Source: Amorphus orientalis
Lineage (GTDB): Bacteria > Pseudomonadota > Alphaproteobacteria > Rhizobiales > Amorphaceae
Direction: 5' to 3'
NCBI RefSeq assembly: GCF_030814015.1
Contig: NZ_JAUSUL010000005.1
Span: 62,001 to 126,000 of the forward strand
DNA length: 64,000 bases
Position numbers and translations under genes: made by a program. The notes below the pieces were generated by a model. That model was given only the letters and a program-made list of their open reading frames with translations. It had not been told where the DNA came from and ran no database searches. Of this stretch, positions 1-64,000 are shown one piece after another (positions within the stretch are counted from its first letter, which is position 1; each line of letters begins with the position of its first letter).

Positions 1-1
1 G

Positions 2-916
2 GCGCTGGTCATGCCCGGCGCCGGGATGGACGGCGCCTCGATCTACCAGCTTCTGACGGAGTACCGCGTCACCATGACCGCCGCCGTGCCGACGGTCTGG
101 CTGGCGCTGCTGCACCATCTGGATGCCCAGGGCGGCAGCCTGCCCGATCTCGACCGGGTGGTGATCGGCGGCTCGGCCTGCCCGCGCGCCATGACGGAAG
201 CCTTCCAGGAGCGCTACGGCGTCGACGTGCTGCACGCCTGGGGCATGACGGAGATGAGCCCGCTCGGCTCGGTGTGCTCGATCAAGCCGGCCGTCGCGCA
301 TCTGACCGGGGCGGAGAAGCTCGACCTGCAGGAGACCCAGGGCCACCCGCCGATCACGGTGGAGATGAAGATCACCGACGACGCCGGCAACCGGCAGCCC
401 TGGGACGGCAAGACCTTCGGCCGGCTGAAGGTGCGCGGCCCGGCAGTGGCGCGGTCCTACTACAAGGGCGCCGGCGGCGAGATCCTCGACGAGGAAGGTT
501 TCTTCGACACCGGCGACGTGGCCGTGATCGATCCCAACGGCTACATGCGCATCACCGATCGGTCCAAGGACGTGATCAAGTCGGGCGGCGAATGGATCTC
601 GTCCATCGACCTGGAGAACATCGCCGTCGGCCACCCGGACGTGGCGGAAGCGGCCGTCATCGGCATCGCCCATCCGAAATGGGACGAGCGGCCGCTCCTG
701 ATCGTCGTGCCGAAGCCCGGCGCCGAGCCCGACAAGCAGGACATCCTGGCCTATATCGGCGAACGGGCTGCGAAGTTCTGGATCCCCGACGACGTGCTCA
801 TGGTCGACGAGATCCCCCACACGGCGACCGGCAAGATCAAGAAGACCGCGCTTCGCGACATGTTCGGGAGCTACAGGTTCGCCGACGGCACCGGGCCGGA
901 CGACGCAGCCCGGTAG
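2..916 (+). CDS. Fatty-acyl-CoA synthetase, C-terminal part (5' end outside window)
   Basis: This is the end of an AMP-forming acyl-CoA ligase (ANL superfamily), which activates a carboxylic acid through an acyl-adenylate and transfers it to CoA. The frame is open from base 2, so the N-terminal half lies outside the window. Visible family motifs are [11 protein letters not shown] (adenine/acyl site), [10 protein letters not shown] (ribose-binding Asp), the hinge [15 protein letters not shown] and, near the C-terminus, TATGKIKK with the catalytic Lys. The substrate cannot be told from this part: medium/long-chain fatty acids are likely, but 3-methylmercaptopropionate ligases (DmdB type) share the same motifs. 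It ends 12 bp from the convergent MBL hydrolase gene. Confidence 0.9.
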
Positions 917-928
917 CGTCCGCCCGGA

Positions 929-1858
929 TCAGGCGCCGGAGGCGAGCCGGTAGGTGGCGTCGAAGGTCACCGAAGGCGCCGCCTCCACGGTGCCGCGTTC
1001 GACCAGATCCTCCAGATGCGCCAGCAGCGACAGCCCGGCCGCCTTCCGGAGTCCGGGATCGAGGGCGACATAGATCGCGCGGACCATCTCCGGGATCGTG
1101 CGCGGTCCGTCGGCAAGCGCCCGCACGATCGCCTCCTCCCGCTTCTGCCGGTGCCCCCTGAGTGCCTCGACATAGCTGCCGGGATCCTCCACCGCACCGC
1201 CGTGGCCAGGCAGGTAGCGGCGGTCGTCGCGGGCGAGCAGCACGTCCAGCGAGGCCATGTAGTCGGCCATCACGCCGTCCGGCGGCGCGACGATGGTCGT
1301 CGACCAGACCATGACGTGATCGCCGGAAAACAGGAGACGTTCGTCGGCGAGACCGAAGCAGAGATGGTTCACGGTGTGGCCCGGCGTCGCGATCACCTCC
1401 AAGGTCCGGCCGCCGGCCTCCAGACGGTCGCCGTGGGCAACCGCGATGTCGGGACGGAACGCCACGTCGCCGGAGGCCTCCAGCGCATTGGTCTCGCCTT
1501 CGCGCAGGGCGCGACCCGCCCGGTGCGGCCCCTCGCCAACGGTCGGCGCCCCTGTCGCCGCCGCCAGCTCCGCCGCGGCTGTGGAGTGGTCGGCATGGGT
1601 GTGGGTGACCAGGATATGGCTGACGGTGCGGCCGGCCAGCACCTGTTTCAGCGATTCGATGTGCTCCGGAAAGCCCGGTCCGGGGTCGATCACGGCCACC
1701 GGATCGTCGCCGATCAGATAGGTGTTGGTGCCGTGAAAGGTCATCGGGCTCGGGTTGCGTGCGGTCAAGCGCCGCACGCCCGGCGCAACGGTCACGGCTT
1801 CGCCGTAGCGCGGGTCGAACTGGCGGTCGTGGGTCAATGCGGGCAACTCGGGCTCCAT
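929..1858 (-). CDS. MBL-fold metallo-hydrolase
   Basis: A 309-residue metallo-beta-lactamase-fold hydrolase of the LACTB2/glyoxalase-II-like group. The metal site is clear: THTHADHS (HxHxDH), ATPGHTVNHL, SGDHVM and YLPGHGG. The C-terminal ~80 residues form a small winged-helix-like region (EEAIVRALADGPRTIPEMVRAIY), typical of this subgroup. The open frame runs further upstream, but the ATG giving MEPELPALTHD is preferred because the earlier codons run into the tRNA-Pro gene on the other strand. The substrate is unknown. Hydrolysis of a thioester, lactone or similar bond is inferred from the family. Confidence 0.85.
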   Translation of the reverse strand: MEPELPALTHDRQFDPRYGEAVTVAPGVRRLTARNPSPMTFHGTNTYLIGDDPVAVIDPGPGFPEHIESLKQVLAGRTVSHILVTHTHADHSTAAAELAAATGAPTVGEGPHRAGRALREGETNALEASGDVAFRPDIAVAHGDRLEAGGRTLEVIATPGHTVNHLCFGLADERLLFSGDHVMVWSTTIVAPPDGVMADYMASLDVLLARDDRRYLPGHGGAVEDPGSYVEALRGHRQKREEAIVRALADGPRTIPEMVRAIYVALDPGLRKAAGLSLLAHLEDLVERGTVEAAPSVTFDATYRLASGA

Positions 1859-1983
1859 CGGATCGGCCGGGACGTGAAGAGCGGCTTTCCCACACCCATA
1901 CAGATTGGTTCTGGAAAGGTCGATTGTCGCACGACGCGCGTCTTGCGAGGGCCGATATCCATCGCTATAAGACCGCCCACTGT

Positions 1984-2060
1984 CGGAGTGTAGCGCAGCC
2001 TGGTAGCGCACCTCGTTCGGGACGAGGGGGTCGCAGGTTCAAATCCTGCCACTCCGACCA
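1984..2060 (+). tRNA. tRNA-Pro (anticodon CGG), element insertion target
   Basis: A 77-nt cloverleaf with encoded CCA. The acceptor stem CGGAGTG pairs with CACTCCG, the anticodon stem is CCTCG/CGAGG with loop TTCGGGA (anticodon CGG, Pro codon CCG), and the T loop is GGTTCAAATCC. The intact gene lies on the left side of the integrative element. The 3' half is repeated at the right end. Confidence 0.97.
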
Positions 2061-2063
2061 TTC
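2013..2063 (+). repeat. attL: 51-bp direct repeat, tRNA-Pro 3' half
   Basis: Identical over 51 bases to 18638-18688. It starts in the anticodon arm (TCGTTCGGGACG) and ends three bases past the encoded CCA. Because this copy joins the rest of the tRNA, the tRNA stays functional after insertion. Confidence 0.95.
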
Positions 2064-2096
2064 ATTCCAATGACTTAGGCGAATCCCGAAATCGCC

Positions 2097-2116
2097 GCGG
2101 CAATGAAACGGCAACG
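2097..2116 (+). repeat. Candidate integrase/excisionase arm sites, left end
   Basis: Two copies of RCGGCAAYG (GCGGCAATG at 2097, ACGGCAACG at 2108) lie 11 bp apart, just inside the left att repeat. The same pair with the same spacing occurs inside the right end. A role as arm-type recombinase sites is inferred from position and spacing. Confidence 0.5.
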
Positions 2117-2122
2117 TTTCAG

Positions 2123-3235
2123 TCACGCCCTCTGCCTCCCCGCCCTACCGCTTGTGAACGCACGACCAACCCCGGCTTGGTGATCGGGATGGTGGTGACC
2201 GTATGTTTTCTCGAGGGTTTCCCGAGTCATCCCCAAATAGCCGGCTGACTCCCACATGTCGGCGCTGGCCTGCATTAGCCAGGTCGCGGAAGTATGGCGC
2301 AACGTGTGCCGGACAACGCCCTCGGCGTCCTTCCCGAGAACTTCCTTCACCAGCTTTCGGAAGGCGCGTTTTGGATCAGCAGGACGACCTTGGTACTCAC
2401 ACACATATCGGGCACCGCCCCTGCGCCACCGTCGCAAGTGGGCCAGCAGACAGCCGGGAAGACGAATCGGCGGCGCCTGCTTGTTGGCCGCGATCTGCTC
2501 GTCTTCCGGGGCGCGATAGAAGACCCCCGCCTCAAGATCGATGAATGGCCGTCCCGGTTCCCGCACAAACGACGCCTGCCAAACCCGTCCCGACCGACTG
2601 CCAGTGTACACCGCGACCAATAGGAAACGGGCGACATGTAGCGTTGGTCGCTTCTTTGTCGGGATTCCCCGTTGAACCTCCCGCTTGCGGTAGGCGGCGT
2701 GAACGAGCTTTGCCATTTGGGACCGGTCAAGATGCTTGACCCGCCCCTTAGGCTTAGGGGGCAGCGTGACGGTCACGGCGTGTCGGGTCACGTTGTCGGC
2801 GATCGCCATGCGACACGCCGCACGCAGATCTTCCAGTTCACGCCGTGCCTGTGCCGACGTGGTCCGCTGAGCGACATAGTCGCGGCAAGTCCTGGTGGTG
2901 ATGTCATCCAGCGTCTTGTCACCCCAGAAGGCTAGAAGGGCACCAACCCGCGCAGCCAGCTCCCTTGGGCGCCGGGCGCCTTCTTCCTTGATGGCAAGAT
3001 AGTGGGCTACGACTTCCGCAACGCCGACTTCACTGGCAGCCCGGTCCTTCCCCATTGGCTGGGAAATGAACTGCTTCGCGATGTGTTGGGCTAGCGCTGC
3101 TTCAGCCTTTCCACGATCGCTTTCGCCGCAACCAGTGCTGTGCTGTCGGCCCCCGTCGAGGATGATCCAGACGGCGCTACGGTCTTTGCTGGCCGGACGG
3201 AGCCAGAGTCTTGCTGGTTGGCGGCGACGCGGCAT
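2123..3235 (-). CDS. int: Tyrosine recombinase/integrase
   Basis: A 370-residue site-specific recombinase expected to insert the element into tRNA-Pro and excise it. The N-terminal region ([15 protein letters not shown]) and the SAM-like core-binding region with a [10 protein letters not shown] stretch are of the rhizobial prophage integrase type. In the catalytic domain I see YTGSRSGRV (Arg), [11 protein letters not shown] (HxxR) and [12 protein letters not shown] with the nucleophilic Tyr. The stop lies 60 bp from attL, the usual place. The N-terminus overlaps the preceding excisionase-like gene by about 145 bp in another frame. I keep the long start because the overlapping residues look like genuine integrase sequence. 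Confidence 0.93.
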
Positions 3236-3516
3236 TTTTCCATCATCTCCCCGATATACGCGATCGTCGTGAAATCCTTCCCCGCGATGCGCAAAAGGGT
3301 CAGGTTCCCGCGGCGCGCTTCGCGCCGAAGACCGTTCACCGTCATGCCGCCGTGCGGGAATGCCAAGGGCAGGATGTCAGCGAGCCGGACAGGCGCATCC
3401 GGGTCGGTGTTGTCGTTGGCAGCATTCAGCGCAGACGCCGAGCCAAAATCGGCGGCGGCCCCTTCTGCAGTCAGCACCTTCGGAACCCGCTGGCTTCGCG
3501 GCCTAGCCATTTCCAA
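3091..3516 (-). CDS. Excisionase-like small DNA-binding protein
   Basis: A 141-residue protein whose central part (AFPHGGMTVNGLRREARRGN, then [22 protein letters not shown]) resembles the short winged-helix proteins that sit directly upstream of integrases in alphaproteobacterial elements. It probably acts as a recombination directionality factor. The C-terminal tail is rich in Ser, Pro and Ala ([17 protein letters not shown]). Its stop lies about 145 bp inside the integrase gene, so the two reading frames share DNA and are probably co-translated. Its own start overlaps the end of the next upstream gene by 14 bp. Function is inferred from position and resemblance. Confidence 0.7.
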   Translation of the reverse strand: MEMARPRSQRVPKVLTAEGAAADFGSASALNAANDNTDPDAPVRLADILPLAFPHGGMTVNGLRREARRGNLTLLRIAGKDFTTIAYIGEMMEKCRVAANQQDSGSVRPAKTVAPSGSSSTGADSTALVAAKAIVERLKQR

Positions 3517-3880
3517 CGACCGTGGGACCCGAGCGCTGAAAATTGATCCCCGCCTCGGTCAGCATGGTCTCCAGAAGATCGTCCGGCGTTTCATAAGATG
3601 ACAAAAACCCGACCTGTCGAAGGTTCTCACTCTCCGACCGGGTTAGATCGTGCCGGCGCCAATCATTCTCATCATCCTCAACGGTTTTGATGTACGCAGC
3701 CGAAAGGCCGGGGTCGACCCTTCCCTCGCTGACTTGCTTTGCCAGCAATTCGAGATCATCCGCCGCAGCAAGGCTTCTTGCGGCATCGTCCGGAAACTCC
3801 TCCGCCTTCCGGCGGCGCCAGTCGGCAGTGCCCTCAAGCGTTTCGGCGAACCCGGAACAGAATTCGTCGTGATCCATCAT
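3503..3880 (-). CDS. Small acidic protein of unknown function, first gene of the int operon
   Basis: A 125-residue protein with no domain that I recognise. It is acidic and helical in appearance (MDHDEFCSGFAETLEGTADW at the start, then many Asp, Glu and Ala). The open frame is longer, but the tandem ATG codons at 3880 and 3877 are preceded by a good ribosome site (AAGGAGAG), while the upstream part is Cys/Arg-rich and falls in the promoter region. It leads the xis-int operon and overlaps the next gene by 14 bp. A role in control of excision is possible but not shown. Confidence 0.6.
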   Translation of the reverse strand: MMDHDEFCSGFAETLEGTADWRRRKAEEFPDDAARSLAAADDLELLAKQVSEGRVDPGLSAAYIKTVEDDENDWRRHDLTRSESENLRQVGFLSSYETPDDLLETMLTEAGINFQRSGPTVVGNG

Positions 3881-3950
3881 CTTCAGCTCTCCTTGATCTG
3901 ATCCTGCACCGGGCAGCGCCGGGCATAGGCACAAGCGTGTCCGGCTTCTT

Positions 3951-4004
3951 TTGCATAATGCGCAATTTACGCAAGACGTCAATTATCTTTTGCGTTTCGC
4001 GCAA
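3951..4004. promoter_or_regulatory. Two TTGC-N7-GCAA inverted repeats in a divergent promoter region
   Basis: TTGCATAATGCGCAA (3951-3965) and TTGCGTTTCGCGCAA (3990-4004) share the form TTGC-N7-GCAA, with centres 39 bp apart. An extra GCAA half-site lies at 3971-3974. They lie in the AT-rich gap between the int operon (minus) and the regulator-like gene at 4040 (plus), the expected place for operators of a lysogeny or excision switch. The binding protein is unknown. The gene at 4040 is the first candidate. Confidence 0.5.
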
Positions 4005-4039
4005 TATTAATTTATGCGGATCTGAAATGTGAGGCTGGG

Positions 4040-4570
4040 ATGGCAACGCCAAAGGAACTTGTCGAGACGGTTGCGGCTGCGCTGAATGTGACGGTCAACA
4101 CGGTTACGGTGCATGACCGCTATCTGCACGAAGCCGGCCTTCGCACATCTGGTGGGCGGGGGCGGGCAGCCGCGCGTGTGACCTACCAGGACGCGGCAAA
4201 CCTGCTTATTGCGATCGCGATGAGCCGAAACGTGAAGGACAGCCCAGAGACCGTTCGCACTTACTGTGAATTGCCGTCTGTTGGTGGCCGCTACCTGTTC
4301 GCAGACGAAAAGCGCGGCGCCAGTTTTGGCGACGCCTTGGCTGCGCTGTTAGAGGCGGCCGGAAATGATTCGATGAGTTACGGCTACCAAGACGACCTAG
4401 ATGTAACCTTGTTCGGCCCAACGCCAGGCGCCAGAATCGAATGGTCAAAACGGGGCACACAGACACAGCGCGACTATGGTGAGGTCAGCTACCTTGATCC
4501 GATCAAGTACATGGCTCGTCTTGATCTAACGCCGATTGGCGAGATCGGGCATAAAGTCGGAGCCCCTTAG
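4040..4570 (+). CDS. Putative HTH regulator, divergent from the int operon
   Basis: A 176-residue protein. The first ~60 residues (TPKELVETVAAALNVTVNTV, HDRYLHEAGL, then ARVTYQDAANLLIAIAMS) look like a helix-turn-helix region followed by a helical linker. The remainder (GRYLFADEKRGASFGDALAALLEAAG...) is not recognised. It is transcribed away from the integrase operon across two inverted repeats, which suggests a control gene of the element. Its stop overlaps the convergent gene at 4567 by 4 bp. Confidence 0.65.
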   Translation: MATPKELVETVAAALNVTVNTVTVHDRYLHEAGLRTSGGRGRAAARVTYQDAANLLIAIAMSRNVKDSPETVRTYCELPSVGGRYLFADEKRGASFGDALAALLEAAGNDSMSYGYQDDLDVTLFGPTPGARIEWSKRGTQTQRDYGEVSYLDPIKYMARLDLTPIGEIGHKVGAP

Positions 4571-4791
4571 ACATCTGTCGGCTCAATCAGTTCCCGCACT
4601 TCATCAACCGCCGATTTCCGATTTTTCCGGGCGATGTAGCGCTCGCGCCAATAGTCCAGCAGCGGCCGCATCTGGTCGCCTGCTTCGGGTCCGTCTTTTT
4701 CTTCCGCCCAATCGACTAGCTCAGCGGCCATGATCATACAGCGCTCAACCCGTTCAAGCGGGATTTGTCCGTTGTCGTATATCGGCTTCAT
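4567..4791 (-). CDS. Small hypothetical protein
   Basis: A 74-residue acidic, helical protein (MKPIYDNGQIPLERVERCMI, ... DYWRERYIARKNRKSAVDE). No family recognised. It is convergent with, and slightly overlaps, the regulator-like gene. The absence of a better frame here and the protein-like composition support it, but there is no independent evidence of function. Confidence 0.5.
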   Translation of the reverse strand: MKPIYDNGQIPLERVERCMIMAAELVDWAEEKDGPEAGDQMRPLLDYWRERYIARKNRKSAVDEVRELIEPTDV

Positions 4792-4841
4792 TGGCTTATC
4801 CCCCGTGAGAAGGGGCGCCCGACCACCGGGCGCCCGGCTGG

Positions 4842-5236
4842 TCAGGCAGCAGCCCGGTGGTTCTCGTTCACTGCCACCGGCGAATCGTCCACGTAGTAGA
4901 ACCCCGCCAACCCCATCGCCGACGCGGACACGCCGCCGGTGTCCTCGATGTATCGAAGCACGTTGCCGAACAGGCGATCAAGGCACCGCCATTCCGCTTC
5001 CGTGGGCGCCCCGCCTTCGAGGGTCAGCGCCACCTGCCCCCACGCCGCGCACAACTGGAACACCGCGCCTTCTGGGCTGCCACAAGGGTGAAATGAGGCC
5101 TCGGCGCCCAAGGCCGCTAACCGGTCCGTATGGCGCGCCGTGGGCGCGCCGGTGGCGTCCGCCAGGTGATAGAGGCCGCTATGGCACGGGACGCCTGGGG
5201 GGCAAGTTGCTTCGAGACGTGCTGGGATTTGGTCAT
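4842..5236 (-). pseudogene. Small hypothetical gene, apparently split by a frameshift in a six-base G/C run
   Basis: The 3' part (89 codons from a TTG at 5111) is protein-like (GGAPTEAEWRCLDRLFGNVL..., FYYVDDSPVAVNENHRAAA) but has no ATG or good ribosome site. Upstream, an ATG at 5236 (MTKSQHVSKQLAP) opens another frame. The two would join into one ~130-residue protein with one extra base in the homopolymer run at 5197-5202. The joined middle (GLYHLADATGAPTARHTDRL) also reads like protein. This could be a true mutation, a sequencing slip or slippage during expression. Function unknown. Confidence 0.45.
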
Positions 5237-5787
5237 ATCTAGATCTCTTGAAATCGGCTTGTCACAGCAACACCCACAAACGGCGTCGGCGGCCGGGGCT
5301 TAACAAGCGGACAAGAGCAACAACCTGGACGCATTTAAGTACGATTCTTCCTACAGAACCCCAAAATCGGCGATATATCGACTTTTTGGCTCCGAATTGA
5401 TAAGCTCTTCTGCTCTTCCAAACGAAACCATCAAATTTGGCGACTGCTTAATTTCCATAAAACGTTTTTCAATTGTAACACTGCCCGTAAACCACAAAAT
5501 ACAATATTGATTTACCAAAACATCAGACATTTTAATATATTCTACGAGGCACGAGTGCTTCTATTTAATTTTTATATTTTACTTTACTTTTTTTTAATTT
5601 CTTCCGAAAATCGACTAATATTATATAGCCTTTCACGAAGCGGTCATTGCGGATTTTCTTAACATACTGCGCACCCGCGCGATCCAGGCGCGTGGGGAAG
5701 AGTCCCCCCCCTGGGCCGTGAAGACGATGGCGGCCAGGAGATCCCCGGTTCGCGTGCTCCTGATTCAATTCGGGCGACACCGGATCT
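5237..5787. other. AT-rich intergenic stretch in the element
   Basis: About 550 bp without a convincing gene. From about 5330 the base composition turns strongly A+T rich, ending in poly-A/T tracts near 5560-5600. A perfect 10-bp palindrome CGATATATCG lies near 5370. A 71-codon minus-strand frame at 5565-5780 has no supporting signal. Promoters or foreign DNA are possible. Confidence 0.5.
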
Positions 5788-5789
5788 AT

Positions 5790-5822
5790 GACATATTGTC
5801 GCCAACATCGCGACGTTTTGTC
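5790..5822. promoter_or_regulatory. Paired GAC-N5-GTC operator-like sites upstream of a repressor-like gene
   Basis: GACATATTGTC (5790-5800) and GACGTTTTGTC (5812-5822) have centres 22 bp apart, two turns of DNA, and lie 38-70 bp before the start of the HTH gene at 5860. The first site, extended to TGACATATTGTCG, recurs exactly at 18455-18467 over the start of the RepA-like gene. This suggests that one repressor controls both. Confidence 0.5.
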
Positions 5823-5859
5823 GTACCGTTACGATCAGGCTTACAGGAGGCCGGCTGCG

Positions 5860-6375
5860 ATGGAATCCCCGATAGTTCCGTGGACTCAGACACCTAAACA
5901 GCAGCGTGAGGGACTAAGGGCGGCCCTTGACGAGCTTTCACTATCCCCGGCTGAACTGGCCGATTTACTTTATAAGCGCGGCGATTACCGGGATTTTCAA
6001 GCAAGAATCAGAAGCATCCAGAGAATGATTTCTGGCGAAAGTCGTGTCTCTGGAGAAATGTCGGTTATCTGCAACATGCTACTCCGCCAGCAACGGCGGC
6101 TTTTATTAAAATATCCCGATATTGAATGGAAAAAAGAAGCGAATGGAAATTACTATTCTACAATCGAAGACTGGAATGTTGTGATATGCCCGCAGTCTCG
6201 CGGAAGGTGGCAGGTCGTTTGCCGAAAAGGGCCAGAACCAAACGGCTATAGCCCGCCGTTTAGTCGCTATCTCAGCTCCCTCGAAGAGGCAAAAAAGAAA
6301 GCACCTATTTACGTAGAGGAAGGGATGAATGATATTGCCGAGATTCGACACCTAGAAAACATAATAGATTTGTAG
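5860..6375 (+). CDS. Putative repressor with N-terminal HTH
   Basis: A 171-residue protein. The ATG at 5860 is chosen over the longer frame because AGGAGG lies 8 bases upstream. Residues ~12-65 (LRAALDELSLSPAELADLLY ... IRSIQRMISGESRVSGEMSV) look like a Cro/C1-type helix-turn-helix in which RIRSIQRMISGE would be the recognition/wing part. The rest (WNVVICPQSRGRWQVVCRKG) is unrecognised. The gene is AT-rich relative to its neighbours. Paired palindromes directly upstream fit autoregulation. Repressor function is inferred. Confidence 0.65.
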   Translation: MESPIVPWTQTPKQQREGLRAALDELSLSPAELADLLYKRGDYRDFQARIRSIQRMISGESRVSGEMSVICNMLLRQQRRLLLKYPDIEWKKEANGNYYSTIEDWNVVICPQSRGRWQVVCRKGPEPNGYSPPFSRYLSSLEEAKKKAPIYVEEGMNDIAEIRHLENIIDL

Positions 6376-6574
6376 AACGATACCAATATTCTTTATATTA
6401 TATTTCGATAGGGTACCAGCGCAATTGAGTTCGTCACAGGGCTAGTGCAGGAAGGAAGCGCCCTGATAGCTGGGCAGCTATTGGCCGGGGCGGACAACGC
6501 CGGTTCAGCGCGGACGGATGTCCGCGCCGGACAACTGCACGCAACCAAATCCAGCAGCGGGGCGATTTAATGTG

Positions 6575-7006
6575 ATGCGCGCCGTGAATCACAGCTTCAG
6601 TAATCTCACCTTCGTCGGTACTGCACTTGCGATAATCACTCTGACCACGCCGGCAATCACCATGCCGATATGCACGGGCGGGGACCGCGCCGCGCGCCAG
6701 GTGACATGCATCGTGGACGGCGACACAGGGTGGGAACGTGGCCGCAAGTGGCGCGCCAAGGGCGTGGACACTCCGGAAATCAGCCATGCGGACTGCGCCG
6801 CGGAAAAGCATGCCGGTATCGCCGCGCGTGACCGACTGCGCGAATTGATGGCGGGAGGCTATGAAATCGAGTGGTCCGGCGCCCGGGGCAGTTTCGGCCG
6901 GGACCTTGTGACGGTGCGGCTGGCCGACGGCCGCGATGCGGGGCAAGTGCTGATCACGCAGGGGCTGTCGCAGCCTTGGCCGAACGACGGCAACCCGTGG
7001 TGCTAA
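6575..7006 (+). CDS. Exported thermonuclease-family (SNase-like) protein
   Basis: A 143-residue protein with an N-terminal hydrophobic segment (LTFVGTALAIITLTTPAITM) consistent with a Sec signal peptide or anchor. The SNase fold follows: TCIVDGDT, then WRAKGVDTPEISHADC (Arg, Asp, Thr and Glu of the active site), GSFGRDLVTV with the second Arg, and the C-terminal ITQGLSQPWP typical of small bacterial thermonucleases. It should cut nucleic acid outside the cytoplasm. An upstream ATG at 6518 would add 19 residues and bury the signal, so 6575 is preferred. Its role on a mobile element is unknown. Confidence 0.8.
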   Translation: MRAVNHSFSNLTFVGTALAIITLTTPAITMPICTGGDRAARQVTCIVDGDTGWERGRKWRAKGVDTPEISHADCAAEKHAGIAARDRLRELMAGGYEIEWSGARGSFGRDLVTVRLADGRDAGQVLITQGLSQPWPNDGNPWC

Positions 7007-7020
7007 CGATAGCCAGCAGA

Positions 7021-7374
7021 CTAGCAAAAAGGCGCTGCCGGTGTCGCGGCTACGGAACTGGCTAGCGCCTCCCGTTCCGCCTCTAACAGAAGGAAGGCTA
7101 AGAAAACATGACCGCGCTCTTCCGCAATGGGCGCCAACTCTTTGCACCTCCCCGCGATCACCCGCGACTCATCGGCAGGCTCGAAGACCTCATCACATCC
7201 ATCCGCTAATAACTGCCCGGAACTCGCTCGCGTCGACGCTTCCTGTCTTGCCAGATCGAGTAAATAAGCAAGGAGCGGAAGCCGGCAGCAATTCGCCGCG
7301 CGGCTCATTTCGACACAAGCTACCTCAATATATTCCGCCACCTCACCAGGCGACCAATCCTGCTGGTCCTGCAC
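7021..7374 (-). CDS. Hypothetical helical protein
   Basis: A 117-residue, largely alpha-helical protein (SPGEVAEYIEVACVEMSR..., RLPLLAYLLDLARQEA, ..., HVFLAFLLLEAEREALAS). Short proteins with the EVAEYIEVAC and LLAYLLDLAR pattern occur in alphaproteobacteria without assigned function. It is convergent with the thermonuclease gene and follows the TrlF-type gene on the same strand after about 250 bp of AT-rich DNA. Confidence 0.6.
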   Translation of the reverse strand: MQDQQDWSPGEVAEYIEVACVEMSRAANCCRLPLLAYLLDLARQEASTRASSGQLLADGCDEVFEPADESRVIAGRCKELAPIAEERGHVFLAFLLLEAEREALASSVAATPAAPFC

Positions 7375-7625
7375 TTTCTACCTCATTTGCCACTCCCCTT
7401 TGCCAGAAGAAGAATTGTCACCCTTATTACTTCCACCCACCTTCATACCTATTATTTTTTTCTGGCTCCGTAAATCAACGACACTGCAGAACGCCGATCT
7501 GAACATATATCCAAGCGTGACATACTGCCAACTGAAGCAGATGAAGTATGCCACGCCTCCCCACATGGACACAAAATAGGCCTATATACTGTCGTGGGTT
7601 TCCATGAAGGAGATCGGTCGAATTT

Positions 7626-10520
7626 TTAATCTTCCGGTCGATCGACCAGCGCCTGAGAAGGAGGTGCGGTTTCAAACCGATACTTCCGGCGCCGCAAATC
7701 AAATGCGGATTGCCCGCCCTCCATCACATGTGTAATCAAATCCTTCACCGAAGGTGTTTCTATCGAACCATCCTCCTCAACCGAAATCCTAACAGTGTTC
7801 ACATCGGGCCTTGGATCGCGATCGCCCGTCGTAAGCCCTATCACCTTATCAGCATCGCCATTTACCACTACATTCGGATTATGCGTCGCAAATATTAGCT
7901 GCCTTTTACTTTTAGAATCCCGAATGAGGTTCACCACCTTCATAACAACCTTATTATCTAGATCGTCTTCCGGTTGATCAATAATGAGAGTACCCGCCTC
8001 CTGGGACAGAAGGAGCTCGAGCAACGCGGATGCCTGCTGACCAGGCGACGCTTTATGAAACGCGACCTTCCGATTGCTCTCGTCTACGTAGGTTAATACG
8101 ATATAATCCTTTGGCGTCGCCGATATTATTTTTCCTACACTGTCATCATCAAGAGATGCATATATTTTCCTAAGTGATCTCGGCGGCACACTTTGGCCAA
8201 TACCGCTCGATATCACGTGATCAAGAATTTTAGCCGTTCCTTCGCCGGGCTCCGGCGGAGAGCCGGCCATCGTCTTTGCCTCGTAGGCAGCAAGTATGCT
8301 GTCGCAGACCCCGCACCACCCATTCTCACTGTCGGCACTGATGACTGTTTCCACCCACGACGAGCATTTGTCGCCAACGTCGCTAAGGTAACTCCCCCCG
8401 AGCAATGCTTCTAGCGCCTCGCAGAACTCATGGGGCTTTGCCGGCCGCTTAGTCTTAGCTATTAGGCTCCCACTCGAATGCCCCTCGACTTTTCCAGCGG
8501 CGCGACGCAGTATTTCGTTTCGCTCTTTTACCTTTTCAGAAAGATTTTCTCTCGATTTTTTGAGATTTTCAATGGCTCCAGAGGACGCATGGGACGCCTT
8601 CCTCGTAGATACCTCTGTTTCCTCTGCCGCAGCGCACTCCGATGTCAGCCGTTGAATGTCCTCAATCAAGGCCTTATGTGCAGTTTGCTGCTCGATCGCC
8701 TGCCGATGAAGCTCACCGAAGGCGTCCGCATCTTCATTAAACTCCGTACGCCGCTCGTTTAGTATAATCTCAAGATCAAGAAGTTCTTGCTTGACCTCTT
8801 GTAGCTTCGCCTGAATCCGATCTCTGGCATCATTGGCAGCGACCTGCAGCTCCGTGAGCATAGAAAAGCCATCCGGAACTGAACCTGCGGCGCCATCAAG
8901 CACCGTTCCATCGAGCTTCTGTACAGATTCCTTGGCCTCTACGATGCCAGTCTGAACCATGGCTAAAAAACTCTTGGCGCGAGAATATGCGGGCGCGCGC
9001 GCCAATACCTTGACCGCCTCTTCGCTACCCCCTTCTTCTTCAAGGCGCTTGTGATTTGCCATGAGCCGCTGGCGAATATCAGCACAACGCTGAACAGCAC
9101 GGTTATGCTCAAGCTTATCTTGCCAATGCGCCACGGCCTGCCGCAATGACGTAGTAACCGCGCGTTTGGCGTTGGAAATCCGCTGATCCACCTGTCGGCG
9201 CTGTTCCAACTCCTCCGCTGCAGCGATGCCTGTGATCTGGTCGGCGGCCTTGTCGGCGTCCTTCATGGTCGTCGAAAGGCCCTTCTGCTCAAACGCCCGG
9301 GCCCGGAATTTTTGGCGCGCATCATCAAGGATAAGCACGGTGGTACCGCCGCGACCGTCCGTGATGGTAATATGATCGCGTGTAACGAGGTCGCGTCGCC
9401 AAGTTTCCTGCACGCCATCTCTCTCCAAAACAATTTCGACGTAACCGTCACCGCGGAGCGTCTCCTCTATAAGAAGCTGGTCACGATCGCTACCAGTTGC
9501 GCCTTCTATAACGTTTAGATCTGAAGCCGTCCGAGCAAGACCGAAGCGTAGATACTCAATAATTGAACTTTTTCCAGCGCCCCTCCCCCCAATAAGCGCA
9601 TTAAATCCGGGATTGAAAGACATAGTCAATGGATTATCGCCACATACACTTGATTTCACTCGAAGTTCTACAATCCTTTCGTCTGGCTCCTTTGGCTCTT
9701 TGAAACTTACTCGAGATTCGTCAGCAAGTTGTGCTTGCCGCAAGCTCTCGATTGAATGTTCTCCAATTTTAATCCAGCAATCGTGGACGCCCAACCGAGC
9801 CCAACTAGGTTGCTTGTTGTCGCCTGTGGCGAAAACTGCGCGTCGGCGAACACCCCAATCTGTAGACCCACCTCGAAGTTTCGTAAGAGTAGCTTGGTCC
9901 AGATCATCAAATGGCAGTTCGATATAGACGCCATCGCAGGGTAGATCGGCGAACCTTGGCGCATGCCCCTTGGCGTTCGCGCTTTTGTGTGCGTCTACAT
10001 TGCTAAAGTGAGGAAGAATTAGCGACACGTCTCGTAGATGCGTGTCACCGTCGACCGCCTCTATGAGTTCGGCGAGCGTCCATCCGCAGGGCGTGATCTT
10101 AGAAGCTAAGGCGGCGTCTTTGTGCGCTGGCATAACGTTTGGCAGCATGTGCAAGAGCTTGGCCATAACCCCTGACGGGGCGCTTGGATCGAAGAGCACG
10201 AGGCATTGAACATTGTCACTGCACGTGATCTCCACTCCTCTGAACGCAAAAATGCTTTCCGCAGCCGAGTTGGCGGCGTCCGCTACGTATTGTGTTATGC
10301 AGACATCGTGGTGATCTGTTATGGCGATGAGGCTCAGTCCGCGCCGCTGACTTTCCGCAATGAACTCAGTCGCCCAGTTTCTACGGACCCGTTCATATGC
10401 GGGTGTCCCTCCGGGAAGACCGGCCCCTCCGCCCATCCATGAGCGATCACGGGGAGAGTGACCTTGTAGGTCGGATTTCCGCCAAACCGTCCCCGGATGA
10501 TGGCCTTTCTTACTTGGCAT
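7626..10520 (-). CDS. TrlF-family PHP-SMC fusion ATPase, likely defence cargo
   Basis: A 964-residue protein. The N-terminal ~270 residues are a PHP-type metal-dependent phosphoesterase: SDLQGHSPRD, ITDHHDV, RGVEITC, LPHFSNVDAHK and FATGDNKQPSW are the expected metal-ligand regions. The first His of the usual HxH is Gln (QGH). The remainder is an SMC/RecF-like ABC ATPase with Walker A ALIGGRGAGKSS near residue 310, a long central coiled coil (~430-680), the signature-like SPGQQASALL, Walker B GTLIIDQPEDDLD and the H-loop FATHN. It is AT-rich relative to the capsid genes and stands alone. ATG 10520 is chosen over a GTG two codons earlier. Such fusions are found in defence islands, so a role against phage is inferred, not shown. 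Confidence 0.85.
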   Translation of the reverse strand: MPSKKGHHPGTVWRKSDLQGHSPRDRSWMGGGAGLPGGTPAYERVRRNWATEFIAESQRRGLSLIAITDHHDVCITQYVADAANSAAESIFAFRGVEITCSDNVQCLVLFDPSAPSGVMAKLLHMLPNVMPAHKDAALASKITPCGWTLAELIEAVDGDTHLRDVSLILPHFSNVDAHKSANAKGHAPRFADLPCDGVYIELPFDDLDQATLTKLRGGSTDWGVRRRAVFATGDNKQPSWARLGVHDCWIKIGEHSIESLRQAQLADESRVSFKEPKEPDERIVELRVKSSVCGDNPLTMSFNPGFNALIGGRGAGKSSIIEYLRFGLARTASDLNVIEGATGSDRDQLLIEETLRGDGYVEIVLERDGVQETWRRDLVTRDHITITDGRGGTTVLILDDARQKFRARAFEQKGLSTTMKDADKAADQITGIAAAEELEQRRQVDQRISNAKRAVTTSLRQAVAHWQDKLEHNRAVQRCADIRQRLMANHKRLEEEGGSEEAVKVLARAPAYSRAKSFLAMVQTGIVEAKESVQKLDGTVLDGAAGSVPDGFSMLTELQVAANDARDRIQAKLQEVKQELLDLEIILNERRTEFNEDADAFGELHRQAIEQQTAHKALIEDIQRLTSECAAAEETEVSTRKASHASSGAIENLKKSRENLSEKVKERNEILRRAAGKVEGHSSGSLIAKTKRPAKPHEFCEALEALLGGSYLSDVGDKCSSWVETVISADSENGWCGVCDSILAAYEAKTMAGSPPEPGEGTAKILDHVISSGIGQSVPPRSLRKIYASLDDDSVGKIISATPKDYIVLTYVDESNRKVAFHKASPGQQASALLELLLSQEAGTLIIDQPEDDLDNKVVMKVVNLIRDSKSKRQLIFATHNPNVVVNGDADKVIGLTTGDRDPRPDVNTVRISVEEDGSIETPSVKDLITHVMEGGQSAFDLRRRKYRFETAPPSQALVDRPED

Positions 10521-10609
10521 CGTCACCGCCCTTTTAGCCGACTCGCAGAACTAGATCTGAAGCGCTTAAAGGATGTGGTTCAAGGGGCGTATTCAGCTAA
10601 TGGTCGCGA

Positions 10610-10993
10610 TTAGCTACGAAGCGCATCAGTTTTTGCCCGCACCGCATCCCGGACCCGGCAATGCTCTGCTTCGATCCCCGCTCCGGGGTGCTTTGTTGTG
10701 AAGTAGCCATCCTGACCTGTAGCCACGATTCGAAAATCGTAGACAGGCATCGTGGGATAATTCACGTCGAATTTTGCGACTACGCCCCGCGGGCGATCAG
10801 GAAGTATCCAGAAACTCACAATCGTATATTCGTCCGCCGCAGGGATATTCCCTTTCTTCGATGGGAAATTCATCTGACTCATCCATGCGTCATCAATAGC
10901 GCGGCCAATTGCCCCGGGCGGTGAGGTCGTTGGTTGCGGTGCGACTGGCGGGGTCGATTTGCAGTAAGAAAGACGGGGCGGCCGGCTGGCCAC
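10610..10993 (-). CDS. Hypothetical protein downstream of the capsid gene
   Basis: A 127-residue frame with a GTG start. The first ~30 residues are Pro-rich (TPPVAPQPTTSPPG), followed by a compact beta-rich part (YTIVSFWILPDRPRGVVAKF, PVYDFRIVATGQDGYFT). No family recognised. It begins 17 bp after the capsid stop, so it is probably co-transcribed with it. An internal ATG (MSQMNFPSKKG) is an alternative start. Confidence 0.5.
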   Translation of the reverse strand: MASRPPRLSYCKSTPPVAPQPTTSPPGAIGRAIDDAWMSQMNFPSKKGNIPAADEYTIVSFWILPDRPRGVVAKFDVNYPTMPVYDFRIVATGQDGYFTTKHPGAGIEAEHCRVRDAVRAKTDALRS

Positions 10994-11010
10994 CCCGTTA
11001 CGTTGGGCGA

Positions 11011-12903
11011 TTACGCGCCGGCGTTCTTCTGGAACGCGCGCCAGTCGATCACCTTGGCGCCGGCGTCCATGCGGACCTTGATTTCAACACCGTCGATGTT
11101 GAAGCCCATCTTGGACTCGGTGTAGACGCCGCGGCTGCCTTCCAGATACGCAAGCTCGACCGTGTCGGTAGCGGCTGGCGCGGCGGCCAGGTAGTGGGCC
11201 GTCGCCGAGCCAGCCACCGCAGCGCCGATCGATTCATTGCTGATACCGTTATCGATCCGCGGCTCGCTGATGATCGACAGCGCCTTGAGGCTGTCGGCAA
11301 CGGCGTTCGTGGTGGCGTCCGGGTAACGGGTCGAGCGCAGCAGCTCGGCCGCCGTGTCCTCAAGCTCAACAGGGATCATGAGGAAGGCCGGGCGGATATT
11401 CAGGACGGTCTTGCCGTCAATGCCGACCTGCTTGGCCATGGCCGTGCGCATCTTGGACAGCGTGCCCTTGCTGAATGCAGCGGCCGACTGAAGGTTCTTG
11501 TGCGATGCCAGGTGGAACAGCGCGACGTTGTCGCCCATGGTCGGGTTGGACAGGATCTGCCACCAGACAAGATCGCTCTCAAGCTGCGCGGCCTGTACGC
11601 CGAACATCTGCGCAAGGCGGCTGAATGCGCCGAGATCATCGTTGATAAGCGCCTGGCGGGTGATGCCCACGATCTTACCGAACGTGGCAATTTTGTAAGC
11701 CTCCTTGCCCTCGCCGATCGTGCCGCGCTTGAACTCGCCGTGCTCGTTCACCCGCTCAAGCTGCGGCGCTTCGCCAAGCTGCGCCCGCGTAACAGTCTTG
11801 AAGTCGGAAACGGTGGTCTCCCGCACCAGCGGGCGGAAAGTCTGCGGCGCGGCCTCATAAGCCGCACGCAGGGTGCGATTCACGGTGTTGCCCAGGATCA
11901 CGGTAAAGTCGGACGTGGTGTGCATGCCGCCGCCGCGATAGGCCAGCGTCTCGGATGCAACCTCGTACTTGGACATGCCGCGGGTGTTGATGCCAGACGC
12001 CTCAAGCGCATCGCGCGCAAGCTCAGTCAGCGTCATGCCACGGAATTCGCCCGCACCGTCCGTGAGGGTATTCGCGGACGGGTCAACGCGGTGCATCAGC
12101 ACGCTTTCGATGACGTGCGCCCGCTTTTCCGCGTGTTCCGTGCCGACTTCGGCGCGCACGTTGCCGCTGGTCGGGGCCTCGGCCTCCTTCGCGATCAGGT
12201 GCTCAAGCAGAATGCTGCGGAACGCATCAACCGACGTTCCTTCGCTGGCGTGCGTTTCGCCAAGTTCCGCGGCGTGGGCTTCCGTAGCAAGTTTGCGGAT
12301 GGTGGAGGCGCGTTCGCGCTCGGCGCGCACGGCGGCATGAAGGTCTGTGATTTCCACCATCGACCCGTCGTCGGTGTTTCGGTTTCGGAACTGCGAACCC
12401 GCATCGGCCGGCACCGGGACCGCGGAAATTTCCATCGGTTCCCAATCGATGACGCGCCAATCTTCGGTGCCGTCCTCCTTCTCGGTCTTTTCGACCGCGT
12501 GGATGACGTATCCGACGCTAATGTTGCGAATGACGCCGGTGCGGATTTTGTGCACCGTGTCCGCGTCACCCGGTGCGCTAGATAGCTGAACCCGGGCAAG
12601 CCCCTGCCCGCCTTCAATCCGCGCGCTGCCCGGGACCACGCTGCCGATGACCGATCGAAGCGACCAATCATCGTGCGTGTCCAAAAGCGGTGCGCCCGCG
12701 TTCAAGCGGTCCATGCGAACCGCCTCCGGCGTCACAACGAGAATTTCGTTGTAAATGTCGCCGGTGCGCCAATTCCGGCGCCGGACCGCGGCGCCGGTGG
12801 TCCACACCACCTCGATGGTGTTGTCCGCCTCGTCATACGATGCCGCGCGGATTTCAGCCGATCGCCCGAACTTGGGCGCGGCGATTGTTTCTTTGATTGT
12901 CAT
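11011..12903 (-). CDS. Prohead protease/major capsid protein fusion
   Basis: A 630-residue phage head protein. Residues ~20-170 are a prohead serine protease of the HK97/U35 type (LNAGAPLLDTHDDW with the catalytic His, GVIRNISVGYVI with the catalytic Ser region, WEPMEISAVPVPAD). Residues ~180-300 form a helical scaffold-like delta region, and ~310-630 are an HK97-fold capsid of the Mu gpT type (TRGMSKYEVASETLAYRGGG, FKTVTRAQLGEAPQLERVNE, GKIVGITRQALINDDLGAF, LNIRPAFLMIPVELED). In this fused family the protease is thought to release itself and trim the capsid. It is the only clear virion gene in the element. Confidence 0.92.
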   Translation of the reverse strand: MTIKETIAAPKFGRSAEIRAASYDEADNTIEVVWTTGAAVRRRNWRTGDIYNEILVVTPEAVRMDRLNAGAPLLDTHDDWSLRSVIGSVVPGSARIEGGQGLARVQLSSAPGDADTVHKIRTGVIRNISVGYVIHAVEKTEKEDGTEDWRVIDWEPMEISAVPVPADAGSQFRNRNTDDGSMVEITDLHAAVRAERERASTIRKLATEAHAAELGETHASEGTSVDAFRSILLEHLIAKEAEAPTSGNVRAEVGTEHAEKRAHVIESVLMHRVDPSANTLTDGAGEFRGMTLTELARDALEASGINTRGMSKYEVASETLAYRGGGMHTTSDFTVILGNTVNRTLRAAYEAAPQTFRPLVRETTVSDFKTVTRAQLGEAPQLERVNEHGEFKRGTIGEGKEAYKIATFGKIVGITRQALINDDLGAFSRLAQMFGVQAAQLESDLVWWQILSNPTMGDNVALFHLASHKNLQSAAAFSKGTLSKMRTAMAKQVGIDGKTVLNIRPAFLMIPVELEDTAAELLRSTRYPDATTNAVADSLKALSIISEPRIDNGISNESIGAAVAGSATAHYLAAAPAATDTVELAYLEGSRGVYTESKMGFNIDGVEIKVRMDAGAKVIDWRAFQKNAGA

Positions 12904-12997
12904 GAAAATCGACTTCCGGTAGCCGGCCTAGATTGTCAGGCGGCCCTTGCTGCTGTGTTTGACCCGCGGCGGACATTCACCGCGGGTGCTCCGCCGC

Positions 12998-13660
12998 TCA
13001 GACGTGCGTGCGCTTATTTGCGCCAGCGTCCGCGTGACCAGGGCCGCCGATGCCGTAGATTACATATGCGTCTTCGCGCGTGAGGCGCCCACCAGCCGCA
13101 CCGAAGCCCTCGAAGTCGCCGAGCGGAAGGAGACTAACGGTGTCGCGGAGCGTGGGGTCGATGGAGTACGTGCCGCCCCAGATCGTGACCGCGGTCGTCT
13201 GGATGGTCGGACGGCCGGCCTCGTCGTCGACGGTGGTTTCATTCGCCGCATCAACCGCGGCATCCGCTTCGGCCTCCGCCTTCGCCAGCGCGGCGATCTG
13301 GGCGGCGAGGCCGGGGTATTCATCCCGGATGCGGCGCGCAACGGCGTCGCGTTTCGCCACTGCGTCGCGGTAGGCTTTTATCGCGGCGGCCTCCTTCTCC
13401 GCCTCGACAGCAGCAGCGTGGCGCCGGTCCAACTCAGCGGCGGCAATTTCCGCCCTCTCGACCGCAAGCCGCGCCGTATCAATCGCCGCCTCAAGTCGCA
13501 GCAACTCCCCATCGGGTGCCCCCGCCACGAGCCGGTCGGCTCGTCGGGTCTTCGCCTCATCAAGTGCCCGCTCCAGGGCGGGCAGATCGATTGCCGCGCG
13601 GGCCTTTGCGATGTCCGCTGCGGACGTGTCGGCGGTCGGCTTCTTTAGGATTCCAAACAT
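12998..13660 (-). CDS. Coiled-coil phage-type protein
   Basis: A 220-residue protein upstream of the capsid gene. The ATG at 13660 (MFGILKKPTAD) follows a GGG-type ribosome site, and the longer frame upstream is only an Arg-rich shadow. Residues ~10-150 are an Ala/Glu/Arg-rich helical coiled coil, and the C-terminal ~60 residues (TAVTIWGGTYSIDPTLRDTV) are different and more globular. The position next to the capsid suggests a head-assembly or scaffold-like role, but no family is recognised. It overlaps the upstream gene by 16 bp. Confidence 0.65.
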   Translation of the reverse strand: MFGILKKPTADTSAADIAKARAAIDLPALERALDEAKTRRADRLVAGAPDGELLRLEAAIDTARLAVERAEIAAAELDRRHAAAVEAEKEAAAIKAYRDAVAKRDAVARRIRDEYPGLAAQIAALAKAEAEADAAVDAANETTVDDEAGRPTIQTTAVTIWGGTYSIDPTLRDTVSLLPLGDFEGFGAAGGRLTREDAYVIYGIGGPGHADAGANKRTHV

Positions 13661-14334
13661 TGAGCCCTTTCCTCGACGGCCCCGATGAGCCCGCCGAATT
13701 CGATGTGTTTGTTGATGACTTCGTGGGCGCGCTCGCCGTCGATGCGATGGTCTTGCATCAGCGCGACGGCCAAGTCCGCCACAGCGGCGCGGACGTTCGG
13801 CAAGGCCAGCAGGGCGGCCGCGGCGTCTTCGCCGGCTCGCCAGACTGCGGCCGCCGGTGCTGCGTTCTCCGCGCGCGGACTGACGACTTGCCACGCTCCG
13901 TATGCGGCAGAGCAGCCGTCGCAGCCGCCGCCCTGGAAGTTGAAAGTGCGCGCGACAAAGTCGACAACTTCAGTGTCCGGGGCGCGGTATCTCCAACCGG
14001 CTCGGGCGTCCTCGCCGGCGCCGCCGGCCAGCGCGAGCACGATGCGTGCAAAGGGTGGGAGATCAGCCCCAGGCGCGAACCTGACGCACTCAGGAGGGGC
14101 GACCGACACTGACGTGATTGTGGAACCAAGCCCGTGCCCCACGACCGCGTGGGCGGCCTCATGCCACGCTGTCCGCTCGGACACTTCATGCTCAACCTCG
14201 CCGACTGGCGGGCCGGGCTGGCCGGTGTGGCCGAATCCGACAACTTCGCCATCGGGCGCAGCAACATACCCCCGGCCACGTTCCTGCCCGGAGGCGCAGC
14301 AGGCGCGACGCACGTAGTTGGGCGCTTGGCGCAT
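13645..14334 (-). CDS. M41-like (FtsH-type) zinc metallopeptidase domain protein
   Basis: A 229-residue protein with TAWHEAAHAVVGHGLGSTI, the HExxH zinc motif in the form typical of FtsH peptidase domains, followed by IVLALAGGAGEDA, which matches the helix after the zinc helix in that family. No AAA domain is attached. Stand-alone domains of this kind occur in phages and prophages of alphaproteobacteria. The true start may lie inside the first ~40 residues, which are Arg/Cys-rich. It sits in the same operon as the capsid genes, so processing of a head or host protein is a plausible role. Confidence 0.7.
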   Translation of the reverse strand: MRQAPNYVRRACCASGQERGRGYVAAPDGEVVGFGHTGQPGPPVGEVEHEVSERTAWHEAAHAVVGHGLGSTITSVSVAPPECVRFAPGADLPPFARIVLALAGGAGEDARAGWRYRAPDTEVVDFVARTFNFQGGGCDGCSAAYGAWQVVSPRAENAAPAAAVWRAGEDAAAALLALPNVRAAVADLAVALMQDHRIDGERAHEVINKHIEFGGLIGAVEERAQCLES

Positions 14335-14549
14335 CCGGCGCTCCTGTTTTTTGATGATGTATTGGTCGGCGGCGTTGCGCGTCGGAACCTCCGGCGCTTT
14401 GCAACCTGATTGGGATTATTTCCCTATTCGCCTTGGCTTTTTCGGCAGCTAAAATGAAAGCAAAGTTGCTTCAGAAATTTTGAAATCAGGTCAGCTCCCG
14501 GGCCTTACCACCCGCATGGCCCCTGGGGCCGCCCGGAAGAACCTAACCG

Positions 14550-14559
14550 GGGGGGGGGG
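14550..14559 (+). repeat. Run of ten G
   Basis: An unbroken G10 tract, 4 bp beyond the stop of the MerR-like gene at 14564. Long G/C runs are prone to slippage. Here it lies between genes, so any effect would be on transcription or messenger structure. Confidence 0.7.
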
Positions 14560-14563
14560 AGGG

Positions 14564-14977
14564 TCAGGCGGCCCCTTCGGGTGCCGAGCACATCGCGAGG
14601 ATATCGTGGGCGATGCGCCCGAACGGTACGACGACAGCCCCGCGCTCGACCGCCCAGCGGCCGGCGGTTTCCGCATCGGCGGTGAACGTCTTGCCGCCTT
14701 CCGCCACGAGGAAGGCAGCCGCGCTTGGCAAGCGCTCGAGGTGCTGCGCCGCAGCAGGCAGCGCCTCCGCCATCGGCATTGCACGGTTCACGTAAAGTGC
14801 AACCCGCAACGTCGCGATATCGCGCGCCGACAACCTGCGCCGGCCACGGCGTCGTTCGCCAAGCCCAACCTTGGCGTGACGGTGAAGCAATAGCCGCACC
14901 GCGCCGGCACTGACGCCGCAGATTTCAGCCGCTTCCGGCGGCGTGAAGGCGCGAACGCGCCAAGAAATTTCGGACAT
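14564..14977 (-). CDS. MerR-like HTH DNA-binding protein
   Basis: A 137-residue protein with an N-terminal MerR-type winged helix: RAFTPPEAAEICGVSAGAVR, then RRGRRRLSARDIATLRVALY. The C-terminal part (TAGRWAVERGAVVVPFGRIA) is not a known effector domain. The start is supported by ACGGAG 6 bases before the ATG and by an AT-rich promoter-like stretch upstream. It could be a regulator of the late genes or, given its place before the head genes, a small-terminase-like DNA recognition protein. The two cannot be separated by sequence reading. Confidence 0.7.
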   Translation of the reverse strand: MSEISWRVRAFTPPEAAEICGVSAGAVRLLLHRHAKVGLGERRRGRRRLSARDIATLRVALYVNRAMPMAEALPAAAQHLERLPSAAAFLVAEGGKTFTADAETAGRWAVERGAVVVPFGRIAHDILAMCSAPEGAA

Positions 14978-15238
14978 GACGACTCCGTTTCATTCGAAAT
15001 ACTTTTTTCAAGGCACAAGAAAAGCCGCCGCACCCTTGGTGCAGCGACTTGGTGTTGACGCCCGGTTCGCGACCCCGCGGCGCGATCGACGGGCGATCAC
15101 GCGCCGTAGGACTAATGGCGCGCGATACTGAATAGGAGCGCCCGACGTGCGCTGGAAAACACGCCGGGCCAGCCGATAGACAGGTCAGCGACCACCGGCT
15201 TCCAATTCTACCCGCCGGCAGTCGAAAATGGGTATGCC

Positions 15239-15949
15239 CTATGCGGCGGCCCGCTCTCGACGCCAATGCGCCTCCACCGCGTCGAAGCCCAGAAACACCA
15301 AGGCGCGGCCGGCGCCCTTGGCACCAGATTTATTCCCAACGCCGAACGCGCGGCCGATTTCTTCAAGCGTGTCGTTCCCGACGACGGCTGCCTCGAACGC
15401 ATCCTGCAGGACTCCGAGCGCGGCTTGCGCCCGCGCCAATGCGCGCTGGGCGTCGATCCGCTCAAGGACGACCCACTCGCCGTTCCAAGGCTTCGGCGTG
15501 GGCTTAGGCGCCCCCCAGGGGTCTGAAGGATCTGTCCTGAGGCGCCGGCCGCCGGTGGCCCCCTTGGCTGGACCAATGGCGCGCACGCCTTTGTCGACGA
15601 GGCGGCCCGTAGAGGGGTCGAGATCTGTCCGACGGGCTTGGTATATGTCGTCACCCGGGTCCCTGCCCGCCAGCTCGACGATCGCGCGCGCGTTCTCGTA
15701 CATCCTTCGGTATCGCTCGGCCAGCCGAAGGTGCCGTTCGTGCCCCTCGGTCTTTAGCAACTTCGCAAGTGGCCAGTCTTGATTGTCATTCGCGACCTGG
15801 CCGCTGTACTTCTGCGAGGTGACCCATGCAGCCTGGGCTTTAATCCTATGCTCGATCGACGGCCCGTCGTTCGGCAAACGAACCACTTTGCCGCCGTTCG
15901 GGCACACATTGTCATTGGCCGCGCGTAGCCGCCCATCATCCAGCTTCAT
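15239..15949 (-). CDS. Hypothetical phage-type protein with possible C-terminal HTH
   Basis: A 236-residue protein. The ATG at 15949 (MKLDDGRLRAANDN) is used because GGAG lies 8 bases upstream, while the longer frame is not supported. The N-terminal half is basic and polar. The C-terminal ~60 residues (RAQAALGVLQDAFEAAVVGN, TLEEIGRAFGVGNKSGAKGA) resemble a helix-turn-helix of the kind used to recognise DNA. No named family is recognised. It precedes the MerR-like and head genes on the same strand, separated by about 260 bp without another gene. Confidence 0.6.
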   Translation of the reverse strand: MKLDDGRLRAANDNVCPNGGKVVRLPNDGPSIEHRIKAQAAWVTSQKYSGQVANDNQDWPLAKLLKTEGHERHLRLAERYRRMYENARAIVELAGRDPGDDIYQARRTDLDPSTGRLVDKGVRAIGPAKGATGGRRLRTDPSDPWGAPKPTPKPWNGEWVVLERIDAQRALARAQAALGVLQDAFEAAVVGNDTLEEIGRAFGVGNKSGAKGAGRALVFLGFDAVEAHWRRERAAA

Positions 15950-16159
15950 TGCCTGCTCCAGTCGCATCCGCCCTGACCGGCGGTCAGACGGCACAATCGC
16001 CGCCAACACAAAGCAAATGGGGCCGAAGCGCGAAAAGCGCCGACCGAAATCCACATCGATGTAAAAAGAAAGGGGTGTCGACCGGGCAACGGAAAACTGG
16101 GTTTCGCCGGGATTTAGGCCCGGCCAACTTCTGAATATTAAGCAATCACGCCCGAAAAA

Positions 16160-16759
16160 TCAAAAAAACTCTTCCGGGAAAAGTCGATATACTCTATTGA
16201 CAGGTTGTAACACGCAGGCTGCCCAACGGAACCGAATTGGCCACGCTACGTTGACCAGCGATTTACGTGACCAAGGGAGGCTTATATGCGCGCCCTCCAG
16301 AAGGTCGGCGACATAGCGATGACGAACGTCGACGGAACCTTCCGCACCGGCCGGATCGCGGCCATTGACGCAAGGTCCGCCCGTTTGATTTTGGCGGATG
16401 GCCAGACTGTCACCCGACCACGTCGCGACCTGAAGGCCGTTCGGCCCATTCCACAATCGGTCCTTCGCGGGCGCTGGCGGCCCGGGCGTCGCCGCATGTG
16501 GAGGCGCCCGCAAGGGTAGCGTTGCCCCCACCCCGTTATCATTCGCCGGTTCGGGCAGGGGTTCCGGCACGAACACCACGGGCGGGTCTTGGCGCCGGCC
16601 TATGTTGGTGGTGTCTTGGGTGTAGACGGTTCCGTTCCATTCGACAGTGCGGGCTATCTGCGGAATTTCCGCAGATGCCGATGCACGCAACGCACCGGCG
16701 GTCTTATCGCTTACCCCCGACCTTCGCGCGATTTCGCGGTCTGACCACGCGGCCCACAC
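16160..16759 (-). pseudogene. Truncated ParB-like/HTH regulator fragment
   Basis: The first ~70 codons from the GTG at 16759 look real: WAAWSDREIARRSGVSDKTA is a helix-turn-helix as found in ParB-like phage regulators, and RTVEWNGTVYTQDTTNIGRR is the block that usually follows it. From about residue 100 on, the frame is only the antisense of a plus-strand ORF with its own strong ribosome site. Upstream, the same frame continues through an in-frame TGA near 16791 to a short ATG frame. The gene therefore seems cut at both ends, or uses GTG and a foreign tail. Confidence 0.5.
16286..16519 (+). CDS. Small hypothetical protein with a strong ribosome site
   Basis: A 77-residue frame starting 9 bases after AGGGAGG, one of the best ribosome sites in the element. 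Residues 1-50 (GDIAMTNVDGTFRTGRIAAI, ARLILADGQTV) look like a small beta-barrel protein. The last ~25 residues are Arg/Trp-rich and antisense to the overlapping HTH fragment, so the C-terminus may be a chance extension after a recombination junction near 16450. Function unknown. Confidence 0.4.
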   Translation: MRALQKVGDIAMTNVDGTFRTGRIAAIDARSARLILADGQTVTRPRRDLKAVRPIPQSVLRGRWRPGRRRMWRRPQG

Positions 16760-16941
16760 GTCATCATGCGACAGCGTGAGGCGCCCCCCCTTTTGTCAGC
16801 ACTCGTTCAGTTGGTTCATTGTCGGGGAAAGCATGAACACATTAAGATTGAATACGTCCTATAACCGCCAGGAAGCGACTCTAGCACCCAGAGATGAATA
16901 ATGTTAGAAAACAATCGAGATCCGTAAAGAAGGGTAAGAAG

Positions 16942-17214
16942 ATGGACAACAACGTCGTGATTTATGATCTTGCCTTTTCAATTCAGTCCGGACCAGAGAT
17001 AAAGAGATTTCTCAGCAACCCGAAACAATTTCTTATCGACCTCGGCGTCATGGACAAGCTTCCGGACTTCAACGGCGTAAGATGGTACGGCGGATCGGAA
17101 GTATCGATTAGTGATATCGAGGACATGGATATAGATGACGTAACTATAATGTGCCACCATGTCCCTGTCGTGTACCAAAACTACTGCTTCATCGAGTGCC
17201 GCGCATTGAAATAG
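16942..17214 (+). CDS. Small AT-rich gene, possible peptide precursor
   Basis: A 90-residue protein from the ATG at 16942, preceded by a GGTAAG-type site. An upstream ATG at 16894 would add a Lys/Arg-rich 16-residue tail. The segment EIKRFLSNPKQFLIDLGV recalls the FLxxPxxxLxxxGv helix of leader peptides in some ribosomally made, modified peptides. The C-terminal part (MCHHVPVVYQNYCFIECRAL) has Cys, His and Tyr residues. No modifying enzyme or transporter is nearby. The gene is much more AT-rich than its surroundings. It could equally be an unrelated small cargo protein. Confidence 0.5.
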   Translation: MDNNVVIYDLAFSIQSGPEIKRFLSNPKQFLIDLGVMDKLPDFNGVRWYGGSEVSISDIEDMDIDDVTIMCHHVPVVYQNYCFIECRALK

Positions 17215-17251
17215 CCGAAGAACCGCATTAATCTCCCATCACTTTGGGCGC

Positions 17252-17390
17252 GTGACGCAGTGACGGCCCGTGACAACACTACCCCCTTAAGGGGGTGTGT
17301 GGTTTGTCACGGTCACGGTCACGCTTAGCGCCTGATCTGTGACAAGAAATCGTAACGTGATAATTGCCACGCGTCGTCACGTTATGTCAC
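17252..17390. repeat. GTGAC/GTCAC pentamer cluster with a central palindrome, origin-like
   Basis: Nine copies of GTGAC on either strand lie within 139 bp: 17252, 17260 and 17270 (forward), 17306, 17312 and 17318 (reverse, 6 bp apart), 17339 (forward), 17376 and 17386 (reverse). The perfect 16-bp palindrome ACCCCCTTAAGGGGGT at 17281-17296 lies between the two main groups. The cluster lies directly after the 3' end of the RepA-like gene. Iterons of a replication origin or a regulator array are the likely readings. Confidence 0.55.
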
Positions 17391-18460
17391 GCCGCCAAGG
17401 CGTAGAGGCCGTTCGTTTCAGTCACGGTCCCGTCCTCTTGAAGGCGCCGCGCCCGTGCAAACCTTTGGCGCTTCCCGGCTTCGCTAAGGTCGCCAGCATC
17501 AGCGTAGACGGCAGCGCGCCACTGTTCTTCAGTGACAGGCCCGCCGTTGGCTTCGATCGCGCGCTGGAGGACAGCGGCTGCGGCGAGAGTAGCGCGCGGC
17601 ACCTTCGACGCGGCGGGCTCGCCTTGGCGGCCCGGCTCGACGGCAACCAAAACCGGCGCCGTCGTGTCTATGCCGCGTGCCGATTCACCTAGCGAAACGG
17701 TCTCCATCTTGTAGCTCCGGTCCGGCCGGGCCTCAGATTCGTTGTTCTTCACCACGCGGGCCGTTGACGTATCGCCCTTCCGCGCGATCTGGATGACTGT
17801 ATCGGCGGCCGCGTGAAGCTGCGTGGCGCCGCGCATGCGCTTTTCGTCACTGGCGCCGCTGTGGTGAACAACTAGGACGGTGCAAGGCACATCCGGGTTC
17901 CCCCATCGTGCCGCGTCATTCAGCGCATGTACGGCGCGGGCCATAGCCTCCGGGTTAGAGTCACTACCCGACATCGCGGCTGCCAATGTATCGATAACAA
18001 CTAGATCGATCGTGTCGTCTAGCGACAGGCAAGCGCTACGGACTACTGCGCGCAGCTCACCAGGCCGCAAAAGGTCAATCGGCCCATCGTATATCATGAG
18101 ATTGTCGAACGGATCACCGCCGCCGTGATGTTTGCAGAAGGCATCGATCCGGCGCTTGACTTGGCCCTGACGCTCGGCGGCGATGTAGAGAACGTTCCAC
18201 CGAATTCCGCCTTCACCGCCGTCTATATCGAGACCGGCCGCCAATCGGCATGCCAAGTCAGTAGCGAAGACGCTTTTGCCCGCACCCGAAGCCCCGAATG
18301 CCACCGCAATATCATACTGCCCCAACCACCCAGGAACTAACCAATACTTATGCTCAGGCCCGCCTTTTTTCGAGTGAACAGTTAGAAACGGCGAGATACG
18401 CGCAAAAGCGGGGTGATCTACATCAAATTTATCGTAATCTATACTTGACATTTCTGACAT
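17387..18460 (-). CDS. RepA-like AAA/RecA-fold ATPase (replicative helicase type)
   Basis: A 357-residue protein of the RSF1010 RepA-like ATPase group. Walker A AFGASGAGKSVFATDLACRL lies near residues 54-73, YIAAERQGQVKRR follows as the next conserved block, Walker B is DLVVIDTLAAAMSGSD, and sensor VLVVHHSGASDEKRMRGATQ is typical. The C-terminal ~60 residues form a small winged helix. In plasmids and satellites such ATPases unwind DNA at the origin, and the pentamer cluster at its 3' end fits this. The start codon lies inside a TGACATATTGTC operator-like site and has no clear ribosome site. A second ATG three codons later is possible. Confidence 0.85.
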   Translation of the reverse strand: MSEMSSIDYDKFDVDHPAFARISPFLTVHSKKGGPEHKYWLVPGWLGQYDIAVAFGASGAGKSVFATDLACRLAAGLDIDGGEGGIRWNVLYIAAERQGQVKRRIDAFCKHHGGGDPFDNLMIYDGPIDLLRPGELRAVVRSACLSLDDTIDLVVIDTLAAAMSGSDSNPEAMARAVHALNDAARWGNPDVPCTVLVVHHSGASDEKRMRGATQLHAAADTVIQIARKGDTSTARVVKNNESEARPDRSYKMETVSLGESARGIDTTAPVLVAVEPGRQGEPAASKVPRATLAAAAVLQRAIEANGGPVTEEQWRAAVYADAGDLSEAGKRQRFARARRLQEDGTVTETNGLYALAA

Positions 18461-18467
18461 ATTGTCG
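18455..18467. promoter_or_regulatory. TGACATATTGTCG site over the RepA-like start codon
   Basis: This is an exact 13-base copy of the site at 5789-5801 before the repressor-like gene. It contains the inverted repeat GACA-N3-TGTC and includes the ATG of the RepA-like gene. A protein bound here would block transcription or translation start, as expected if the element's repressor silences replication. Confidence 0.5.
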
Positions 18468-18535
18468 TATATTCCGGCTTCTGATTGCGAATTTTTGCCG
18501 CGCCGGTTTACCGGTCGCGGCCTTTTTCTGTTGCT

Positions 18536-18555
18536 ACGGCAACGTTACGGCAACG
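18536..18555 (+). repeat. Candidate integrase/excisionase arm sites, right end
   Basis: ACGGCAACG occurs at 18536 and 18547, the same motif and 11-bp spacing as at 2097/2108 inside the left end. About 80 bp lie between this pair and attR. Confidence 0.5.
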
Positions 18556-18598
18556 ATTGACCCCGATTGGTCGCATTCGAACGTGATCATACACGCAC

Positions 18599-18624
18599 AA
18601 AAGGCGCGGATTTCCGCGCCTTTT
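18599..18624. terminator. Strong bidirectional hairpin terminator near attR
   Basis: The 11-base arms AAAAGGCGCGG and CCGCGCCTTTT around a 4-base loop give a GC stem with flanking A and T tracts on both sides, which fits a rho-independent terminator in both directions. It lies between the RepA-like promoter region and attR and would insulate the element from the host. Confidence 0.8.
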
Positions 18625-18637
18625 GAAACTTTTCATG

Positions 18638-18688
18638 TCGTTCGGGACGAGGGGGTCGCAGGTTCAAATCCTGCCACTCCGACCATTC
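18638..18688 (+). repeat. attR: 51-bp direct repeat of tRNA-Pro 3' half
   Basis: Exact copy of 2013-2063. It carries only the anticodon-arm-to-CCA half of tRNA-Pro, so no functional tRNA is encoded here. Confidence 0.95.
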
Positions 18689-18782
18689 TCACACGGGTTC
18701 CCGCCCTGCCGTGTGATCATCCCAATTCAGACGCATTCGCATTGCCCGTGGCGGTCCTTCAGGGACGTCGGACAGCAACCGG

Positions 18783-20018
18783 TTACTGGGACCGTATCTG
18801 CTGGAGAAATGGCAGGCGCCACCTCCGCAGGGTTCTCCCGACCTTGCGCAGCTTACGGGCCACCCATAGGCCGAAGCGCAGCTCGGCCGGCGCGCCGTCG
18901 AGCCGATAGCGGGTCTTCACGCGCTCCAGCGCGCTGGCGGCTTCGCTCTGCCGGTCCGCAGTGCAGTCGGCGGGCCCGCCTCGGTCGTCAGGAACGATCC
19001 ATCCCGCGATCTCCTCCGCGAGATGGGCACGCATCGCCTGCACATCATGTCCGGCACGCAGAAGCGCCGCCGCGCGCTGCCGCAGCGTGTCGATCGCCCT
19101 GTCGCGCGCGTTCAGTTCCGCGTGCATGGCTGCGACGGTCGGCTCGAACTTGCGGAACCCGTCCAGGACGCTGACCGGACGGTCGAACGCGTCGAGGAGA
19201 TGGCGGCTCTCGTCCCGGACATAGTACATGTTCAAGCCGTCGAAGAAGGCGCGCACGTATCCGGCCTCGATGAGGATCGGCTCCCACTCGTCATGGCAAA
19301 GCTGCGACGTGGTCGGCCTGGTCGCCTCCACCACCAGGATCCACGGACGATGGCGGGACCAGTCCGCCGATCGGATGACGCTCGCCTCCGATCCCTCCAC
19401 GTCGATCTTCAGGAAATGGATCGTCCTTCCGGCCGCATGGTCGTCGAGGAGATCGGCGAGCCGCAGCGACTTGCGGCGCATCGCAACCGTCGGCCAGGCG
19501 CTGACCGTGTCCGCTCCCTGACCGGCCACGTGGGACAGGCCTTCGCCGCCATTCTGGACCTCCAGAAAGCTGACGTCGCCCACATCTTCGCCCACGACGA
19601 CCTGAAGGTTGATGTCGCGCCCCCGCGCGCTGGCGAGTTCCGAATAGGTCGAACCCGGCTCGACGTTCAGTCCCGACCAGCCGGCGTCATAGAAGAGCTT
19701 GGTGACGGAATCGGTGACCGGGTGGAGCGCGCCGATGTCGACGTAGAACCCGGCCTCCACATCACGGAGGGCCCGCCACAGATAGATGTCCTCGAAATTC
19801 TGCGCAAAGCTGAAGCCGGCGCCGAACGGCACCGTCTCTTCGGCCTGCGGATAGTAGGCATAACGCAACGGCCGGTTCGGCCATGGGAACGATCGATCGC
19901 TCCCTCTCTCCGATGCGGGATCGAGAGTGGGATGCTCACCCCGCAGGGCGCCATGACCCGTTCGGCCCAGGCGCGCAAGCGCCCGGTCCTGTTCGACGAC
20001 TCGACTCGATACAAACAT
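18783..20018 (-). CDS. FkbM-family methyltransferase
   Basis: A 411-residue protein. Residues ~70-280 form the FkbM SAM-dependent methyltransferase domain: FAQNFEDIYLWRAL, FYVDIGALHPVTDSVTKLFY (SAM-binding), GLNVEPGSTYSELASARGRD, then IHFLKIDVEGSEASVI, which is the family hallmark. The C-terminal ~120 residues are helical and basic. Such enzymes O-methylate sugars or glycolipids of surface polymers, but the acceptor is not predictable. The first ~45 residues are Arg-rich and unlike the family, so the true start may be internal. It is the first host gene beyond attR. Confidence 0.85.
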   Translation of the reverse strand: MFVSSRVVEQDRALARLGRTGHGALRGEHPTLDPASERGSDRSFPWPNRPLRYAYYPQAEETVPFGAGFSFAQNFEDIYLWRALRDVEAGFYVDIGALHPVTDSVTKLFYDAGWSGLNVEPGSTYSELASARGRDINLQVVVGEDVGDVSFLEVQNGGEGLSHVAGQGADTVSAWPTVAMRRKSLRLADLLDDHAAGRTIHFLKIDVEGSEASVIRSADWSRHRPWILVVEATRPTTSQLCHDEWEPILIEAGYVRAFFDGLNMYYVRDESRHLLDAFDRPVSVLDGFRKFEPTVAAMHAELNARDRAIDTLRQRAAALLRAGHDVQAMRAHLAEEIAGWIVPDDRGGPADCTADRQSEAASALERVKTRYRLDGAPAELRFGLWVARKLRKVGRTLRRWRLPFLQQIRSQ

Positions 20019-20105
20019 GTCGCCCCGTCACCCGGGACCCGCCAGAAAAGACCAACGCGGCGAGCCGAGGTGTATGTTCAATTCACAAGATGCTGTGTGC
20101 CGTGC

Positions 20106-20432
20106 TCAGGCCGCAGCCGCGTAGATCTTCTGGGCCACCTCACGCGCGACATAGCGGCCTTTCCAGGATCGCTCGGGGGCGAACAGCCAGCCAAGCGCGC
20201 TCTGGGACAGCCAGGGGAAAAAGTCCCTGGTAATCTCGGCGATAAAGAGGCGATCGCCCTGATGGACGGACTGCCGCATGGCGCCATAGATGGCGTCGGC
20301 TTCGCGCCCGGTGTCGACCAGCCAGAGTTCGGCGCTCACCCGGTAGACATCGCCGAAGCGCTCCTGCAGGGCCTGGTCGAATGCGTCGGATCGTGCGGGG
20401 CTCGCCCCGTAATAGATGGTGTAGACCGCCAT
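20106..20432 (-). CDS. Small Cas2-like-fold protein, paralogue of the protein at 23418
   Basis: A 108-residue protein (MAVYTIYYGASPARSDAFDQ, ELWLVDTGREADAIYGAM, GDRLFIAEITRDFFPW, LGWLFAPERSW). It shares the pattern LWLxD...A..I...GDR(L/M)F(I/V)xxI(T/S)RD...LxWL(F/L)APERxW with the protein encoded at 23418. The beta-alpha-beta-beta-alpha-beta layout suggests a small ferredoxin-like fold like SinR/Cas2-type proteins, but no nuclease residues can be confirmed. It is divergent from the uup gene with about 240 bp between. Confidence 0.7.
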   Translation of the reverse strand: MAVYTIYYGASPARSDAFDQALQERFGDVYRVSAELWLVDTGREADAIYGAMRQSVHQGDRLFIAEITRDFFPWLSQSALGWLFAPERSWKGRYVAREVAQKIYAAAA

Positions 20433-20672
20433 AAACCCCTCCGAAAGGTGCAGCTTGTTTCGGTAAGGCCGGACGCGGCACCTGCCAAATCGGCCGTTGT
20501 GGCCAAGGTCGCGCCGGAATGGTTAACGCCGGCTTAACCCGCACCCACGTGCGCCGATTTGACCGGATCATCGCCCGGCGACAGGTTTTCACTTTGGCGA
20601 AAGGGGCTTATCTGTGCGCCCAGGCGGGGCCGGATGGTCCCGCGATCTTTACCGCGAGCCCGAAAAATCCGC

Positions 20673-22493
20673 ATGGCCCAGCCCCCGATCCTGACGCTTC
20701 AGGACATTCGACTCACCTTTGGTGGCATGACACTTCTGGATGGCGCCGAGCTTGCACTCGGCCCACAGGAGCGGTTGTGCCTGGTCGGCCGCAACGGGTC
20801 CGGAAAGTCGACGCTCCTGAAGATCGCCGCCGGCCAGATCGAGGCGGACGCCGGACGCCGGTTTCTGCAGCCGGGCGCCACCATCCGCTATCTGGGCCAG
20901 GAGCCGGACCTGTCGGGCTTTGCGACCGTGCGCGACTATGTGGACGCGGGCCTTGCGCCCGGAGACGCCGAGCACTCCGGCCAGATCTTCATCGAAGCGC
21001 TGGGACTGACCGGCGACGAGGAGCCCGGACGCCTGTCCGGCGGCGAGGCGCGGCGGGCGGCCCTGGCCCGGGCGCTGGCACCGGAGCCCGACGTCCTGCT
21101 TCTCGACGAGCCGACCAACCACCTCGACCTGCCGGCGATCGAATGGCTCGAGGCCACGCTGAAGGCGCGGCGCGGCGCGCTTGTCCTGATCAGCCACGAT
21201 CGGCGCTTCCTCGAGGCGCTTTCCAACGCCACCGTCTGGCTCGACCGCGGCAGCACGCGTCGGCTGGACAGGGGCTTTGCCCATTTCGAGGACTGGCGCG
21301 ACGAGGTTCTGGCGGCCGAGGAGAAGGAACGCCACCGGCTCGATCAGCGCATCGCCCAGGAGAACGAGTGGCTGCGCTACGGCGTCACGGCCCGACGCAA
21401 GCGGAACCAGGGCCGACTGCGGAAGCTGGCGGCCATGCGCCAGGAGCGGCGGGACCTGCGCGGCCCGACCGGAACGGCCAAGCTCGCCACGTCGGAGGCC
21501 GGTTCTTCCGGCAAGCGGGTGATCGCGGCGGAATCGATCTCCAAGTCGTTCGAAGGCCGTCCCATCGTTCAGGACCTGTCGATCGAGATCAACCGCGGCG
21601 ACCGGCTCGGCATCGTCGGGCCGAACGGCGCCGGCAAGACCACGCTGATCAATCTCCTGACCACCCAGCTCGCGCCCGACACCGGTGTCGTGCGGCTGGG
21701 AACGGCGCTGGAAACGGTCACGCTCGACCAGCGGCGTGCCGCTCTCGACCCCAACGAGACCCTCTGGAAGACCATGACGGGCGGCTCCGGCGACACCGTC
21801 ATGGTGGGCGGCGAAGCCCGTCACGTGGCCGGCTATCTGAAGGACTTCCTGTTTCTTCCCGAGCAGGCGCGCTCTCCCGTTTCCGCGCTGTCCGGCGGCG
21901 AACGGGGCCGGCTGATGCTGGCGCGCGCCTTCGCCCGCCCGTCCAACCTGATGGTGCTCGACGAGCCGACCAACGATCTCGACCTGGAGACCCTGGACCT
22001 GCTGGCCGAACTGATCGCCGACTATTCCGGAACGGTGCTGCTGGTCAGCCACGACCGCGACTTCCTCGACCGGACCGTGACCTCGGTTCTCGCGTCGGAA
22101 GGAGACGGCCGCTGGATCGAGTATGCGGGCGGCTACACCGACATGCTGTCCCAGCGGGGATCGGCGCCGGCCAAGTCGGTCGGAAAGGGTGAGGCAAAAT
22201 CCGCCGCACCGAAGGCCAGCGCCCCAAAGCCCGCCCGGGCAGAGCCACGCCGCAAGCTGTCGTTCCGGGAAAAGCACGACCTGGAGACCCTTCCCGGCCG
22301 CATCGAGACGCTGGAGGCGGAAATCGCCCGGCTTCAGGAGACGCTCTCCGACCCCGAGCTATTCTCCAAAAAACCCGACCGCTTCAACGCGGCGACCGCG
22401 GAGCTGGAGAAGGCTTCGGCCGAGCGCGATGCGGCGGAGGAGCGCTGGCTGGAGCTGGAGATGCTGCGCGAGGAGCTGGAGAACGCCCGGTGA
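20673..22493 (+). CDS. uup: ABC-F ATPase, Uup type
   Basis: A 606-residue protein with two ABC domains and no membrane segments. The first has VGRNGSGKSTLLKI, LSGGEARRAALARAL and LLDEPTNHLDL. The second has VGPNGAGKTTLINLL, LSGGERGRLMLARAFAR and VLDEPTNDLDLETL. The linker between them is long and charged, and the C-terminal coiled coil (ETLPGRIETLEAEIARLQET) is the DNA-binding tail typical of Uup. ABC-F proteins act on ribosomes, and Uup affects transposon excision and translation. The ATG at 20673 is chosen because MAQPPILTLQDI matches family N-termini. Its stop overlaps the next start (GTGA). Confidence 0.9.
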   Translation: MAQPPILTLQDIRLTFGGMTLLDGAELALGPQERLCLVGRNGSGKSTLLKIAAGQIEADAGRRFLQPGATIRYLGQEPDLSGFATVRDYVDAGLAPGDAEHSGQIFIEALGLTGDEEPGRLSGGEARRAALARALAPEPDVLLLDEPTNHLDLPAIEWLEATLKARRGALVLISHDRRFLEALSNATVWLDRGSTRRLDRGFAHFEDWRDEVLAAEEKERHRLDQRIAQENEWLRYGVTARRKRNQGRLRKLAAMRQERRDLRGPTGTAKLATSEAGSSGKRVIAAESISKSFEGRPIVQDLSIEINRGDRLGIVGPNGAGKTTLINLLTTQLAPDTGVVRLGTALETVTLDQRRAALDPNETLWKTMTGGSGDTVMVGGEARHVAGYLKDFLFLPEQARSPVSALSGGERGRLMLARAFARPSNLMVLDEPTNDLDLETLDLLAELIADYSGTVLLVSHDRDFLDRTVTSVLASEGDGRWIEYAGGYTDMLSQRGSAPAKSVGKGEAKSAAPKASAPKPARAEPRRKLSFREKHDLETLPGRIETLEAEIARLQETLSDPELFSKKPDRFNAATAELEKASAERDAAEERWLELEMLREELENAR

Positions 22494-23329
22494 CGGGCGA
22501 CGCGTCGGACGCAGAGCGCTTCGTCGAGATCGACGACCCGGACGACCCGAGGATCGAAGCCTATCGCGCCATCCGGGAGCGCGACCTGGTTGGCCGGGAC
22601 GAGAGCTTCATCGCAGAGGGCGCGGTCGTGCTGGATGTCCTCCTGCGCCTGTCGCGCTTCCGGCCGCAGTCCCTGCTGGTCGCCGAAAACCGAAAGGACG
22701 CCGCCCTCACGCTTCTGGCCGAAACCGGTACGGCCTGCCCGGTCTATGTGGCCAGCAAGCCCGTTCTCGATGCGATCGCCGGCTTCAACATACATCGCGG
22801 ACTGCTCGCCCACGGTCACCGCGGGCCCCTGCCGGACTGGCAGAGCCTCGTACCACCCCCGGATCGCCCGGCGCTTCTGGTCGTGCTGGTGGGGCTCGCC
22901 AACCACGACAATGTCGGCGGCGTGTTCCGCAACGCCGCCGCCTTCGGAGCCGACGCCGTGCTGATTGATTCCACCACCTGCGATCCGCTCTACCGCAAGG
23001 CGATCCGGGTCTCAGTCGGCGGCAGCCTGACCGTGCCATTCGCGCGCTTTTCCGATATCGGCGCGCTGTGCGCCCATCTGGACGACGCCGCCGTCACATC
23101 GCTCGGTCTGGCGACATCGGGCTCGGAAGAGCTCGCCCACCTCGTGCCGCCGCAACGTGCCGCCGTCTTCCTCGGCGCGGAGGGGCCCGGGCTGCCGGAC
23201 CGGCTCCTGTCGAGAATCCGGACCGTGCGCATCCCGATGGCGGCCAACTTCGATTCCCTGAACGTGGCCACCACAGCGGGCATCGCCCTGCATCATCTCC
23301 GCTCGGCACCGGTCCGGCCGGCGCAGTAA
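22490..23329 (+). CDS. TrmH/SpoU-family RNA 2'-O-methyltransferase
   Basis: A 279-residue SPOUT methyltransferase with all three knot motifs: ANHDNVGGVFRNAAAFG (motif 1 Asn and Arg), AVFLGAEGPGLP (motif 2) and IPMAANFDSLNVATTAGIAL (motif 3). The N-terminal ~110 residues are the L30e-like RNA substrate-binding domain (ESFIAEGAVVLDVLL). It methylates a ribose in tRNA or rRNA, but the exact target cannot be told. The GTG start is translationally coupled to uup by a 4-bp overlap, suggesting joint work on ribosome or tRNA function. Confidence 0.9.
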   Translation: MTGDASDAERFVEIDDPDDPRIEAYRAIRERDLVGRDESFIAEGAVVLDVLLRLSRFRPQSLLVAENRKDAALTLLAETGTACPVYVASKPVLDAIAGFNIHRGLLAHGHRGPLPDWQSLVPPPDRPALLVVLVGLANHDNVGGVFRNAAAFGADAVLIDSTTCDPLYRKAIRVSVGGSLTVPFARFSDIGALCAHLDDAAVTSLGLATSGSEELAHLVPPQRAAVFLGAEGPGLPDRLLSRIRTVRIPMAANFDSLNVATTAGIALHHLRSAPVRPAQ

Positions 23330-23417
23330 GGCGGCAGTCCCGCGGATTTCCGGGGGTACTCAGCGCGCAGCGCGCGCAATAGGTTGCGGTCGGCCAGAGT
23401 TGGGGGCCGCACTACCC

Positions 23418-23729
23418 ATGCCGATCTTTCTCGTTTCCTACACGTCGCCGAGCCACCCGCCGGAGGCTGTCGACCGGCAGGTGCGCGCCAGCGCCCGCGA
23501 TGCCTGTCGCATCGACGCGTCGCTCTGGCTTCTCGATGCCGATACCGCCGCCGAGGATATCCTGAAGGCTTTGAAACAGGCGTGCGACCCCGGCGACCGG
23601 ATGTTCGTGGTCCGGATCAGTCGGGACTACGCGTCCAATCTTCCCGAAAACGGTCTGCGCTGGCTGCTGGCGCCCGAGCGGCGGTGGTCGGAGCGTGCCG
23701 GATCGTCACACGCCTTCGGCTCCGGTTAG
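23418..23729 (+). CDS. Small Cas2-like-fold protein, paralogue of the protein at 20106
   Basis: A 103-residue protein (MPIFLVSYTSPSHPPEAVDR, SLWLLDADTAAEDILKAL, GDRMFVVRISRDYASN, LRWLLAPERRW). The ATG at 23418 is preferred to a TTG six codons upstream. The opening IFLVSY strand and the WLLD strand match the start of SinR/Cas2-like ferredoxin-fold proteins. It is a clear relative of the protein at 20106, so the pair brackets uup and the methyltransferase gene. Function unknown. Confidence 0.7.
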   Translation: MPIFLVSYTSPSHPPEAVDRQVRASARDACRIDASLWLLDADTAAEDILKALKQACDPGDRMFVVRISRDYASNLPENGLRWLLAPERRWSERAGSSHAFGSG

Positions 23730-23784
23730 GACCGGGCGTGAGGCAGGGGACCGCCAGCAACGGGCTCAGGGCGCGGACGCCCGC

Positions 23785-24330
23785 TCAGTCGCCGGCGTAG
23801 GACAGCAGCGAGTGCACCAGGACGCCCTTGTCACGGAGCTTCTTCGATCCGCCGAGGTCCGGCAGGTCCACGATGAACGCCGCCCCGACCACGGACGCCT
23901 GAGATCGCCTGAGAAGTTCCAGTCCGGCATCCGCCGTCCCGCCGGTCGCGATCAGGTCGTCGATTAGAAGCACACGCTGGCCGGGCGCGATGGCGTCGGC
24001 ATGGATCTCGATCGTGTCGACGCCGTATTCCAGGGTGTAGTCCTGCCCGATCGTCTTGCCCGGCAGCTTGCCCTTCTTGCGGATCGGCACGAAGCCGCGG
24101 CCGAGCTCATGGGCGACGGCGCCGCCGAGAATGAACCCGCGCGCCTCGATGCCCACCACCACGTCGACATTCTGTTTCAGGAACGGCCACAGCAGGCCGT
24201 CGATCGCCGTCCGCAGTCCGACCGGATCGGCGATCAGGGTGGTGACGTCGCGGAACTGGATCCCCTGCTTCGGATAGTCCGGGATCGTCCGGATCAGGTC
24301 TTCAAGCGCGGGCTTGGTGTAGTCGGACAT
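23785..24330 (-). CDS. apt: Adenine phosphoribosyltransferase
   Basis: A 181-residue enzyme of purine salvage (adenine + PRPP to AMP). FRDVTTLIADP, GIEARGFILGGAVAHELG, FVPIRKKGKLPG and the PRPP loop VLLIDDLIATGGTADAGLEL are all present, and the length is usual. The ATG at 24330 (MSDYTK) is used because the eight residues before it are not conserved in this family. It stands alone on the minus strand. Confidence 0.95.
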   Translation of the reverse strand: MSDYTKPALEDLIRTIPDYPKQGIQFRDVTTLIADPVGLRTAIDGLLWPFLKQNVDVVVGIEARGFILGGAVAHELGRGFVPIRKKGKLPGKTIGQDYTLEYGVDTIEIHADAIAPGQRVLLIDDLIATGGTADAGLELLRRSQASVVGAAFIVDLPDLGGSKKLRDKGVLVHSLLSYAGD

Positions 24331-24502
24331 GTCGGGTGGTCTCCGCTCCGCCAACCGGCCGTGAAGCTCTGCGCCGGACTTCTCGTGTCACATATTGGCG
24401 GGGATAAAGCGGGAATGCCGGCGACGCAACGACCGCCGACAGCCCAGTTCTCAAACGCCGATCAACGATCGGCCGGCGCCGCTAAGGGGCCGTCACGCGA
24501 AA

Positions 24503-24895
24503 TCAGTTCGCGGTATAGTAGCCGCCGGCACCGCTTTGAACATTCCGGTTATAGTAGCGGTTTCCCTCGCGGAAGACCTCGAGACGAATATTGATGTCAC
24601 CGGTCATCGACAGGATCCCCTTGTTCGAGATTTTGTAGCGTCCTTTCTGACCGCTCTTGTTCACCCAGGTCCCATCGGGCTTGTAGGTGGTCGAATGCTG
24701 CCGCGAAGACACTGTCTTGCCGACGTAAGCCGCAGCAACCTCCTGCCCGTTGAGCTTCACCCTCTGGCCGGCAATCTGATCGATGCGTGTTTCCACACCG
24801 ATATTGTGAGGCACACTACCCGCGGAAACGGCGCTCGAGGAGATGAAGAGGCCCATCGAGCCAGCAATGACAGCAATCGCAGCGTATGTCTTCAT
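24503..24895 (-). CDS. Secreted small beta-rich protein of unknown function
   Basis: A 130-residue protein with a clear Sec signal peptide (MKTYAAIAVIAGSMGLFISS, cleavage after SAVSAG or nearby). The mature part has RVKLNGQEVAAAYVGKTVSS, YKPDGTWVNKSG, KGRYKISNKGILSMTGD and NIRLEVFREGNRYY, i.e. a small beta domain that recalls short periplasmic proteins in which a polymer or lipid is bound. No family is certain. The ATG is preceded by GGAAGG. The longer frame upstream is antisense to truA. The AT-rich leader region likely holds its promoter. Confidence 0.7.
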   Translation of the reverse strand: MKTYAAIAVIAGSMGLFISSSAVSAGSVPHNIGVETRIDQIAGQRVKLNGQEVAAAYVGKTVSSRQHSTTYKPDGTWVNKSGQKGRYKISNKGILSMTGDINIRLEVFREGNRYYNRNVQSGAGGYYTAN

Positions 24896-25005
24896 TTTTA
24901 CCTTCCAAGAAATAATCAATGTGATTTTATAGAAACAAAGCAGCGGAGCGCGCAACCACTGGATAGGCATCAGCATCCGGCAAATCAGATAGCGGGACTG
25001 CCGCC

Positions 25006-25743
25006 TCAGTAGTCGACCTTGACCAGATAGAGCCCCGTCGCCGGCGCGACCGGACCGCACCGTGACCGCTCCGCCGCGTCCAGTGCGGCCTTCATGTCCC
25101 CGGGTGTCCACTTGCCGAGCCCGACCTGGACCAGCGACCCGACCATCGAACGCACCTGATTGTGCAGGAACGACCGGGCCGATGCCCGCACCGCGATTTC
25201 GTCGGCCGTGCGCATCACGTCGAGCCGGTCCAGCGTCTTGTTCGGGCTGGCCGCCTGACACTGGGCGGAGCGGAACGTGGTGAAGTCGTGGTGCCCGACC
25301 AGGGCCTGGGCGCCGGCGTGCATGGCATCGGCGTCGAGCGGCGTGCCCACCTGCCAGGCGCGGCCGGCCTCGATCGCCAGCGGCGCCCTGCGGTTCACGA
25401 TCCGGTAGAGATAGTGGCGTGCGCTCGCGGAAAAGCGGGCGTCGAAATCATCGCCGACCTGCTCCGCGGCGACGACCGCGATCGGATCCGGGCGAAGGTG
25501 CGCGTTGGTGGCGTCGCGCACGGTATCGCTCGGCCAGTCCTTGCCGAGATCGACATGGGCGACCTGCCCGAGCGCGTGCACGCCCGCATCGGTCCGCCCG
25601 GCCCCGCCGATCGTGACGCTCTCGCCGGCGAAGGCGGCAATCGCCGCCTCCAGACGCCCCTGAACGGACCGGCCTTCGGCCTGGCGCTGCCAGCCGACGA
25701 ACGGGGCTCCGTCATATTCGATGGTGAGCTTGTAGCGCGGCAT
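25006..25743 (-). CDS. truA: tRNA pseudouridine(38-40) synthase
   Basis: A 245-residue enzyme that converts U38-U40 of the tRNA anticodon stem to pseudouridine. The start [20 protein letters not shown] is diagnostic, [20 protein letters not shown] holds the catalytic Asp, and [20 protein letters not shown] is the conserved C-terminal block. It follows fmt by 12 bp in a def-fmt-truA cluster common in alphaproteobacteria. Confidence 0.96.
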
Positions 25744-25755
25744 GCGTGCCGTCCA

Positions 25756-26688
25756 TCAGAGGAGCTGCGTGCCGGGCTCCAGCCGGAGGCCGCGCAGCAG
25801 GTCAGCGCCGCTCATCGGGGCCTTGCCGGCACGCTGCACCTGAACGAGCCGGATGGCTGCGTCGCCGCACGCAACGGTTCCATCCTCTTCGAGCAGGGTT
25901 CCCGGCGTACCGGCCCCCTCCGCCATCTCGGAGCGCAGGACCTTCACCCGATCGGCCTTGTCGCCGGCCGGGACCTCGCACCAGGCTCCGGGAAACGGTG
26001 ACAGGCCGCGGATCCGGTCGTGCACCCGCGCGGCGGGCTGAGACCAGTCGATCCGGGCTTCCGCCTTGTCGATCTTGTCGGCGTAAGTCACGCCCTCGTC
26101 GGACTGGGCGACCGCATCCAGGGTGCCGCGCTCAATGGCGCCGAGCGCGCGGACCATCAGATCCGCTCCGAGCCGGGCAAGGACGTCGTGCAGGTCGCCG
26201 GCCGTCATGTCCGGGCCGATCGCGACACGCTCTTCCATGCACACCGGACCCGTATCGAGCCCCGCCTCCATGCGCATGATGGCGACCCCGGTTTCCGCGT
26301 CGCCCGCCATGATGGCGCGCTGGATCGGCGCGGCCCCCCGCCAGCGCGGCAACAGCGAGGCATGCACGTTGAAGCAGCCCGCCTCCGGGACCTCCAGAAT
26401 GCTCTTCGGCAGGATCATGCCGTAGGCGATGACGATCGCGGCATCGGCACCATGGGCCGCAAAGGCGGCGGCCGCTTCCTCGCCCTTGAGGCTGGAGGGG
26501 GTCAGCACGGGCAGGCCGAAGCGTTCGGCCGCCTCGTGCACCGGCGACTTGCGCGCTTCCATGCCGCGGCCCGAGCGGGCCGGCGCACGGGTGTAGACCG
26601 CCGCAACGTCATGCCCCTGGCCGACGATCTCCGTCAGCGTCGGCACCGCGAAGTCAGGGGTTCCCATGAAGACGAGCCTGAGCGGCAT
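25756..26688 (-). CDS. fmt: Methionyl-tRNA formyltransferase
   Basis: A 310-residue enzyme that formylates initiator Met-tRNA with 10-formyl-THF. [16 protein letters not shown] at the N-terminus, [20 protein letters not shown] with the catalytic Asn and His, [14 protein letters not shown] with the Asp, and the C-terminal OB-like domain ([11 protein letters not shown]...[20 protein letters not shown]) are in order. It is encoded just after def, so the formyl group that is added here is later removed by the neighbour gene product. Confidence 0.96.
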
Positions 26689-26744
26689 CGCATATCCCGT
26701 GCGTTTGGACCGGCGCGGGCCGGAGGGAGGTCCGTCGAGAGGCG

Positions 26745-27269
26745 CTACGCCTTCTCGGTGGCGGCGAGGCGCGCCTGCTTGGCGAATTTCTTGGTGACGC
26801 GGTCGCGCTTCAGCCGCGAGAGATAGTCGATGAACAGAACGCCGTTCAGATGGTCGATCTCGTGCTGGATGCAGGTCGCGAGGATGCCGTCGGCCGTGAT
26901 CTCCTGCGCAGCCCCGTCCCGATCGAGATAGCGGACGGTCACCTCGGCCGGCCGCTCGACCTCCTCATAATATTCGGGGATCGACAGGCACCCTTCCTGA
27001 TGCACGCGGGTCTCTTCGGACTGCCAGGTGATTTCAGGGTTGATCAGCGCCATCGGCGCCTTCTCTTCCTCGTCTCCAGCCACGTCGAGGACCACGATCC
27101 GCTCAAGCACGCCGATCTGGGGCGCGGCGAGACCGATGCCGGGGGCGGCATACATGGTCTCCAGCATGTCATCGACGAGCGCACGCACGTCGTCATCGAC
27201 GGCAGCGACGGGCTCCGCGACCTTGCGCAGAACGGGATCGGGTATCACGAGGATCGGGCGTTTCGACAT
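26745..27269 (-). CDS. def: Peptide deformylase
   Basis: A 174-residue iron/zinc peptidase that removes the N-formyl group from new proteins. The three motifs are [24 protein letters not shown] (metal-binding Cys) and [19 protein letters not shown] (two His and catalytic Glu). First gene of def-fmt-truA. It is divergent from rmuC with about 130 bp between, which likely holds both promoters. Confidence 0.97.
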
Positions 27270-27396
27270 GTGCCCGATTTATGGGCTTCCCGCGGTCCGG
27301 TCAACGCACGACGTTCACTCGGGCCGCCGTTTACCACGTTCCGCAGTGCCGAATCGCTGCGAGCAGAACAAATCGCGAATCAGATATTCTCCGCCG

Positions 27397-28569
27397 ATGT
27401 CGGATTCCACATTCGTCCTCTTCGGCCGGACACTCACTGTCGCCGAGGCGCTGATTGCCATATCGGCCGTCGCGCTTCTGGCGCTGTTTCTGGTTCTTGT
27501 CGCGCTCGTGCGCGCCAATCGGTCGCGCACGGCCACAGAGCGGGCGGCTGAGGAAAAGAGCCGGGCGCTCGAAGCCCAGATGGCGGAACTCATGCGCATG
27601 CAGTCGGAAACCTCCGGCCGGCTGCAGACGGTGGCGGAGGTCTTCGGCAGCCGGCAGTCGGAGATGACGCGGGCGCTTTCGGAGCGCCTCGACGGCATGG
27701 GCCACCGGCTCGGATCGTCCATGTCCCAGGCCTCCAACACGACCCACGACACGCTGCGCCAGCTGCACGAGCGGCTTGCCGTGATCGACAGCGCCCAGAA
27801 GACGATGTCGGGCCTCTCCGATCAGGTCACCCAGCTGGAACGGATCTTTTCCGACAAGCAGAGCCGCGGCGCCTTCGGACAGGGCCGGATGGAGGCGATC
27901 GTCCGCGACGGGCTGCCGGAGGAGTCCTTCACCTTCCAGCCGACGCTGTCCAACAACTCCCGGCCGGACTGCGCCATCCACCTGCCCAACGGCGCGCCCG
28001 ACCTGATGATCGACGCCAAGTTTCCGCTGGAATCGTTTTCCCGGATCGAGCAGGCTGAGACCGAGCAGGACCTGAAGGAGGCTCAGCAGGCCGCCCGGCG
28101 CGACCTGATCAAGCACATCGACGATGTGCGCAAGAAGTACCTGATCCCCGGCGAGACCCAGGACCTCGCCTTCGTGTTCGTGCCGTCGGAGTCGCTCTTC
28201 GCCCAGATCCACGAACGGTTTCCCGAGGTGGTCCAGCGCGCCTACCGGGCCCGGGTCGTGGTGCTGTCGCCCACCCTCCTCCACCTCGCCATACAGGTCG
28301 TGGTCACCGTGATCCGCGACGCCCGCATCCGCGAGGAGGCCCACGTGATCCGGGCCGAGGTCGGCCATCTCATGGACGACGTGAACCGTCTCTTCGATCG
28401 GGTCATGAAGCTCCAGCAGCACTTCGGCCAGGCCCAGAAGGACGTGGAGCAGATCGTGATTTCGGCGGAGAAGGTGTCCAAGCGCGGCAGCCGCATCGAG
28501 GCGCTGGAAATGGAGACCGACGGCGAGGCACAGGAGCCCCGTCCGACCCGGGCCGCGCGCGCAAGCTAG
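27397..28569 (+). CDS. rmuC: RmuC-family DNA recombination protein
   Basis: A 390-residue protein. An N-terminal membrane anchor (ALIAISAVALLALFLVLVAL, residues ~16-35) is followed by a coiled coil (~40-150) and the RmuC domain (GAFGQGRMEAIVRDGLPEES, DLMIDAKFPLESF, VFVPSESLFAQIHERFPEV, VVLSPTLLHLAIQVV). The DAK core resembles a PD-(D/E)xK nuclease fold. RmuC limits inversion between short repeats in E. coli. The ATG at 27397 is used because the long frame upstream is antisense to def. Confidence 0.93.
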   Translation: MSDSTFVLFGRTLTVAEALIAISAVALLALFLVLVALVRANRSRTATERAAEEKSRALEAQMAELMRMQSETSGRLQTVAEVFGSRQSEMTRALSERLDGMGHRLGSSMSQASNTTHDTLRQLHERLAVIDSAQKTMSGLSDQVTQLERIFSDKQSRGAFGQGRMEAIVRDGLPEESFTFQPTLSNNSRPDCAIHLPNGAPDLMIDAKFPLESFSRIEQAETEQDLKEAQQAARRDLIKHIDDVRKKYLIPGETQDLAFVFVPSESLFAQIHERFPEVVQRAYRARVVVLSPTLLHLAIQVVVTVIRDARIREEAHVIRAEVGHLMDDVNRLFDRVMKLQQHFGQAQKDVEQIVISAEKVSKRGSRIEALEMETDGEAQEPRPTRAARAS

Positions 28570-28655
28570 ATCTTGGAGGCTTGCCGATGCCGGGCCAGAG
28601 AATTGCGCCAGACGTCAGGCTTGACCGACCGGCCGCGCGCAGGCACTCAACCTGA

Positions 28656-29600
28656 ATGAGCATCCTGTTCGCAGCTTCTGGTTTCACTGCCAGCGACTGG
28701 CGCCCCAAGATCGAGGCATTCGCCGGCGGCCGTGCCGTCGCGGTTCACGGCGAGGACGACTACGACACGGCGGCGATCCGCTACGCTTTGGTCTGGAAAC
28801 CACCGAGCGGACTGCTCGCATCGCTCCCTAAACTCGAGGTTGTCTTCAATCTCGGAGCCGGCGTGGACGCGCTCGCGGCCGACCCGACCCTGCCCGACTG
28901 TCCGCTGGTCCGCGCCGTGGAGCCGGACATGACGATGCGGATGACGGAGTGGATCGTGCTGCAGGTGCTGACCCACCACCGCCAGGCGCTCGCCTATCTG
29001 GACCAGCAGCGCAGCCGCGAGTGGCGCGATCTCGACCAGCCCCCGGCCTCCGCCGTCCGGGTCGGGATGATGGGCATGGGCACGCTCGGATCAGATGCCG
29101 CCGACGTCCTCCGCCGGCTGGGGTTTCAGGTGGCCGGATGGAGCCGCACCCCGAAGACCGTCGACGGCGTGGAGATGTTTTCGGGCGATGCCGGGCTCGA
29201 CCGCTTCCTGCGGCGCACGGATATCCTGGTCGTGCTGCTGCCGCTCACCGACGCCACCCGCGGCATCCTCAACATGAATTTGTTCGAGAAGCTGGCCCGC
29301 AACGGTGCCCTGCCCGGCCCCATCCTGATCAATGCCGGGCGCGGCGGCCTGCAGGTCGAGGCCGACATTCTCAAGGCGCTGTCGACCGGAGCGCTGGAGG
29401 CGGCGTCCCTCGACGTGTTCGAGACGGAACCTCTCTCGGAGGTTCACCCGTTCTGGTCGCACCCCCGGGTGATCGTCACCCCGCACGTGGCCGCCGTCAG
29501 CGATCCGACCGCGATCTGCCGCAACATCCTGGGCCAGATCGATGCCTATGAGCGCGGCGAGCCGCTGCAGAACGTGGTGGATCTCAAGGTGGGGTATTGA
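28656..29600 (+). CDS. ghrA: Glyoxylate/hydroxypyruvate reductase, GhrA type
   Basis: A 314-residue D-2-hydroxyacid dehydrogenase. The N-terminal substrate part has LVWKPPSGLLASLPKLEVVF and LGAGVD. The NAD(P)-binding core has VGMMGMGTLGSDAADVLRRL, and later blocks are LPLTDATRGILN, ILINAGRGGLQVEADIL and VIVTPHVAAVSDPTA (catalytic His). The length and the WSRTPK loop after the second strand point to the NADPH-linked GhrA subgroup rather than SerA. It reduces glyoxylate or hydroxypyruvate in the cytoplasm. Confidence 0.9.
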   Translation: MSILFAASGFTASDWRPKIEAFAGGRAVAVHGEDDYDTAAIRYALVWKPPSGLLASLPKLEVVFNLGAGVDALAADPTLPDCPLVRAVEPDMTMRMTEWIVLQVLTHHRQALAYLDQQRSREWRDLDQPPASAVRVGMMGMGTLGSDAADVLRRLGFQVAGWSRTPKTVDGVEMFSGDAGLDRFLRRTDILVVLLPLTDATRGILNMNLFEKLARNGALPGPILINAGRGGLQVEADILKALSTGALEAASLDVFETEPLSEVHPFWSHPRVIVTPHVAAVSDPTAICRNILGQIDAYERGEPLQNVVDLKVGY

Positions 29601-29643
29601 AGCGGCGAGTACGCGAACGATCGCGCTGTCGGCGCACCTAGCC

Positions 29644-29675
29644 CTGGATTCCGGCCTTCGCCGGAATGAGCGGAG
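29644..29675 (+). repeat. REP-like palindrome, copy 1 (left of the GIY-YIG gene)
   Basis: CTGGATTCCGGCCTTCGCC... forms a hairpin with arms ATTCCGGC/GCCGGAAT around a short loop, followed by GAGCGGAG. The reverse complement of all 32 bases recurs at 30042-30073, so the two copies face each other across the GIY-YIG gene. Confidence 0.8.
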
Positions 29676-29693
29676 TCGTAGGCGAGGCGCGAA

Positions 29694-29981
29694 TCAAAGC
29701 TGCAGCGTTTCGTAGAGATCATCCCACTCCGGATTCATCTCTTCGATCAGGCGGAGCTTCCATGCGCGGTGCCAGGTCTTGATCTGACGTTCGCGGGTGA
29801 ACGCCGCCTCCCGGCTATCGTGGATTTCATACCAGACGAGACGGGAAACGCCGTACCGGGCCGAGAAGCCGCGTCGGACTTTTTCGCGATGCTCATATAC
29901 CCGCTGAGCAAGGTTGTCGGTCATGCCGAGATACAGCGTGCCGTTTCGCCTGTTTGCAAGCAGATAGACCGCAAAACTCAT
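29694..29981 (-). CDS. Small GIY-YIG endonuclease-domain protein
   Basis: A 95-residue protein that is nearly all GIY-YIG domain: VYLLANRRNGTLYLGMTDNL (the two Tyr strands), RVYEHREKVRRGFSARYGVS with the catalytic Arg region, LVWYEIHDSREAAFTRERQI with a Glu, and KTWHRAWKLRLIEEMNPEWD at the end. Proteins of this UPF0213-like/YhbQ-related type are often present in many copies in alphaproteobacterial genomes. It is bracketed by inverted 32-bp palindromic repeats. DNA target unknown. Confidence 0.92.
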   Translation of the reverse strand: MSFAVYLLANRRNGTLYLGMTDNLAQRVYEHREKVRRGFSARYGVSRLVWYEIHDSREAAFTRERQIKTWHRAWKLRLIEEMNPEWDDLYETLQL

Positions 29982-30041
29982 GCCCGCACTCGATGACGGA
30001 ACGACAAGGCGTTGCCTCGTACGATCAGCGCTGGACTTTAA

Positions 30042-30073
30042 CTCCGCTCATTCCGGCGAAGGCCGGAATCCAG
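30042..30073 (-). repeat. REP-like palindrome, copy 2 (right of the GIY-YIG gene, inverted)
   Basis: Exact reverse complement of 29644-29675 over 32 bases. About 60 bp from the GIY-YIG start codon. Confidence 0.8.
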
Positions 30074-30151
30074 CAGCTGCCTCACCACTCGGCAGGAGCC
30101 GAATCAGTATTGAGCCCGCTCGACAACCTGGCGAGGATCGCAGTAGGTCTC

Positions 30152-31099
30152 CTAATACCCGACGCCGGTCCAGGACGCGGAACTGATCACAGGGCCTTCG
30201 ATCACCGGGTCGCTCACCGATCGCTCGGCCGTGGCAACGTCGATCCGGCGCACTGTCCGCACCGGTCCAGCGACATTGGCGATGCGCGCAACGGCCTGTT
30301 CGACAGGCTCCACGATGGTCATCATGTGGTGGCCGTTGGCGTGGAGCAGACGGCCGGCGTCCACCATCACGCCGACATGGCCCGGCCAGAACAGGAGATC
30401 GCCCCGCTGGTAGGCCTCTCCCTCAACGGCGGTGCCTAGGCCGGCTTCCTGCATGTCTGAATCGCGCAGGCAGGCGATCCCGGCCATCCGGCAGGCGATC
30501 TGGATGAGCCCCGAACAGTCTATGCCGAAGCGCGTGGTGCCGCCCCAGAGATAGGGCGTGCCGATGAAGCTCTCCGCCACCGAGACCCAGTCCGGCGCCA
30601 CCACATCGAGGGGAGCCAGATGGCGCGCCACCATGAATGACCCGGTGTCGAGGCGCGCAAAGCGCACGCTGCCGCGCTCCTCTTCCCCTGCAACCGCCAC
30701 AGTGGCGCCCAGGGGCACGCTGCCGAGCGGCGGCAGTTTGATGTCAGGGCCGGGAAACAGGAAGGTCGCCGATGCGAAGACACGGTGGGTCGGAGCCGGA
30801 TCGGCGGCGCCGAGCTCGTCCGACGAGACATAGCCGACATAGCCGTCCTCGGCGCGCTGCACCCAGGCCCAGCCTTCGGAAGTCTCCTCGAACACATGGA
30901 TCAGATCGCCGGCGAGCGCTTCCGTGTCGAGCGGCGCGTCGGGGCGGGGCTCGCGGCGCAGCGGCGCGATCGCAGACCGGATGCGCCGCCGCTCAGCCTG
31001 CACGAACCGGTCGGCGGACACCTGGCCCTTCAACCGCTCGTCGGCCAGATCCGGACGGACCGCGTTCAGGCGCCGATCGAACTCACCGGCGGCGCTCAC
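30152..31099 (-). CDS. NlpC/P60 (C40) cell-wall peptidase with SH3-like domains
   Basis: A 315-residue protein resembling dipeptidyl-peptidase VI-type C40 enzymes that cut gamma-D-Glu-meso-DAP links. Residues ~60-180 look like two bacterial SH3-like domains (GWAWVQRAEDGYVGYVSSDE; RFARLDTGSFMVARHL). The catalytic domain has YLWGGTTRFGIDCSGLIQIA (Cys), GDLLFWPGHVGVMVDAG (His) and LLHANGHHMM (third residue). No signal peptide is seen, so it may act on recycled muropeptides in the cytoplasm. The GTG start at 31099 overlaps the M17 gene stop (GTGA). An ATG frame further upstream is antisense-like and rejected. Confidence 0.9.
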   Translation of the reverse strand: MSAAGEFDRRLNAVRPDLADERLKGQVSADRFVQAERRRIRSAIAPLRREPRPDAPLDTEALAGDLIHVFEETSEGWAWVQRAEDGYVGYVSSDELGAADPAPTHRVFASATFLFPGPDIKLPPLGSVPLGATVAVAGEEERGSVRFARLDTGSFMVARHLAPLDVVAPDWVSVAESFIGTPYLWGGTTRFGIDCSGLIQIACRMAGIACLRDSDMQEAGLGTAVEGEAYQRGDLLFWPGHVGVMVDAGRLLHANGHHMMTIVEPVEQAVARIANVAGPVRTVRRIDVATAERSVSDPVIEGPVISSASWTGVGY

Positions 31100-32478
31100 G
31101 TGCGGGCCTCGACGCGGTCCTTCAGGAGCGAGTAGAGCGCCCGGATTGTCTGCGCCGCGCCCCCTTTCGGATAGCCGGGCCGGTCGCTGGAGGACCAGGC
31201 GAACAGATCGATGTGGGCCCAGCTCGGCGCCTTCTCCACGAATTTCTCCAGAAAGAGCGCCGCCGTGATGGCACCCGCGAGCGGCTGCGAGGAAATATGG
31301 TTCACGTCGGCGACCTCCGACTTGATCCACGCGCGATAGCCCGGCCAGAGCGGCAACCGCCAGAGCGGATCGTCGACCGCTTCGCCGTGGCGCAGGATCG
31401 ACGCCGCCAGATCATCGTCGGGAGTGAACAGCGCGGGCAGTTCGGGGCCGAGGGCAACCCGCGCGGCACCGGTCAGGGTCGCGAAATCGATCAGGAGGTC
31501 CGGCGTTTCCTCGTCGGCGAGCGCCAGCGCGTCGGCCAGAATCAGGCGGCCTTCCGCGTCGGTGTTGCCGATCTCGACGGACAGCCCCTTCCGGCTCCTC
31601 AGCACGTCCCCGGGCCGGAAGGCGTTGCCGGAGATCGCGTTCTCGACCGCGGGGATCAGGACCCGGAGACGGACGGGCAGCCCCGCATCCATCACCATCA
31701 GTGCCAGACCGAGCGCATGCGCGGCGCCGCCCATGTCCTTCTTCATCAGGAGCATCGAGCTCGGCGGCTTGATGTCCAGGCCGCCGGTATCGAACACCAC
31801 GCCCTTGCCGACGAGGGTCACCTTGGGCGCGTCCTCCGGCCCCCATTGCAGATCGATCAGCCTGGGTGCGCGCGGGCTGGCCTGCCCCACGGCGTGGATC
31901 ATCGGGAAGCCTTCGCGCAGCGCGTCGCCCTCGATCACCGAGAACGAGGCTGCGTAGCGCTCCGACAGGGTGCGGGCCGCAGCGGCGAGTTCGTCGGGCC
32001 CGAGATCGTTGGCGGGGGTGTTGACGAGATCCCGGGTGAGCGTCGCCGCCTCGATGATCCGGATCATTTCGTCCCGATCGACCTCGGCCGGCAGGACGAG
32101 CTTCACCCCCGAAGGCTTGGCTTCGGTGTAGCGGCCGAACCGGTAGCTGGAGAGTGCGAAACCGAGAACGCTGGTCGCCGGGTCGTCGAACCCGTCCTGC
32201 AGCCGGTAGGATCCCGCCGGCAGCTTGTGGAGGGCTGCGGCCGCGAACGGTTCCACCGCATCCGGTGCCCCGAGCCCCAGGAGCGCCACCACCACGCGCC
32301 CGCCCGCATCCGGGCAGGCCAGCACGGATCCCGCCGACGCCTTGAAATCGTTGGCGCGCGCCCACTCCGACATGGGCGAGGGCAGGCTCTCGATCACGCC
32401 GTCCAATGTCGCCGTCGTCGCCGCATAGACGGGAATGGCGCCGGCCTCACCGGCCTGATCGACGAGACACGTATCCAA
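31096..32478 (-). CDS. Leucyl aminopeptidase family (M17) metallopeptidase
   Basis: A 460-residue M17 aminopeptidase. The C-terminal catalytic domain shows VTLVGKGVVFDTGGLDIKPP (Lys and Asp metal ligands), MLLMKKDMGGAAHAL, and IGNTDAEGRLILADALALAD (Asp and Glu ligands, Arg). The NTDAEGR motif is diagnostic. It removes N-terminal residues from peptides in the cytosol. Coupled by a 4-bp overlap to the NlpC/P60 gene, so together they may recycle cell-wall peptides to amino acids. Confidence 0.94.
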   Translation of the reverse strand: MDTCLVDQAGEAGAIPVYAATTATLDGVIESLPSPMSEWARANDFKASAGSVLACPDAGGRVVVALLGLGAPDAVEPFAAAALHKLPAGSYRLQDGFDDPATSVLGFALSSYRFGRYTEAKPSGVKLVLPAEVDRDEMIRIIEAATLTRDLVNTPANDLGPDELAAAARTLSERYAASFSVIEGDALREGFPMIHAVGQASPRAPRLIDLQWGPEDAPKVTLVGKGVVFDTGGLDIKPPSSMLLMKKDMGGAAHALGLALMVMDAGLPVRLRVLIPAVENAISGNAFRPGDVLRSRKGLSVEIGNTDAEGRLILADALALADEETPDLLIDFATLTGAARVALGPELPALFTPDDDLAASILRHGEAVDDPLWRLPLWPGYRAWIKSEVADVNHISSQPLAGAITAALFLEKFVEKAPSWAHIDLFAWSSSDRPGYPKGGAAQTIRALYSLLKDRVEART

Positions 32479-32622
32479 TTCACAACCCCATGGCTCTCGC
32501 TGTCGTGGTGGCGACGGCCGGATTCGACCGGACCTGCCATTGGGGGTTTTATCAGCTTGTCGCCGGATCGGAAGGTCCCGCGCAGTGATCTTCGGTCACT
32601 CCGGCGCGCGTCCGTCCGGTAT

Positions 32623-32787
32623 CTAGAAACCGGCTCCGAACATCCAGCCCACGAGATCGAGGATCGGGCCACCGACCGCCATCAGCGCGACGGCAATGGC
32701 CGAGGCGAGGAGAGCCGCCACGAGCCCAAGCTCGCCAGCACTCCCCTCGCGTTCAATCCGGTCCACTTGTTTGACGCGGGTCCGCAT
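32623..32787 (-). CDS. Small single-span membrane protein
   Basis: A 54-residue protein from the ATG at 32787: a charged start (MRTRVKQVDRIEREGSAGEL) and one hydrophobic helix (LVAALLASAIAVALMAVGG), then a short amphipathic end. The GELGLVAALLASAI stretch recalls the Flp pilin N-terminal motif, but the Glu is one position off and no pilus genes are near. Function unknown. Confidence 0.5.
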   Translation of the reverse strand: MRTRVKQVDRIEREGSAGELGLVAALLASAIAVALMAVGGPILDLVGWMFGAGF

Positions 32788-33161
32788 GACCCATCTCCCG
32801 CTTGTCCGCTTGCTTTGCGTCACACCGATTGTCTTCCGGCTTTGTTGTGACGATCGCCTCATGGGAGCGACGATGGGCGCGCCCCGTTGCGCAAGCGTTA
32901 ATGCGGACGTGCCCGCGGCCTCTGCCGCCGGGCAACTGCGGCGCAAGGTTAATTTGCTCTAAGCGGAACCGGTCAAATCGTTCGGGCACCCCCCAGGCGT
33001 CGTCCGGGCGCGCCCTTCGGCGTGCAATCAGGCCGCAGACACCGCCAGAAATGGCCGTAAACGGCCAAAAGCGCACCTGTTGCACTTTTTTCTTGAAATG
33101 CGGGCGCACAATGTGCATATCTGTCTCAGTCAAGGACAAGAGCTTCAGAAAGGAGGCCGCC
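32788..33161. other. Intergenic region before a small plus-strand gene
   Basis: About 370 bp with no convincing gene. The right part (33080-33120) contains TTGAAA and a CATATC-like hexamer with 17-18 bp between, a possible sigma-70 promoter for the small gene at 33162. Confidence 0.4.
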
Positions 33162-33293
33162 ATGTTGAACGAACTCGTTCTCGGACGTGCCCTGTATTGC
33201 CAGCCCAAGACCCGGCCCGAAAAACCCGCAACGAGCCGCGTCGGCTCCGCGTCGCGGCAGGCCTGGCACTGGTTCGCCGGCCGCAGGCACTGA
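33162..33293 (+). CDS. 43-residue small basic protein
   Basis: A short gene (MLNELVLGRALYCQPKTRPE, ending HWFAGRRH) with a near-perfect ribosome site, AAAGGAGG, 6 bases before the ATG, and a promoter-like region upstream. The composition (Arg, Pro, Trp) is unlike any domain I know. The strong initiation signals are the main support. Confidence 0.55.
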   Translation: MLNELVLGRALYCQPKTRPEKPATSRVGSASRQAWHWFAGRRH

Positions 33294-33603
33294 CAGCTAC
33301 CGGAAGGCGTGGCTCCGAAAGGATCCGCGCTTTTCGGCTTGAGCGCCCCTTTCCACCCCTCCTCCACGCACAATGCGGCCCGATCGCACGACGGATTCAG
33401 CGCAAATCGCCAAACGCACTTGACGAACAGCGCCGCCGACGCGGAGCTTAGGGCTTTGCTGTTCGGGCTGACTCGGTTCGAACGAGAAGACCTGCTCAGG
33501 GTTTGAACCTGGAGCCATGACCTGCCGGGCAGATGGATTCATCTGCGCGGGAACGGCTCCGGAAACACGGCCCAGCGTAGCCGGGCATGCGGGAGGGTGA
33601 TTG
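33294..33603. other. Intergenic region with no clear feature
   Basis: About 310 bp. A 65-codon plus-strand frame at 33309-33506 lacks a ribosome site and family likeness. The end of the stretch carries the GGGAGGG ribosome site of the MaoC-like gene. Confidence 0.4.
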
Positions 33604-34101
33604 ATGGCGGCGGCGGATGCGATCCGGGCACAGCGGGATAACGACGCGGCACATGCCCCGGCCCCGCGCTATTTCGAGGACCTCGCCGACGGCCAGCGCC
33701 TTCCCCCCCTGTCAGTGACCCTGACCGAAGACGACATCATCGCCTTCGGCCGCGCCTACGACCCGCAGCCCTTCCACATCTCCTCCGACGAGGCCGGCAG
33801 TTCGATTTTCGGCGAGCTGGTCGCCTCAGGCATCCACACAGTGGCCCTATGCACCCGGCTCGTCGTCGAAGGCCAGCATGGTCTCGTGGTGCTGTCGGGC
33901 CTCGGCCTTGACGCGGTGTCCTTCACCAACCCCGTGCGCGCCGGCGACACGCTGGCCGTAGAGGCCTGGTGGAGCGACCTGAAGCGGTCCGCCTCCAAGC
34001 CCGACCGCGGTTTCGCCCGGCTGAACTGCCGGGTCCGCAACCAGGACGGCGTGATCGTCGCCGACTATGCCTACCGCTATCTGATCGCCAGCAAGCCTTA
34101 G
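33604..34101 (+). CDS. MaoC-like hot-dog dehydratase
   Basis: A 165-residue hot-dog fold protein. RYFEDLADGQRLPPLSVTLT and the MaoC hydratase block (AFGRAYDPQPFHISSDEAGS, then FGELVASGIHTVAL) carry the Asp/His catalytic pair of R-hydratases. The substrate is probably an enoyl-CoA or related thioester. The ATG at 33604 has GGGAGGG upstream. A TTG one codon earlier is unlikely. Confidence 0.85.
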   Translation: MAAADAIRAQRDNDAAHAPAPRYFEDLADGQRLPPLSVTLTEDDIIAFGRAYDPQPFHISSDEAGSSIFGELVASGIHTVALCTRLVVEGQHGLVVLSGLGLDAVSFTNPVRAGDTLAVEAWWSDLKRSASKPDRGFARLNCRVRNQDGVIVADYAYRYLIASKP

Positions 34102-34102
34102 A

Positions 34103-34146
34103 GCAACGCCAGGGAAAGTGGGAACCGGTTTTCCGTCCGACGTTGC
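34103..34146 (+). repeat. Intergenic inverted-repeat element
   Basis: GCAACG at the left pairs with CGTTGC at the right, and between them lies GGGAACCGGTTTTCC, an imperfect palindrome. The sequence looks like the short dispersed repeats common between genes of Hyphomicrobiales. It lies directly after the MaoC-like gene and could end its transcript. Confidence 0.45.
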
Positions 34147-34206
34147 GACGAAAAACGATGACCTCACGCCGAGCTCGCTTCGCTCACCGGCTCCGGGTCA
34201 CGTCGC

Positions 34207-34239
34207 CCTGGATCCCCGCTTTCGCGGGGATGAGCGGAG
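34207..34239 (+). repeat. REP-like palindrome, diverged third copy
   Basis: This has the same frame as the copies at 29644 and 30042 (CCTGGAT...ATGAGCGGAG), but the stem is ATCCCCGC/GCGGGGAT instead of ATTCCGGC/GCCGGAAT. Both arms changed together, so pairing is kept. It lies in the 331-bp gap 34102-34432, which holds no gene. Confidence 0.7.
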
Positions 34240-34432
34240 CCGTGGGGCTGACGGCAGAGCAAAACAGGCACCGCCTCGCCATATCACTCGAACCAGCGCG
34301 CGACCGCGCGCCGGCCGGAGGCCGCCCACCCGGAGCGGGTGAGCGAAGCGAACTCCGCGTGAGGGGAAAGAAACCAGCCCGCGCCCGCGCAGCCGGTGCG
34401 CGTCAGCGCACTCGGCGTGAGCGATACAAAGC

Positions 34433-35932
34433 CTAGATGCTCTGGTTGTAGTCGCCGACTTCCGGGTTCTCCCGGAGTACGCCGTCCACGGCCTTGAACA
34501 TCTCGCGCATGCGCTCCTCGGAGACCGGGCTTTCGATCACCACGACCAGCTCCGGCTTGTTGGACGAGGCGCGCACAAGGCCCCACGTCCCGTCCTCGGC
34601 GATGACGCGGACCCCGTTGACGGTCACCAACTCGGAGATGGGCTGGCCCGCGACCTTTTCGCCGTTGGCATGCATCTCCTCGAAGCGCTTCACCACCTTG
34701 TCGACGACGCCGTACTTCTTCTCGTCGTCGCAATGGGGCGACATGGTCGGGGTCTGCCAGGTCTTCTGGAGTTCGCCGCGCAGATCCGACATCGACTTGT
34801 CCGGATTGCGGTCGAGCATCTCCAGGATCGCGAGCGCGGAGACGAGACCGTCGTCATAGCCGCGGCCCACCGGCGGGTTGAAGAAGAAGTGGCCGGACTT
34901 CTCGAAGCCGGCGACGGCATTGAGCTCGGTCACCCGCCGCTTGATGTGGGAGTGGCCGGTCTTCCAGTAGTCGATGTGGGCGCGGTTTTCCTTCAGGACC
35001 GGGTCGGTCTGATAGAGGCCGGTCGACTTCACGTCGGCCACGAAGGTCGCGTCGGGATGCAGTTTGGACAGATCCCGGGCCAGCATCACGCCGATCACGT
35101 CGGCATAGATCTCCTGCCCCTTCTCGTCGATCACGCCGCAGCGGTCGCCGTCGCCGTCGAAGCCGAAGCCGACATCCGCCTTGTGCTCCAGAACCGCGTC
35201 GCGGATCGCATGGAGCATCTCCATGTCTTCCGGGTTCGGATTGTATTTCGGGAAGGAGTGGTCGAGCTCGGTGTCCAGCGGGATCACCTCGACGCCAAGC
35301 CGCTCCAGCGCTTCCGGCGCGAATGCGCCCGCCGTCCCGTTGCCGCAGGCCGCGACGACCTTGAGCGGCCGTTTGATGGCGCGGTCCTTCACCAGATCGT
35401 CGATGTAGCGCTTGGGGAAGTTCTCCACGAACACGTAGGAGCCGCCGCCGGCGAGATCGAACGCCGCGTTCAGCACGATCTCCTTGAGCCGGCCCATCTC
35501 GTCAGGCCCGAAGGTGCGCGGCCGGTCGGCGCCCATCTTCACGCCGGTCCAGCCGTTCTCGTTGTGGGACGCCGTGACCATGGCGCAGGCCGGCACGTCC
35601 AGCTCGAACTGGGCGAAATAGGCCATCGGCGTCAGCGCCAGGCCGATGTCGTGCACCTTGCACCCGGCCGCCATCAGGCCGGAGACCAGCGCCATCTTGA
35701 TGGTCGAGGAATAGGACCGGAAATCGTGACCGGTCACGATCTCCTGGGGCTTGCCCATCTCCTTGAGCAGCGTGCCTAGCCCCATGCCCAGCGCCTGCAC
35801 GCCCATCACGTTGATCTCCTTGCCGAAGATCCACCGCGCATCGTACTCGCGGAACCCGGTAGCCTTGACCATCGGCTCGGATTCGAAGGCGTAGGTGTTG
35901 GGGGTGAGCTGCGGCTTCGGCTTGGGGAACAT
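34433..35932 (-). CDS. Phosphomannomutase/phosphoglucomutase
   Basis: A 499-residue alpha-D-phosphohexomutase. CAMVTASHNENGWTGVKMG holds the phosphorylated Ser, FGFDGDGDRCGVIDEKG the Mg-binding loop, EKSGHFFFNPPVG the sugar-specificity GEKSGH-like loop, and RASSNKPELVVVIES the phosphate-binding loop. It interconverts hexose 1- and 6-phosphates for surface polysaccharide precursors. The N-terminal ~20 residues (PKPKPQLTPNTYAFESEPM) are an extra tail seen in the alphaproteobacterial form. Single gene with intergenic repeats on both sides. Confidence 0.92.
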   Translation of the reverse strand: MFPKPKPQLTPNTYAFESEPMVKATGFREYDARWIFGKEINVMGVQALGMGLGTLLKEMGKPQEIVTGHDFRSYSSTIKMALVSGLMAAGCKVHDIGLALTPMAYFAQFELDVPACAMVTASHNENGWTGVKMGADRPRTFGPDEMGRLKEIVLNAAFDLAGGGSYVFVENFPKRYIDDLVKDRAIKRPLKVVAACGNGTAGAFAPEALERLGVEVIPLDTELDHSFPKYNPNPEDMEMLHAIRDAVLEHKADVGFGFDGDGDRCGVIDEKGQEIYADVIGVMLARDLSKLHPDATFVADVKSTGLYQTDPVLKENRAHIDYWKTGHSHIKRRVTELNAVAGFEKSGHFFFNPPVGRGYDDGLVSALAILEMLDRNPDKSMSDLRGELQKTWQTPTMSPHCDDEKKYGVVDKVVKRFEEMHANGEKVAGQPISELVTVNGVRVIAEDGTWGLVRASSNKPELVVVIESPVSEERMREMFKAVDGVLRENPEVGDYNQSI

Positions 35933-35979
35933 GGCGAGCTTTCCTCGGTCCGGCTTTTCGATTGGTTGCGCCTCTCCTA

Positions 35980-36027
35980 GAGCCTTTTCCGATCCCGTGG
36001 AAGCACGGGATCGACAAGAAGTGGCTC
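35980..36027 (-). repeat. Palindromic intergenic element between pgm and upp
   Basis: A perfect 10-base stem CGATCCCGTG/CACGGGATCG with loop GAAG (35990-36013) sits inside an outer GAGCC/GGCTC pair. The architecture matches a widespread rhizobial intergenic palindrome. It lies after the upp stop and may serve as its transcript end, though no T-run follows. Confidence 0.6.
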
Positions 36028-36088
36028 AAGATTCGAACCTGGCGCACGCTGGCGGAGGGCGTCAGACGACCCGGCGGCGGAGGTGCAC

Positions 36089-36718
36089 CTACTTCGTGCC
36101 GAAAATGCGGTCGCCGGCGTCGCCGAGCCCCGGCACGATGTAGGCGTGCTCGTTCAGTCCCTCGTCGATCGCGGCGGTGATGATGGAGACGTCCGGGTGG
36201 TGTCCCTGGAGCGCGGACAGGCCTTCCGGCGACGCCAGCACGCACACGAACCGGATGTTGGTGGCGCCCCGCTCCTTCAGCCGGTCGATGGCCGCGATCG
36301 CAGAGTGCCCGGTCGCCAGCATCGGATCGACGACGATGACCAGCCGCTCGTCCAGATCCTCGGGGGCTTTGAAGTAGTACTCCACCGCCTGCAGCGTCTG
36401 GGGATCCCGGTAGAGGCCGATATGCGCCACGCGGGCCGCCGGCACCAGATCCAGCATGCCGTCGAGAAGGCCGGTCCCGGCCCTGAGGATCGACGCGAAC
36501 ACGAGCTTCTTGCCGGCAAGCAGCGGCGACCGGGTCCGGGTGAGCGGCGTTTCGATCTCCACCTCTTCGAGCGCCAGGTCCCGGGTCGCCTCATAGCAGA
36601 GCAGGGTCGCCATCTCGCGGATCAGGCGACGGAAACTGGCCGTCGAAGTGTCCTTGACGCGCATCAGAGTCAGCTTGTGCTGCACCAGGGGATGGTCGAC
36701 GACCGTCACATCGCTCAT
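36089..36718 (-). CDS. upp: Uracil phosphoribosyltransferase (URC6-like role)
   Basis: A 209-residue enzyme making UMP from uracil and [58 protein letters not shown] (PRPP loop) and the C-terminal [14 protein letters not shown] are typical. It is the third gene of an operon with URC1 and URC4 homologues. In that pathway this reaction is the entry step for uracil breakdown, so here it probably serves catabolism as well as salvage. Confidence 0.96.
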
Positions 36719-36745
36719 GTCGGGTTCTGTCCTGTTGGAGAGCTT

Positions 36746-37981
36746 TCAGAAAACGGTGCCATCGCTGTCGACGCGCAGCGGCGGACCGGCGTCGGCACGG
36801 CGCTCCAGCGCAATGGCCCGGCCGGCCGCCCAGCTTCCGCCTTCCAGCACGCAGGCGAGCGGAAAGACCGACGGCGCCACGTCGAGACGCCCGCGCACCT
36901 TCTCTGCAAGGACATCCAGCAGACACACCGTCAGCGCGCGCCAGCCGACGATCAGAGGACTGTCGACCGGGTGCGAACGCTGCGCGTCGTCCGGGTCGGC
37001 CAGCGAGATCACCCCGCCGTCGATGAACAGGCCGCCGTTGCGGTATTCGGCGAGCCCCGGCAGTCCGTCCAGGTCGGTGACCTCGACGCCTGCCAGGTCG
37101 AGCGGTTCGATCAGCGACAGCGCGAGCCAGGTGGAAAGCTTGTGGAAGGGCACCAGATCCGCGCCCGGCTCCTCGCCGCTCAACGACGGATGGCGCCAGG
37201 TGTCGCCCAGCGGCATGCCCGCCAGTTCCAGGCGCCCGGGGAACGCCGGCGTCAGCCCGTCGAGCACCACGTCGAGGATCGTCGCGGCGGGCACACGGCC
37301 TTCTTCGGCCCGGTAGATCAGCGCGTCGATCAGCCCGCCCGGACGCGGGTCGTCGTCCACGGCGAAGAGATCGCGCCGGTTCTCCATCGCATGGGCAAGC
37401 CGCGCCAGCACCTGGGTGCGGCCGGACAGGCCGACGATGGGGTTGTCCGGCGAGACCTGAAGCCCACTGGCGAGTTCGTCCTCGCCGATCGCCGCCAGCG
37501 CGACCGCATCGGCGCGGAGGGGATCGGCAGGAACACCGGAGAAGAGGCCGCCTGCGAACATAGCCAGGGACGCGATCGCGAGCCCTTCCGACCGGGCATG
37601 GGTTTCTCCGGTCAGCGCCTCCCGGTAATGCCATTCGGACCCGGCGCCGGCATCCAGCAGCACGCTGACGACGGCGAGATCAGCGGCGGCACGCGCCGCC
37701 TGGCGCGGGCTGTCGAAACCGCGGGCACCCGCCAGCATGCCCCAGCGGTCCAACCCGCCGGCCTCGAAGTGGCGCCAGCGCGAATGCAGCGACACCGAGA
37801 GATCGGGAAACCGCGCCTGGGTCACGGCCGCTACCCGCGCCGCGACCTCGTCCATGCGGTCGAGATGAAGCGTAAGGCCCGGAAGCCCGCCCTCCTCCGC
37901 GAGCGCGAACAGCCGCGCGCTCCGCTCGCGCACCGCGCCGGCTCGCATCAGGCGCCCGTAGGCTTCGCGTTCAGCGGTCAT
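36746..37981 (-). CDS. URC4/Urg3 family protein (DUF1688), uracil catabolism
   Basis: A 411-residue protein of the DUF1688 family, named URC4 in yeast and Urg3 in fission yeast and needed for growth on uracil as nitrogen source. Visible blocks are SLHSRWRHFEAGGLDRWGML, SVLLDAGAGSEWHYREALTG, DLVPFHKLSTWLALSLIEPL and LAEYRNGGLFIDGGVISL. The reaction is not known. The ATG at 37981 overlaps the URC1 stop by 11 bp. The long N-terminal extension of the open frame is Arg-rich and rejected. Confidence 0.9.
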   Translation of the reverse strand: MTAEREAYGRLMRAGAVRERSARLFALAEEGGLPGLTLHLDRMDEVAARVAAVTQARFPDLSVSLHSRWRHFEAGGLDRWGMLAGARGFDSPRQAARAAADLAVVSVLLDAGAGSEWHYREALTGETHARSEGLAIASLAMFAGGLFSGVPADPLRADAVALAAIGEDELASGLQVSPDNPIVGLSGRTQVLARLAHAMENRRDLFAVDDDPRPGGLIDALIYRAEEGRVPAATILDVVLDGLTPAFPGRLELAGMPLGDTWRHPSLSGEEPGADLVPFHKLSTWLALSLIEPLDLAGVEVTDLDGLPGLAEYRNGGLFIDGGVISLADPDDAQRSHPVDSPLIVGWRALTVCLLDVLAEKVRGRLDVAPSVFPLACVLEGGSWAAGRAIALERRADAGPPLRVDSDGTVF

Positions 37982-39230
37982 CGAGGCCCCGCCCGCGCAC
38001 GTCCGACAGGGGCGCGCCTGCCGGTTCGTCGGCCGAATAGTAGCCGGCCGCCTTCTTCGCCTCGATCTCCACGTGGGCGTCTTCCGGAACCAGCTCGGGC
38101 GGGATCGGCACCCGCTCCCCGATCGCAACGCCGGAGCCCGTCACCGCCTCGTATTTCATGTTCGACATGGAGACGAACCGGTCGATCTTCGTCACGCCTA
38201 GCCAGTGGAACACGTCGGGCATGAGTTCCTGGAACCGGGCATCCTGCACGCCGGCCACGCATTCGGTCCGCTCGAAATAGGCGTCGGCGGTGTCGCCGGC
38301 CGCAGCCCGCTTGCGGGCGTTGTAGACGAGGAACTTCGTCACCTCCCCGAGCGCGCGCCCTTCCTTCCGGTTGTAGATCACGAGTCCGGTGCCGCCCGCC
38401 TGCGCGCCCCGGATGCATTCCTCGATCCCATGGATCAGATAGGGCCGGCAGGTACAGATGTCGGAGCCGAACACGTCCGATCCGTTGCACTCGTCGTGGA
38501 CGCGGCAGGTCACCTTGCGGGCCGGATCGGCGAGGCCTTCCGGATCGCCGAAGATATAGACCGTCGCCCCACCGATCGGCGGCAGGAAGACCTCCAGATC
38601 CGGGCGCGTGACCAGTTCGGGATACATCCCGCCGGTCTGTTCGAAGAGCACGCGCCGGAGCGCGCTCTCGGTGATGTTGAAGCGGTGGGCAATGCCGGGC
38701 AGGTGCCAGACCGGATCGATCGCGATCTTGGTGACGGCCACCTCGCCGCCATCCCGCAGGATTTCTCCGTCCGGCGCGAGCCGGCCGTCGGCGATCGCCA
38801 TCGCGATTTCCGCCATGGTCAAGCGCGACCGGGTGACGGCGATGGTGGGCCGGATGTCCACGCCCTCCGCAATCTCCCGCGCGAACGCCTCGCCGACCAT
38901 GTGGCCCCAGGGATCGAGCGCCACGATGGCCCCGGGCGCATGCCAGGCCGGATTGGCGGGAATGTCGACCACCGGTGCCGTGTCGCGCAGATCCGGTCGC
39001 TGGATCGGATTGAGCGCCCCGGCGGCGACCGCGAGCCCGCGATACAGAGCATAGGCACCGCCATAAGTTCCGATGACGTTGCGGTCGGCCGGCCGCGTGA
39101 CGGATCCGACCACCGGGCCGCGCGCGGCCGGCGTCTCCACGCCCCATCGGATGGGGAACCTGACCGGCGCGCCGGCTCCGGGGTGCGACGTCAGACGGAT
39201 GTGGGTGGTCCGATTGATTGGCGAGGTCAT
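37971..39230 (-). CDS. URC1-type GTP cyclohydrolase II homologue
   Basis: A 419-residue protein. The C-terminal ~200 residues have the GTP cyclohydrolase II fold with the zinc site DECNGSDVFGSDICTCRPYL (three Cys) and GGTGLVIYNRKEGRALGEVT (catalytic Arg and Tyr). The extra ~190-residue N-terminal part (GPVVGSVTRPADRNVIGTYG) is the feature of the URC1 group, which acts on a uracil nucleotide rather than GTP in the yeast pathway. It is the first gene of the URC operon and starts at the ATG at 39230 (MTSPINRTTH). Confidence 0.9.
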   Translation of the reverse strand: MTSPINRTTHIRLTSHPGAGAPVRFPIRWGVETPAARGPVVGSVTRPADRNVIGTYGGAYALYRGLAVAAGALNPIQRPDLRDTAPVVDIPANPAWHAPGAIVALDPWGHMVGEAFAREIAEGVDIRPTIAVTRSRLTMAEIAMAIADGRLAPDGEILRDGGEVAVTKIAIDPVWHLPGIAHRFNITESALRRVLFEQTGGMYPELVTRPDLEVFLPPIGGATVYIFGDPEGLADPARKVTCRVHDECNGSDVFGSDICTCRPYLIHGIEECIRGAQAGGTGLVIYNRKEGRALGEVTKFLVYNARKRAAAGDTADAYFERTECVAGVQDARFQELMPDVFHWLGVTKIDRFVSMSNMKYEAVTGSGVAIGERVPIPPELVPEDAHVEIEAKKAAGYYSADEPAGAPLSDVRGRGLDDR

Positions 39231-39493
39231 TGAACACGTTCTCACGGGCAGGCGACACTTGTCGATCCCGTCATATGGCGACGGAATGCGTTATGCCAAA
39301 GCCGGTTCCTGCGAAACGATCCGACGGGGCCGACCGGCGTTTACCGGATTGACCGTGACAGGTGGGCTCGGCCAAATAGGTCCGGTCTTATTCTTCCTGC
39401 CGCCAAGGTTCGGCGCGCGCGCAACCTTCTTCGGGACCAATCCTGCCAGTCGTGCGTTGCGCCCCTGTTGCCCGCCAGAGCCGAGGAGATCAG

Positions 39494-40531
39494 ATGGCAC
39501 GCCCGCACGGAGACAACGATCCACTGGCCTTCCCGGTGTTGATTGCCGACGTCGGCGGCACCAACGCGCGCTTCGCGATGATCTCGGACGTCTACAGCGA
39601 GATGAAGCATTTTCCGACCGTCTCCACGTCGGACTACGACTCGCCGATGGCGGCGATCGAGCAGGCCGTGCTCGCGCGCACCTCGTCGCTTCCCAAATCG
39701 ATCGTGATGGCGATTGCCGGCCCCGTCGATGTCGCGACGATCAAGCTCACCAACGCCGACTGGGTCATCGATCCGGCCGAGCTGATCGAGACCTTCGGCC
39801 TCGACGAGATGGTGCTCGTCAACGATTTCGAGGCGCTCGCGCTGGCGTTGCCATCGCTCGATGAGGGCGACCTGATCCCGCTGGGGACAGCCACGCCGAA
39901 GCCGCACGCCCCGCGCGTCGCGATCGGCCCGGGCACGGGACTTGGCGTGTCCGCCCTCGTCAACTCCGCCGGGCGGGTCACTCCGATACCCGGCGAAGGC
40001 GGCCACATCAGTCTCGCCCCGGAGACGGACGAGGACTTCGAACTCTGGCCGCTGTTCGAGCGCTATCACGGCCGCATTTCCGGCGAAGCGCTGCTGTCCG
40101 GCCCCGGCATCCTGCGGATCTACCGCGCGGTCTGCGCCCTGCGCGGCGTGGAACCGGCCGCGGTCGCCGGCGAGGACGTCAGCGAGCACGCCGAAGCCGG
40201 CGATCAGGCGGCGGTCACGGCGATGCGCCTGTTCTGCACCTATCTCGGCCGGTTCGCCGGCGATCTCGCCCTGATTTTCCTGGCCCATGGCGGCGTCTAC
40301 ATCGCCGGCGGCATCGCGCCGAAGATCCGGCGCTTTCTCGCCGACGGCCACTTCCGTGCCGCCTTCGAAGCAAAAGCGCCCCATCAGGCGATCATGAAGA
40401 CCATCCCGACGTCGGTGGTGACCCACGACCGTCCCGCTCTGGAAGGCATCGCCGCCTTCGCGCGCACCCCGAGCCGCTTCGCCATTTCGCTGCAGGGCCG
40501 CCGGTTCGCGCGCAAGGACATGGACGACTGA
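39494..40531 (+). CDS. glk: Glucokinase
   Basis: A 345-residue ROK-unrelated glucokinase (Glk family) that makes glucose 6-phosphate from glucose and ATP. LIADVGGTNARFAMISD (phosphate 1), VLVNDFEALALALPSL (sugar site Asp), IGPGTGLGVSALV (phosphate 2), IPGEGGHISLAPETDEDFEL (glucose-binding) and GGVYIAGGIAPKI (adenosine) are in order. ATG 39494 has GAGGAGAT upstream. Divergent from the URC operon across about 260 bp, where both promoters should lie. Confidence 0.95.
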   Translation: MARPHGDNDPLAFPVLIADVGGTNARFAMISDVYSEMKHFPTVSTSDYDSPMAAIEQAVLARTSSLPKSIVMAIAGPVDVATIKLTNADWVIDPAELIETFGLDEMVLVNDFEALALALPSLDEGDLIPLGTATPKPHAPRVAIGPGTGLGVSALVNSAGRVTPIPGEGGHISLAPETDEDFELWPLFERYHGRISGEALLSGPGILRIYRAVCALRGVEPAAVAGEDVSEHAEAGDQAAVTAMRLFCTYLGRFAGDLALIFLAHGGVYIAGGIAPKIRRFLADGHFRAAFEAKAPHQAIMKTIPTSVVTHDRPALEGIAAFARTPSRFAISLQGRRFARKDMDD

Positions 40532-40533
40532 TT

Positions 40534-40556
40534 CGGTTCCGGCAAAGGCCGAACCG
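40534..40556 (+). terminator. Hairpin after glk
   Basis: CGGTTCCGGC pairs with GCCGAACCG (one bulged base) around AAAG, 3 bp after the glk stop. No T-run follows, so intrinsic termination is uncertain. Confidence 0.4.
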
Positions 40557-40709
40557 CCCCGGTCAGGGTCTTGCCATCAGGGAATGTCGAGCGATCTGGT
40601 CCCCACCCTCCAAAAGGTTTTCCCCAACCTGCAGAAAGGGTGTTGCATTCCCTGCCATGATCCGCCATATCCACGTCCTCTATGGACGCCGCGGACGCAC
40701 CGCGGCGAT

Positions 40710-40784
40710 GCGGGTGTAGCTCAGGGGTAGAGCACAACCTTGCCAAGGTTGGGGTCGTGGGTTCGAATCCCATCGCCCGCTCCA
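40710..40784 (+). tRNA. tRNA-Gly (anticodon GCC)
   Basis: A 75-nt cloverleaf with encoded CCA. The acceptor is GCGGGTG/CGCCCGC, the D-arm GCTCAGGGGTAGAGC, the anticodon stem CAACC/GGTTG with loop TTGCCAA (GCC), and the T loop GGTTCGAATCC. Both ends of the stem match the family, and there is no att duplication at this tRNA. Confidence 0.97.
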
Positions 40785-40963
40785 TATTCTCTCCGGCAAA
40801 ATCTCGATCTGACTGCGCAAGCGCCGCCCTGGCGCTCGGCGCGAAAGCGCGCGCCGGATTTCGCGCAAGCATCCGCGGTCTGAGCGCTTTCTTCGCCCAC
40901 CCGGCCTCCACACAAATCGCCTTCTTGGAAGGAATCCCCCTACCCGGGCCGCGCTCGTCCCGA

Positions 40964-41986
40964 TCAAACCCCGTAATAGGATCGGTACCAGGCGACGAAG
41001 CGGCCGATCCCCTCCTCCACCGTCGTGGTCGGACGATAGCCGACGGCCGCTTCCAGCTCCGACACATCCGCATAGGTATCGAGCAGGTCGCCAGGCTGGA
41101 GCGGCAGAAGCTCCTTGATCGCGGTCTTGCCCAGGGCCTTCTCGAGCGCCTCGATATAGGCGGACAGGTTCATCGGGCTGTTGTTGCCGATATTGAACAG
41201 GCGGTACGGCGCATTCGAGGTGCGCGGGTCCGGATCGGCCGCGTCCCACTCCGGGTCCGGCTCGGCGATCTGGTCGCTCGCACGGATCACCCCTTCCACG
41301 ATGTCTTCGATATAGGTGAAGTCGCGGGTGTGGTTGCCTTCGTTGAACACCTCGATCGGTTCGCCGGCGATGATGTTGCGGGTGAACTTGAAGAGCGCCA
41401 TGTCCGGGCGCCCCCACGGCCCGTAGACGGTGAAGAAGCGCAGGCCCGTGGTCGGCAGGCGGTAGAGGTGGCTGTAGGCGTGGGCGGTCAGCTCGTTCGA
41501 CCGCTTGGTCACTGCATAGAACTGCAGCGGATGGTCCACGCCGTGATGCTCGGAGAACGGCATCGTGGTGTTGGCCCCGTAGACGCTGGACGTGGAGGCA
41601 TAGGTCAGGTGCGGCACGGACGCATGCCGGCACGCCTCGATCATGTTGGCGAAGCCGACCAGGTTCGATTCCACGTAGGCATGGGGATTGATCAGGCTGT
41701 AGCGGATGCCGGCCTGGGCGGCGAGATGGATCACCCGGTCGAACGCATGTTCCTCGAAACAGGCCTCCACGGCCGCCCGGTCGGCCAGGTTCGCCCGCAC
41801 GAAGCTGTAGCCGGCGTTGGTGCGGCGCGCGACGTCATCCAGCACGCCGAGGCGCGCTTCCTTGATCTCGGGATCGTAATAGTCGTTGACGGAGTCGAAG
41901 CCGACAACGGTATCGCCGCGCTCCAGCAGTCGTTTCGCGGTGTGGAAGCCAATGAAGCCGGCGGTGCCTGTGACGAGAACCTTCAT
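40964..41986 (-). CDS. UDP-glucuronate 4-epimerase-like NAD-dependent epimerase
   Basis: A 340-residue extended [23 protein letters not shown] binds [16 protein letters not shown] and [14 protein letters not shown] follow, and the catalytic YAVTK is in [20 protein letters not shown]. The block [20 protein letters not shown] is the signature of UDP-glucuronate epimerases (LspL/WbnF type), supplying UDP-galacturonate for lipopolysaccharide or capsule. The ATG at 41986 (MKVLVTG) is chosen over a 31-residue longer frame. Confidence 0.92.
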
Positions 41987-42093
41987 CGAACCCTTCTGAC
42001 TACGCTGGAGGATGCGGTGGCGCAGGGCACGCCACGGGCGGCCGCGGGCGGAGGCCCCACCCCTTCGGGTCTCCACCAGCGGTCGCCTGCATA

Positions 42094-42133
42094 GAGCGTT
42101 TCACACCCTTACGGAAACAGTTCTGTTCCGCTC
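42094..42133 (+). repeat. Palindromic intergenic element before the epimerase gene
   Basis: An outer pair GAGCG/CGCTC and an inner stem GGAA(A)CAG/CTGTTCC make a two-part hairpin like that at 35980-36027. The sequence differs, but the architecture is the same. Confidence 0.4.
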
Positions 42134-42171
42134 CGATCTTCAGGAACGACGACAGCCCGTGGGCGCGGTCT

Positions 42172-43182
42172 TCAGCCCGGCGGCGCAGTTGACGACTGCG
42201 GCCGGGTATTCTCAGCCTTCGCCCCCCGCGAAAGCAGCGGCAATGCCAGCACGGCGATACCGATCCCGACGATGGTCATGAGAACCCGATTTGTTCCAAG
42301 CACGAGCGCGCCCGCTTCCGGCGAAAGGTCGAACGCCAGCGCGACGGCGGTCAGACAGAAGGTCCAAACCCCGTAGCGCTTCGCTCCTATCAGCAGCATG
42401 CAGAAGACGAGGAGCCCGACAAGCGATGCATGAAGCAGGGGCATCGGGGACAACCCGAGAAGCAGACCGCCCGTCGCCGCGCCGAGAACGGTCCCCAGCC
42501 CGCGCGTCTTCATGCGATAGATCGTTTCCCGGCGGGTCGGCTTCATCACTCTGAGGCCCGCCGCGGTCAGCCAGCACGGATGCGACCCCGGGCTGAAGGA
42601 CGCCGCAAAGCCCCCGAGCAGGGAGACCAGCGCCATACTCCCCAGAAAGCGGCGCCGTCCGGATTCCTTGAGCAAAGGCTCCGCGGACCGTTTTGCCTCG
42701 TCGGTCACGCCGGGAATGCACGCATAGACTAGTCCGGCCCCCCAAAGCGCTCCGAAAAAGAAAAAGAGCCCGTAGACCAGCTGTTCGCCGGCCGGCACCT
42801 GGCCGACGGACAGAAAGTAGGCCAGCGCGCCAAGCGCGACCGGCAGACGAAGGTAGCCCCCCGCCAGTTCGCCGATGCCCTGTGCCATCGCGGCTGCCAG
42901 CGCCAGGACGAAAAAGGCGAGAGAGCCGAGCACCACGTATCCGCCCACCGTGGCGAAGAGGCTGATGATGAGCGAGGAGGCCGTCAGCACTTTCCAGCGA
43001 CCGGAAGCGGGAAGGCGCGGAAACGACACGATCAGGAGATAGGCGCCGAAAGCGGCCACGGCGCCGTGCATGGCGTGTCCCGTGGCAAGGCCGGCGAGCC
43101 ATGGGGCAATGACGCCGATCGACAATGTCAGCGCCGTGAGCACCTTTCCGCGCGTCAGCCCGATCGATGAGGCCTCCATCAT
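42172..43182 (-). CDS. FUSC-family integral membrane protein (second FUSC of the efflux operon)
   Basis: A 336-residue protein with about eight to ten hydrophobic segments in two blocks (residues ~15-150 and ~190-320), in the FUSC/aromatic-acid-exporter layout: the start LTLSIGVIAPWLAGLATGHA, and the second half LRVMKPTRRETIYRMKTRGL, GTVLGAATGGLLL. The soluble central part of full-length MdtO is missing. Downstream of the OMF gene, separated by about 160 bp, so the link to the operon is likely but not certain. Substrate unknown. Confidence 0.75.
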   Translation of the reverse strand: MMEASSIGLTRGKVLTALTLSIGVIAPWLAGLATGHAMHGAVAAFGAYLLIVSFPRLPASGRWKVLTASSLIISLFATVGGYVVLGSLAFFVLALAAAMAQGIGELAGGYLRLPVALGALAYFLSVGQVPAGEQLVYGLFFFFGALWGAGLVYACIPGVTDEAKRSAEPLLKESGRRRFLGSMALVSLLGGFAASFSPGSHPCWLTAAGLRVMKPTRRETIYRMKTRGLGTVLGAATGGLLLGLSPMPLLHASLVGLLVFCMLLIGAKRYGVWTFCLTAVALAFDLSPEAGALVLGTNRVLMTIVGIGIAVLALPLLSRGAKAENTRPQSSTAPPG

Positions 43183-43346
43183 CGGCCCCTCCGCCGCGGC
43201 AAACGGCCCTCGACCAGCAGCGCGTCCTGGACCCCCGACGATGTCCCGGCCGAGACCGAAATCCGGCCGGGCCGCGATGGATGCGAACTGGGCCGGGAGC
43301 GCGATCCTTTGGCTTTTTCCACCGCCATTGCGAACCCTAACGTCCT

Positions 43347-44912
43347 CTACCGCCCAGCGGCGCGGGCGGGCGCGTCCTGCGACGTCATCTTCCCCAGCGA
43401 GAACGCAAGCGTCGAGGCCGCGACCAGGGCGGCGGCATGGGCGTCTGCCTGGGCCTGGCGGGCATCGAGCAGGCCGGTATCGGCAGCTGTCGCGTCCGTG
43501 ATCGTACCCACGCCGCTTCGATAGGATTCCAGCGCGGCGTCGTAGGTGACGTCGGCGGCCGCCGTCAGTTCGCGCGCGGCGGCATGGGCCTCCAGCGCCG
43601 TGCGCAACGTGTCGCTGGCGATGACGATCTCGCGAGCGGCCGCATCCTGGGTCTGGGTGAACACCTCCTTCGCCGACTGGGAGAGCGATTTCGCCTCCTC
43701 CAGCTGGGCCCTGCGCAGTCCGCCGGAATAGATCGGGATCGCCATGCCGACCAGGACACCCGCGGACGTCGATTGCTGCCCGACGCCCGGCAGGCCGCCG
43801 ACGGAAAAGTCCGCCTGATCCTGGGCGGCGATGCCGCTCAGATAGACCTTCGGCCTGAACTCCGCTTCCGCCGCCCGGATGCCGGCCTCGGACGCCTGCA
43901 GGCGCGAGTAGGCGGCAAGGACGTCGGGCCGCTGCGCCAGGGCCGCCTTGATCATCTGCTCGGTCGGCTGCCCCACCGAGCGGGGGAGAGTGCGACCGGC
44001 CACGTCGCCGACCTTGATCTCGGTCATCGGCGAGACGCCCATGGCCGCAAGAAGGCCCTGATAGGCGTCCCGGCGCGCGCCCTGAGCCTCGACGAGCCGC
44101 AGTTTCGACTGGGCCACCTGCTGGCGCGCCTGGGCCACCTCCACGCTGGTGCCCAGCCCCCGGTCGTTGCGGCTGTCGGCCGCATTCTGGATCAGCCGGC
44201 TGTTGCGGAGCGCCTGATGGGCGGCGCGCTCCTGGGCGATGGTGGCGCCGTAGCGGTAGTAGGCCACCGCCACCTCATAGATCACCTGCTGATGGGCGCC
44301 GGTGAAGGACACGTTCGCCGCGAACGAATTGTGCCGTGCGGCCTCGGCGTTCGCCCGGCGCTGGCCGAAATCGAAGACGAGCCATTCCACCAGAAGCGCC
44401 GGCACGACCCCGTCCACGGTCGTGGTGAAGGAATCGATGCCCGTGATGTTGTCGGGAAGCGGGGTCCGGACCTGCTGTGCGCCGCCGATCACGGTCGCCG
44501 TCAGCGTCGGCAGGAAGGTCGCCTCGGTCATGCCGACCGCCAGCGCCGCCTGGCGCGCCTCTTCCCAGGCAATGCGGGTGCGCGGGTTGTTGCGCGCGGC
44601 GATATCGATCAGCTCCGGCAGGTCGTAGGTCCTGCCCGCAACCAGCTGGGGCGGCGGCTCCAGCACGGCGGCGGCGGGATCGGAGGGCGGACGGAAGTCG
44701 CTTTCGGCCGATCCGGCGGTGTCAGCCCCCTGCCCTTCCGGCAGAAGCGCCGAGCGGTTGTCGGATGCGGGCGTCCAGGGTTCGGAGGGCGATTTCGGCG
44801 CGAGCTTCAGCGCGTTGTCGGCACACCCGCCGAGCGCCAGGGCCACACCGAGAAGGAGGATGACCCGGCGCCTTGCGCTCGACCGGCTTGTGGGGCTCCG
44901 GTTCACTGCCAT
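43347..44912 (-). CDS. TolC/OMF-type outer membrane efflux lipoprotein (MdtP-like)
   Basis: A 521-residue outer membrane factor. A lipoprotein signal (LLLGVALALGGCADN, Cys about residue 30) is followed by the two repeated OMF halves with long helices (PELIDIAARNNPRTRIAWEE, AALAQRPDVLAAYSRLQASE, AIPIYSGGLRRAQLEEAKSL). It gives the outer-membrane exit duct for the adjacent inner membrane pump. The gene abuts the FUSC stop, showing one operon. Confidence 0.92.
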   Translation of the reverse strand: MAVNRSPTSRSSARRRVILLLGVALALGGCADNALKLAPKSPSEPWTPASDNRSALLPEGQGADTAGSAESDFRPPSDPAAAVLEPPPQLVAGRTYDLPELIDIAARNNPRTRIAWEEARQAALAVGMTEATFLPTLTATVIGGAQQVRTPLPDNITGIDSFTTTVDGVVPALLVEWLVFDFGQRRANAEAARHNSFAANVSFTGAHQQVIYEVAVAYYRYGATIAQERAAHQALRNSRLIQNAADSRNDRGLGTSVEVAQARQQVAQSKLRLVEAQGARRDAYQGLLAAMGVSPMTEIKVGDVAGRTLPRSVGQPTEQMIKAALAQRPDVLAAYSRLQASEAGIRAAEAEFRPKVYLSGIAAQDQADFSVGGLPGVGQQSTSAGVLVGMAIPIYSGGLRRAQLEEAKSLSQSAKEVFTQTQDAAAREIVIASDTLRTALEAHAAARELTAAADVTYDAALESYRSGVGTITDATAADTGLLDARQAQADAHAAALVAASTLAFSLGKMTSQDAPARAAGR

Positions 44913-46787
44913 TCAACGGGCGACCAGGGTCTCGATCCGCCCGAGACCGGCGGTAAGTGCCCCGCTTCCGGACACCGGCGGAACGTCCCGTGCGGCGGTC
45001 GATCCTCCGGGTTTCTCGAAGCGCTCCGCCGCAGCTTCCAACCGCGCCGACAGCTGGCCCAGATCCTCGGCCGAGACACCGATCTGCGGCCCGAGCTCGC
45101 CGGCGGCGGCCACCAGCGCACCGAGCCGCCGCACCTCGGCGGGCCCGGCCCGCTGGCCCCCCGGCTCGAACGGAAGCAGAAAAAGCCCCTCGCGCGCCTT
45201 GCCGAGGTCGACCGCCGCAGCGGCAAGGTCGTCGACCCGACCGTCACGCGACGACGCGGGCACCGAAGCCGCCCGCGCCAGCGACCGCAGCGCGGACCCC
45301 AGGCGCTCGCGCACTTCGGCGATAGCGCTGCGCGGCCAGATCCCGGTGAAGATCACATAGATGATCGCGTTGCCGAGAAGGATCCCGGCGATGCGGTCGC
45401 CGGCATTGCTGAGATCGGTGCTGGGGCCGAATCCGTTCAGGATCGTAAGCAGGAAGGCCAGGCCGATCTGCACGCCGGCATAGGCGATCCGCTCGCTGCC
45501 TGCCGCGACCCAGCCGGCGACGAGGACGCCTGCGAACACAAGCGCCATCAGCCCGCCGACCGAGGACAGCTGCGGGATCACGAGGATCATCGCAGCGACC
45601 CCCATGGCCGCGCCGATCAGGCACCCGATGATCCGCAGCGCCAGCTTGTGCACCGTTTCCCCCGTCGTTCCGAGAGCGGCGACGTAGCAGGTCACCATGG
45701 CCGTATGGATCCCGTCCCAGCCGATCCCCGTGTAGATGAGGTAGCAGAGCACCGCCGCCGCCGTCGTCTTCAGGGCGTAGCGCTGATGGTCCGGGTTGGT
45801 AAAGGCATCGGCGGCCAGAAAGGGCGGCTTTTTCACGGTCGGATGCGCGCCGCCATCCGCTATGGCCAGATCCGCAAGCGCCCGCCACGCCTCCGCTTCG
45901 GCAGTCGACCCCGGTGACTCCCCACGATCCGGAACAGACGGGGACCGCCCGGCCCGGACGCGTCCGGCCATCGCCCTGAGGGTCGCGGCAACCCGCCTGC
46001 GCGCCATCGGGTCATCAGCCGGCATCGCAGCCACCGCCGTCATCAGCCGGAAACTGGTCGGCACGGCACCGGCCAGCCACATCGTTCGCGCACTCGGTGC
46101 CAGATGGAGCATCCGCGCCGTCTGCACCTTCTTGGCCAGATCGTCGTTGCCCTCGATCAGGCACGTGTTGAGCGCACCGTCGTTGGACGGATCGTCCAGC
46201 AGCAACGCCGCCGCATCCAGCCGGTCGGCAATCCGCTCGGCGGCCAGGCTGTGCGGCCCGCGTCCGAGCGCCAGCAAAAACCCGATCATCAGCACCATCG
46301 GCATTACCGCCATCTCCCAGGCATATTTCAGCCCTTCGGAGGCAACGATGCCGGCTGGAACATCGGTGGAGAGGGTCATGATGAAGGCGACGACAAGCCC
46401 GACGATCGCGGCCGTCTCACCCAGCGAACTGGCCGACGCCAGATAGAGCGTCGCGAAGGAGACCGCCGCCATCACCAGAATGCGCAGGAAGGCGGAATCC
46501 ATGGTCGCCGTCATCAGGGGCGCCATCAGAACGACGATCACGGTCGCCAGACCGATCAGTCCGACCGCCTGCCCGATCGTCTCGCTGGCATCGGGCCGCA
46601 TCAGGAAGATCACCAGATAGCAGCTGATCGCCGCCTCCGGGATCTTGTAGAGCATGGCCGTCGCCGTCACGAGGGCGCACAGAAGCGCGATCCGCCAGGT
46701 CAGGCCGAACCGGCCGGGAAACGGCTGGAGATCGCGCCAGGCGCGGGCGAAGATGTCGGACCAGGTCGCTTCAGCAATCGGTGCCAT
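44913..46787 (-). CDS. FUSC-family inner membrane efflux protein (MdtO-like)
   Basis: A 624-residue protein with two transmembrane blocks (residues ~25-165 and ~345-500), each with the FUSC pattern, and a central and C-terminal cytoplasmic part. Markers are GRFGLTWRIALLCALVTATA, RYALKTTAAAVLCYLIYTGI, IHTAMVTCYVAALGTTGETV and KLALRIIGCLIGAAMGVAAM. It should export aromatic or cationic compounds together with the HlyD and OMF partners encoded next to it. Its start overlaps the HlyD stop by 17 bp. Confidence 0.9.
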   Translation of the reverse strand: MAPIAEATWSDIFARAWRDLQPFPGRFGLTWRIALLCALVTATAMLYKIPEAAISCYLVIFLMRPDASETIGQAVGLIGLATVIVVLMAPLMTATMDSAFLRILVMAAVSFATLYLASASSLGETAAIVGLVVAFIMTLSTDVPAGIVASEGLKYAWEMAVMPMVLMIGFLLALGRGPHSLAAERIADRLDAAALLLDDPSNDGALNTCLIEGNDDLAKKVQTARMLHLAPSARTMWLAGAVPTSFRLMTAVAAMPADDPMARRRVAATLRAMAGRVRAGRSPSVPDRGESPGSTAEAEAWRALADLAIADGGAHPTVKKPPFLAADAFTNPDHQRYALKTTAAAVLCYLIYTGIGWDGIHTAMVTCYVAALGTTGETVHKLALRIIGCLIGAAMGVAAMILVIPQLSSVGGLMALVFAGVLVAGWVAAGSERIAYAGVQIGLAFLLTILNGFGPSTDLSNAGDRIAGILLGNAIIYVIFTGIWPRSAIAEVRERLGSALRSLARAASVPASSRDGRVDDLAAAAVDLGKAREGLFLLPFEPGGQRAGPAEVRRLGALVAAAGELGPQIGVSAEDLGQLSARLEAAAERFEKPGGSTAARDVPPVSGSGALTAGLGRIETLVAR

Positions 46788-47817
46788 CGTGCACCGTCGC
46801 CGTAGCCGATCCGCCCATCCGCATCAGGTCTGCGGGAGGGTCCTCCAGAAGGATGCGTACGGGAAAACGCTGCGCGACGCGCACCCAGTCCAGCGACCGT
46901 GGCACCAGCGGCAATCCGCTCGGCAGATTGACCATCTGTTCGGAGGTCACGCCCCATCCGGTGCTTTCCACCCGCCCCCGGATCGCGGTGCGACGGTCGG
47001 ACAGCGCATAAACCGTCGCACAGCTGCCGACGCTGATCCGACCGAGCTCGGTCTCCACGAAATTGGCGCTGGCGTACCAGCGGGACGTATCGATAAGGGT
47101 GAACACCGTCTCGCCCGGCAGGACGAACTCGCCGGTCCCGACCTGCAGGCCGACGACCCGGCCATCGTGAGGCGCCCGCACAACGGTCGCATCCAGCTCG
47201 TGCTCGGCAATGGAAAGCGCGGCTTCGCGCGCCTGAACCAGCGCCTGAGCGGCGGCCGGAGTCCCGATCAGCGCATCGGCCGCCTCCGCCTGACGCTGGG
47301 CCTCGCGCAGGCTGATCTCCGCATCGCGCTTCGCCGTCGCCGCGGTGTCGACTTCCTGGGCGCTGACATAGCCCTTCGGGCGGAGCGGCAGGAGCCGGTC
47401 CAGCGTGGCGGTCGCGTAGGCGAGGTTCTCCTCCGCCCGGTCCACCTGGCCGGTGGCGATCTCGGCATTGCGCTTTTCCGCCTCGATCTCCCGTCGGCGG
47501 TCGGCCAGCGCCGCCTCGGCGATCGCCAGATCGCCGGCCGCCTGGTCGACGGCCAGCTGGTAGGGGGCCGGATCGACCCGGAACAGGACGTCCCCCTTCT
47601 TCACGGCCGCGTTGTCCCGGACCGGCATTTCCACGATACGGCCGGAGACGGTGGCAGCGATATGGACCACGTCAGCGGTCAGCACCGCCTCCTGCGACAG
47701 CGGATTCAGCCGCGCCGTATGGAGATGGTTCCAGGCCAGGATTGCCGCCCCCACCACCAGAACCGCGCCGACGATTCCGCCACCGACCTTGGCCGCATGG
47801 ACCCGATCCTCGCTCAT
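46771..47817 (-). CDS. HlyD-family periplasmic adaptor (MdtN-like)
   Basis: A 348-residue membrane fusion protein. One N-terminal helix (GGGIVGAVLVVGAAILAW), barrel-sandwich hybrid (VHIAATVSGRIVEMPVRDN, KKGDVLFRVDPAPYQLAV), a coiled-coil hairpin (~85-200), then the lipoyl return ATVVRAPHDGRVVGLQVGTG and the beta-barrel. It bridges the inner FUSC protein and the outer membrane factor. Confidence 0.93.
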   Translation of the reverse strand: MSEDRVHAAKVGGGIVGAVLVVGAAILAWNHLHTARLNPLSQEAVLTADVVHIAATVSGRIVEMPVRDNAAVKKGDVLFRVDPAPYQLAVDQAAGDLAIAEAALADRRREIEAEKRNAEIATGQVDRAEENLAYATATLDRLLPLRPKGYVSAQEVDTAATAKRDAEISLREAQRQAEAADALIGTPAAAQALVQAREAALSIAEHELDATVVRAPHDGRVVGLQVGTGEFVLPGETVFTLIDTSRWYASANFVETELGRISVGSCATVYALSDRRTAIRGRVESTGWGVTSEQMVNLPSGLPLVPRSLDWVRVAQRFPVRILLEDPPADLMRMGGSATATVHDGTDC

Positions 47818-47821
47818 CCCC

Positions 47822-48148
47822 TCACCGTCCGAACACGAGGTCTGAGACGAACAACCCGGCGATGACGGCCACCGCCAGATAGACCACGAGCCGCGCCGGA
47901 AGCGCGTCGTCGAGACCGATCCGAATGAAGACGACCCGCACCGCGATCGCGATCACCACGCCGGCCAGTGCCGACAGGAGCCAGGACGGGAAAAAGGCCC
48001 CGAGAAAGGGGATCGCCGGTGCGCCGGACGACGGCGCGCAGCCGGCGAGCGGGAGCCCGATGCCGGCGACGCCGGTCGCCCTGCGCAGCGGCCTGCTGTG
48101 CCGGCAACGTCTCCATCGCCCTATGACAGGCCTCAAATCCACCTGCAT
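47822..48148 (-). CDS. YtcA-like small lipoprotein/membrane protein
   Basis: A 108-residue protein. GLPLAGCAPSSGAPAIPFLG contains a lipobox (LAGC), followed by two membrane helices (LLSALAGVVIAIAVRVVFI and VVYLAVAVIAGLFVSDLVF), the layout of YtcA, which heads the ytcA-mdtNOP operon in E. coli. The Arg-rich first ~20 residues suggest that the true start is internal. It lies 4 bp before the HlyD gene. Role in the pump unknown. Confidence 0.75.
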   Translation of the reverse strand: MQVDLRPVIGRWRRCRHSRPLRRATGVAGIGLPLAGCAPSSGAPAIPFLGAFFPSWLLSALAGVVIAIAVRVVFIRIGLDDALPARLVVYLAVAVIAGLFVSDLVFGR

Positions 48149-48169
48149 CCGTCCCGTGTCCGCTTCATC

Positions 48170-49567
48170 TCAATGATGAAAGCCCGACGCCTCGTGCTTG
48201 GACAGAGGCTCCTGGATCGGATGCGCCTCGAAGTGCGCAAGCGCGTCCTTCATGTGGTCGACCAGCAGCGAGCACAGATCGAAGCTGACCCCGTTGCGCA
48301 CCAGGATGCGCTGGATGGCCTGGTGCTCGCAGTTCGCCGGCAGGGTGTAGGCCGGGACCTGCCAGCCGCGTACGCGCAGCCGGTCGGCGAGATCGAACAG
48401 GGAGAACCCCGGCTCCGCGCCGTCCTTCATCTTCCAGGACACGGCCGGGATGCCCCCCTCCGGATTGCCGTCATAGACGATCTCGAACGGCCCCATCTTC
48501 CCGATCTCGTCGGCGAGGAAGGCGGCGCTGCGATAGCAGGCGCCGTGGATCTTGCGATAGCCGTTCCGGCCGAGCCGCAGGAAGTTATAATATTGGCAGA
48601 CGATCTGGCCGCCGGGTCGGGAGAAGTTCAGCGCGATGTCGCGCATGTTGCCGCCCAGATAGTTGACCCAGAACACCATCTCCTCGGGCAGGTCCTGCTC
48701 CTCGCGCCACAGCACCCAGCCCACGCCAAGGGGCGCGAGACCGAACTTGTGACCGGAGGTGTTGATGGAGCGGACCCGCGGCAGGCGGAAGTCCCACTCC
48801 AGGTCCGGCGCGCAGAACGGCGCCAGAAACCCGCCGCTGGCGCCGTCGACATGGATCGGGACGTCGAGGCCGGTGCGCGCCTGAAGATCGTCGAGCGCGT
48901 CGCTCACGGCTTTCACCGGTTCGTACTCCCCGGTGAAGGTCACGCCCAGCGTCGGCACGACGCCGATGGTGTTCTCGTCGCAGCGGGCGAGCACCTCCTC
49001 CGGGGTCATCAAGAGGCGGCCGTCCTCCATCGGGATTTCCCGATGCTCGATGTCCCAGTACCGGGTGAACTTGTGCCAGCAGATCTGAACCGGTCCGGTG
49101 ATCAGGTTCGGCTTGTCGATCGGCTTGCCCTCGGCGCGCCGGCGCGCTTCCCAGCGCCGCTTCATGGCGAGACCGCCCAGCATGGCCGCCTCGCTGGAGC
49201 CGGTCGTGGAGCAGCCGACCCCGTTGCCCGGGTCGGGCGCGTTCCACAGATCGGCGAGCATCCGGACACAGCGCGCCTCGATCTCGGCGGTCTGCGGATA
49301 CTCGTCCTTGTCGACCATGTTCTTGTCGATGCAGTCGTCCATCAGCTGATGGATCTCCGGCTCCTCCCAGGTCTGACAGAACGTGGCGAGGTTCTGGCGG
49401 GAATTGCCGTCGAGCATCAGTTCGTCGCGAACCGCCGCATAGATCCGGCGCGGATCGCGCTCGGCATCCGGAAAGTCCGACTTCGGCAGGATGGTGCTCA
49501 GGTCGCCCGACCCGTAGGTCTCGTCGTAGCTGTCCTCGTTCGGGAATGCGCTGTGATCCTTGGCCAT
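48170..49567 (-). CDS. gadB: Glutamate decarboxylase
   Basis: A 465-residue PLP enzyme converting glutamate to GABA and CO2, using a proton. [60 protein letters not shown] and [17 protein letters not shown] (PLP Lys) match E. coli GadB closely in order and length. The C-terminus SGFHH replaces the FKHT tail whose His blocks the site at neutral pH, so pH control may be kept. No glutamate/GABA antiporter gene is next to it. Confidence 0.96.
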
Positions 49568-49602
49568 GGCCGCCTCGTTTCGCTTCTGTCTCGTTGATGG
49601 GA

Positions 49603-50718
49603 TCAGGCGGTGTGCGGGTCGGCGAGGAACCCGCCCGGCGCCGGATTCGCGTCGGCGATCGTCTGAAGCGGGAAGACCTTCGGCTGTTTGGCCTCCACGA
49701 CATCGGCCAGATCGAACCGGACATAATTCAGACTGCGGTAGTCACGGACATAGAAGCTCTTGCGGGCGAGATCGGTCAGGCTGGTCCAGGCGGTGAACTC
49801 CGTCGCGTAGGCTTCGCCCGTGCCCTGATCGAGACCGGCAACCTCCAGATGGCCGCCGCCCTCCTCCGGATAGTCGATGGTGGCGCCGCGCGGCCGGTCG
49901 AAGTTGTTCATGATGTGGGCGAGCGTCTGCACGGCGAGGTCCGGGGTCGCCGCCTTCTCCGTGAAATGGGCGTAGAAAGCCGCCCGCACGAACCGCCCGA
50001 CGGAGGTGTTGGAAGACGGCAGTGCCGCCGTCGCGATACCGGAATCCGGCTGGATGGCCGTGTAGGACCCGAACGTGGCCGAGGAACGGTCCACGTTGGT
50101 CAGGTGCGTGTAATTGTCCAGATTGGTCAGGTGCCAGTCGAAGCGGGGACCGTTGGTCATCACGCCGACCGGGTTGTCGTAGAGGATCATCTCGCCCTTG
50201 TGGAACTCGATGACGACGGACGCGCCTTCGCTGTCGTGAACCACGTAGTGGAACGGCGACTCCACGCCGCCCAGGATCGCCAGCGCCTCCAGCATCACCG
50301 GCTGGTCCGACAGCGCGGCCTTGACCTCGGCGACGGTGGAAAAGCCCGCGAGCGCCCAGCTTCCAAGATCGGAGGCGGAGAGCACGGCGCGCGTCATGTC
50401 GACCGGCTTCTGGCCGCCGCCGGCGGCGGGATACGACAGCACGCTGAAGGTCAGCCCCTTCTCGTTCATCCCCTCCAGGACCTTCATGTCGGTCAGTCCG
50501 ACCGGCGCCTCGGCGGTGGGAACGCGCCCGGGCATGGCGATGGCCAGCACGGCATATTTTCCCGCGAACGAAACAGCCGGATGACCAGTCATCTCCGAGG
50601 AAAATTCCTGCCCCCGGGGGAAGAAGACGAGCTGATACGGCAGATCAACGGTCAGTTCGAGCGTCCGGCCGAAATAAAAACGGCCGGCCTGATCGGAATA
50701 GAGAAGGGAGGTGCACAT
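49603..50718 (-). CDS. Linear amide C-N hydrolase (choloylglycine hydrolase family)
   Basis: A 371-residue N-terminal nucleophile hydrolase. Cys2 directly follows the start Met ([10 protein letters not shown]), as needed after Met removal. [58 protein letters not shown] and [15 protein letters not shown] are conserved blocks of bile-salt hydrolases and penicillin V acylases. No signal peptide, hence cytoplasmic. The substrate in a free-living alphaproteobacterium may be an acyl-homoserine lactone or N-acyl amino acid. It is encoded between gadB and an amidohydrolase gene on the same strand. Confidence 0.88.
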
Positions 50719-50826
50719 GGCGTCTCACTCGCAGGAACCGTCGAAGGTGAATCGGGTGAAGCGGGCGTCCATCCCGCGAAGTCTGACATGGCCCGCGCAG
50801 GCGATGAAAGTCGCCCGGACCAATGG

Positions 50827-52332
50827 TTACGACCGGGTGTCCTTGTAGATCCGGCCGTCCTTCATGATGATGCGCAGGTTGGCGTCCGGATCGGACAGGA
50901 AATCGAGGCTCTCGGTCGGGTCACCGTCGGCGACCAGAATGTCGGCGAGCGCGCCCGGCTCGATCACGCCGAGCTTGCCGTCATAGGGATTGCGCGGCCC
51001 GGAAAGCCCCAGAAGCTCACCGTTGCGGCCTGTCGCAGTGGCGAGCAGTTCGAGCGGCTCATAGAAGCGCGGCGTCAGCTTGGCGAGCTGGCGGCCCTGG
51101 GTCGGCAAATTCTGAGGGCTGAACAGGATGTCGGTGCCCCAGGCCGTGTTCACATCGAACTGCTTGGCCATTTCATAGGCGCGCACCGTTCCGCGGGCCA
51201 CTTCCTCCTGCTTGGCCTTGGCGTCCGGGCCGGTCTTGATATTCGCGTCCACGTCCGCGAGGAACGGCTGAAGGCTCCACCAGGCGCCTTCATCGGCCAT
51301 CATGCGCACCGCCTCCTCGTCCGCCAGCTGACCGTGCTCGATCGACCGGACCCCCGCCCTCAGCGCCCGCTTGATGCCGCGCGGCGTATAGACGTGGACC
51401 ATGACGTAGGTGTTCCAGTCCTCCGCGGCCTCCACGCCCGCGCGCAGTTCCTCCTCGGTGTACTGCAGGGTGTCGATCGGATCGTAGGACGAGGTCACGC
51501 CGCCGCCAGCCATCAGCTTGATCTGGGAGGCGCCAAGCATCAGCTGCTCGCGCACCCGCTTGAGCACCTGGGCCCGGCCGTCCGCGATGGCCGCCAGACC
51601 CACCCGCTCGCCGTAGCTGATATCGTCGAGGCCGGCCGGAACCTCGTGGCGCATGCGGAAGTCGCCATGGCCGGAGGTCTGGGAGATCATCGCGCCGGAG
51701 GGATAGATCCTCGGCCCCTGAACGATGCCCTGGTCGATCGCCTGTTTCAGCGCGAAGGACGGTCCGCCGGCGTCCCGCACCGACGTGAACCCGCGCATCA
51801 GGGTCCGCTCCGCCTCCTGACCCGCGACCAGGTAGAGATAGCCGACATCGGACGTCATCGCCGCGAGTTCGGTGATGCCGCACAACATGGTGTGCCAATG
51901 GGCGTCGATCAGGCCGGGCATGGCGAGACGGCCGCCGCAATCGATCACTTCGGCGCCCTCGACGCGTTCGTCCGCGCCGGGAAGACCCGCGATCCGGTTA
52001 CCCTCGACCAGAATAGAGACGTTCTCGCGCAGGCCGCCGCGACCGTCGAACAGGCGGAGATTGGTCAGGAGCAGCGGCCGATCGGACCTCTTCGGCTCGG
52101 CGGCGAAAGCGGATGTCGCGTGAAGGTCCAGATAGGGGGAGACGATGGCGGCGGCGGCTCCGACAAGAAGGGCGCGGCGCGAGATGTCCGCCATCACCTT
52201 GTCGCCGACCGCGAGAGCCGCCGGGCCGCCGCACCCGCAGGCCCGACAAGCGGCGCTGCCGGGACCGACCGACCCATGATCGGCCGGGCAGTCGCTTGCG
52301 TGCAGATCAAGCCGCTCCGAGTACACTTTCAT
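50827..52332 (-). CDS. Exported amidohydrolase-family peptidase-like protein
   Basis: A 502-residue metal-dependent amidohydrolase, imidazolonepropionase/prolidase-like group. MPGLIDAHWHTML (HxH), SQIKLMAGGGVTSSYDP (Lys region), YVMVHVYTPRGIKRAL, VRSIEHGQLADEEAV and NTAWGTDILF (Asp) form the metal site. The N-terminal extension has a Cys cluster (CRACGCGG) before ISRRALLVGAAAAIVSP, which looks like a Tat-type signal. Some related exported hydrolases have such a Cys-rich lead. Starting at 52194 would give only the Tat signal. Substrate unknown, perhaps small peptides. Confidence 0.85.
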   Translation of the reverse strand: MKVYSERLDLHASDCPADHGSVGPGSAACRACGCGGPAALAVGDKVMADISRRALLVGAAAAIVSPYLDLHATSAFAAEPKRSDRPLLLTNLRLFDGRGGLRENVSILVEGNRIAGLPGADERVEGAEVIDCGGRLAMPGLIDAHWHTMLCGITELAAMTSDVGYLYLVAGQEAERTLMRGFTSVRDAGGPSFALKQAIDQGIVQGPRIYPSGAMISQTSGHGDFRMRHEVPAGLDDISYGERVGLAAIADGRAQVLKRVREQLMLGASQIKLMAGGGVTSSYDPIDTLQYTEEELRAGVEAAEDWNTYVMVHVYTPRGIKRALRAGVRSIEHGQLADEEAVRMMADEGAWWSLQPFLADVDANIKTGPDAKAKQEEVARGTVRAYEMAKQFDVNTAWGTDILFSPQNLPTQGRQLAKLTPRFYEPLELLATATGRNGELLGLSGPRNPYDGKLGVIEPGALADILVADGDPTESLDFLSDPDANLRIIMKDGRIYKDTRS

Positions 52333-52702
52333 GCGTCCCCCAACCGTCAACTCGCAACCCCACCCGGCGCAGCCGCTTCGAACAGCAGGCAAGCCCGGAC
52401 CATAAAGATGGACCATGGGGCGTCAATCCGCAGACCGCCTGCAGCCCCTTCCTCCGCCCGGCCATGGGGAGGGCGCCATTGCCGCTCATGGGACTGCTTC
52501 GCACAGTGCGCCTCAGCCCAAACGGCCGGCAAGGTCTGACTGGATTCGATGCGTGCGAACCGGACCGGAAAGGCGTAGCATCAAATCAGTATTTACCGGG
52601 TTGTTAACAGGACGAGTGCATCGACAACCTTTGTTTGTACCGGCTTCGTCGGAGATCAGACAAAGCAACGACGCAAGCCCGCGCCTTCAAGAGGAGCCAT
52701 TG
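52333..52702. other. Divergent promoter region, amidohydrolase and ABC importer
   Basis: About 370 bp without a gene. Positions 52580-52640 are AT-rich with GTTGTTAACA, a small palindrome (TGTTAACA), and are a likely promoter/operator for the importer operon. AGAGGAG before 52703 is its ribosome site. Confidence 0.45.
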
Positions 52703-54304
52703 ATGTCGCTTTCGACCATTTCGCGCCGTGGCATGCTGATGCTGACGACATCCCTTGCCGCTGCGAGCCTTCTGCCGCGGGTGGCCTTCGCCGACGAAGC
52801 GCCCACTGGCGGCCGCCTTGTCGTGGCGGCGGATTCGGAGCCCCGTAACCTGAACCCGGCGATCGTGGCGTCCAACAGCGTCTTCTACATCTCCAGCAAG
52901 GTTGTGGAGCCGCTGGCCGAAGCCTCGTTCGACGGCCTGTCTCCGCGTCTGGCCACCAGCTGGGAGGGCTCCGCGGACGGCTCCACCGTCACTTTCAAGC
53001 TGCGTGAAGGGGTGACCTGGCACGATGGAAAGCCGTTCACGTCGGCCGACGTCGCCTTCTCGGCGATGGAAGTCTGGAAGCCGCTTCAGAACATCGGCCG
53101 GTCGGTATTGGCCAATCTGGAGCGGGTGGAAACGCCGGATGAGAGCACGGCGGTCTTCCATTTCTCGAAGCCGATGCCGATCCAGCTGATGCGCAACGCG
53201 CTCCCGGTCGTCACCGCCGTCCTGCCGAAGCACGTCTACGAAGAGACCGAAATCGCCGAAAATCCGGCCAACACCCATCCGATCGGAACCGGTCCGTTCA
53301 CCTTCGAGGAGCACCGGCCGGGCGAGTATTACCGGCTGGCGAAGAACGAGAGCTACTGGGGCGAAGGCGAGCCCAAGCTCGACGAGATCATCTTCCGTGT
53401 GCTGCCCGACCGGGCCGGTGCCGCCTCCGCGCTCGAGGCCGGCGAGATCCAGCTCGCGGCCTTCTCGCAGGTGCCGCTTGTCGAGCTGTCCAGGATGGAG
53501 AGCGTGCCGGGACTGGAGGTCGTGACCAAGGGCTACGAGGACCTGACCTACCAGCTCATCGTCGAGATCAACCACCGCAACGAGACGCTCGCCGACCTGA
53601 AGGTCCGCCAGGCGATCGCCCACGCCATCGACAAGGCGTTCGTGGTCGACACGGTGTTCCTCGGCTACGCGACCGCCGCGACCGGACCGGTCCCCGAGAG
53701 TGCGAAGGAATTCTACAATCCCGACACGCCGAGCTATGATTTCGACGTCGACAAAGCCAATGCGCTGCTGGACGAGGCGGGCTATCCGAAGAAGGACGAT
53801 GGCACCCGGTTCTCGGTCCGGCTCCTGCCGGCGCCCTTCTTCTCCGAAACCCGCGCTTTCGGCCAGTATCTCCGTCAGGCGCTCGCCGCCATCGGCATCG
53901 ATGCCGAGCTGGTCAACAACGACACCCCGGCCCACCTGAACGCCGTCTACAAGGAACACGACTTCGACCTTGCGATCGGCGCGGCGGTGTTCCGCGGCGA
54001 TCCGGCGATCTCCACCACCAATCTGGTCAAGTCGGGCATCCCGGACGGCGTATTCTTCTCCAACCAGGGCGGCTACGCCAACGACAAGATCGACGCGCTC
54101 ATCGACGAGGCGCTGGAGACCGTCGACACGGAGAAGCGGACCAAGCTCTACGATCAGTTCCAGGTGCTCGTCGTGGAAGATCTTCCGCTGATCAACGTGG
54201 CCAACTGGCGGTTCACTTCGGTTGCCAGCACCGACGTCGTGAACATGGCGAACAATCCGCGCTGGGTCGTCTCCAACTGGGCCGACACCGGGCTGAAGCA
54301 GTAG
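52703..54304 (+). CDS. ABC importer substrate-binding protein (SBP_bac_5, peptide/nickel type)
   Basis: A 533-residue periplasmic binding protein with a Tat-type signal (STISRRGMLMLTTSLAAASL, cleavage near AFADEA). The family 5 core is clear: GGRLVVAADSEPRNLNPAIV, TFKLREGVTWHDGKPFTSAD, HPIGTGPFTFEEHRPGEYY, LADLKVRQAIAHAIDKAFVV and LINVANWRFTSVASTDVV. Starts at the ATG at 52703, which has GAGGAG 9 bases upstream. The ligand could be a dipeptide, opine, glycoside or B6-like compound. The facing B6 genes give only weak support for the last. Confidence 0.93.
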   Translation: MSLSTISRRGMLMLTTSLAAASLLPRVAFADEAPTGGRLVVAADSEPRNLNPAIVASNSVFYISSKVVEPLAEASFDGLSPRLATSWEGSADGSTVTFKLREGVTWHDGKPFTSADVAFSAMEVWKPLQNIGRSVLANLERVETPDESTAVFHFSKPMPIQLMRNALPVVTAVLPKHVYEETEIAENPANTHPIGTGPFTFEEHRPGEYYRLAKNESYWGEGEPKLDEIIFRVLPDRAGAASALEAGEIQLAAFSQVPLVELSRMESVPGLEVVTKGYEDLTYQLIVEINHRNETLADLKVRQAIAHAIDKAFVVDTVFLGYATAATGPVPESAKEFYNPDTPSYDFDVDKANALLDEAGYPKKDDGTRFSVRLLPAPFFSETRAFGQYLRQALAAIGIDAELVNNDTPAHLNAVYKEHDFDLAIGAAVFRGDPAISTTNLVKSGIPDGVFFSNQGGYANDKIDALIDEALETVDTEKRTKLYDQFQVLVVEDLPLINVANWRFTSVASTDVVNMANNPRWVVSNWADTGLKQ

Positions 54305-54349
54305 GCGCATAAACGCGCAGCAGCAGATGATCCGGACGCCCGGCCAAGC

Positions 54350-55339
54350 ATGCAACGCACGCTCCGCCTGATCCGGCGACGCGCGGTGAGCAGCATTCCC
54401 GTGCTGCTCATCGTTGTCGTCGGAACATTTCTGATGATGGAACTCGCCTCCGGGGACGCGGTCGACGCCTATCTCGTCTCGCTCGGTGGCGGCGATGCCG
54501 GGCTCGCCGCCTCGCTTCGGGAAAGCTACGGCCTCGACCAGTCGACCCTCGCCCGGCTCGGCCTTTATCTCGCCTCGCTCGTCCAGCTCGATCTCGGTTA
54601 TTCCGTCGCCTTCAACCGGCCGATCCTGGACATCATCCTGGAACGGCTGCCCAACACGCTGTGGCTGATGGGCAGCGCGACCGCGCTTGCCTTCACGCTT
54701 GGCTCCGCGCTCGGCATCGTCGCCGGCGCCCGCCCCGGCAGCGTGGTCGACCGGATGCTCTCCGCCGGTTCGCTGGCGCTTTACGCGGTGCCGAGCTTCT
54801 GGCTCGGACTGGTGCTGAGCCTGGTGTTCGCGGTCCAGCTGCGCTGGTTCCCGACCTCCGGCATCGAGACGATCGCATCGGGCAAGACCGGGATCGACCG
54901 GGCGCTCGACGTCGCCTGGCATCTCGTCCTCCCGGTGACAGCGCTGGGCGTGCTCTATCTGGCGCTCTTCCTGCGCATGATGCGGGCCGGGATGGCGGAG
55001 GTCTGGCGGCAGGATTTCGTGCTCGCCGCCCGCGCCAAGGGGCTTGCCCGCCACCGGATCGTGCTGCGCCACGTCGCGCGCAATGCGCTCCTGCCGCTGG
55101 TCACGGTGCTCGGCCTTCAGTCCGCGACCATGCTGGGCGGCAGCGTCGTCATCGAGAGCGTGTTCGCCATCCCCGGCTTCGGCCGGCTCGCCCAGGAAGC
55201 GGTGGCCGCGCGCGACACGCCCCTGCTCATGGGCATCATCGTCGTCTCCGCCGTGCTCGTCATCCTCGTCAACCTGATGGTGGACATGGCCTATGCCTGG
55301 CTCGATCCCCGGGTCGGCAGCGCGGAGGCCTCCTCATGA
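54350..55339 (+). CDS. ABC importer permease 1 (DppB-like)
   Basis: A 329-residue permease with about six transmembrane helices: IPVLLIVVVGTFLMMELASG at the start, then the conserved ATPase-coupling EAA region VWRQDFVLAARAKGLARHRI and RNALLPLVTVLG. It is the first permease of the importer. Coupled to the next gene by ATGA. Confidence 0.93.
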   Translation: MQRTLRLIRRRAVSSIPVLLIVVVGTFLMMELASGDAVDAYLVSLGGGDAGLAASLRESYGLDQSTLARLGLYLASLVQLDLGYSVAFNRPILDIILERLPNTLWLMGSATALAFTLGSALGIVAGARPGSVVDRMLSAGSLALYAVPSFWLGLVLSLVFAVQLRWFPTSGIETIASGKTGIDRALDVAWHLVLPVTALGVLYLALFLRMMRAGMAEVWRQDFVLAARAKGLARHRIVLRHVARNALLPLVTVLGLQSATMLGGSVVIESVFAIPGFGRLAQEAVAARDTPLLMGIIVVSAVLVILVNLMVDMAYAWLDPRVGSAEASS

Positions 55340-56165
55340 GCGCGTTCTTCGGGCGCTTTCTTCGCTCGCCGGAAGGCATGATCGGGCTCGTCCTGCTGAT
55401 CGCGATCGCGGTGATGGCACTCGCCGCCCCGGTCGCGTTTCCCGGCGATCCGCTGGCCATCGTGGCGCGGCCGCTGACGGCCCCCTTCACCGACATGCGC
55501 GTTCCCCTCGGCACCGACCAGCTCGGCCGCGACGTCCTCGTCCAGCTGATGTACGGCGCCCAGACTTCCCTCGTCGTCGGGCTCGCGGCGGCCTTCGTCG
55601 CCATCGTCTTCGGTGCGCTGGTTGGCACCACGGCGGGCTTCTTCGGCGGTCTCGTCGACGAGGCGTTGATGCGGGTGGTGGACGCGTTCCAGATCGTGCC
55701 GGGCTTTCTGCTGGCGCTGGCCTTCGTCAGCGTCACCGGCCCGTCGCTTGCCGTCATCGTGTCGGCGATCGCGCTCGGCGCCTGGCCCGGTCCGGCCCGG
55801 CTTGCCCGCGCGGAGGTCCTCTCGATCCGTGAGCGCGACTACGTTGCCGCCGCCCGGGTGATCGGCATGCATCCGGCCGAGATCGCGTTCCGGGAGATCC
55901 TGCCGAACGCACTTCCGCCGGTCCTGGCGCTCGTGTCCGTCATCGTCGCCAGCGCCGTGCTGATCGAGGCAGCCCTCTCCTTTCTCGGCCTTGGCGACCC
56001 GAACCTGGTGACCTGGGGCTCGATGATCGCCGAAGGCCGCAACATGCTGCGCTCGGCCCCCTACCTGTCGATCGTGCCCGGGATCGGCCTCGTCTGCGTG
56101 GTCCTCGGCGTCTATCTGTTCGGCGAAGGCGTCGTGGAGAGCCTCGCCCACCGCAGGAGGCGCGG

Positions 56166-56169
<4 letters not shown>
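55336..56169 (+). CDS. ABC importer permease 2 (DppC-like)
   Basis: A 277-residue permease. The N-terminal start MSAFFGRFLRSPEGMIGLVL, RVPLGTDQLGRDVLVQLMYG, the EAA region IRERDYVAAARVIGMHPAEI and FREILPNALPPVL, and GLGDPNLVTWGSMIAEGRNM are all typical of DppC. The ATG at 55336 overlaps the upstream stop. The longer frame upstream is only antisense-like. Confidence 0.93.
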
Positions 56170-56956
<787 letters not shown>

Positions 56957-56960
<4 letters not shown>

Positions 56961-57727
56961 CGGCTCCGCTCCTCTCGGTCCGCGATCTCGGCAAGACCTA
57001 TCGCGCGCGCGGGCGTCAGGTGGTCGGGCTCGAAGGCGTCAGCTTCGATCTGCGAAGCGGAGAGACCCTCGGGCTCGTCGGGCCGTCGGGCAGCGGCAAG
57101 TCCACCCTTGCGAAGGTTCTGATGCGGCTGACGGAGCCCGACACCGGCTCGATCGCCCTGGACGGGGACGACTGGCTGGCCCTGTCAGGCGGCGCGCTGC
57201 GCACCCGGCGCGGCGAGATGCAGATGGTGTTCCAGGATCCGCTCGCCGCGTTCAATCCGCGCGCCACGATCGGCAGCGCGCTTGCCGATCCGCTCCGCAT
57301 CCACCGCATCGTGCCAAAGGCGGAGCGTGCAGAGCGGGTCGCGCACCTCCTGGAGCGTGTCGGACTTCCGGCCGACTTCGCCCGGCGCCGCATCCATCAG
57401 GTCTCCGGCGGCCAGCGCCAGCGCGTGGCGATCGCCCGGGCGCTCGCGACCAGCCCGCGCCTGATCGTCCTCGACGAGGCGGTGTCCGCTCTCGACGTCT
57501 CGGTGCGCAGCCGCATCCTGGAACTTCTGGCCGACCTTCAGGCCCGGGAGGGGCTGGCCTACATCTTCGTCGGCCACGACCTGGCCGTCGTGCGGGTGAT
57601 CTCCCACCGGGTGGCCGTCATGGAGAAGGGCCGGATCGTGGAAACCGGCCCCGTCACCCAGGTGGTTGCCGATCCCCAGTCGGAGACCGGCAAGGCGCTC
57701 GTCGCCGCGACGCCGCGGCTCTACTGA
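56957..57727 (+). CDS. ABC importer ATPase 2 (DppF-like)
   Basis: A 256-residue ATPase: Walker A LVGPSGSGKSTLAKVLMRLT, QMVFQDPLAAFNPRATIGSA, signature VSGGQRQRVAIARALATSPR, Walker B LIVLDEAVSALDVSVRSRIL and H-loop YIFVGHDLAVVRVISHRVAV. It is the last gene of the five-gene importer operon, and its stop codon shares a hairpin with the stop of the convergent dehydrogenase gene. Confidence 0.93.
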
Positions 57728-57738
57728 GCCTGTTTGGC

Positions 57739-57741
<3 letters not shown>
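57725..57741. terminator. Hairpin spanning both convergent stop codons
   Basis: TGAGCC-TGTTT-GGCTCA: the stem includes the TGA of the DppF-like gene on one strand and the TGA of the dehydrogenase gene on the other. A short T-run in the loop but none after the stem, so a weak bidirectional terminator or transcript barrier. Confidence 0.5.
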
Positions 57742-59690
<1,949 letters not shown>

Positions 59691-59801
59691 TGATATCCTC
59701 ATCGCCTGTCTGCCAGGCTGTTCAAACCTCGGTGGCCGGGTCCCAAGTCGATGATCGCCGAAGCCACACCCCGGGCCGCCCCCCTATCGGTCCGTCCCGG
59801 C

Positions 59802-60665
<864 letters not shown>

Positions 60666-61601
60666 TCAGCGCGCGCCCCGCTCGTAGGGGAGACCGAGGG
60701 CGGCGGGCAGGCTGGAGCGGCGCCCGAAGGCGACCAGCATCACCATCACGGCCAGGAACGGGATCATCTGGATCACGTCGGTCGGAATGTTCACGCCGGC
60801 GACCTGGAGCGCCGTCGTCAGCGCCAGACACAGGCCGAACACGAATGCGCCGATCAGCACCCACAGCGGCCGGCCGCGCGAGAGCATCGCCAGCACGATC
60901 CCGAGAAAGCCCGACCCGTTGGTGATGAAGGGAACGAACAGACCCGCACCCACATTGGCGAGATAGGCGCCGCCGAGGCCGGCCAGCGCGCCGGTCACCA
61001 TCACCGCGAAAGCCCGGGTCGCGACCACGTTGACGCCGGTCACGTCGAGGGCTGCCGGCTTGTCCCCGGCCGCCTGCAGGTTGAGCCCGAGCTGGGTGCG
61101 CCGGTAGACGAAGGCCATCACCGCGACGAGCGCGACGGCGAGATAGACGATCAGGTGATGATTGAAGAAGGCCGCTCCGACGACCGGAAGATCGGACAGG
61201 ACCGGGATCGACACCGGCTCGGCCGCCGGCAGCCGCGGATAGGTCCGCGAGAACTGGAAATGGTGCAGGAGCGCCGTCAGGCCCTCGAAACCCAGCGTCA
61301 GGCCGATGCCGATGACGATCTGGTTCAGCCCGTAGCGGACGCAGAGGATGACCATGATCAGCGAGACCGCCATGCCGCCGGCCATGCCGGCCAGGAAGCC
61401 GAGCCACATGGAGTTGCTCAGATAGGCGCCGAGAAAGCCGGTATAGGCGCCGAAGATCATCATGCCTTCGATACCGATGTTGAGGACGCCGGCCTTTTCC
61501 GACATCTGCTCGCCCAGTCCGGCGAGGAGCAGCGGCACCGCCGCCGTGACCGCGCCGAACAGGAGCGCTCCGAGAAACACGACGGAAAACAGATCGGCCA
61601 T
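60666..61601 (-). CDS. BMP/sugar-type ABC importer permease 2
   Basis: A 311-residue permease with about eight hydrophobic segments. AGLGEQMSEKAGVLNIGIEG and MMIFGAYTGFLGAYLSNSMW are the hallmark of the nucleoside-type permease (YufQ/NupC-like) family, and IVLAMLSRGRPLWVLIGAFV the later block. ATG 61601 (MADLFSV), 4 bp after the other permease's stop. In an operon with B6 catabolic genes, so uptake of a B6 vitamer is suggested. Confidence 0.9.
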   Translation of the reverse strand: MADLFSVVFLGALLFGAVTAAVPLLLAGLGEQMSEKAGVLNIGIEGMMIFGAYTGFLGAYLSNSMWLGFLAGMAGGMAVSLIMVILCVRYGLNQIVIGIGLTLGFEGLTALLHHFQFSRTYPRLPAAEPVSIPVLSDLPVVGAAFFNHHLIVYLAVALVAVMAFVYRRTQLGLNLQAAGDKPAALDVTGVNVVATRAFAVMVTGALAGLGGAYLANVGAGLFVPFITNGSGFLGIVLAMLSRGRPLWVLIGAFVFGLCLALTTALQVAGVNIPTDVIQMIPFLAVMVMLVAFGRRSSLPAALGLPYERGAR

Positions 61602-61605
61602 CGCG

Positions 61606-62703
61606 CTACCTCCCTGCCGCCTTCTTGTGGCGATGGTCGATGTACTCGGCGATCGCGAGAACGATGAGCACGATGGCGACCAGAACCAGGGTGAAGTCAT
61701 TGGGCACGCCCATCCGGCGCGCGGCACTCTCGCCGCCGATCGACAGGACCGACAGGAGGCCGACGAAGGCGATCGCGGCAAAGCCGTTGAAGCGGGCCAG
61801 GAACACCATCGGGATGACGGTCAGCGCGTAGCCGGGATTCCAGTCGGCCCGGACGTTGCCCTGGACGCCCAGGACATCGAGGGCGCCTGCCATGCCGCAC
61901 AGCCCGGCCGACAGGGCGAAGACGGCGACGGTGAGGATCGGCACGTCGAGCCCGGCGTGGATGGCCGCGCGCGGGTTCGCGCCGACGATCCGGAGCCTCA
62001 GCCCGAACGAGGTGCGCGTCATCATCAGGTGGACGGCGACGATGGCGATCAGGCCGAACACGAGGCCGCTGGAGATGGTGGTGTCGAACAGGCGCGGCAG
62101 CCGGTCGGCGACGGCTAAGGTGCGGGTCTGGGGCACCGTCGTCGCCGGATCGAGGAAGACCAGCTTGACCAGCACGTTGGCGAGCGACGCGCCGAGGAAC
62201 GTCATCATCAAGGTGGTGATGATCTCGTTGACGCCCTGATAGGCCTTCAGGAGCGCTGGAACGAGCGACCAGACGACCGCCACCGCGGTGGCGATGACGA
62301 ACGCGACCAGAAGCGCGGCCCAGGCCGGCACGTGATCGGCCAGGAACGGCGCGCTTGCCGCCGCCGCGACCGCGCCGAGCAGGAACTGCCCGTCGCCGCC
62401 GAGATTCCAGATCCCGGCTCGGAAAGCCACGATCAGCCCGGCCGCCAGGAACAGGAGCGGCGCCATGCGGGTCAGCGTCTGCTGGACGCCCGAGGGCGAC
62501 AGAAGCCCCCGCTGGACCACATAGGAATAGTAGCGCAGCGGATCGACACCGAGCGCGAGCAGCAGAAGACCGGCGATCGCCAGCGCCACCACGACGGGAC
62601 CGACGGTCATCAGGAGACGCTTGCCGGCGGCCCTGAGCCACTGCGACCCGCCCCCCGGGGCAAGCCGCTCGTCGCGGTCGGCTGAAACGCTTTCCGCGCT
62701 CAT
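61606..62703 (-). CDS. BMP/sugar-type ABC importer permease 1
   Basis: A 365-residue permease (YufP-like) with about nine hydrophobic segments: VGPVVVALAIAGLLLLALGV at the start, AGLIVAFRAGIWNLGGDGQF (the conserved FxxGxxNIGxxGQ-type block) and TTLMMTFLGASLANVLVKLV. The ATG overlaps the ATPase stop (ATGA). Forms the translocation pore with the neighbouring permease. Confidence 0.92.
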   Translation of the reverse strand: MSAESVSADRDERLAPGGGSQWLRAAGKRLLMTVGPVVVALAIAGLLLLALGVDPLRYYSYVVQRGLLSPSGVQQTLTRMAPLLFLAAGLIVAFRAGIWNLGGDGQFLLGAVAAAASAPFLADHVPAWAALLVAFVIATAVAVVWSLVPALLKAYQGVNEIITTLMMTFLGASLANVLVKLVFLDPATTVPQTRTLAVADRLPRLFDTTISSGLVFGLIAIVAVHLMMTRTSFGLRLRIVGANPRAAIHAGLDVPILTVAVFALSAGLCGMAGALDVLGVQGNVRADWNPGYALTVIPMVFLARFNGFAAIAFVGLLSVLSIGGESAARRMGVPNDFTLVLVAIVLIVLAIAEYIDHRHKKAAGR

Positions 62704-63998
62704 GTCTCGAGCCCGATCATCAGACGCCCCACTTCCGTGCGTGCCTGCTCGCCATAGTCGACGATCCCGGCGATGCGGCCGCTTTCCATCACCGCGATCC
62801 GGTCGCAGAGGCTCAGGAGCTCCTCCAGATCGGTGGAGATCACCAAGACGCCCTTGCCCTGATGGGCGACGTCGAGGATGCGTTCGCGGATCGTCAGCGT
62901 GTTCGCCAGATCGAGCCCGTAGGTCGGCTTGTTGTAGATGATGAGCCGCGCGCCCTCGGCGAGTTCGCGCGCGAGCACGACCTTCTGCACGTTGCCGCCT
63001 GAAAGCTGGCCCACCGCCGTGTGCCGGCTCGGGGTGCGCACGTCGTAATCGTCGATCAGCGTATCGGCATGGGTCTCGATCCGGCCGGTCTGCTCCACCG
63101 CCCCCTTCCAGAAGGGCGGCTCGCCGATCTGCTTCAGGAAGAAGTTGATCGCCACCGGGAACGACCCGACCGTCCCCTCCCCCAGCCGGTCGTCGGTCAG
63201 ATAGCGCAGGCCGAGCTTTCGGCGGCGGGACACCGGCAGACCGGTGATCGTGCGGCCTTCGAACACGATTTCGCCGCTGCCTTCCCGGCGCTGGCCGGAC
63301 AGCACCTCGGCGAGTTGCTTCTGGCCGTTGCCGTCGATCCCGGCGATGCCGAAGATCTCGCCCGGGCGGACGTCAAACGAGATGTCGGTCAGTGCCGGCG
63401 TGTTGGGGCCGGCAGTCAGCGACAGGTTGCGGACCGACAGAAGCGGCTCGACCTCGTCGGAAAAAAGGGTTCGTGCCCGCCGCTCGGCCGCCGGATCGTC
63501 GCTACGGATCCCGAACATCAGCTCCACGATTTCGGCAATCAGGCTGCTCTCGTCGCGGCCGCGCACGCGCTCGGGGCCGAGTTCACCGACCTTGCGCCCG
63601 AGTTTCAGGATCGAAATGCGGTCGCCGAACGCGGTCGCCTCGCGCAGCTTGTGGGTGATGAAGACCACCGACAGGCCGCGCTCGACCAGCCTGCGCATCA
63701 GAGCGCCCAGTTCCTCGATCCCGGACGGCGTCAGCATCGAGGTGGATTCGTCGAGGATCAGGACGCGGCTGCCGCGCAGAAGCGCCCGAAGGATCTCCAC
63801 CATCTGCTGCTCGCCCAGGGACAAATCCTGGGCGAGGGCGTCCAGATTGACGCGCATGCCGAGCTGGCCGGCGAGATCCGCCACCCGGTCGGCCAGCTCG
63901 TGTTTGCGCGGGCGCTGCCACCAGGGCGCGCCGAGAAGCAGGTTTTCCGCCACAGTCAGGGTCGGGACCAGCATGGCATGCTGGAAGACGGTGCCGAT
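62700..63998 (-). CDS. BMP/sugar-type ABC importer ATPase, N-terminus outside window
   Basis: The 5' end lies beyond the window, and the frame is open to the last full codon with the Q-loop IGTVFQHAMLVPTLTVAENL. Two fused ABC domains are present. Domain 1 has LSLGEQQMVEILRAL and VLILDESTSMLTP. Domain 2 has a GIDGNGQKQLAEVL P-loop and LSGGNVQKVVLARELAEGAR, but its Walker B reads RLIIYNKPTYGLDL: the usual Asp-Glu is Asn-Lys. Domain 2 is therefore probably a poor ATPase, as tolerated in some two-domain sugar/nucleoside ATPases. It is the most upstream visible gene of the B6 operon. Confidence 0.92.
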   Translation of the reverse strand: MGTVFQHAMLVPTLTVAENLLLGAPWWQRPRKHELADRVADLAGQLGMRVNLDALAQDLSLGEQQMVEILRALLRGSRVLILDESTSMLTPSGIEELGALMRRLVERGLSVVFITHKLREATAFGDRISILKLGRKVGELGPERVRGRDESSLIAEIVELMFGIRSDDPAAERRARTLFSDEVEPLLSVRNLSLTAGPNTPALTDISFDVRPGEIFGIAGIDGNGQKQLAEVLSGQRREGSGEIVFEGRTITGLPVSRRRKLGLRYLTDDRLGEGTVGSFPVAINFFLKQIGEPPFWKGAVEQTGRIETHADTLIDDYDVRTPSRHTAVGQLSGGNVQKVVLARELAEGARLIIYNKPTYGLDLANTLTIRERILDVAHQGKGVLVISTDLEELLSLCDRIAVMESGRIAGIVDYGEQARTEVGRLMIGLET

Positions 63999-64000
63999 GC

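What the first reader, a model, noticed from the sequence alone, without database searches (positions are those of the whole stretch)
7626..10520. PHP-SMC (TrlF-family) ATPase as likely phage-defence cargo, with an altered metal motif
A single large gene of foreign base composition lies between regulators and the capsid cluster, a typical cargo position. The PHP domain keeps most metal-ligand regions, but the first HxH reads QGH. A satellite that carries such a gene could protect its host from competing phages.
Basis: partly seen in the sequence, partly recalled or inferred. Interest (0 to 1): 0.6.

Follow-up and report, generated by a model that had tools for sequence, protein, structure and literature searches.

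The report
Remodelled TrlF defence ATPase on island
A 16.6 kb integrated genetic island carries an intact gene for a TrlF-type protein (a metal-enzyme-like domain fused to a DNA-sensing ATPase) that probably defends against foreign DNA, and its odd metal site is not a defect of this copy but the fixed signature of a whole sub-branch of the family.

Summary
The gene at 7626-10520(-) encodes a full-length TrlF-family PHP-SMC protein (NCBIfam NF045780, 433.5 bits; cut-off 350). Its GC is 53%, against 67% in the host. It lies in an island bounded by perfect 51-bp att repeats at tRNA-Pro.

The "altered metal motif" is real but under-counted and over-read. Measured against solved PHP proteins, three of nine ligand positions are changed: position 1 His to Gln21, position 6 His to Gln107, position 9 His to Lys238. 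All three changes (Lys or Arg at 9) occur in 17 of 17 members of one strongly supported clade. So Gln is normal in this branch.

The PHP fold is nearest to the DNA endonuclease EndoQ, and the ATPase head to SMC/Rad50. Clade members sit near DNA methyltransferase genes more often than canonical TrlFs (8/16 against 4/35, p=0.005), twice as mod-res-trlF operons. This supports defence only indirectly; I found no phage test of TrlF.

The island is satellite-like, but has one capsid gene and no recognised portal, terminase or tail gene.

Best reading: mobile defence cargo with a remodelled, possibly non-nucleolytic PHP domain. New variant of a known kind.

The parts
7626..10520 (-). trlF-family gene (964 aa from the ATG at 10520; 966 aa if the GTG at 10526 is used; residue numbers in this report count from the GTG)
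   Evidence: NF045780 433.5 bits, cut-off 350, full length; ORF and start
9672..10526 (-). PHP domain, residues 1-285
   Evidence: AF2 model pLDDT 84.9, pTM 0.86; EndoQ fold match Z 17.9
10464..10466 (-). codon of Gln21, PHP ligand position 1 (His in canonical TrlF)
   Evidence: Gln in 17/17 of the clade, His in 35/35 canonical TrlF
10206..10208 (-). codon of Gln107, PHP ligand position 6
   Evidence: Gln in 17/17 of the clade; position mapped on TM0559
9813..9815 (-). codon of Lys238, PHP ligand position 9 (His of SDxH in canonical TrlF)
   Evidence: Lys/Arg in 17/17 of the clade, His in 35/35 canonical
9567..9590 (-). Walker A GGRGAGKS, residues 313-320
8478..9218 (-). coiled-coil arms, residues 437-683
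   Evidence: long helices in the AF2 model
7677..8177 (-). C-terminal half of the SMC/Rad50-like ATPase head with signature, Walker B and switch His, residues 784-950
   Evidence: Pfam AAA_21 and SMC_N; fold matches
10610..10993 (-). small ORF (127 aa) 84 bp upstream of trlF on the same strand, unknown function
   Evidence: No PADLOC or PHROG hit
10973..10998 (-). terminator-like hairpin between the capsid gene and ORF 10610
   Evidence: 11-pair stem with T-rich tail; consensus match only
11011..12903 (-). prohead protease/major capsid fusion gene of the island
   Evidence: NF045541 690.7 bits, cut-off 525
2123..3235 (-). tyrosine integrase of the island
   Evidence: PHROG integrase 1.7e-28
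2013..2063 (+). att repeat, copy 1 (3' part of tRNA-Pro(CGG) 1984-2060 and three bases beyond)
   Evidence: 51/51 identical direct repeat; tRNA
18638..18688 (+). att repeat, copy 2, right end of the island

Best explanation
This is a TrlF-family anti-mobile-element (most likely anti-phage) protein carried as cargo on an integrated, satellite-like island. Shown: a PHP domain fused to an intact SMC/Rad50-type ATPase with coiled-coil arms; mobile setting; clade-wide replacement of three PHP metal ligands (His to Gln, Gln and Lys/Arg) with most other mapped ligands kept. Inferred: ATP-driven head dimers recognise an abnormal or invading DNA structure, such as DNA ends, as reported for the analogous PHP-SMC protein Ppl, and the ATP state then controls access of DNA to the PHP pocket. 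Because one ligand appears to be gone from each of the three metal sites (site assignment from my own knowledge of YcdX), the PHP domain either works with fewer or different metals (a weak or retuned nuclease) or acts as a DNA-binding module. Sequence alone does not decide; I put it at roughly even odds.
For: Family and domain matches. PHP-only model fits EndoQ, a DNA endonuclease, Z 17.9, ahead of RNase AM and Pol III/PolC PHP domains. Head fits SMC, Rad50 and RecN heads, Z up to about 19, and Foldseek lists the Wadjet JetC-type, Lamassu and PARIS AriA ATPases among its matches. The Gln clade is one side of a branch with SH-aLRT 100. Ligand pattern is 17/17, with mapping checked against TM0559, RNase AM and YcdX. 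Clade neighbours: mod-res-trlF with gaps under 10 bp in L188 and the same order in L191; Mrr-nSTAND3 protein 33 bp upstream of trlF; Hma system; type IIG enzymes and methyltransferases. Methyltransferase within 8 kb in 8/16 against 4/35 canonical TrlF, p=0.005, and 6/9 against 4/35 without plasmid records, p=0.002. TrlF relatives occur on 713 plasmid records, 567 of them conjugative. Ppl is described as a PHP exonuclease with NTPase control (PMC12904381), and ppl correlates with phage resistance in S. epidermidis (PMC13152194).
Against: No phage or plasmid challenge of any TrlF was found in the library searched. The Photorhabdus TRL study found no trlF mutants among its suppressors and left its role open (PMC7554251). 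The window copy has no methyltransferase beside it, and neither do about half of the clade loci. Neighbourhood counts are small, not corrected for relatedness, and limited by contig ends. The changed ligands could mean a dead PHP domain.
Confidence: 0.62

Rival explanations
1. The PHP domain of this clade is catalytically dead and only structural or DNA-binding. The cutting step is done by another protein, such as the restriction enzymes encoded beside many clade members, or by host nucleases. TrlF supplies ATP-driven sensing. (This is a sub-case of the defence reading and overlaps with it.)
For: In E. coli Pol III the PHP domain lost five ligands including positions 1 and 9 (both Arg), binds no metal and is structural; in polymerases such loss goes with a separate exonuclease (PMC3666897). 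Here position 9 is Lys/Arg in 17/17, positions 1 and 6 are Gln, and methyltransferase neighbours are enriched compared with canonical TrlF.
Against: H23, H72, E99 and D236 stay invariant over a clade with members only about 27% identical to the window protein, arguably more than a scaffold needs. The window copy has no recognised partner nuclease next to it apart from a nuclease-like ORF at 6518-7006 (PHROG endonuclease 1.5e-8). The sister clade with Gln-x-Asn at motif I showed 0/8 methyltransferase neighbours, though on short contigs.
Confidence: 0.4
2. The protein serves the island itself: an ATP-driven DNA processing factor for its replication, recombination or packaging, not defence.
For: Rad50/SMC-like ATPases take part in DNA processing, and the gene sits next to the island's capsid gene.
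Against: Clade relatives sit on plasmids and chromosomes without this capsid or integrase and beside restriction genes. The gene's GC differs from that of the capsid, integrase and helicase genes, which suggests a later-acquired passenger.
Confidence: 0.12
3. A housekeeping DNA-repair protein that happens to lie on the island.
For: EndoQ and Rad50 are repair proteins and are the fold relatives.
Against: Patchy presence: 11 of 297 genomes of the order and 13 of 385 of the class; absent from the same-genus genome; frequent on plasmids.
Confidence: 0.05
4. The QGH reading is a sequencing error or gene decay.
For: Some relatives are broken or frame-split (L190, L192, L007).
Against: Gln at positions 1 and 6 and Lys/Arg at position 9 in 17 of 17 independent sequences; the ORF is open and all ATPase motifs are intact.
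Confidence: 0.01

Closest known systems
TrlF family AAA-like ATPase (NCBIfam NF045780)
   Same: Full-length match above the curated cut-off; same PHP plus SMC/Rad50-like architecture and intact ATPase motifs.
   Different: Belongs to a distinct clade with Gln at PHP positions 1 and 6 and Lys/Arg at position 9; 35 canonical sequences keep HxH and SDxH. No trlG-like helicase was recognised beside it.
Ppl (anti-phage protein, NCBIfam NF042955, PADLOC PDLC02208)
   Same: PHP domain fused to an SMC-like ATPase; clear but partial similarity (181.5 bits, mainly the C-terminal head).
   Different: Far below the Ppl cut-off of 1000 bits. Reported Ppl exonuclease activity was not tested for TrlF.
PHP domain of E. 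coli DNA polymerase III alpha
   Same: A variant PHP domain with positions 1 and 9 replaced (Arg and Arg there; Gln and Lys here); the fold matches.
   Different: Pol III also lost positions 4, 5 and 7; here His at 4 and Glu at 5 are kept. Different partner domain.
Endonuclease Q (PDB 5zb8, 7k30)
   Same: Nearest solved fold of the PHP domain, a DNA endonuclease.
   Different: 13-14% identity; EndoQ keeps HxH and SDAH and has its own C-terminal region instead of an SMC head.
Capsid-forming phage satellites (cf-PICI)
   Same: Integrated element with an integrase, att repeats and its own capsid gene.
   Different: Only one capsid/protease fusion gene recognised; no portal, terminase or connector family found.

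Membership tests
TrlF family (NF045780) | Whole-protein score above the curated cut-off | tested here: met
   433.5 against 350 bits, profile 2-944 of 944
TrlF family (NF045780) | N-terminal PHP domain plus SMC/Rad50-like ATPase with coiled coil | tested here: met
   Models and fold searches; ATPase motifs
TRL operon trlR-trlF-trlG (Photorhabdus type) | RecG-like trlG and trlR beside trlF | tested here: not met
   None of the flanking ORFs examined gives such a hit
Canonical metal-binding PHP domain | Full nine-ligand set | tested here: not met
   Positions 1, 6 and 9 are Gln, Gln and Lys
Variant PHP domain (sense of PMC3666897) | PHP fold with an incomplete ligand set | tested here: met
   Fold. 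Ligands:
Ppl anti-phage system | NF042955 curated cut-off | tested here: not met
   181.5 bits against 1000
Anti-phage defence gene | Protection against phage | not testable with these tools
   Only indirect genomic context
Integrated mobile island | Integrase, flanking att repeats at a tRNA, unoccupied site in a relative | tested here: met
cf-PICI-type phage satellite | Own capsid set with portal and terminase | tested here: not met
   One protease/capsid fusion; no portal, terminase or connector family hit among the ORFs examined
Phage satellite in general | Mobilised by a helper phage | not testable with these tools
   No infection or induction data

The most novel reading that the evidence does not exclude
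A whole TrlF clade has rebuilt its PHP centre by swapping one ligand in each of the three metal sites (His to Gln, Gln and Lys/Arg), turning a zinc nuclease into either a nuclease using different metals or an ATP-gated DNA sensor that relies on partner restriction enzymes. It would then be a restriction-coupled form of PHP-SMC defence.
Probability: 0.3. Interest if true: 0.6.

Novelty: new variant of a known kind. Interest (0 to 1): 0.42.

Why it matters
PHP-SMC proteins are a widespread but poorly understood kind of single-gene defence. A clade in which metal ligands are replaced while the ATPase is untouched separates the sensing and cutting halves by natural experiment. It makes it directly testable whether the PHP domain must be a nuclease for defence. 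It also shows that an apparently damaged motif in one gene can be the fixed state of its branch.

Tried and rejected
Viral contigs searched with the window protein alone gave nothing; the clade alignment gave 12 distant relatives, two of them (L156, L157) in the Gln clade. Other islands of the same kind were sought through the capsid, helicase and integrase. The capsid hit many phages (81% best-segment identity to L066, which carries terminase- and portal-like ORFs), but no related island turned up in the loci compared, so variation of the cargo slot between sister islands could not be tested. Listeria phage contigs with TrlF belong to another branch. Papers on TrlF defence: none found. No Pfam hit for the PHP region alone and no single-sequence PDB hit; the profile and fold searches were needed. 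The compensation idea (dead PHP goes with a restriction partner) has only partial support: Gln clade 8/16 and a second group lacking the position 9 His 4/10, but the Gln-x-Asn clade 0/8, on short contigs. An order-wide search around G340 rang nothing.

Full report
1. The observation. The gene at 7626-10520 on the minus strand is real and full length. The longest ORF begins at GTG 10526; the ATG at 10520 has a better-placed ribosome site. The protein matches the NCBIfam TrlF equivalog from end to end at 433.5 bits against a cut-off of 350 and is the only one over cut-off in its 4.7 Mb genome. Its ATPase motifs are complete. GC is 53.2%, about ten standard deviations below 2.9-kb windows of the flanking chromosome and also below the capsid, integrase and helicase genes of its own island.

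2. The setting. A perfect 51-bp repeat at 2013-2063 and 18638-18688 begins inside tRNA-Pro(CGG) at 1984-2060, and an integrase gene lies just inside. In the same-genus genome G009 the 51-bp site lies intact near the matching left-flank gene, with no island gene beside it; the right flank there differs, so the site is unoccupied but not shown to be fully syntenic. The island is therefore about 16.6 kb and mobile. It holds a prohead-protease/major-capsid fusion and a helicase/primase-like gene, but no portal, terminase or tail gene was recognised among the ORFs examined. 'Satellite' is a fair inference, not a demonstration.

3. The metal motif. I gathered 71 TrlF proteins with PHP domains from genomes, plasmids and viral contigs and aligned them. 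Ligand positions 1, 2, 4, 5, 6, 8 and 9 were fixed by a profile alignment to solved PHP proteins TM0559, RNase AM and YcdX, with the nine-ligand consensus of PMC3666897. In the window protein position 1 is Gln21, 2 His23, 4 His72, 5 Glu99, 6 Gln107, 8 Asp236 and 9 Lys238. His173 is the likely position 7 and Asp27 a candidate for position 3; neither was verified. In all 17 members of the branch positions 1 and 6 are Gln and position 9 is Lys or Arg. In 35 other TrlF proteins positions 1, 2, 8 and 9 are His, His, Asp, His. The Gln branch is one clade with SH-aLRT 100 in a tree of 69 rows. A second clade has Gln-x-Asn at motif I. Position 27 is Asp in 27, Tyr in 8 and Ser in 1 of the 36 sequences lacking the position 9 His, and Ser, Thr or Ala in all 35 that have it. 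From my own knowledge of YcdX, positions 1, 6 and 9 belong to three different metal sites, so each site would lose one ligand.

4. What the domains resemble. The PHP domain alone models well (pLDDT 84.9, pTM 0.86) and its nearest solved fold is the DNA endonuclease EndoQ (Z 17.9, rmsd 4.6 over 229 residues), followed by other PHP enzymes and the PHP domains of replicative polymerases. The rest models as an SMC/Rad50-like head with coiled coils. Shared fold does not show shared activity.

5. Neighbourhood. Within the Gln clade, trlF directly follows type III-like mod and res genes in two Sphingomonadaceae plasmids and an Mrr-nSTAND3 gene by 33 bp in Agrobacterium. It lies next to an Hma system, type IIG enzymes and methyltransferases, or a ResIII/methyltransferase/SNF2 group. 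Using the [DNS]PP[YFW] motif as an even-handed marker, 8 of 16 clade loci have a methyltransferase within 8 kb against 4 of 35 canonical TrlF loci (Fisher p 0.005). Without plasmid records it is 6 of 9 against 4 of 35, p 0.002. Ten marker hits were put to PADLOC and all ten are methyltransferases. Limits: few loci, relatedness not corrected, some contigs short, groups drawn from different collections. The window copy itself has no such neighbour.

6. Function. No test of any TrlF against phage was found in the open library. The founding TRL study traced its growth phenotype to trlG and found no mutations in trlF (PMC7554251). The nearest tested protein is Ppl, described as a PHP exonuclease governed by NTP levels and DNA 3' ends (PMC12904381) and correlated with phage resistance in S. 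epidermidis (PMC13152194). The window protein is not Ppl by score. Mobile carriage, family analogy and restriction-rich neighbourhoods make defence the best reading. Whether the PHP domain still cuts is open: E. coli Pol III shows that loss of positions 1 and 9, among others, can leave an inactive structural domain, while the strict conservation of the other mapped ligands argues for a working site.

7. Verdict. Observation confirmed and extended. New variant of a known kind.

Noticed in passing
window 2013-18688: Island carries a protease/major-capsid fusion gene but no recognised portal, terminase or tail gene; the capsid's best segment is 81% identical to a phage contig (L066) with terminase- and portal-like ORFs upstream.
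   Followed up: partly
window 6518-7006 (+): Small nuclease-like ORF (PHROG endonuclease 1.5e-8; PADLOC SNc+LTD 2.5e-4) near trlF; GC 64.6%.
   Followed up: no
window 5788-6375 (+): 195-aa ORF of very low GC (48%) with no Pfam, NCBIfam, PHROG or PADLOC hit; possibly a regulator.
   Followed up: no
TrlF alignment, positions 27 and 238 (window numbering): Position 27 is Ser/Thr/Ala whenever the position 9 His is present, and Asp (27 of 36), Tyr (8) or Ser (1) when it is absent: a covariation across the family.
   Followed up: partly
L016, L017, L015, L018, L041, L055, L056, L057: A second TrlF clade with ALQVNP-like motif I (positions 1 and 2 Gln and Asn) and no His at position 9, ATPase intact.
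   Followed up: partly
L190 and L192 (Bradyrhizobium plasmids), L007 (Acetobacter): Broken or frame-split copies of Gln-clade trlF, near insertion sequences or a methyltransferase gene, a sign of turnover.
   Followed up: no
plasmids collection: 713 plasmid records (567 conjugative) carry TrlF-like genes, mostly Enterobacteriaceae, including one of Vibrio anguillarum, a species reported to carry the TRL operon.
   Followed up: no
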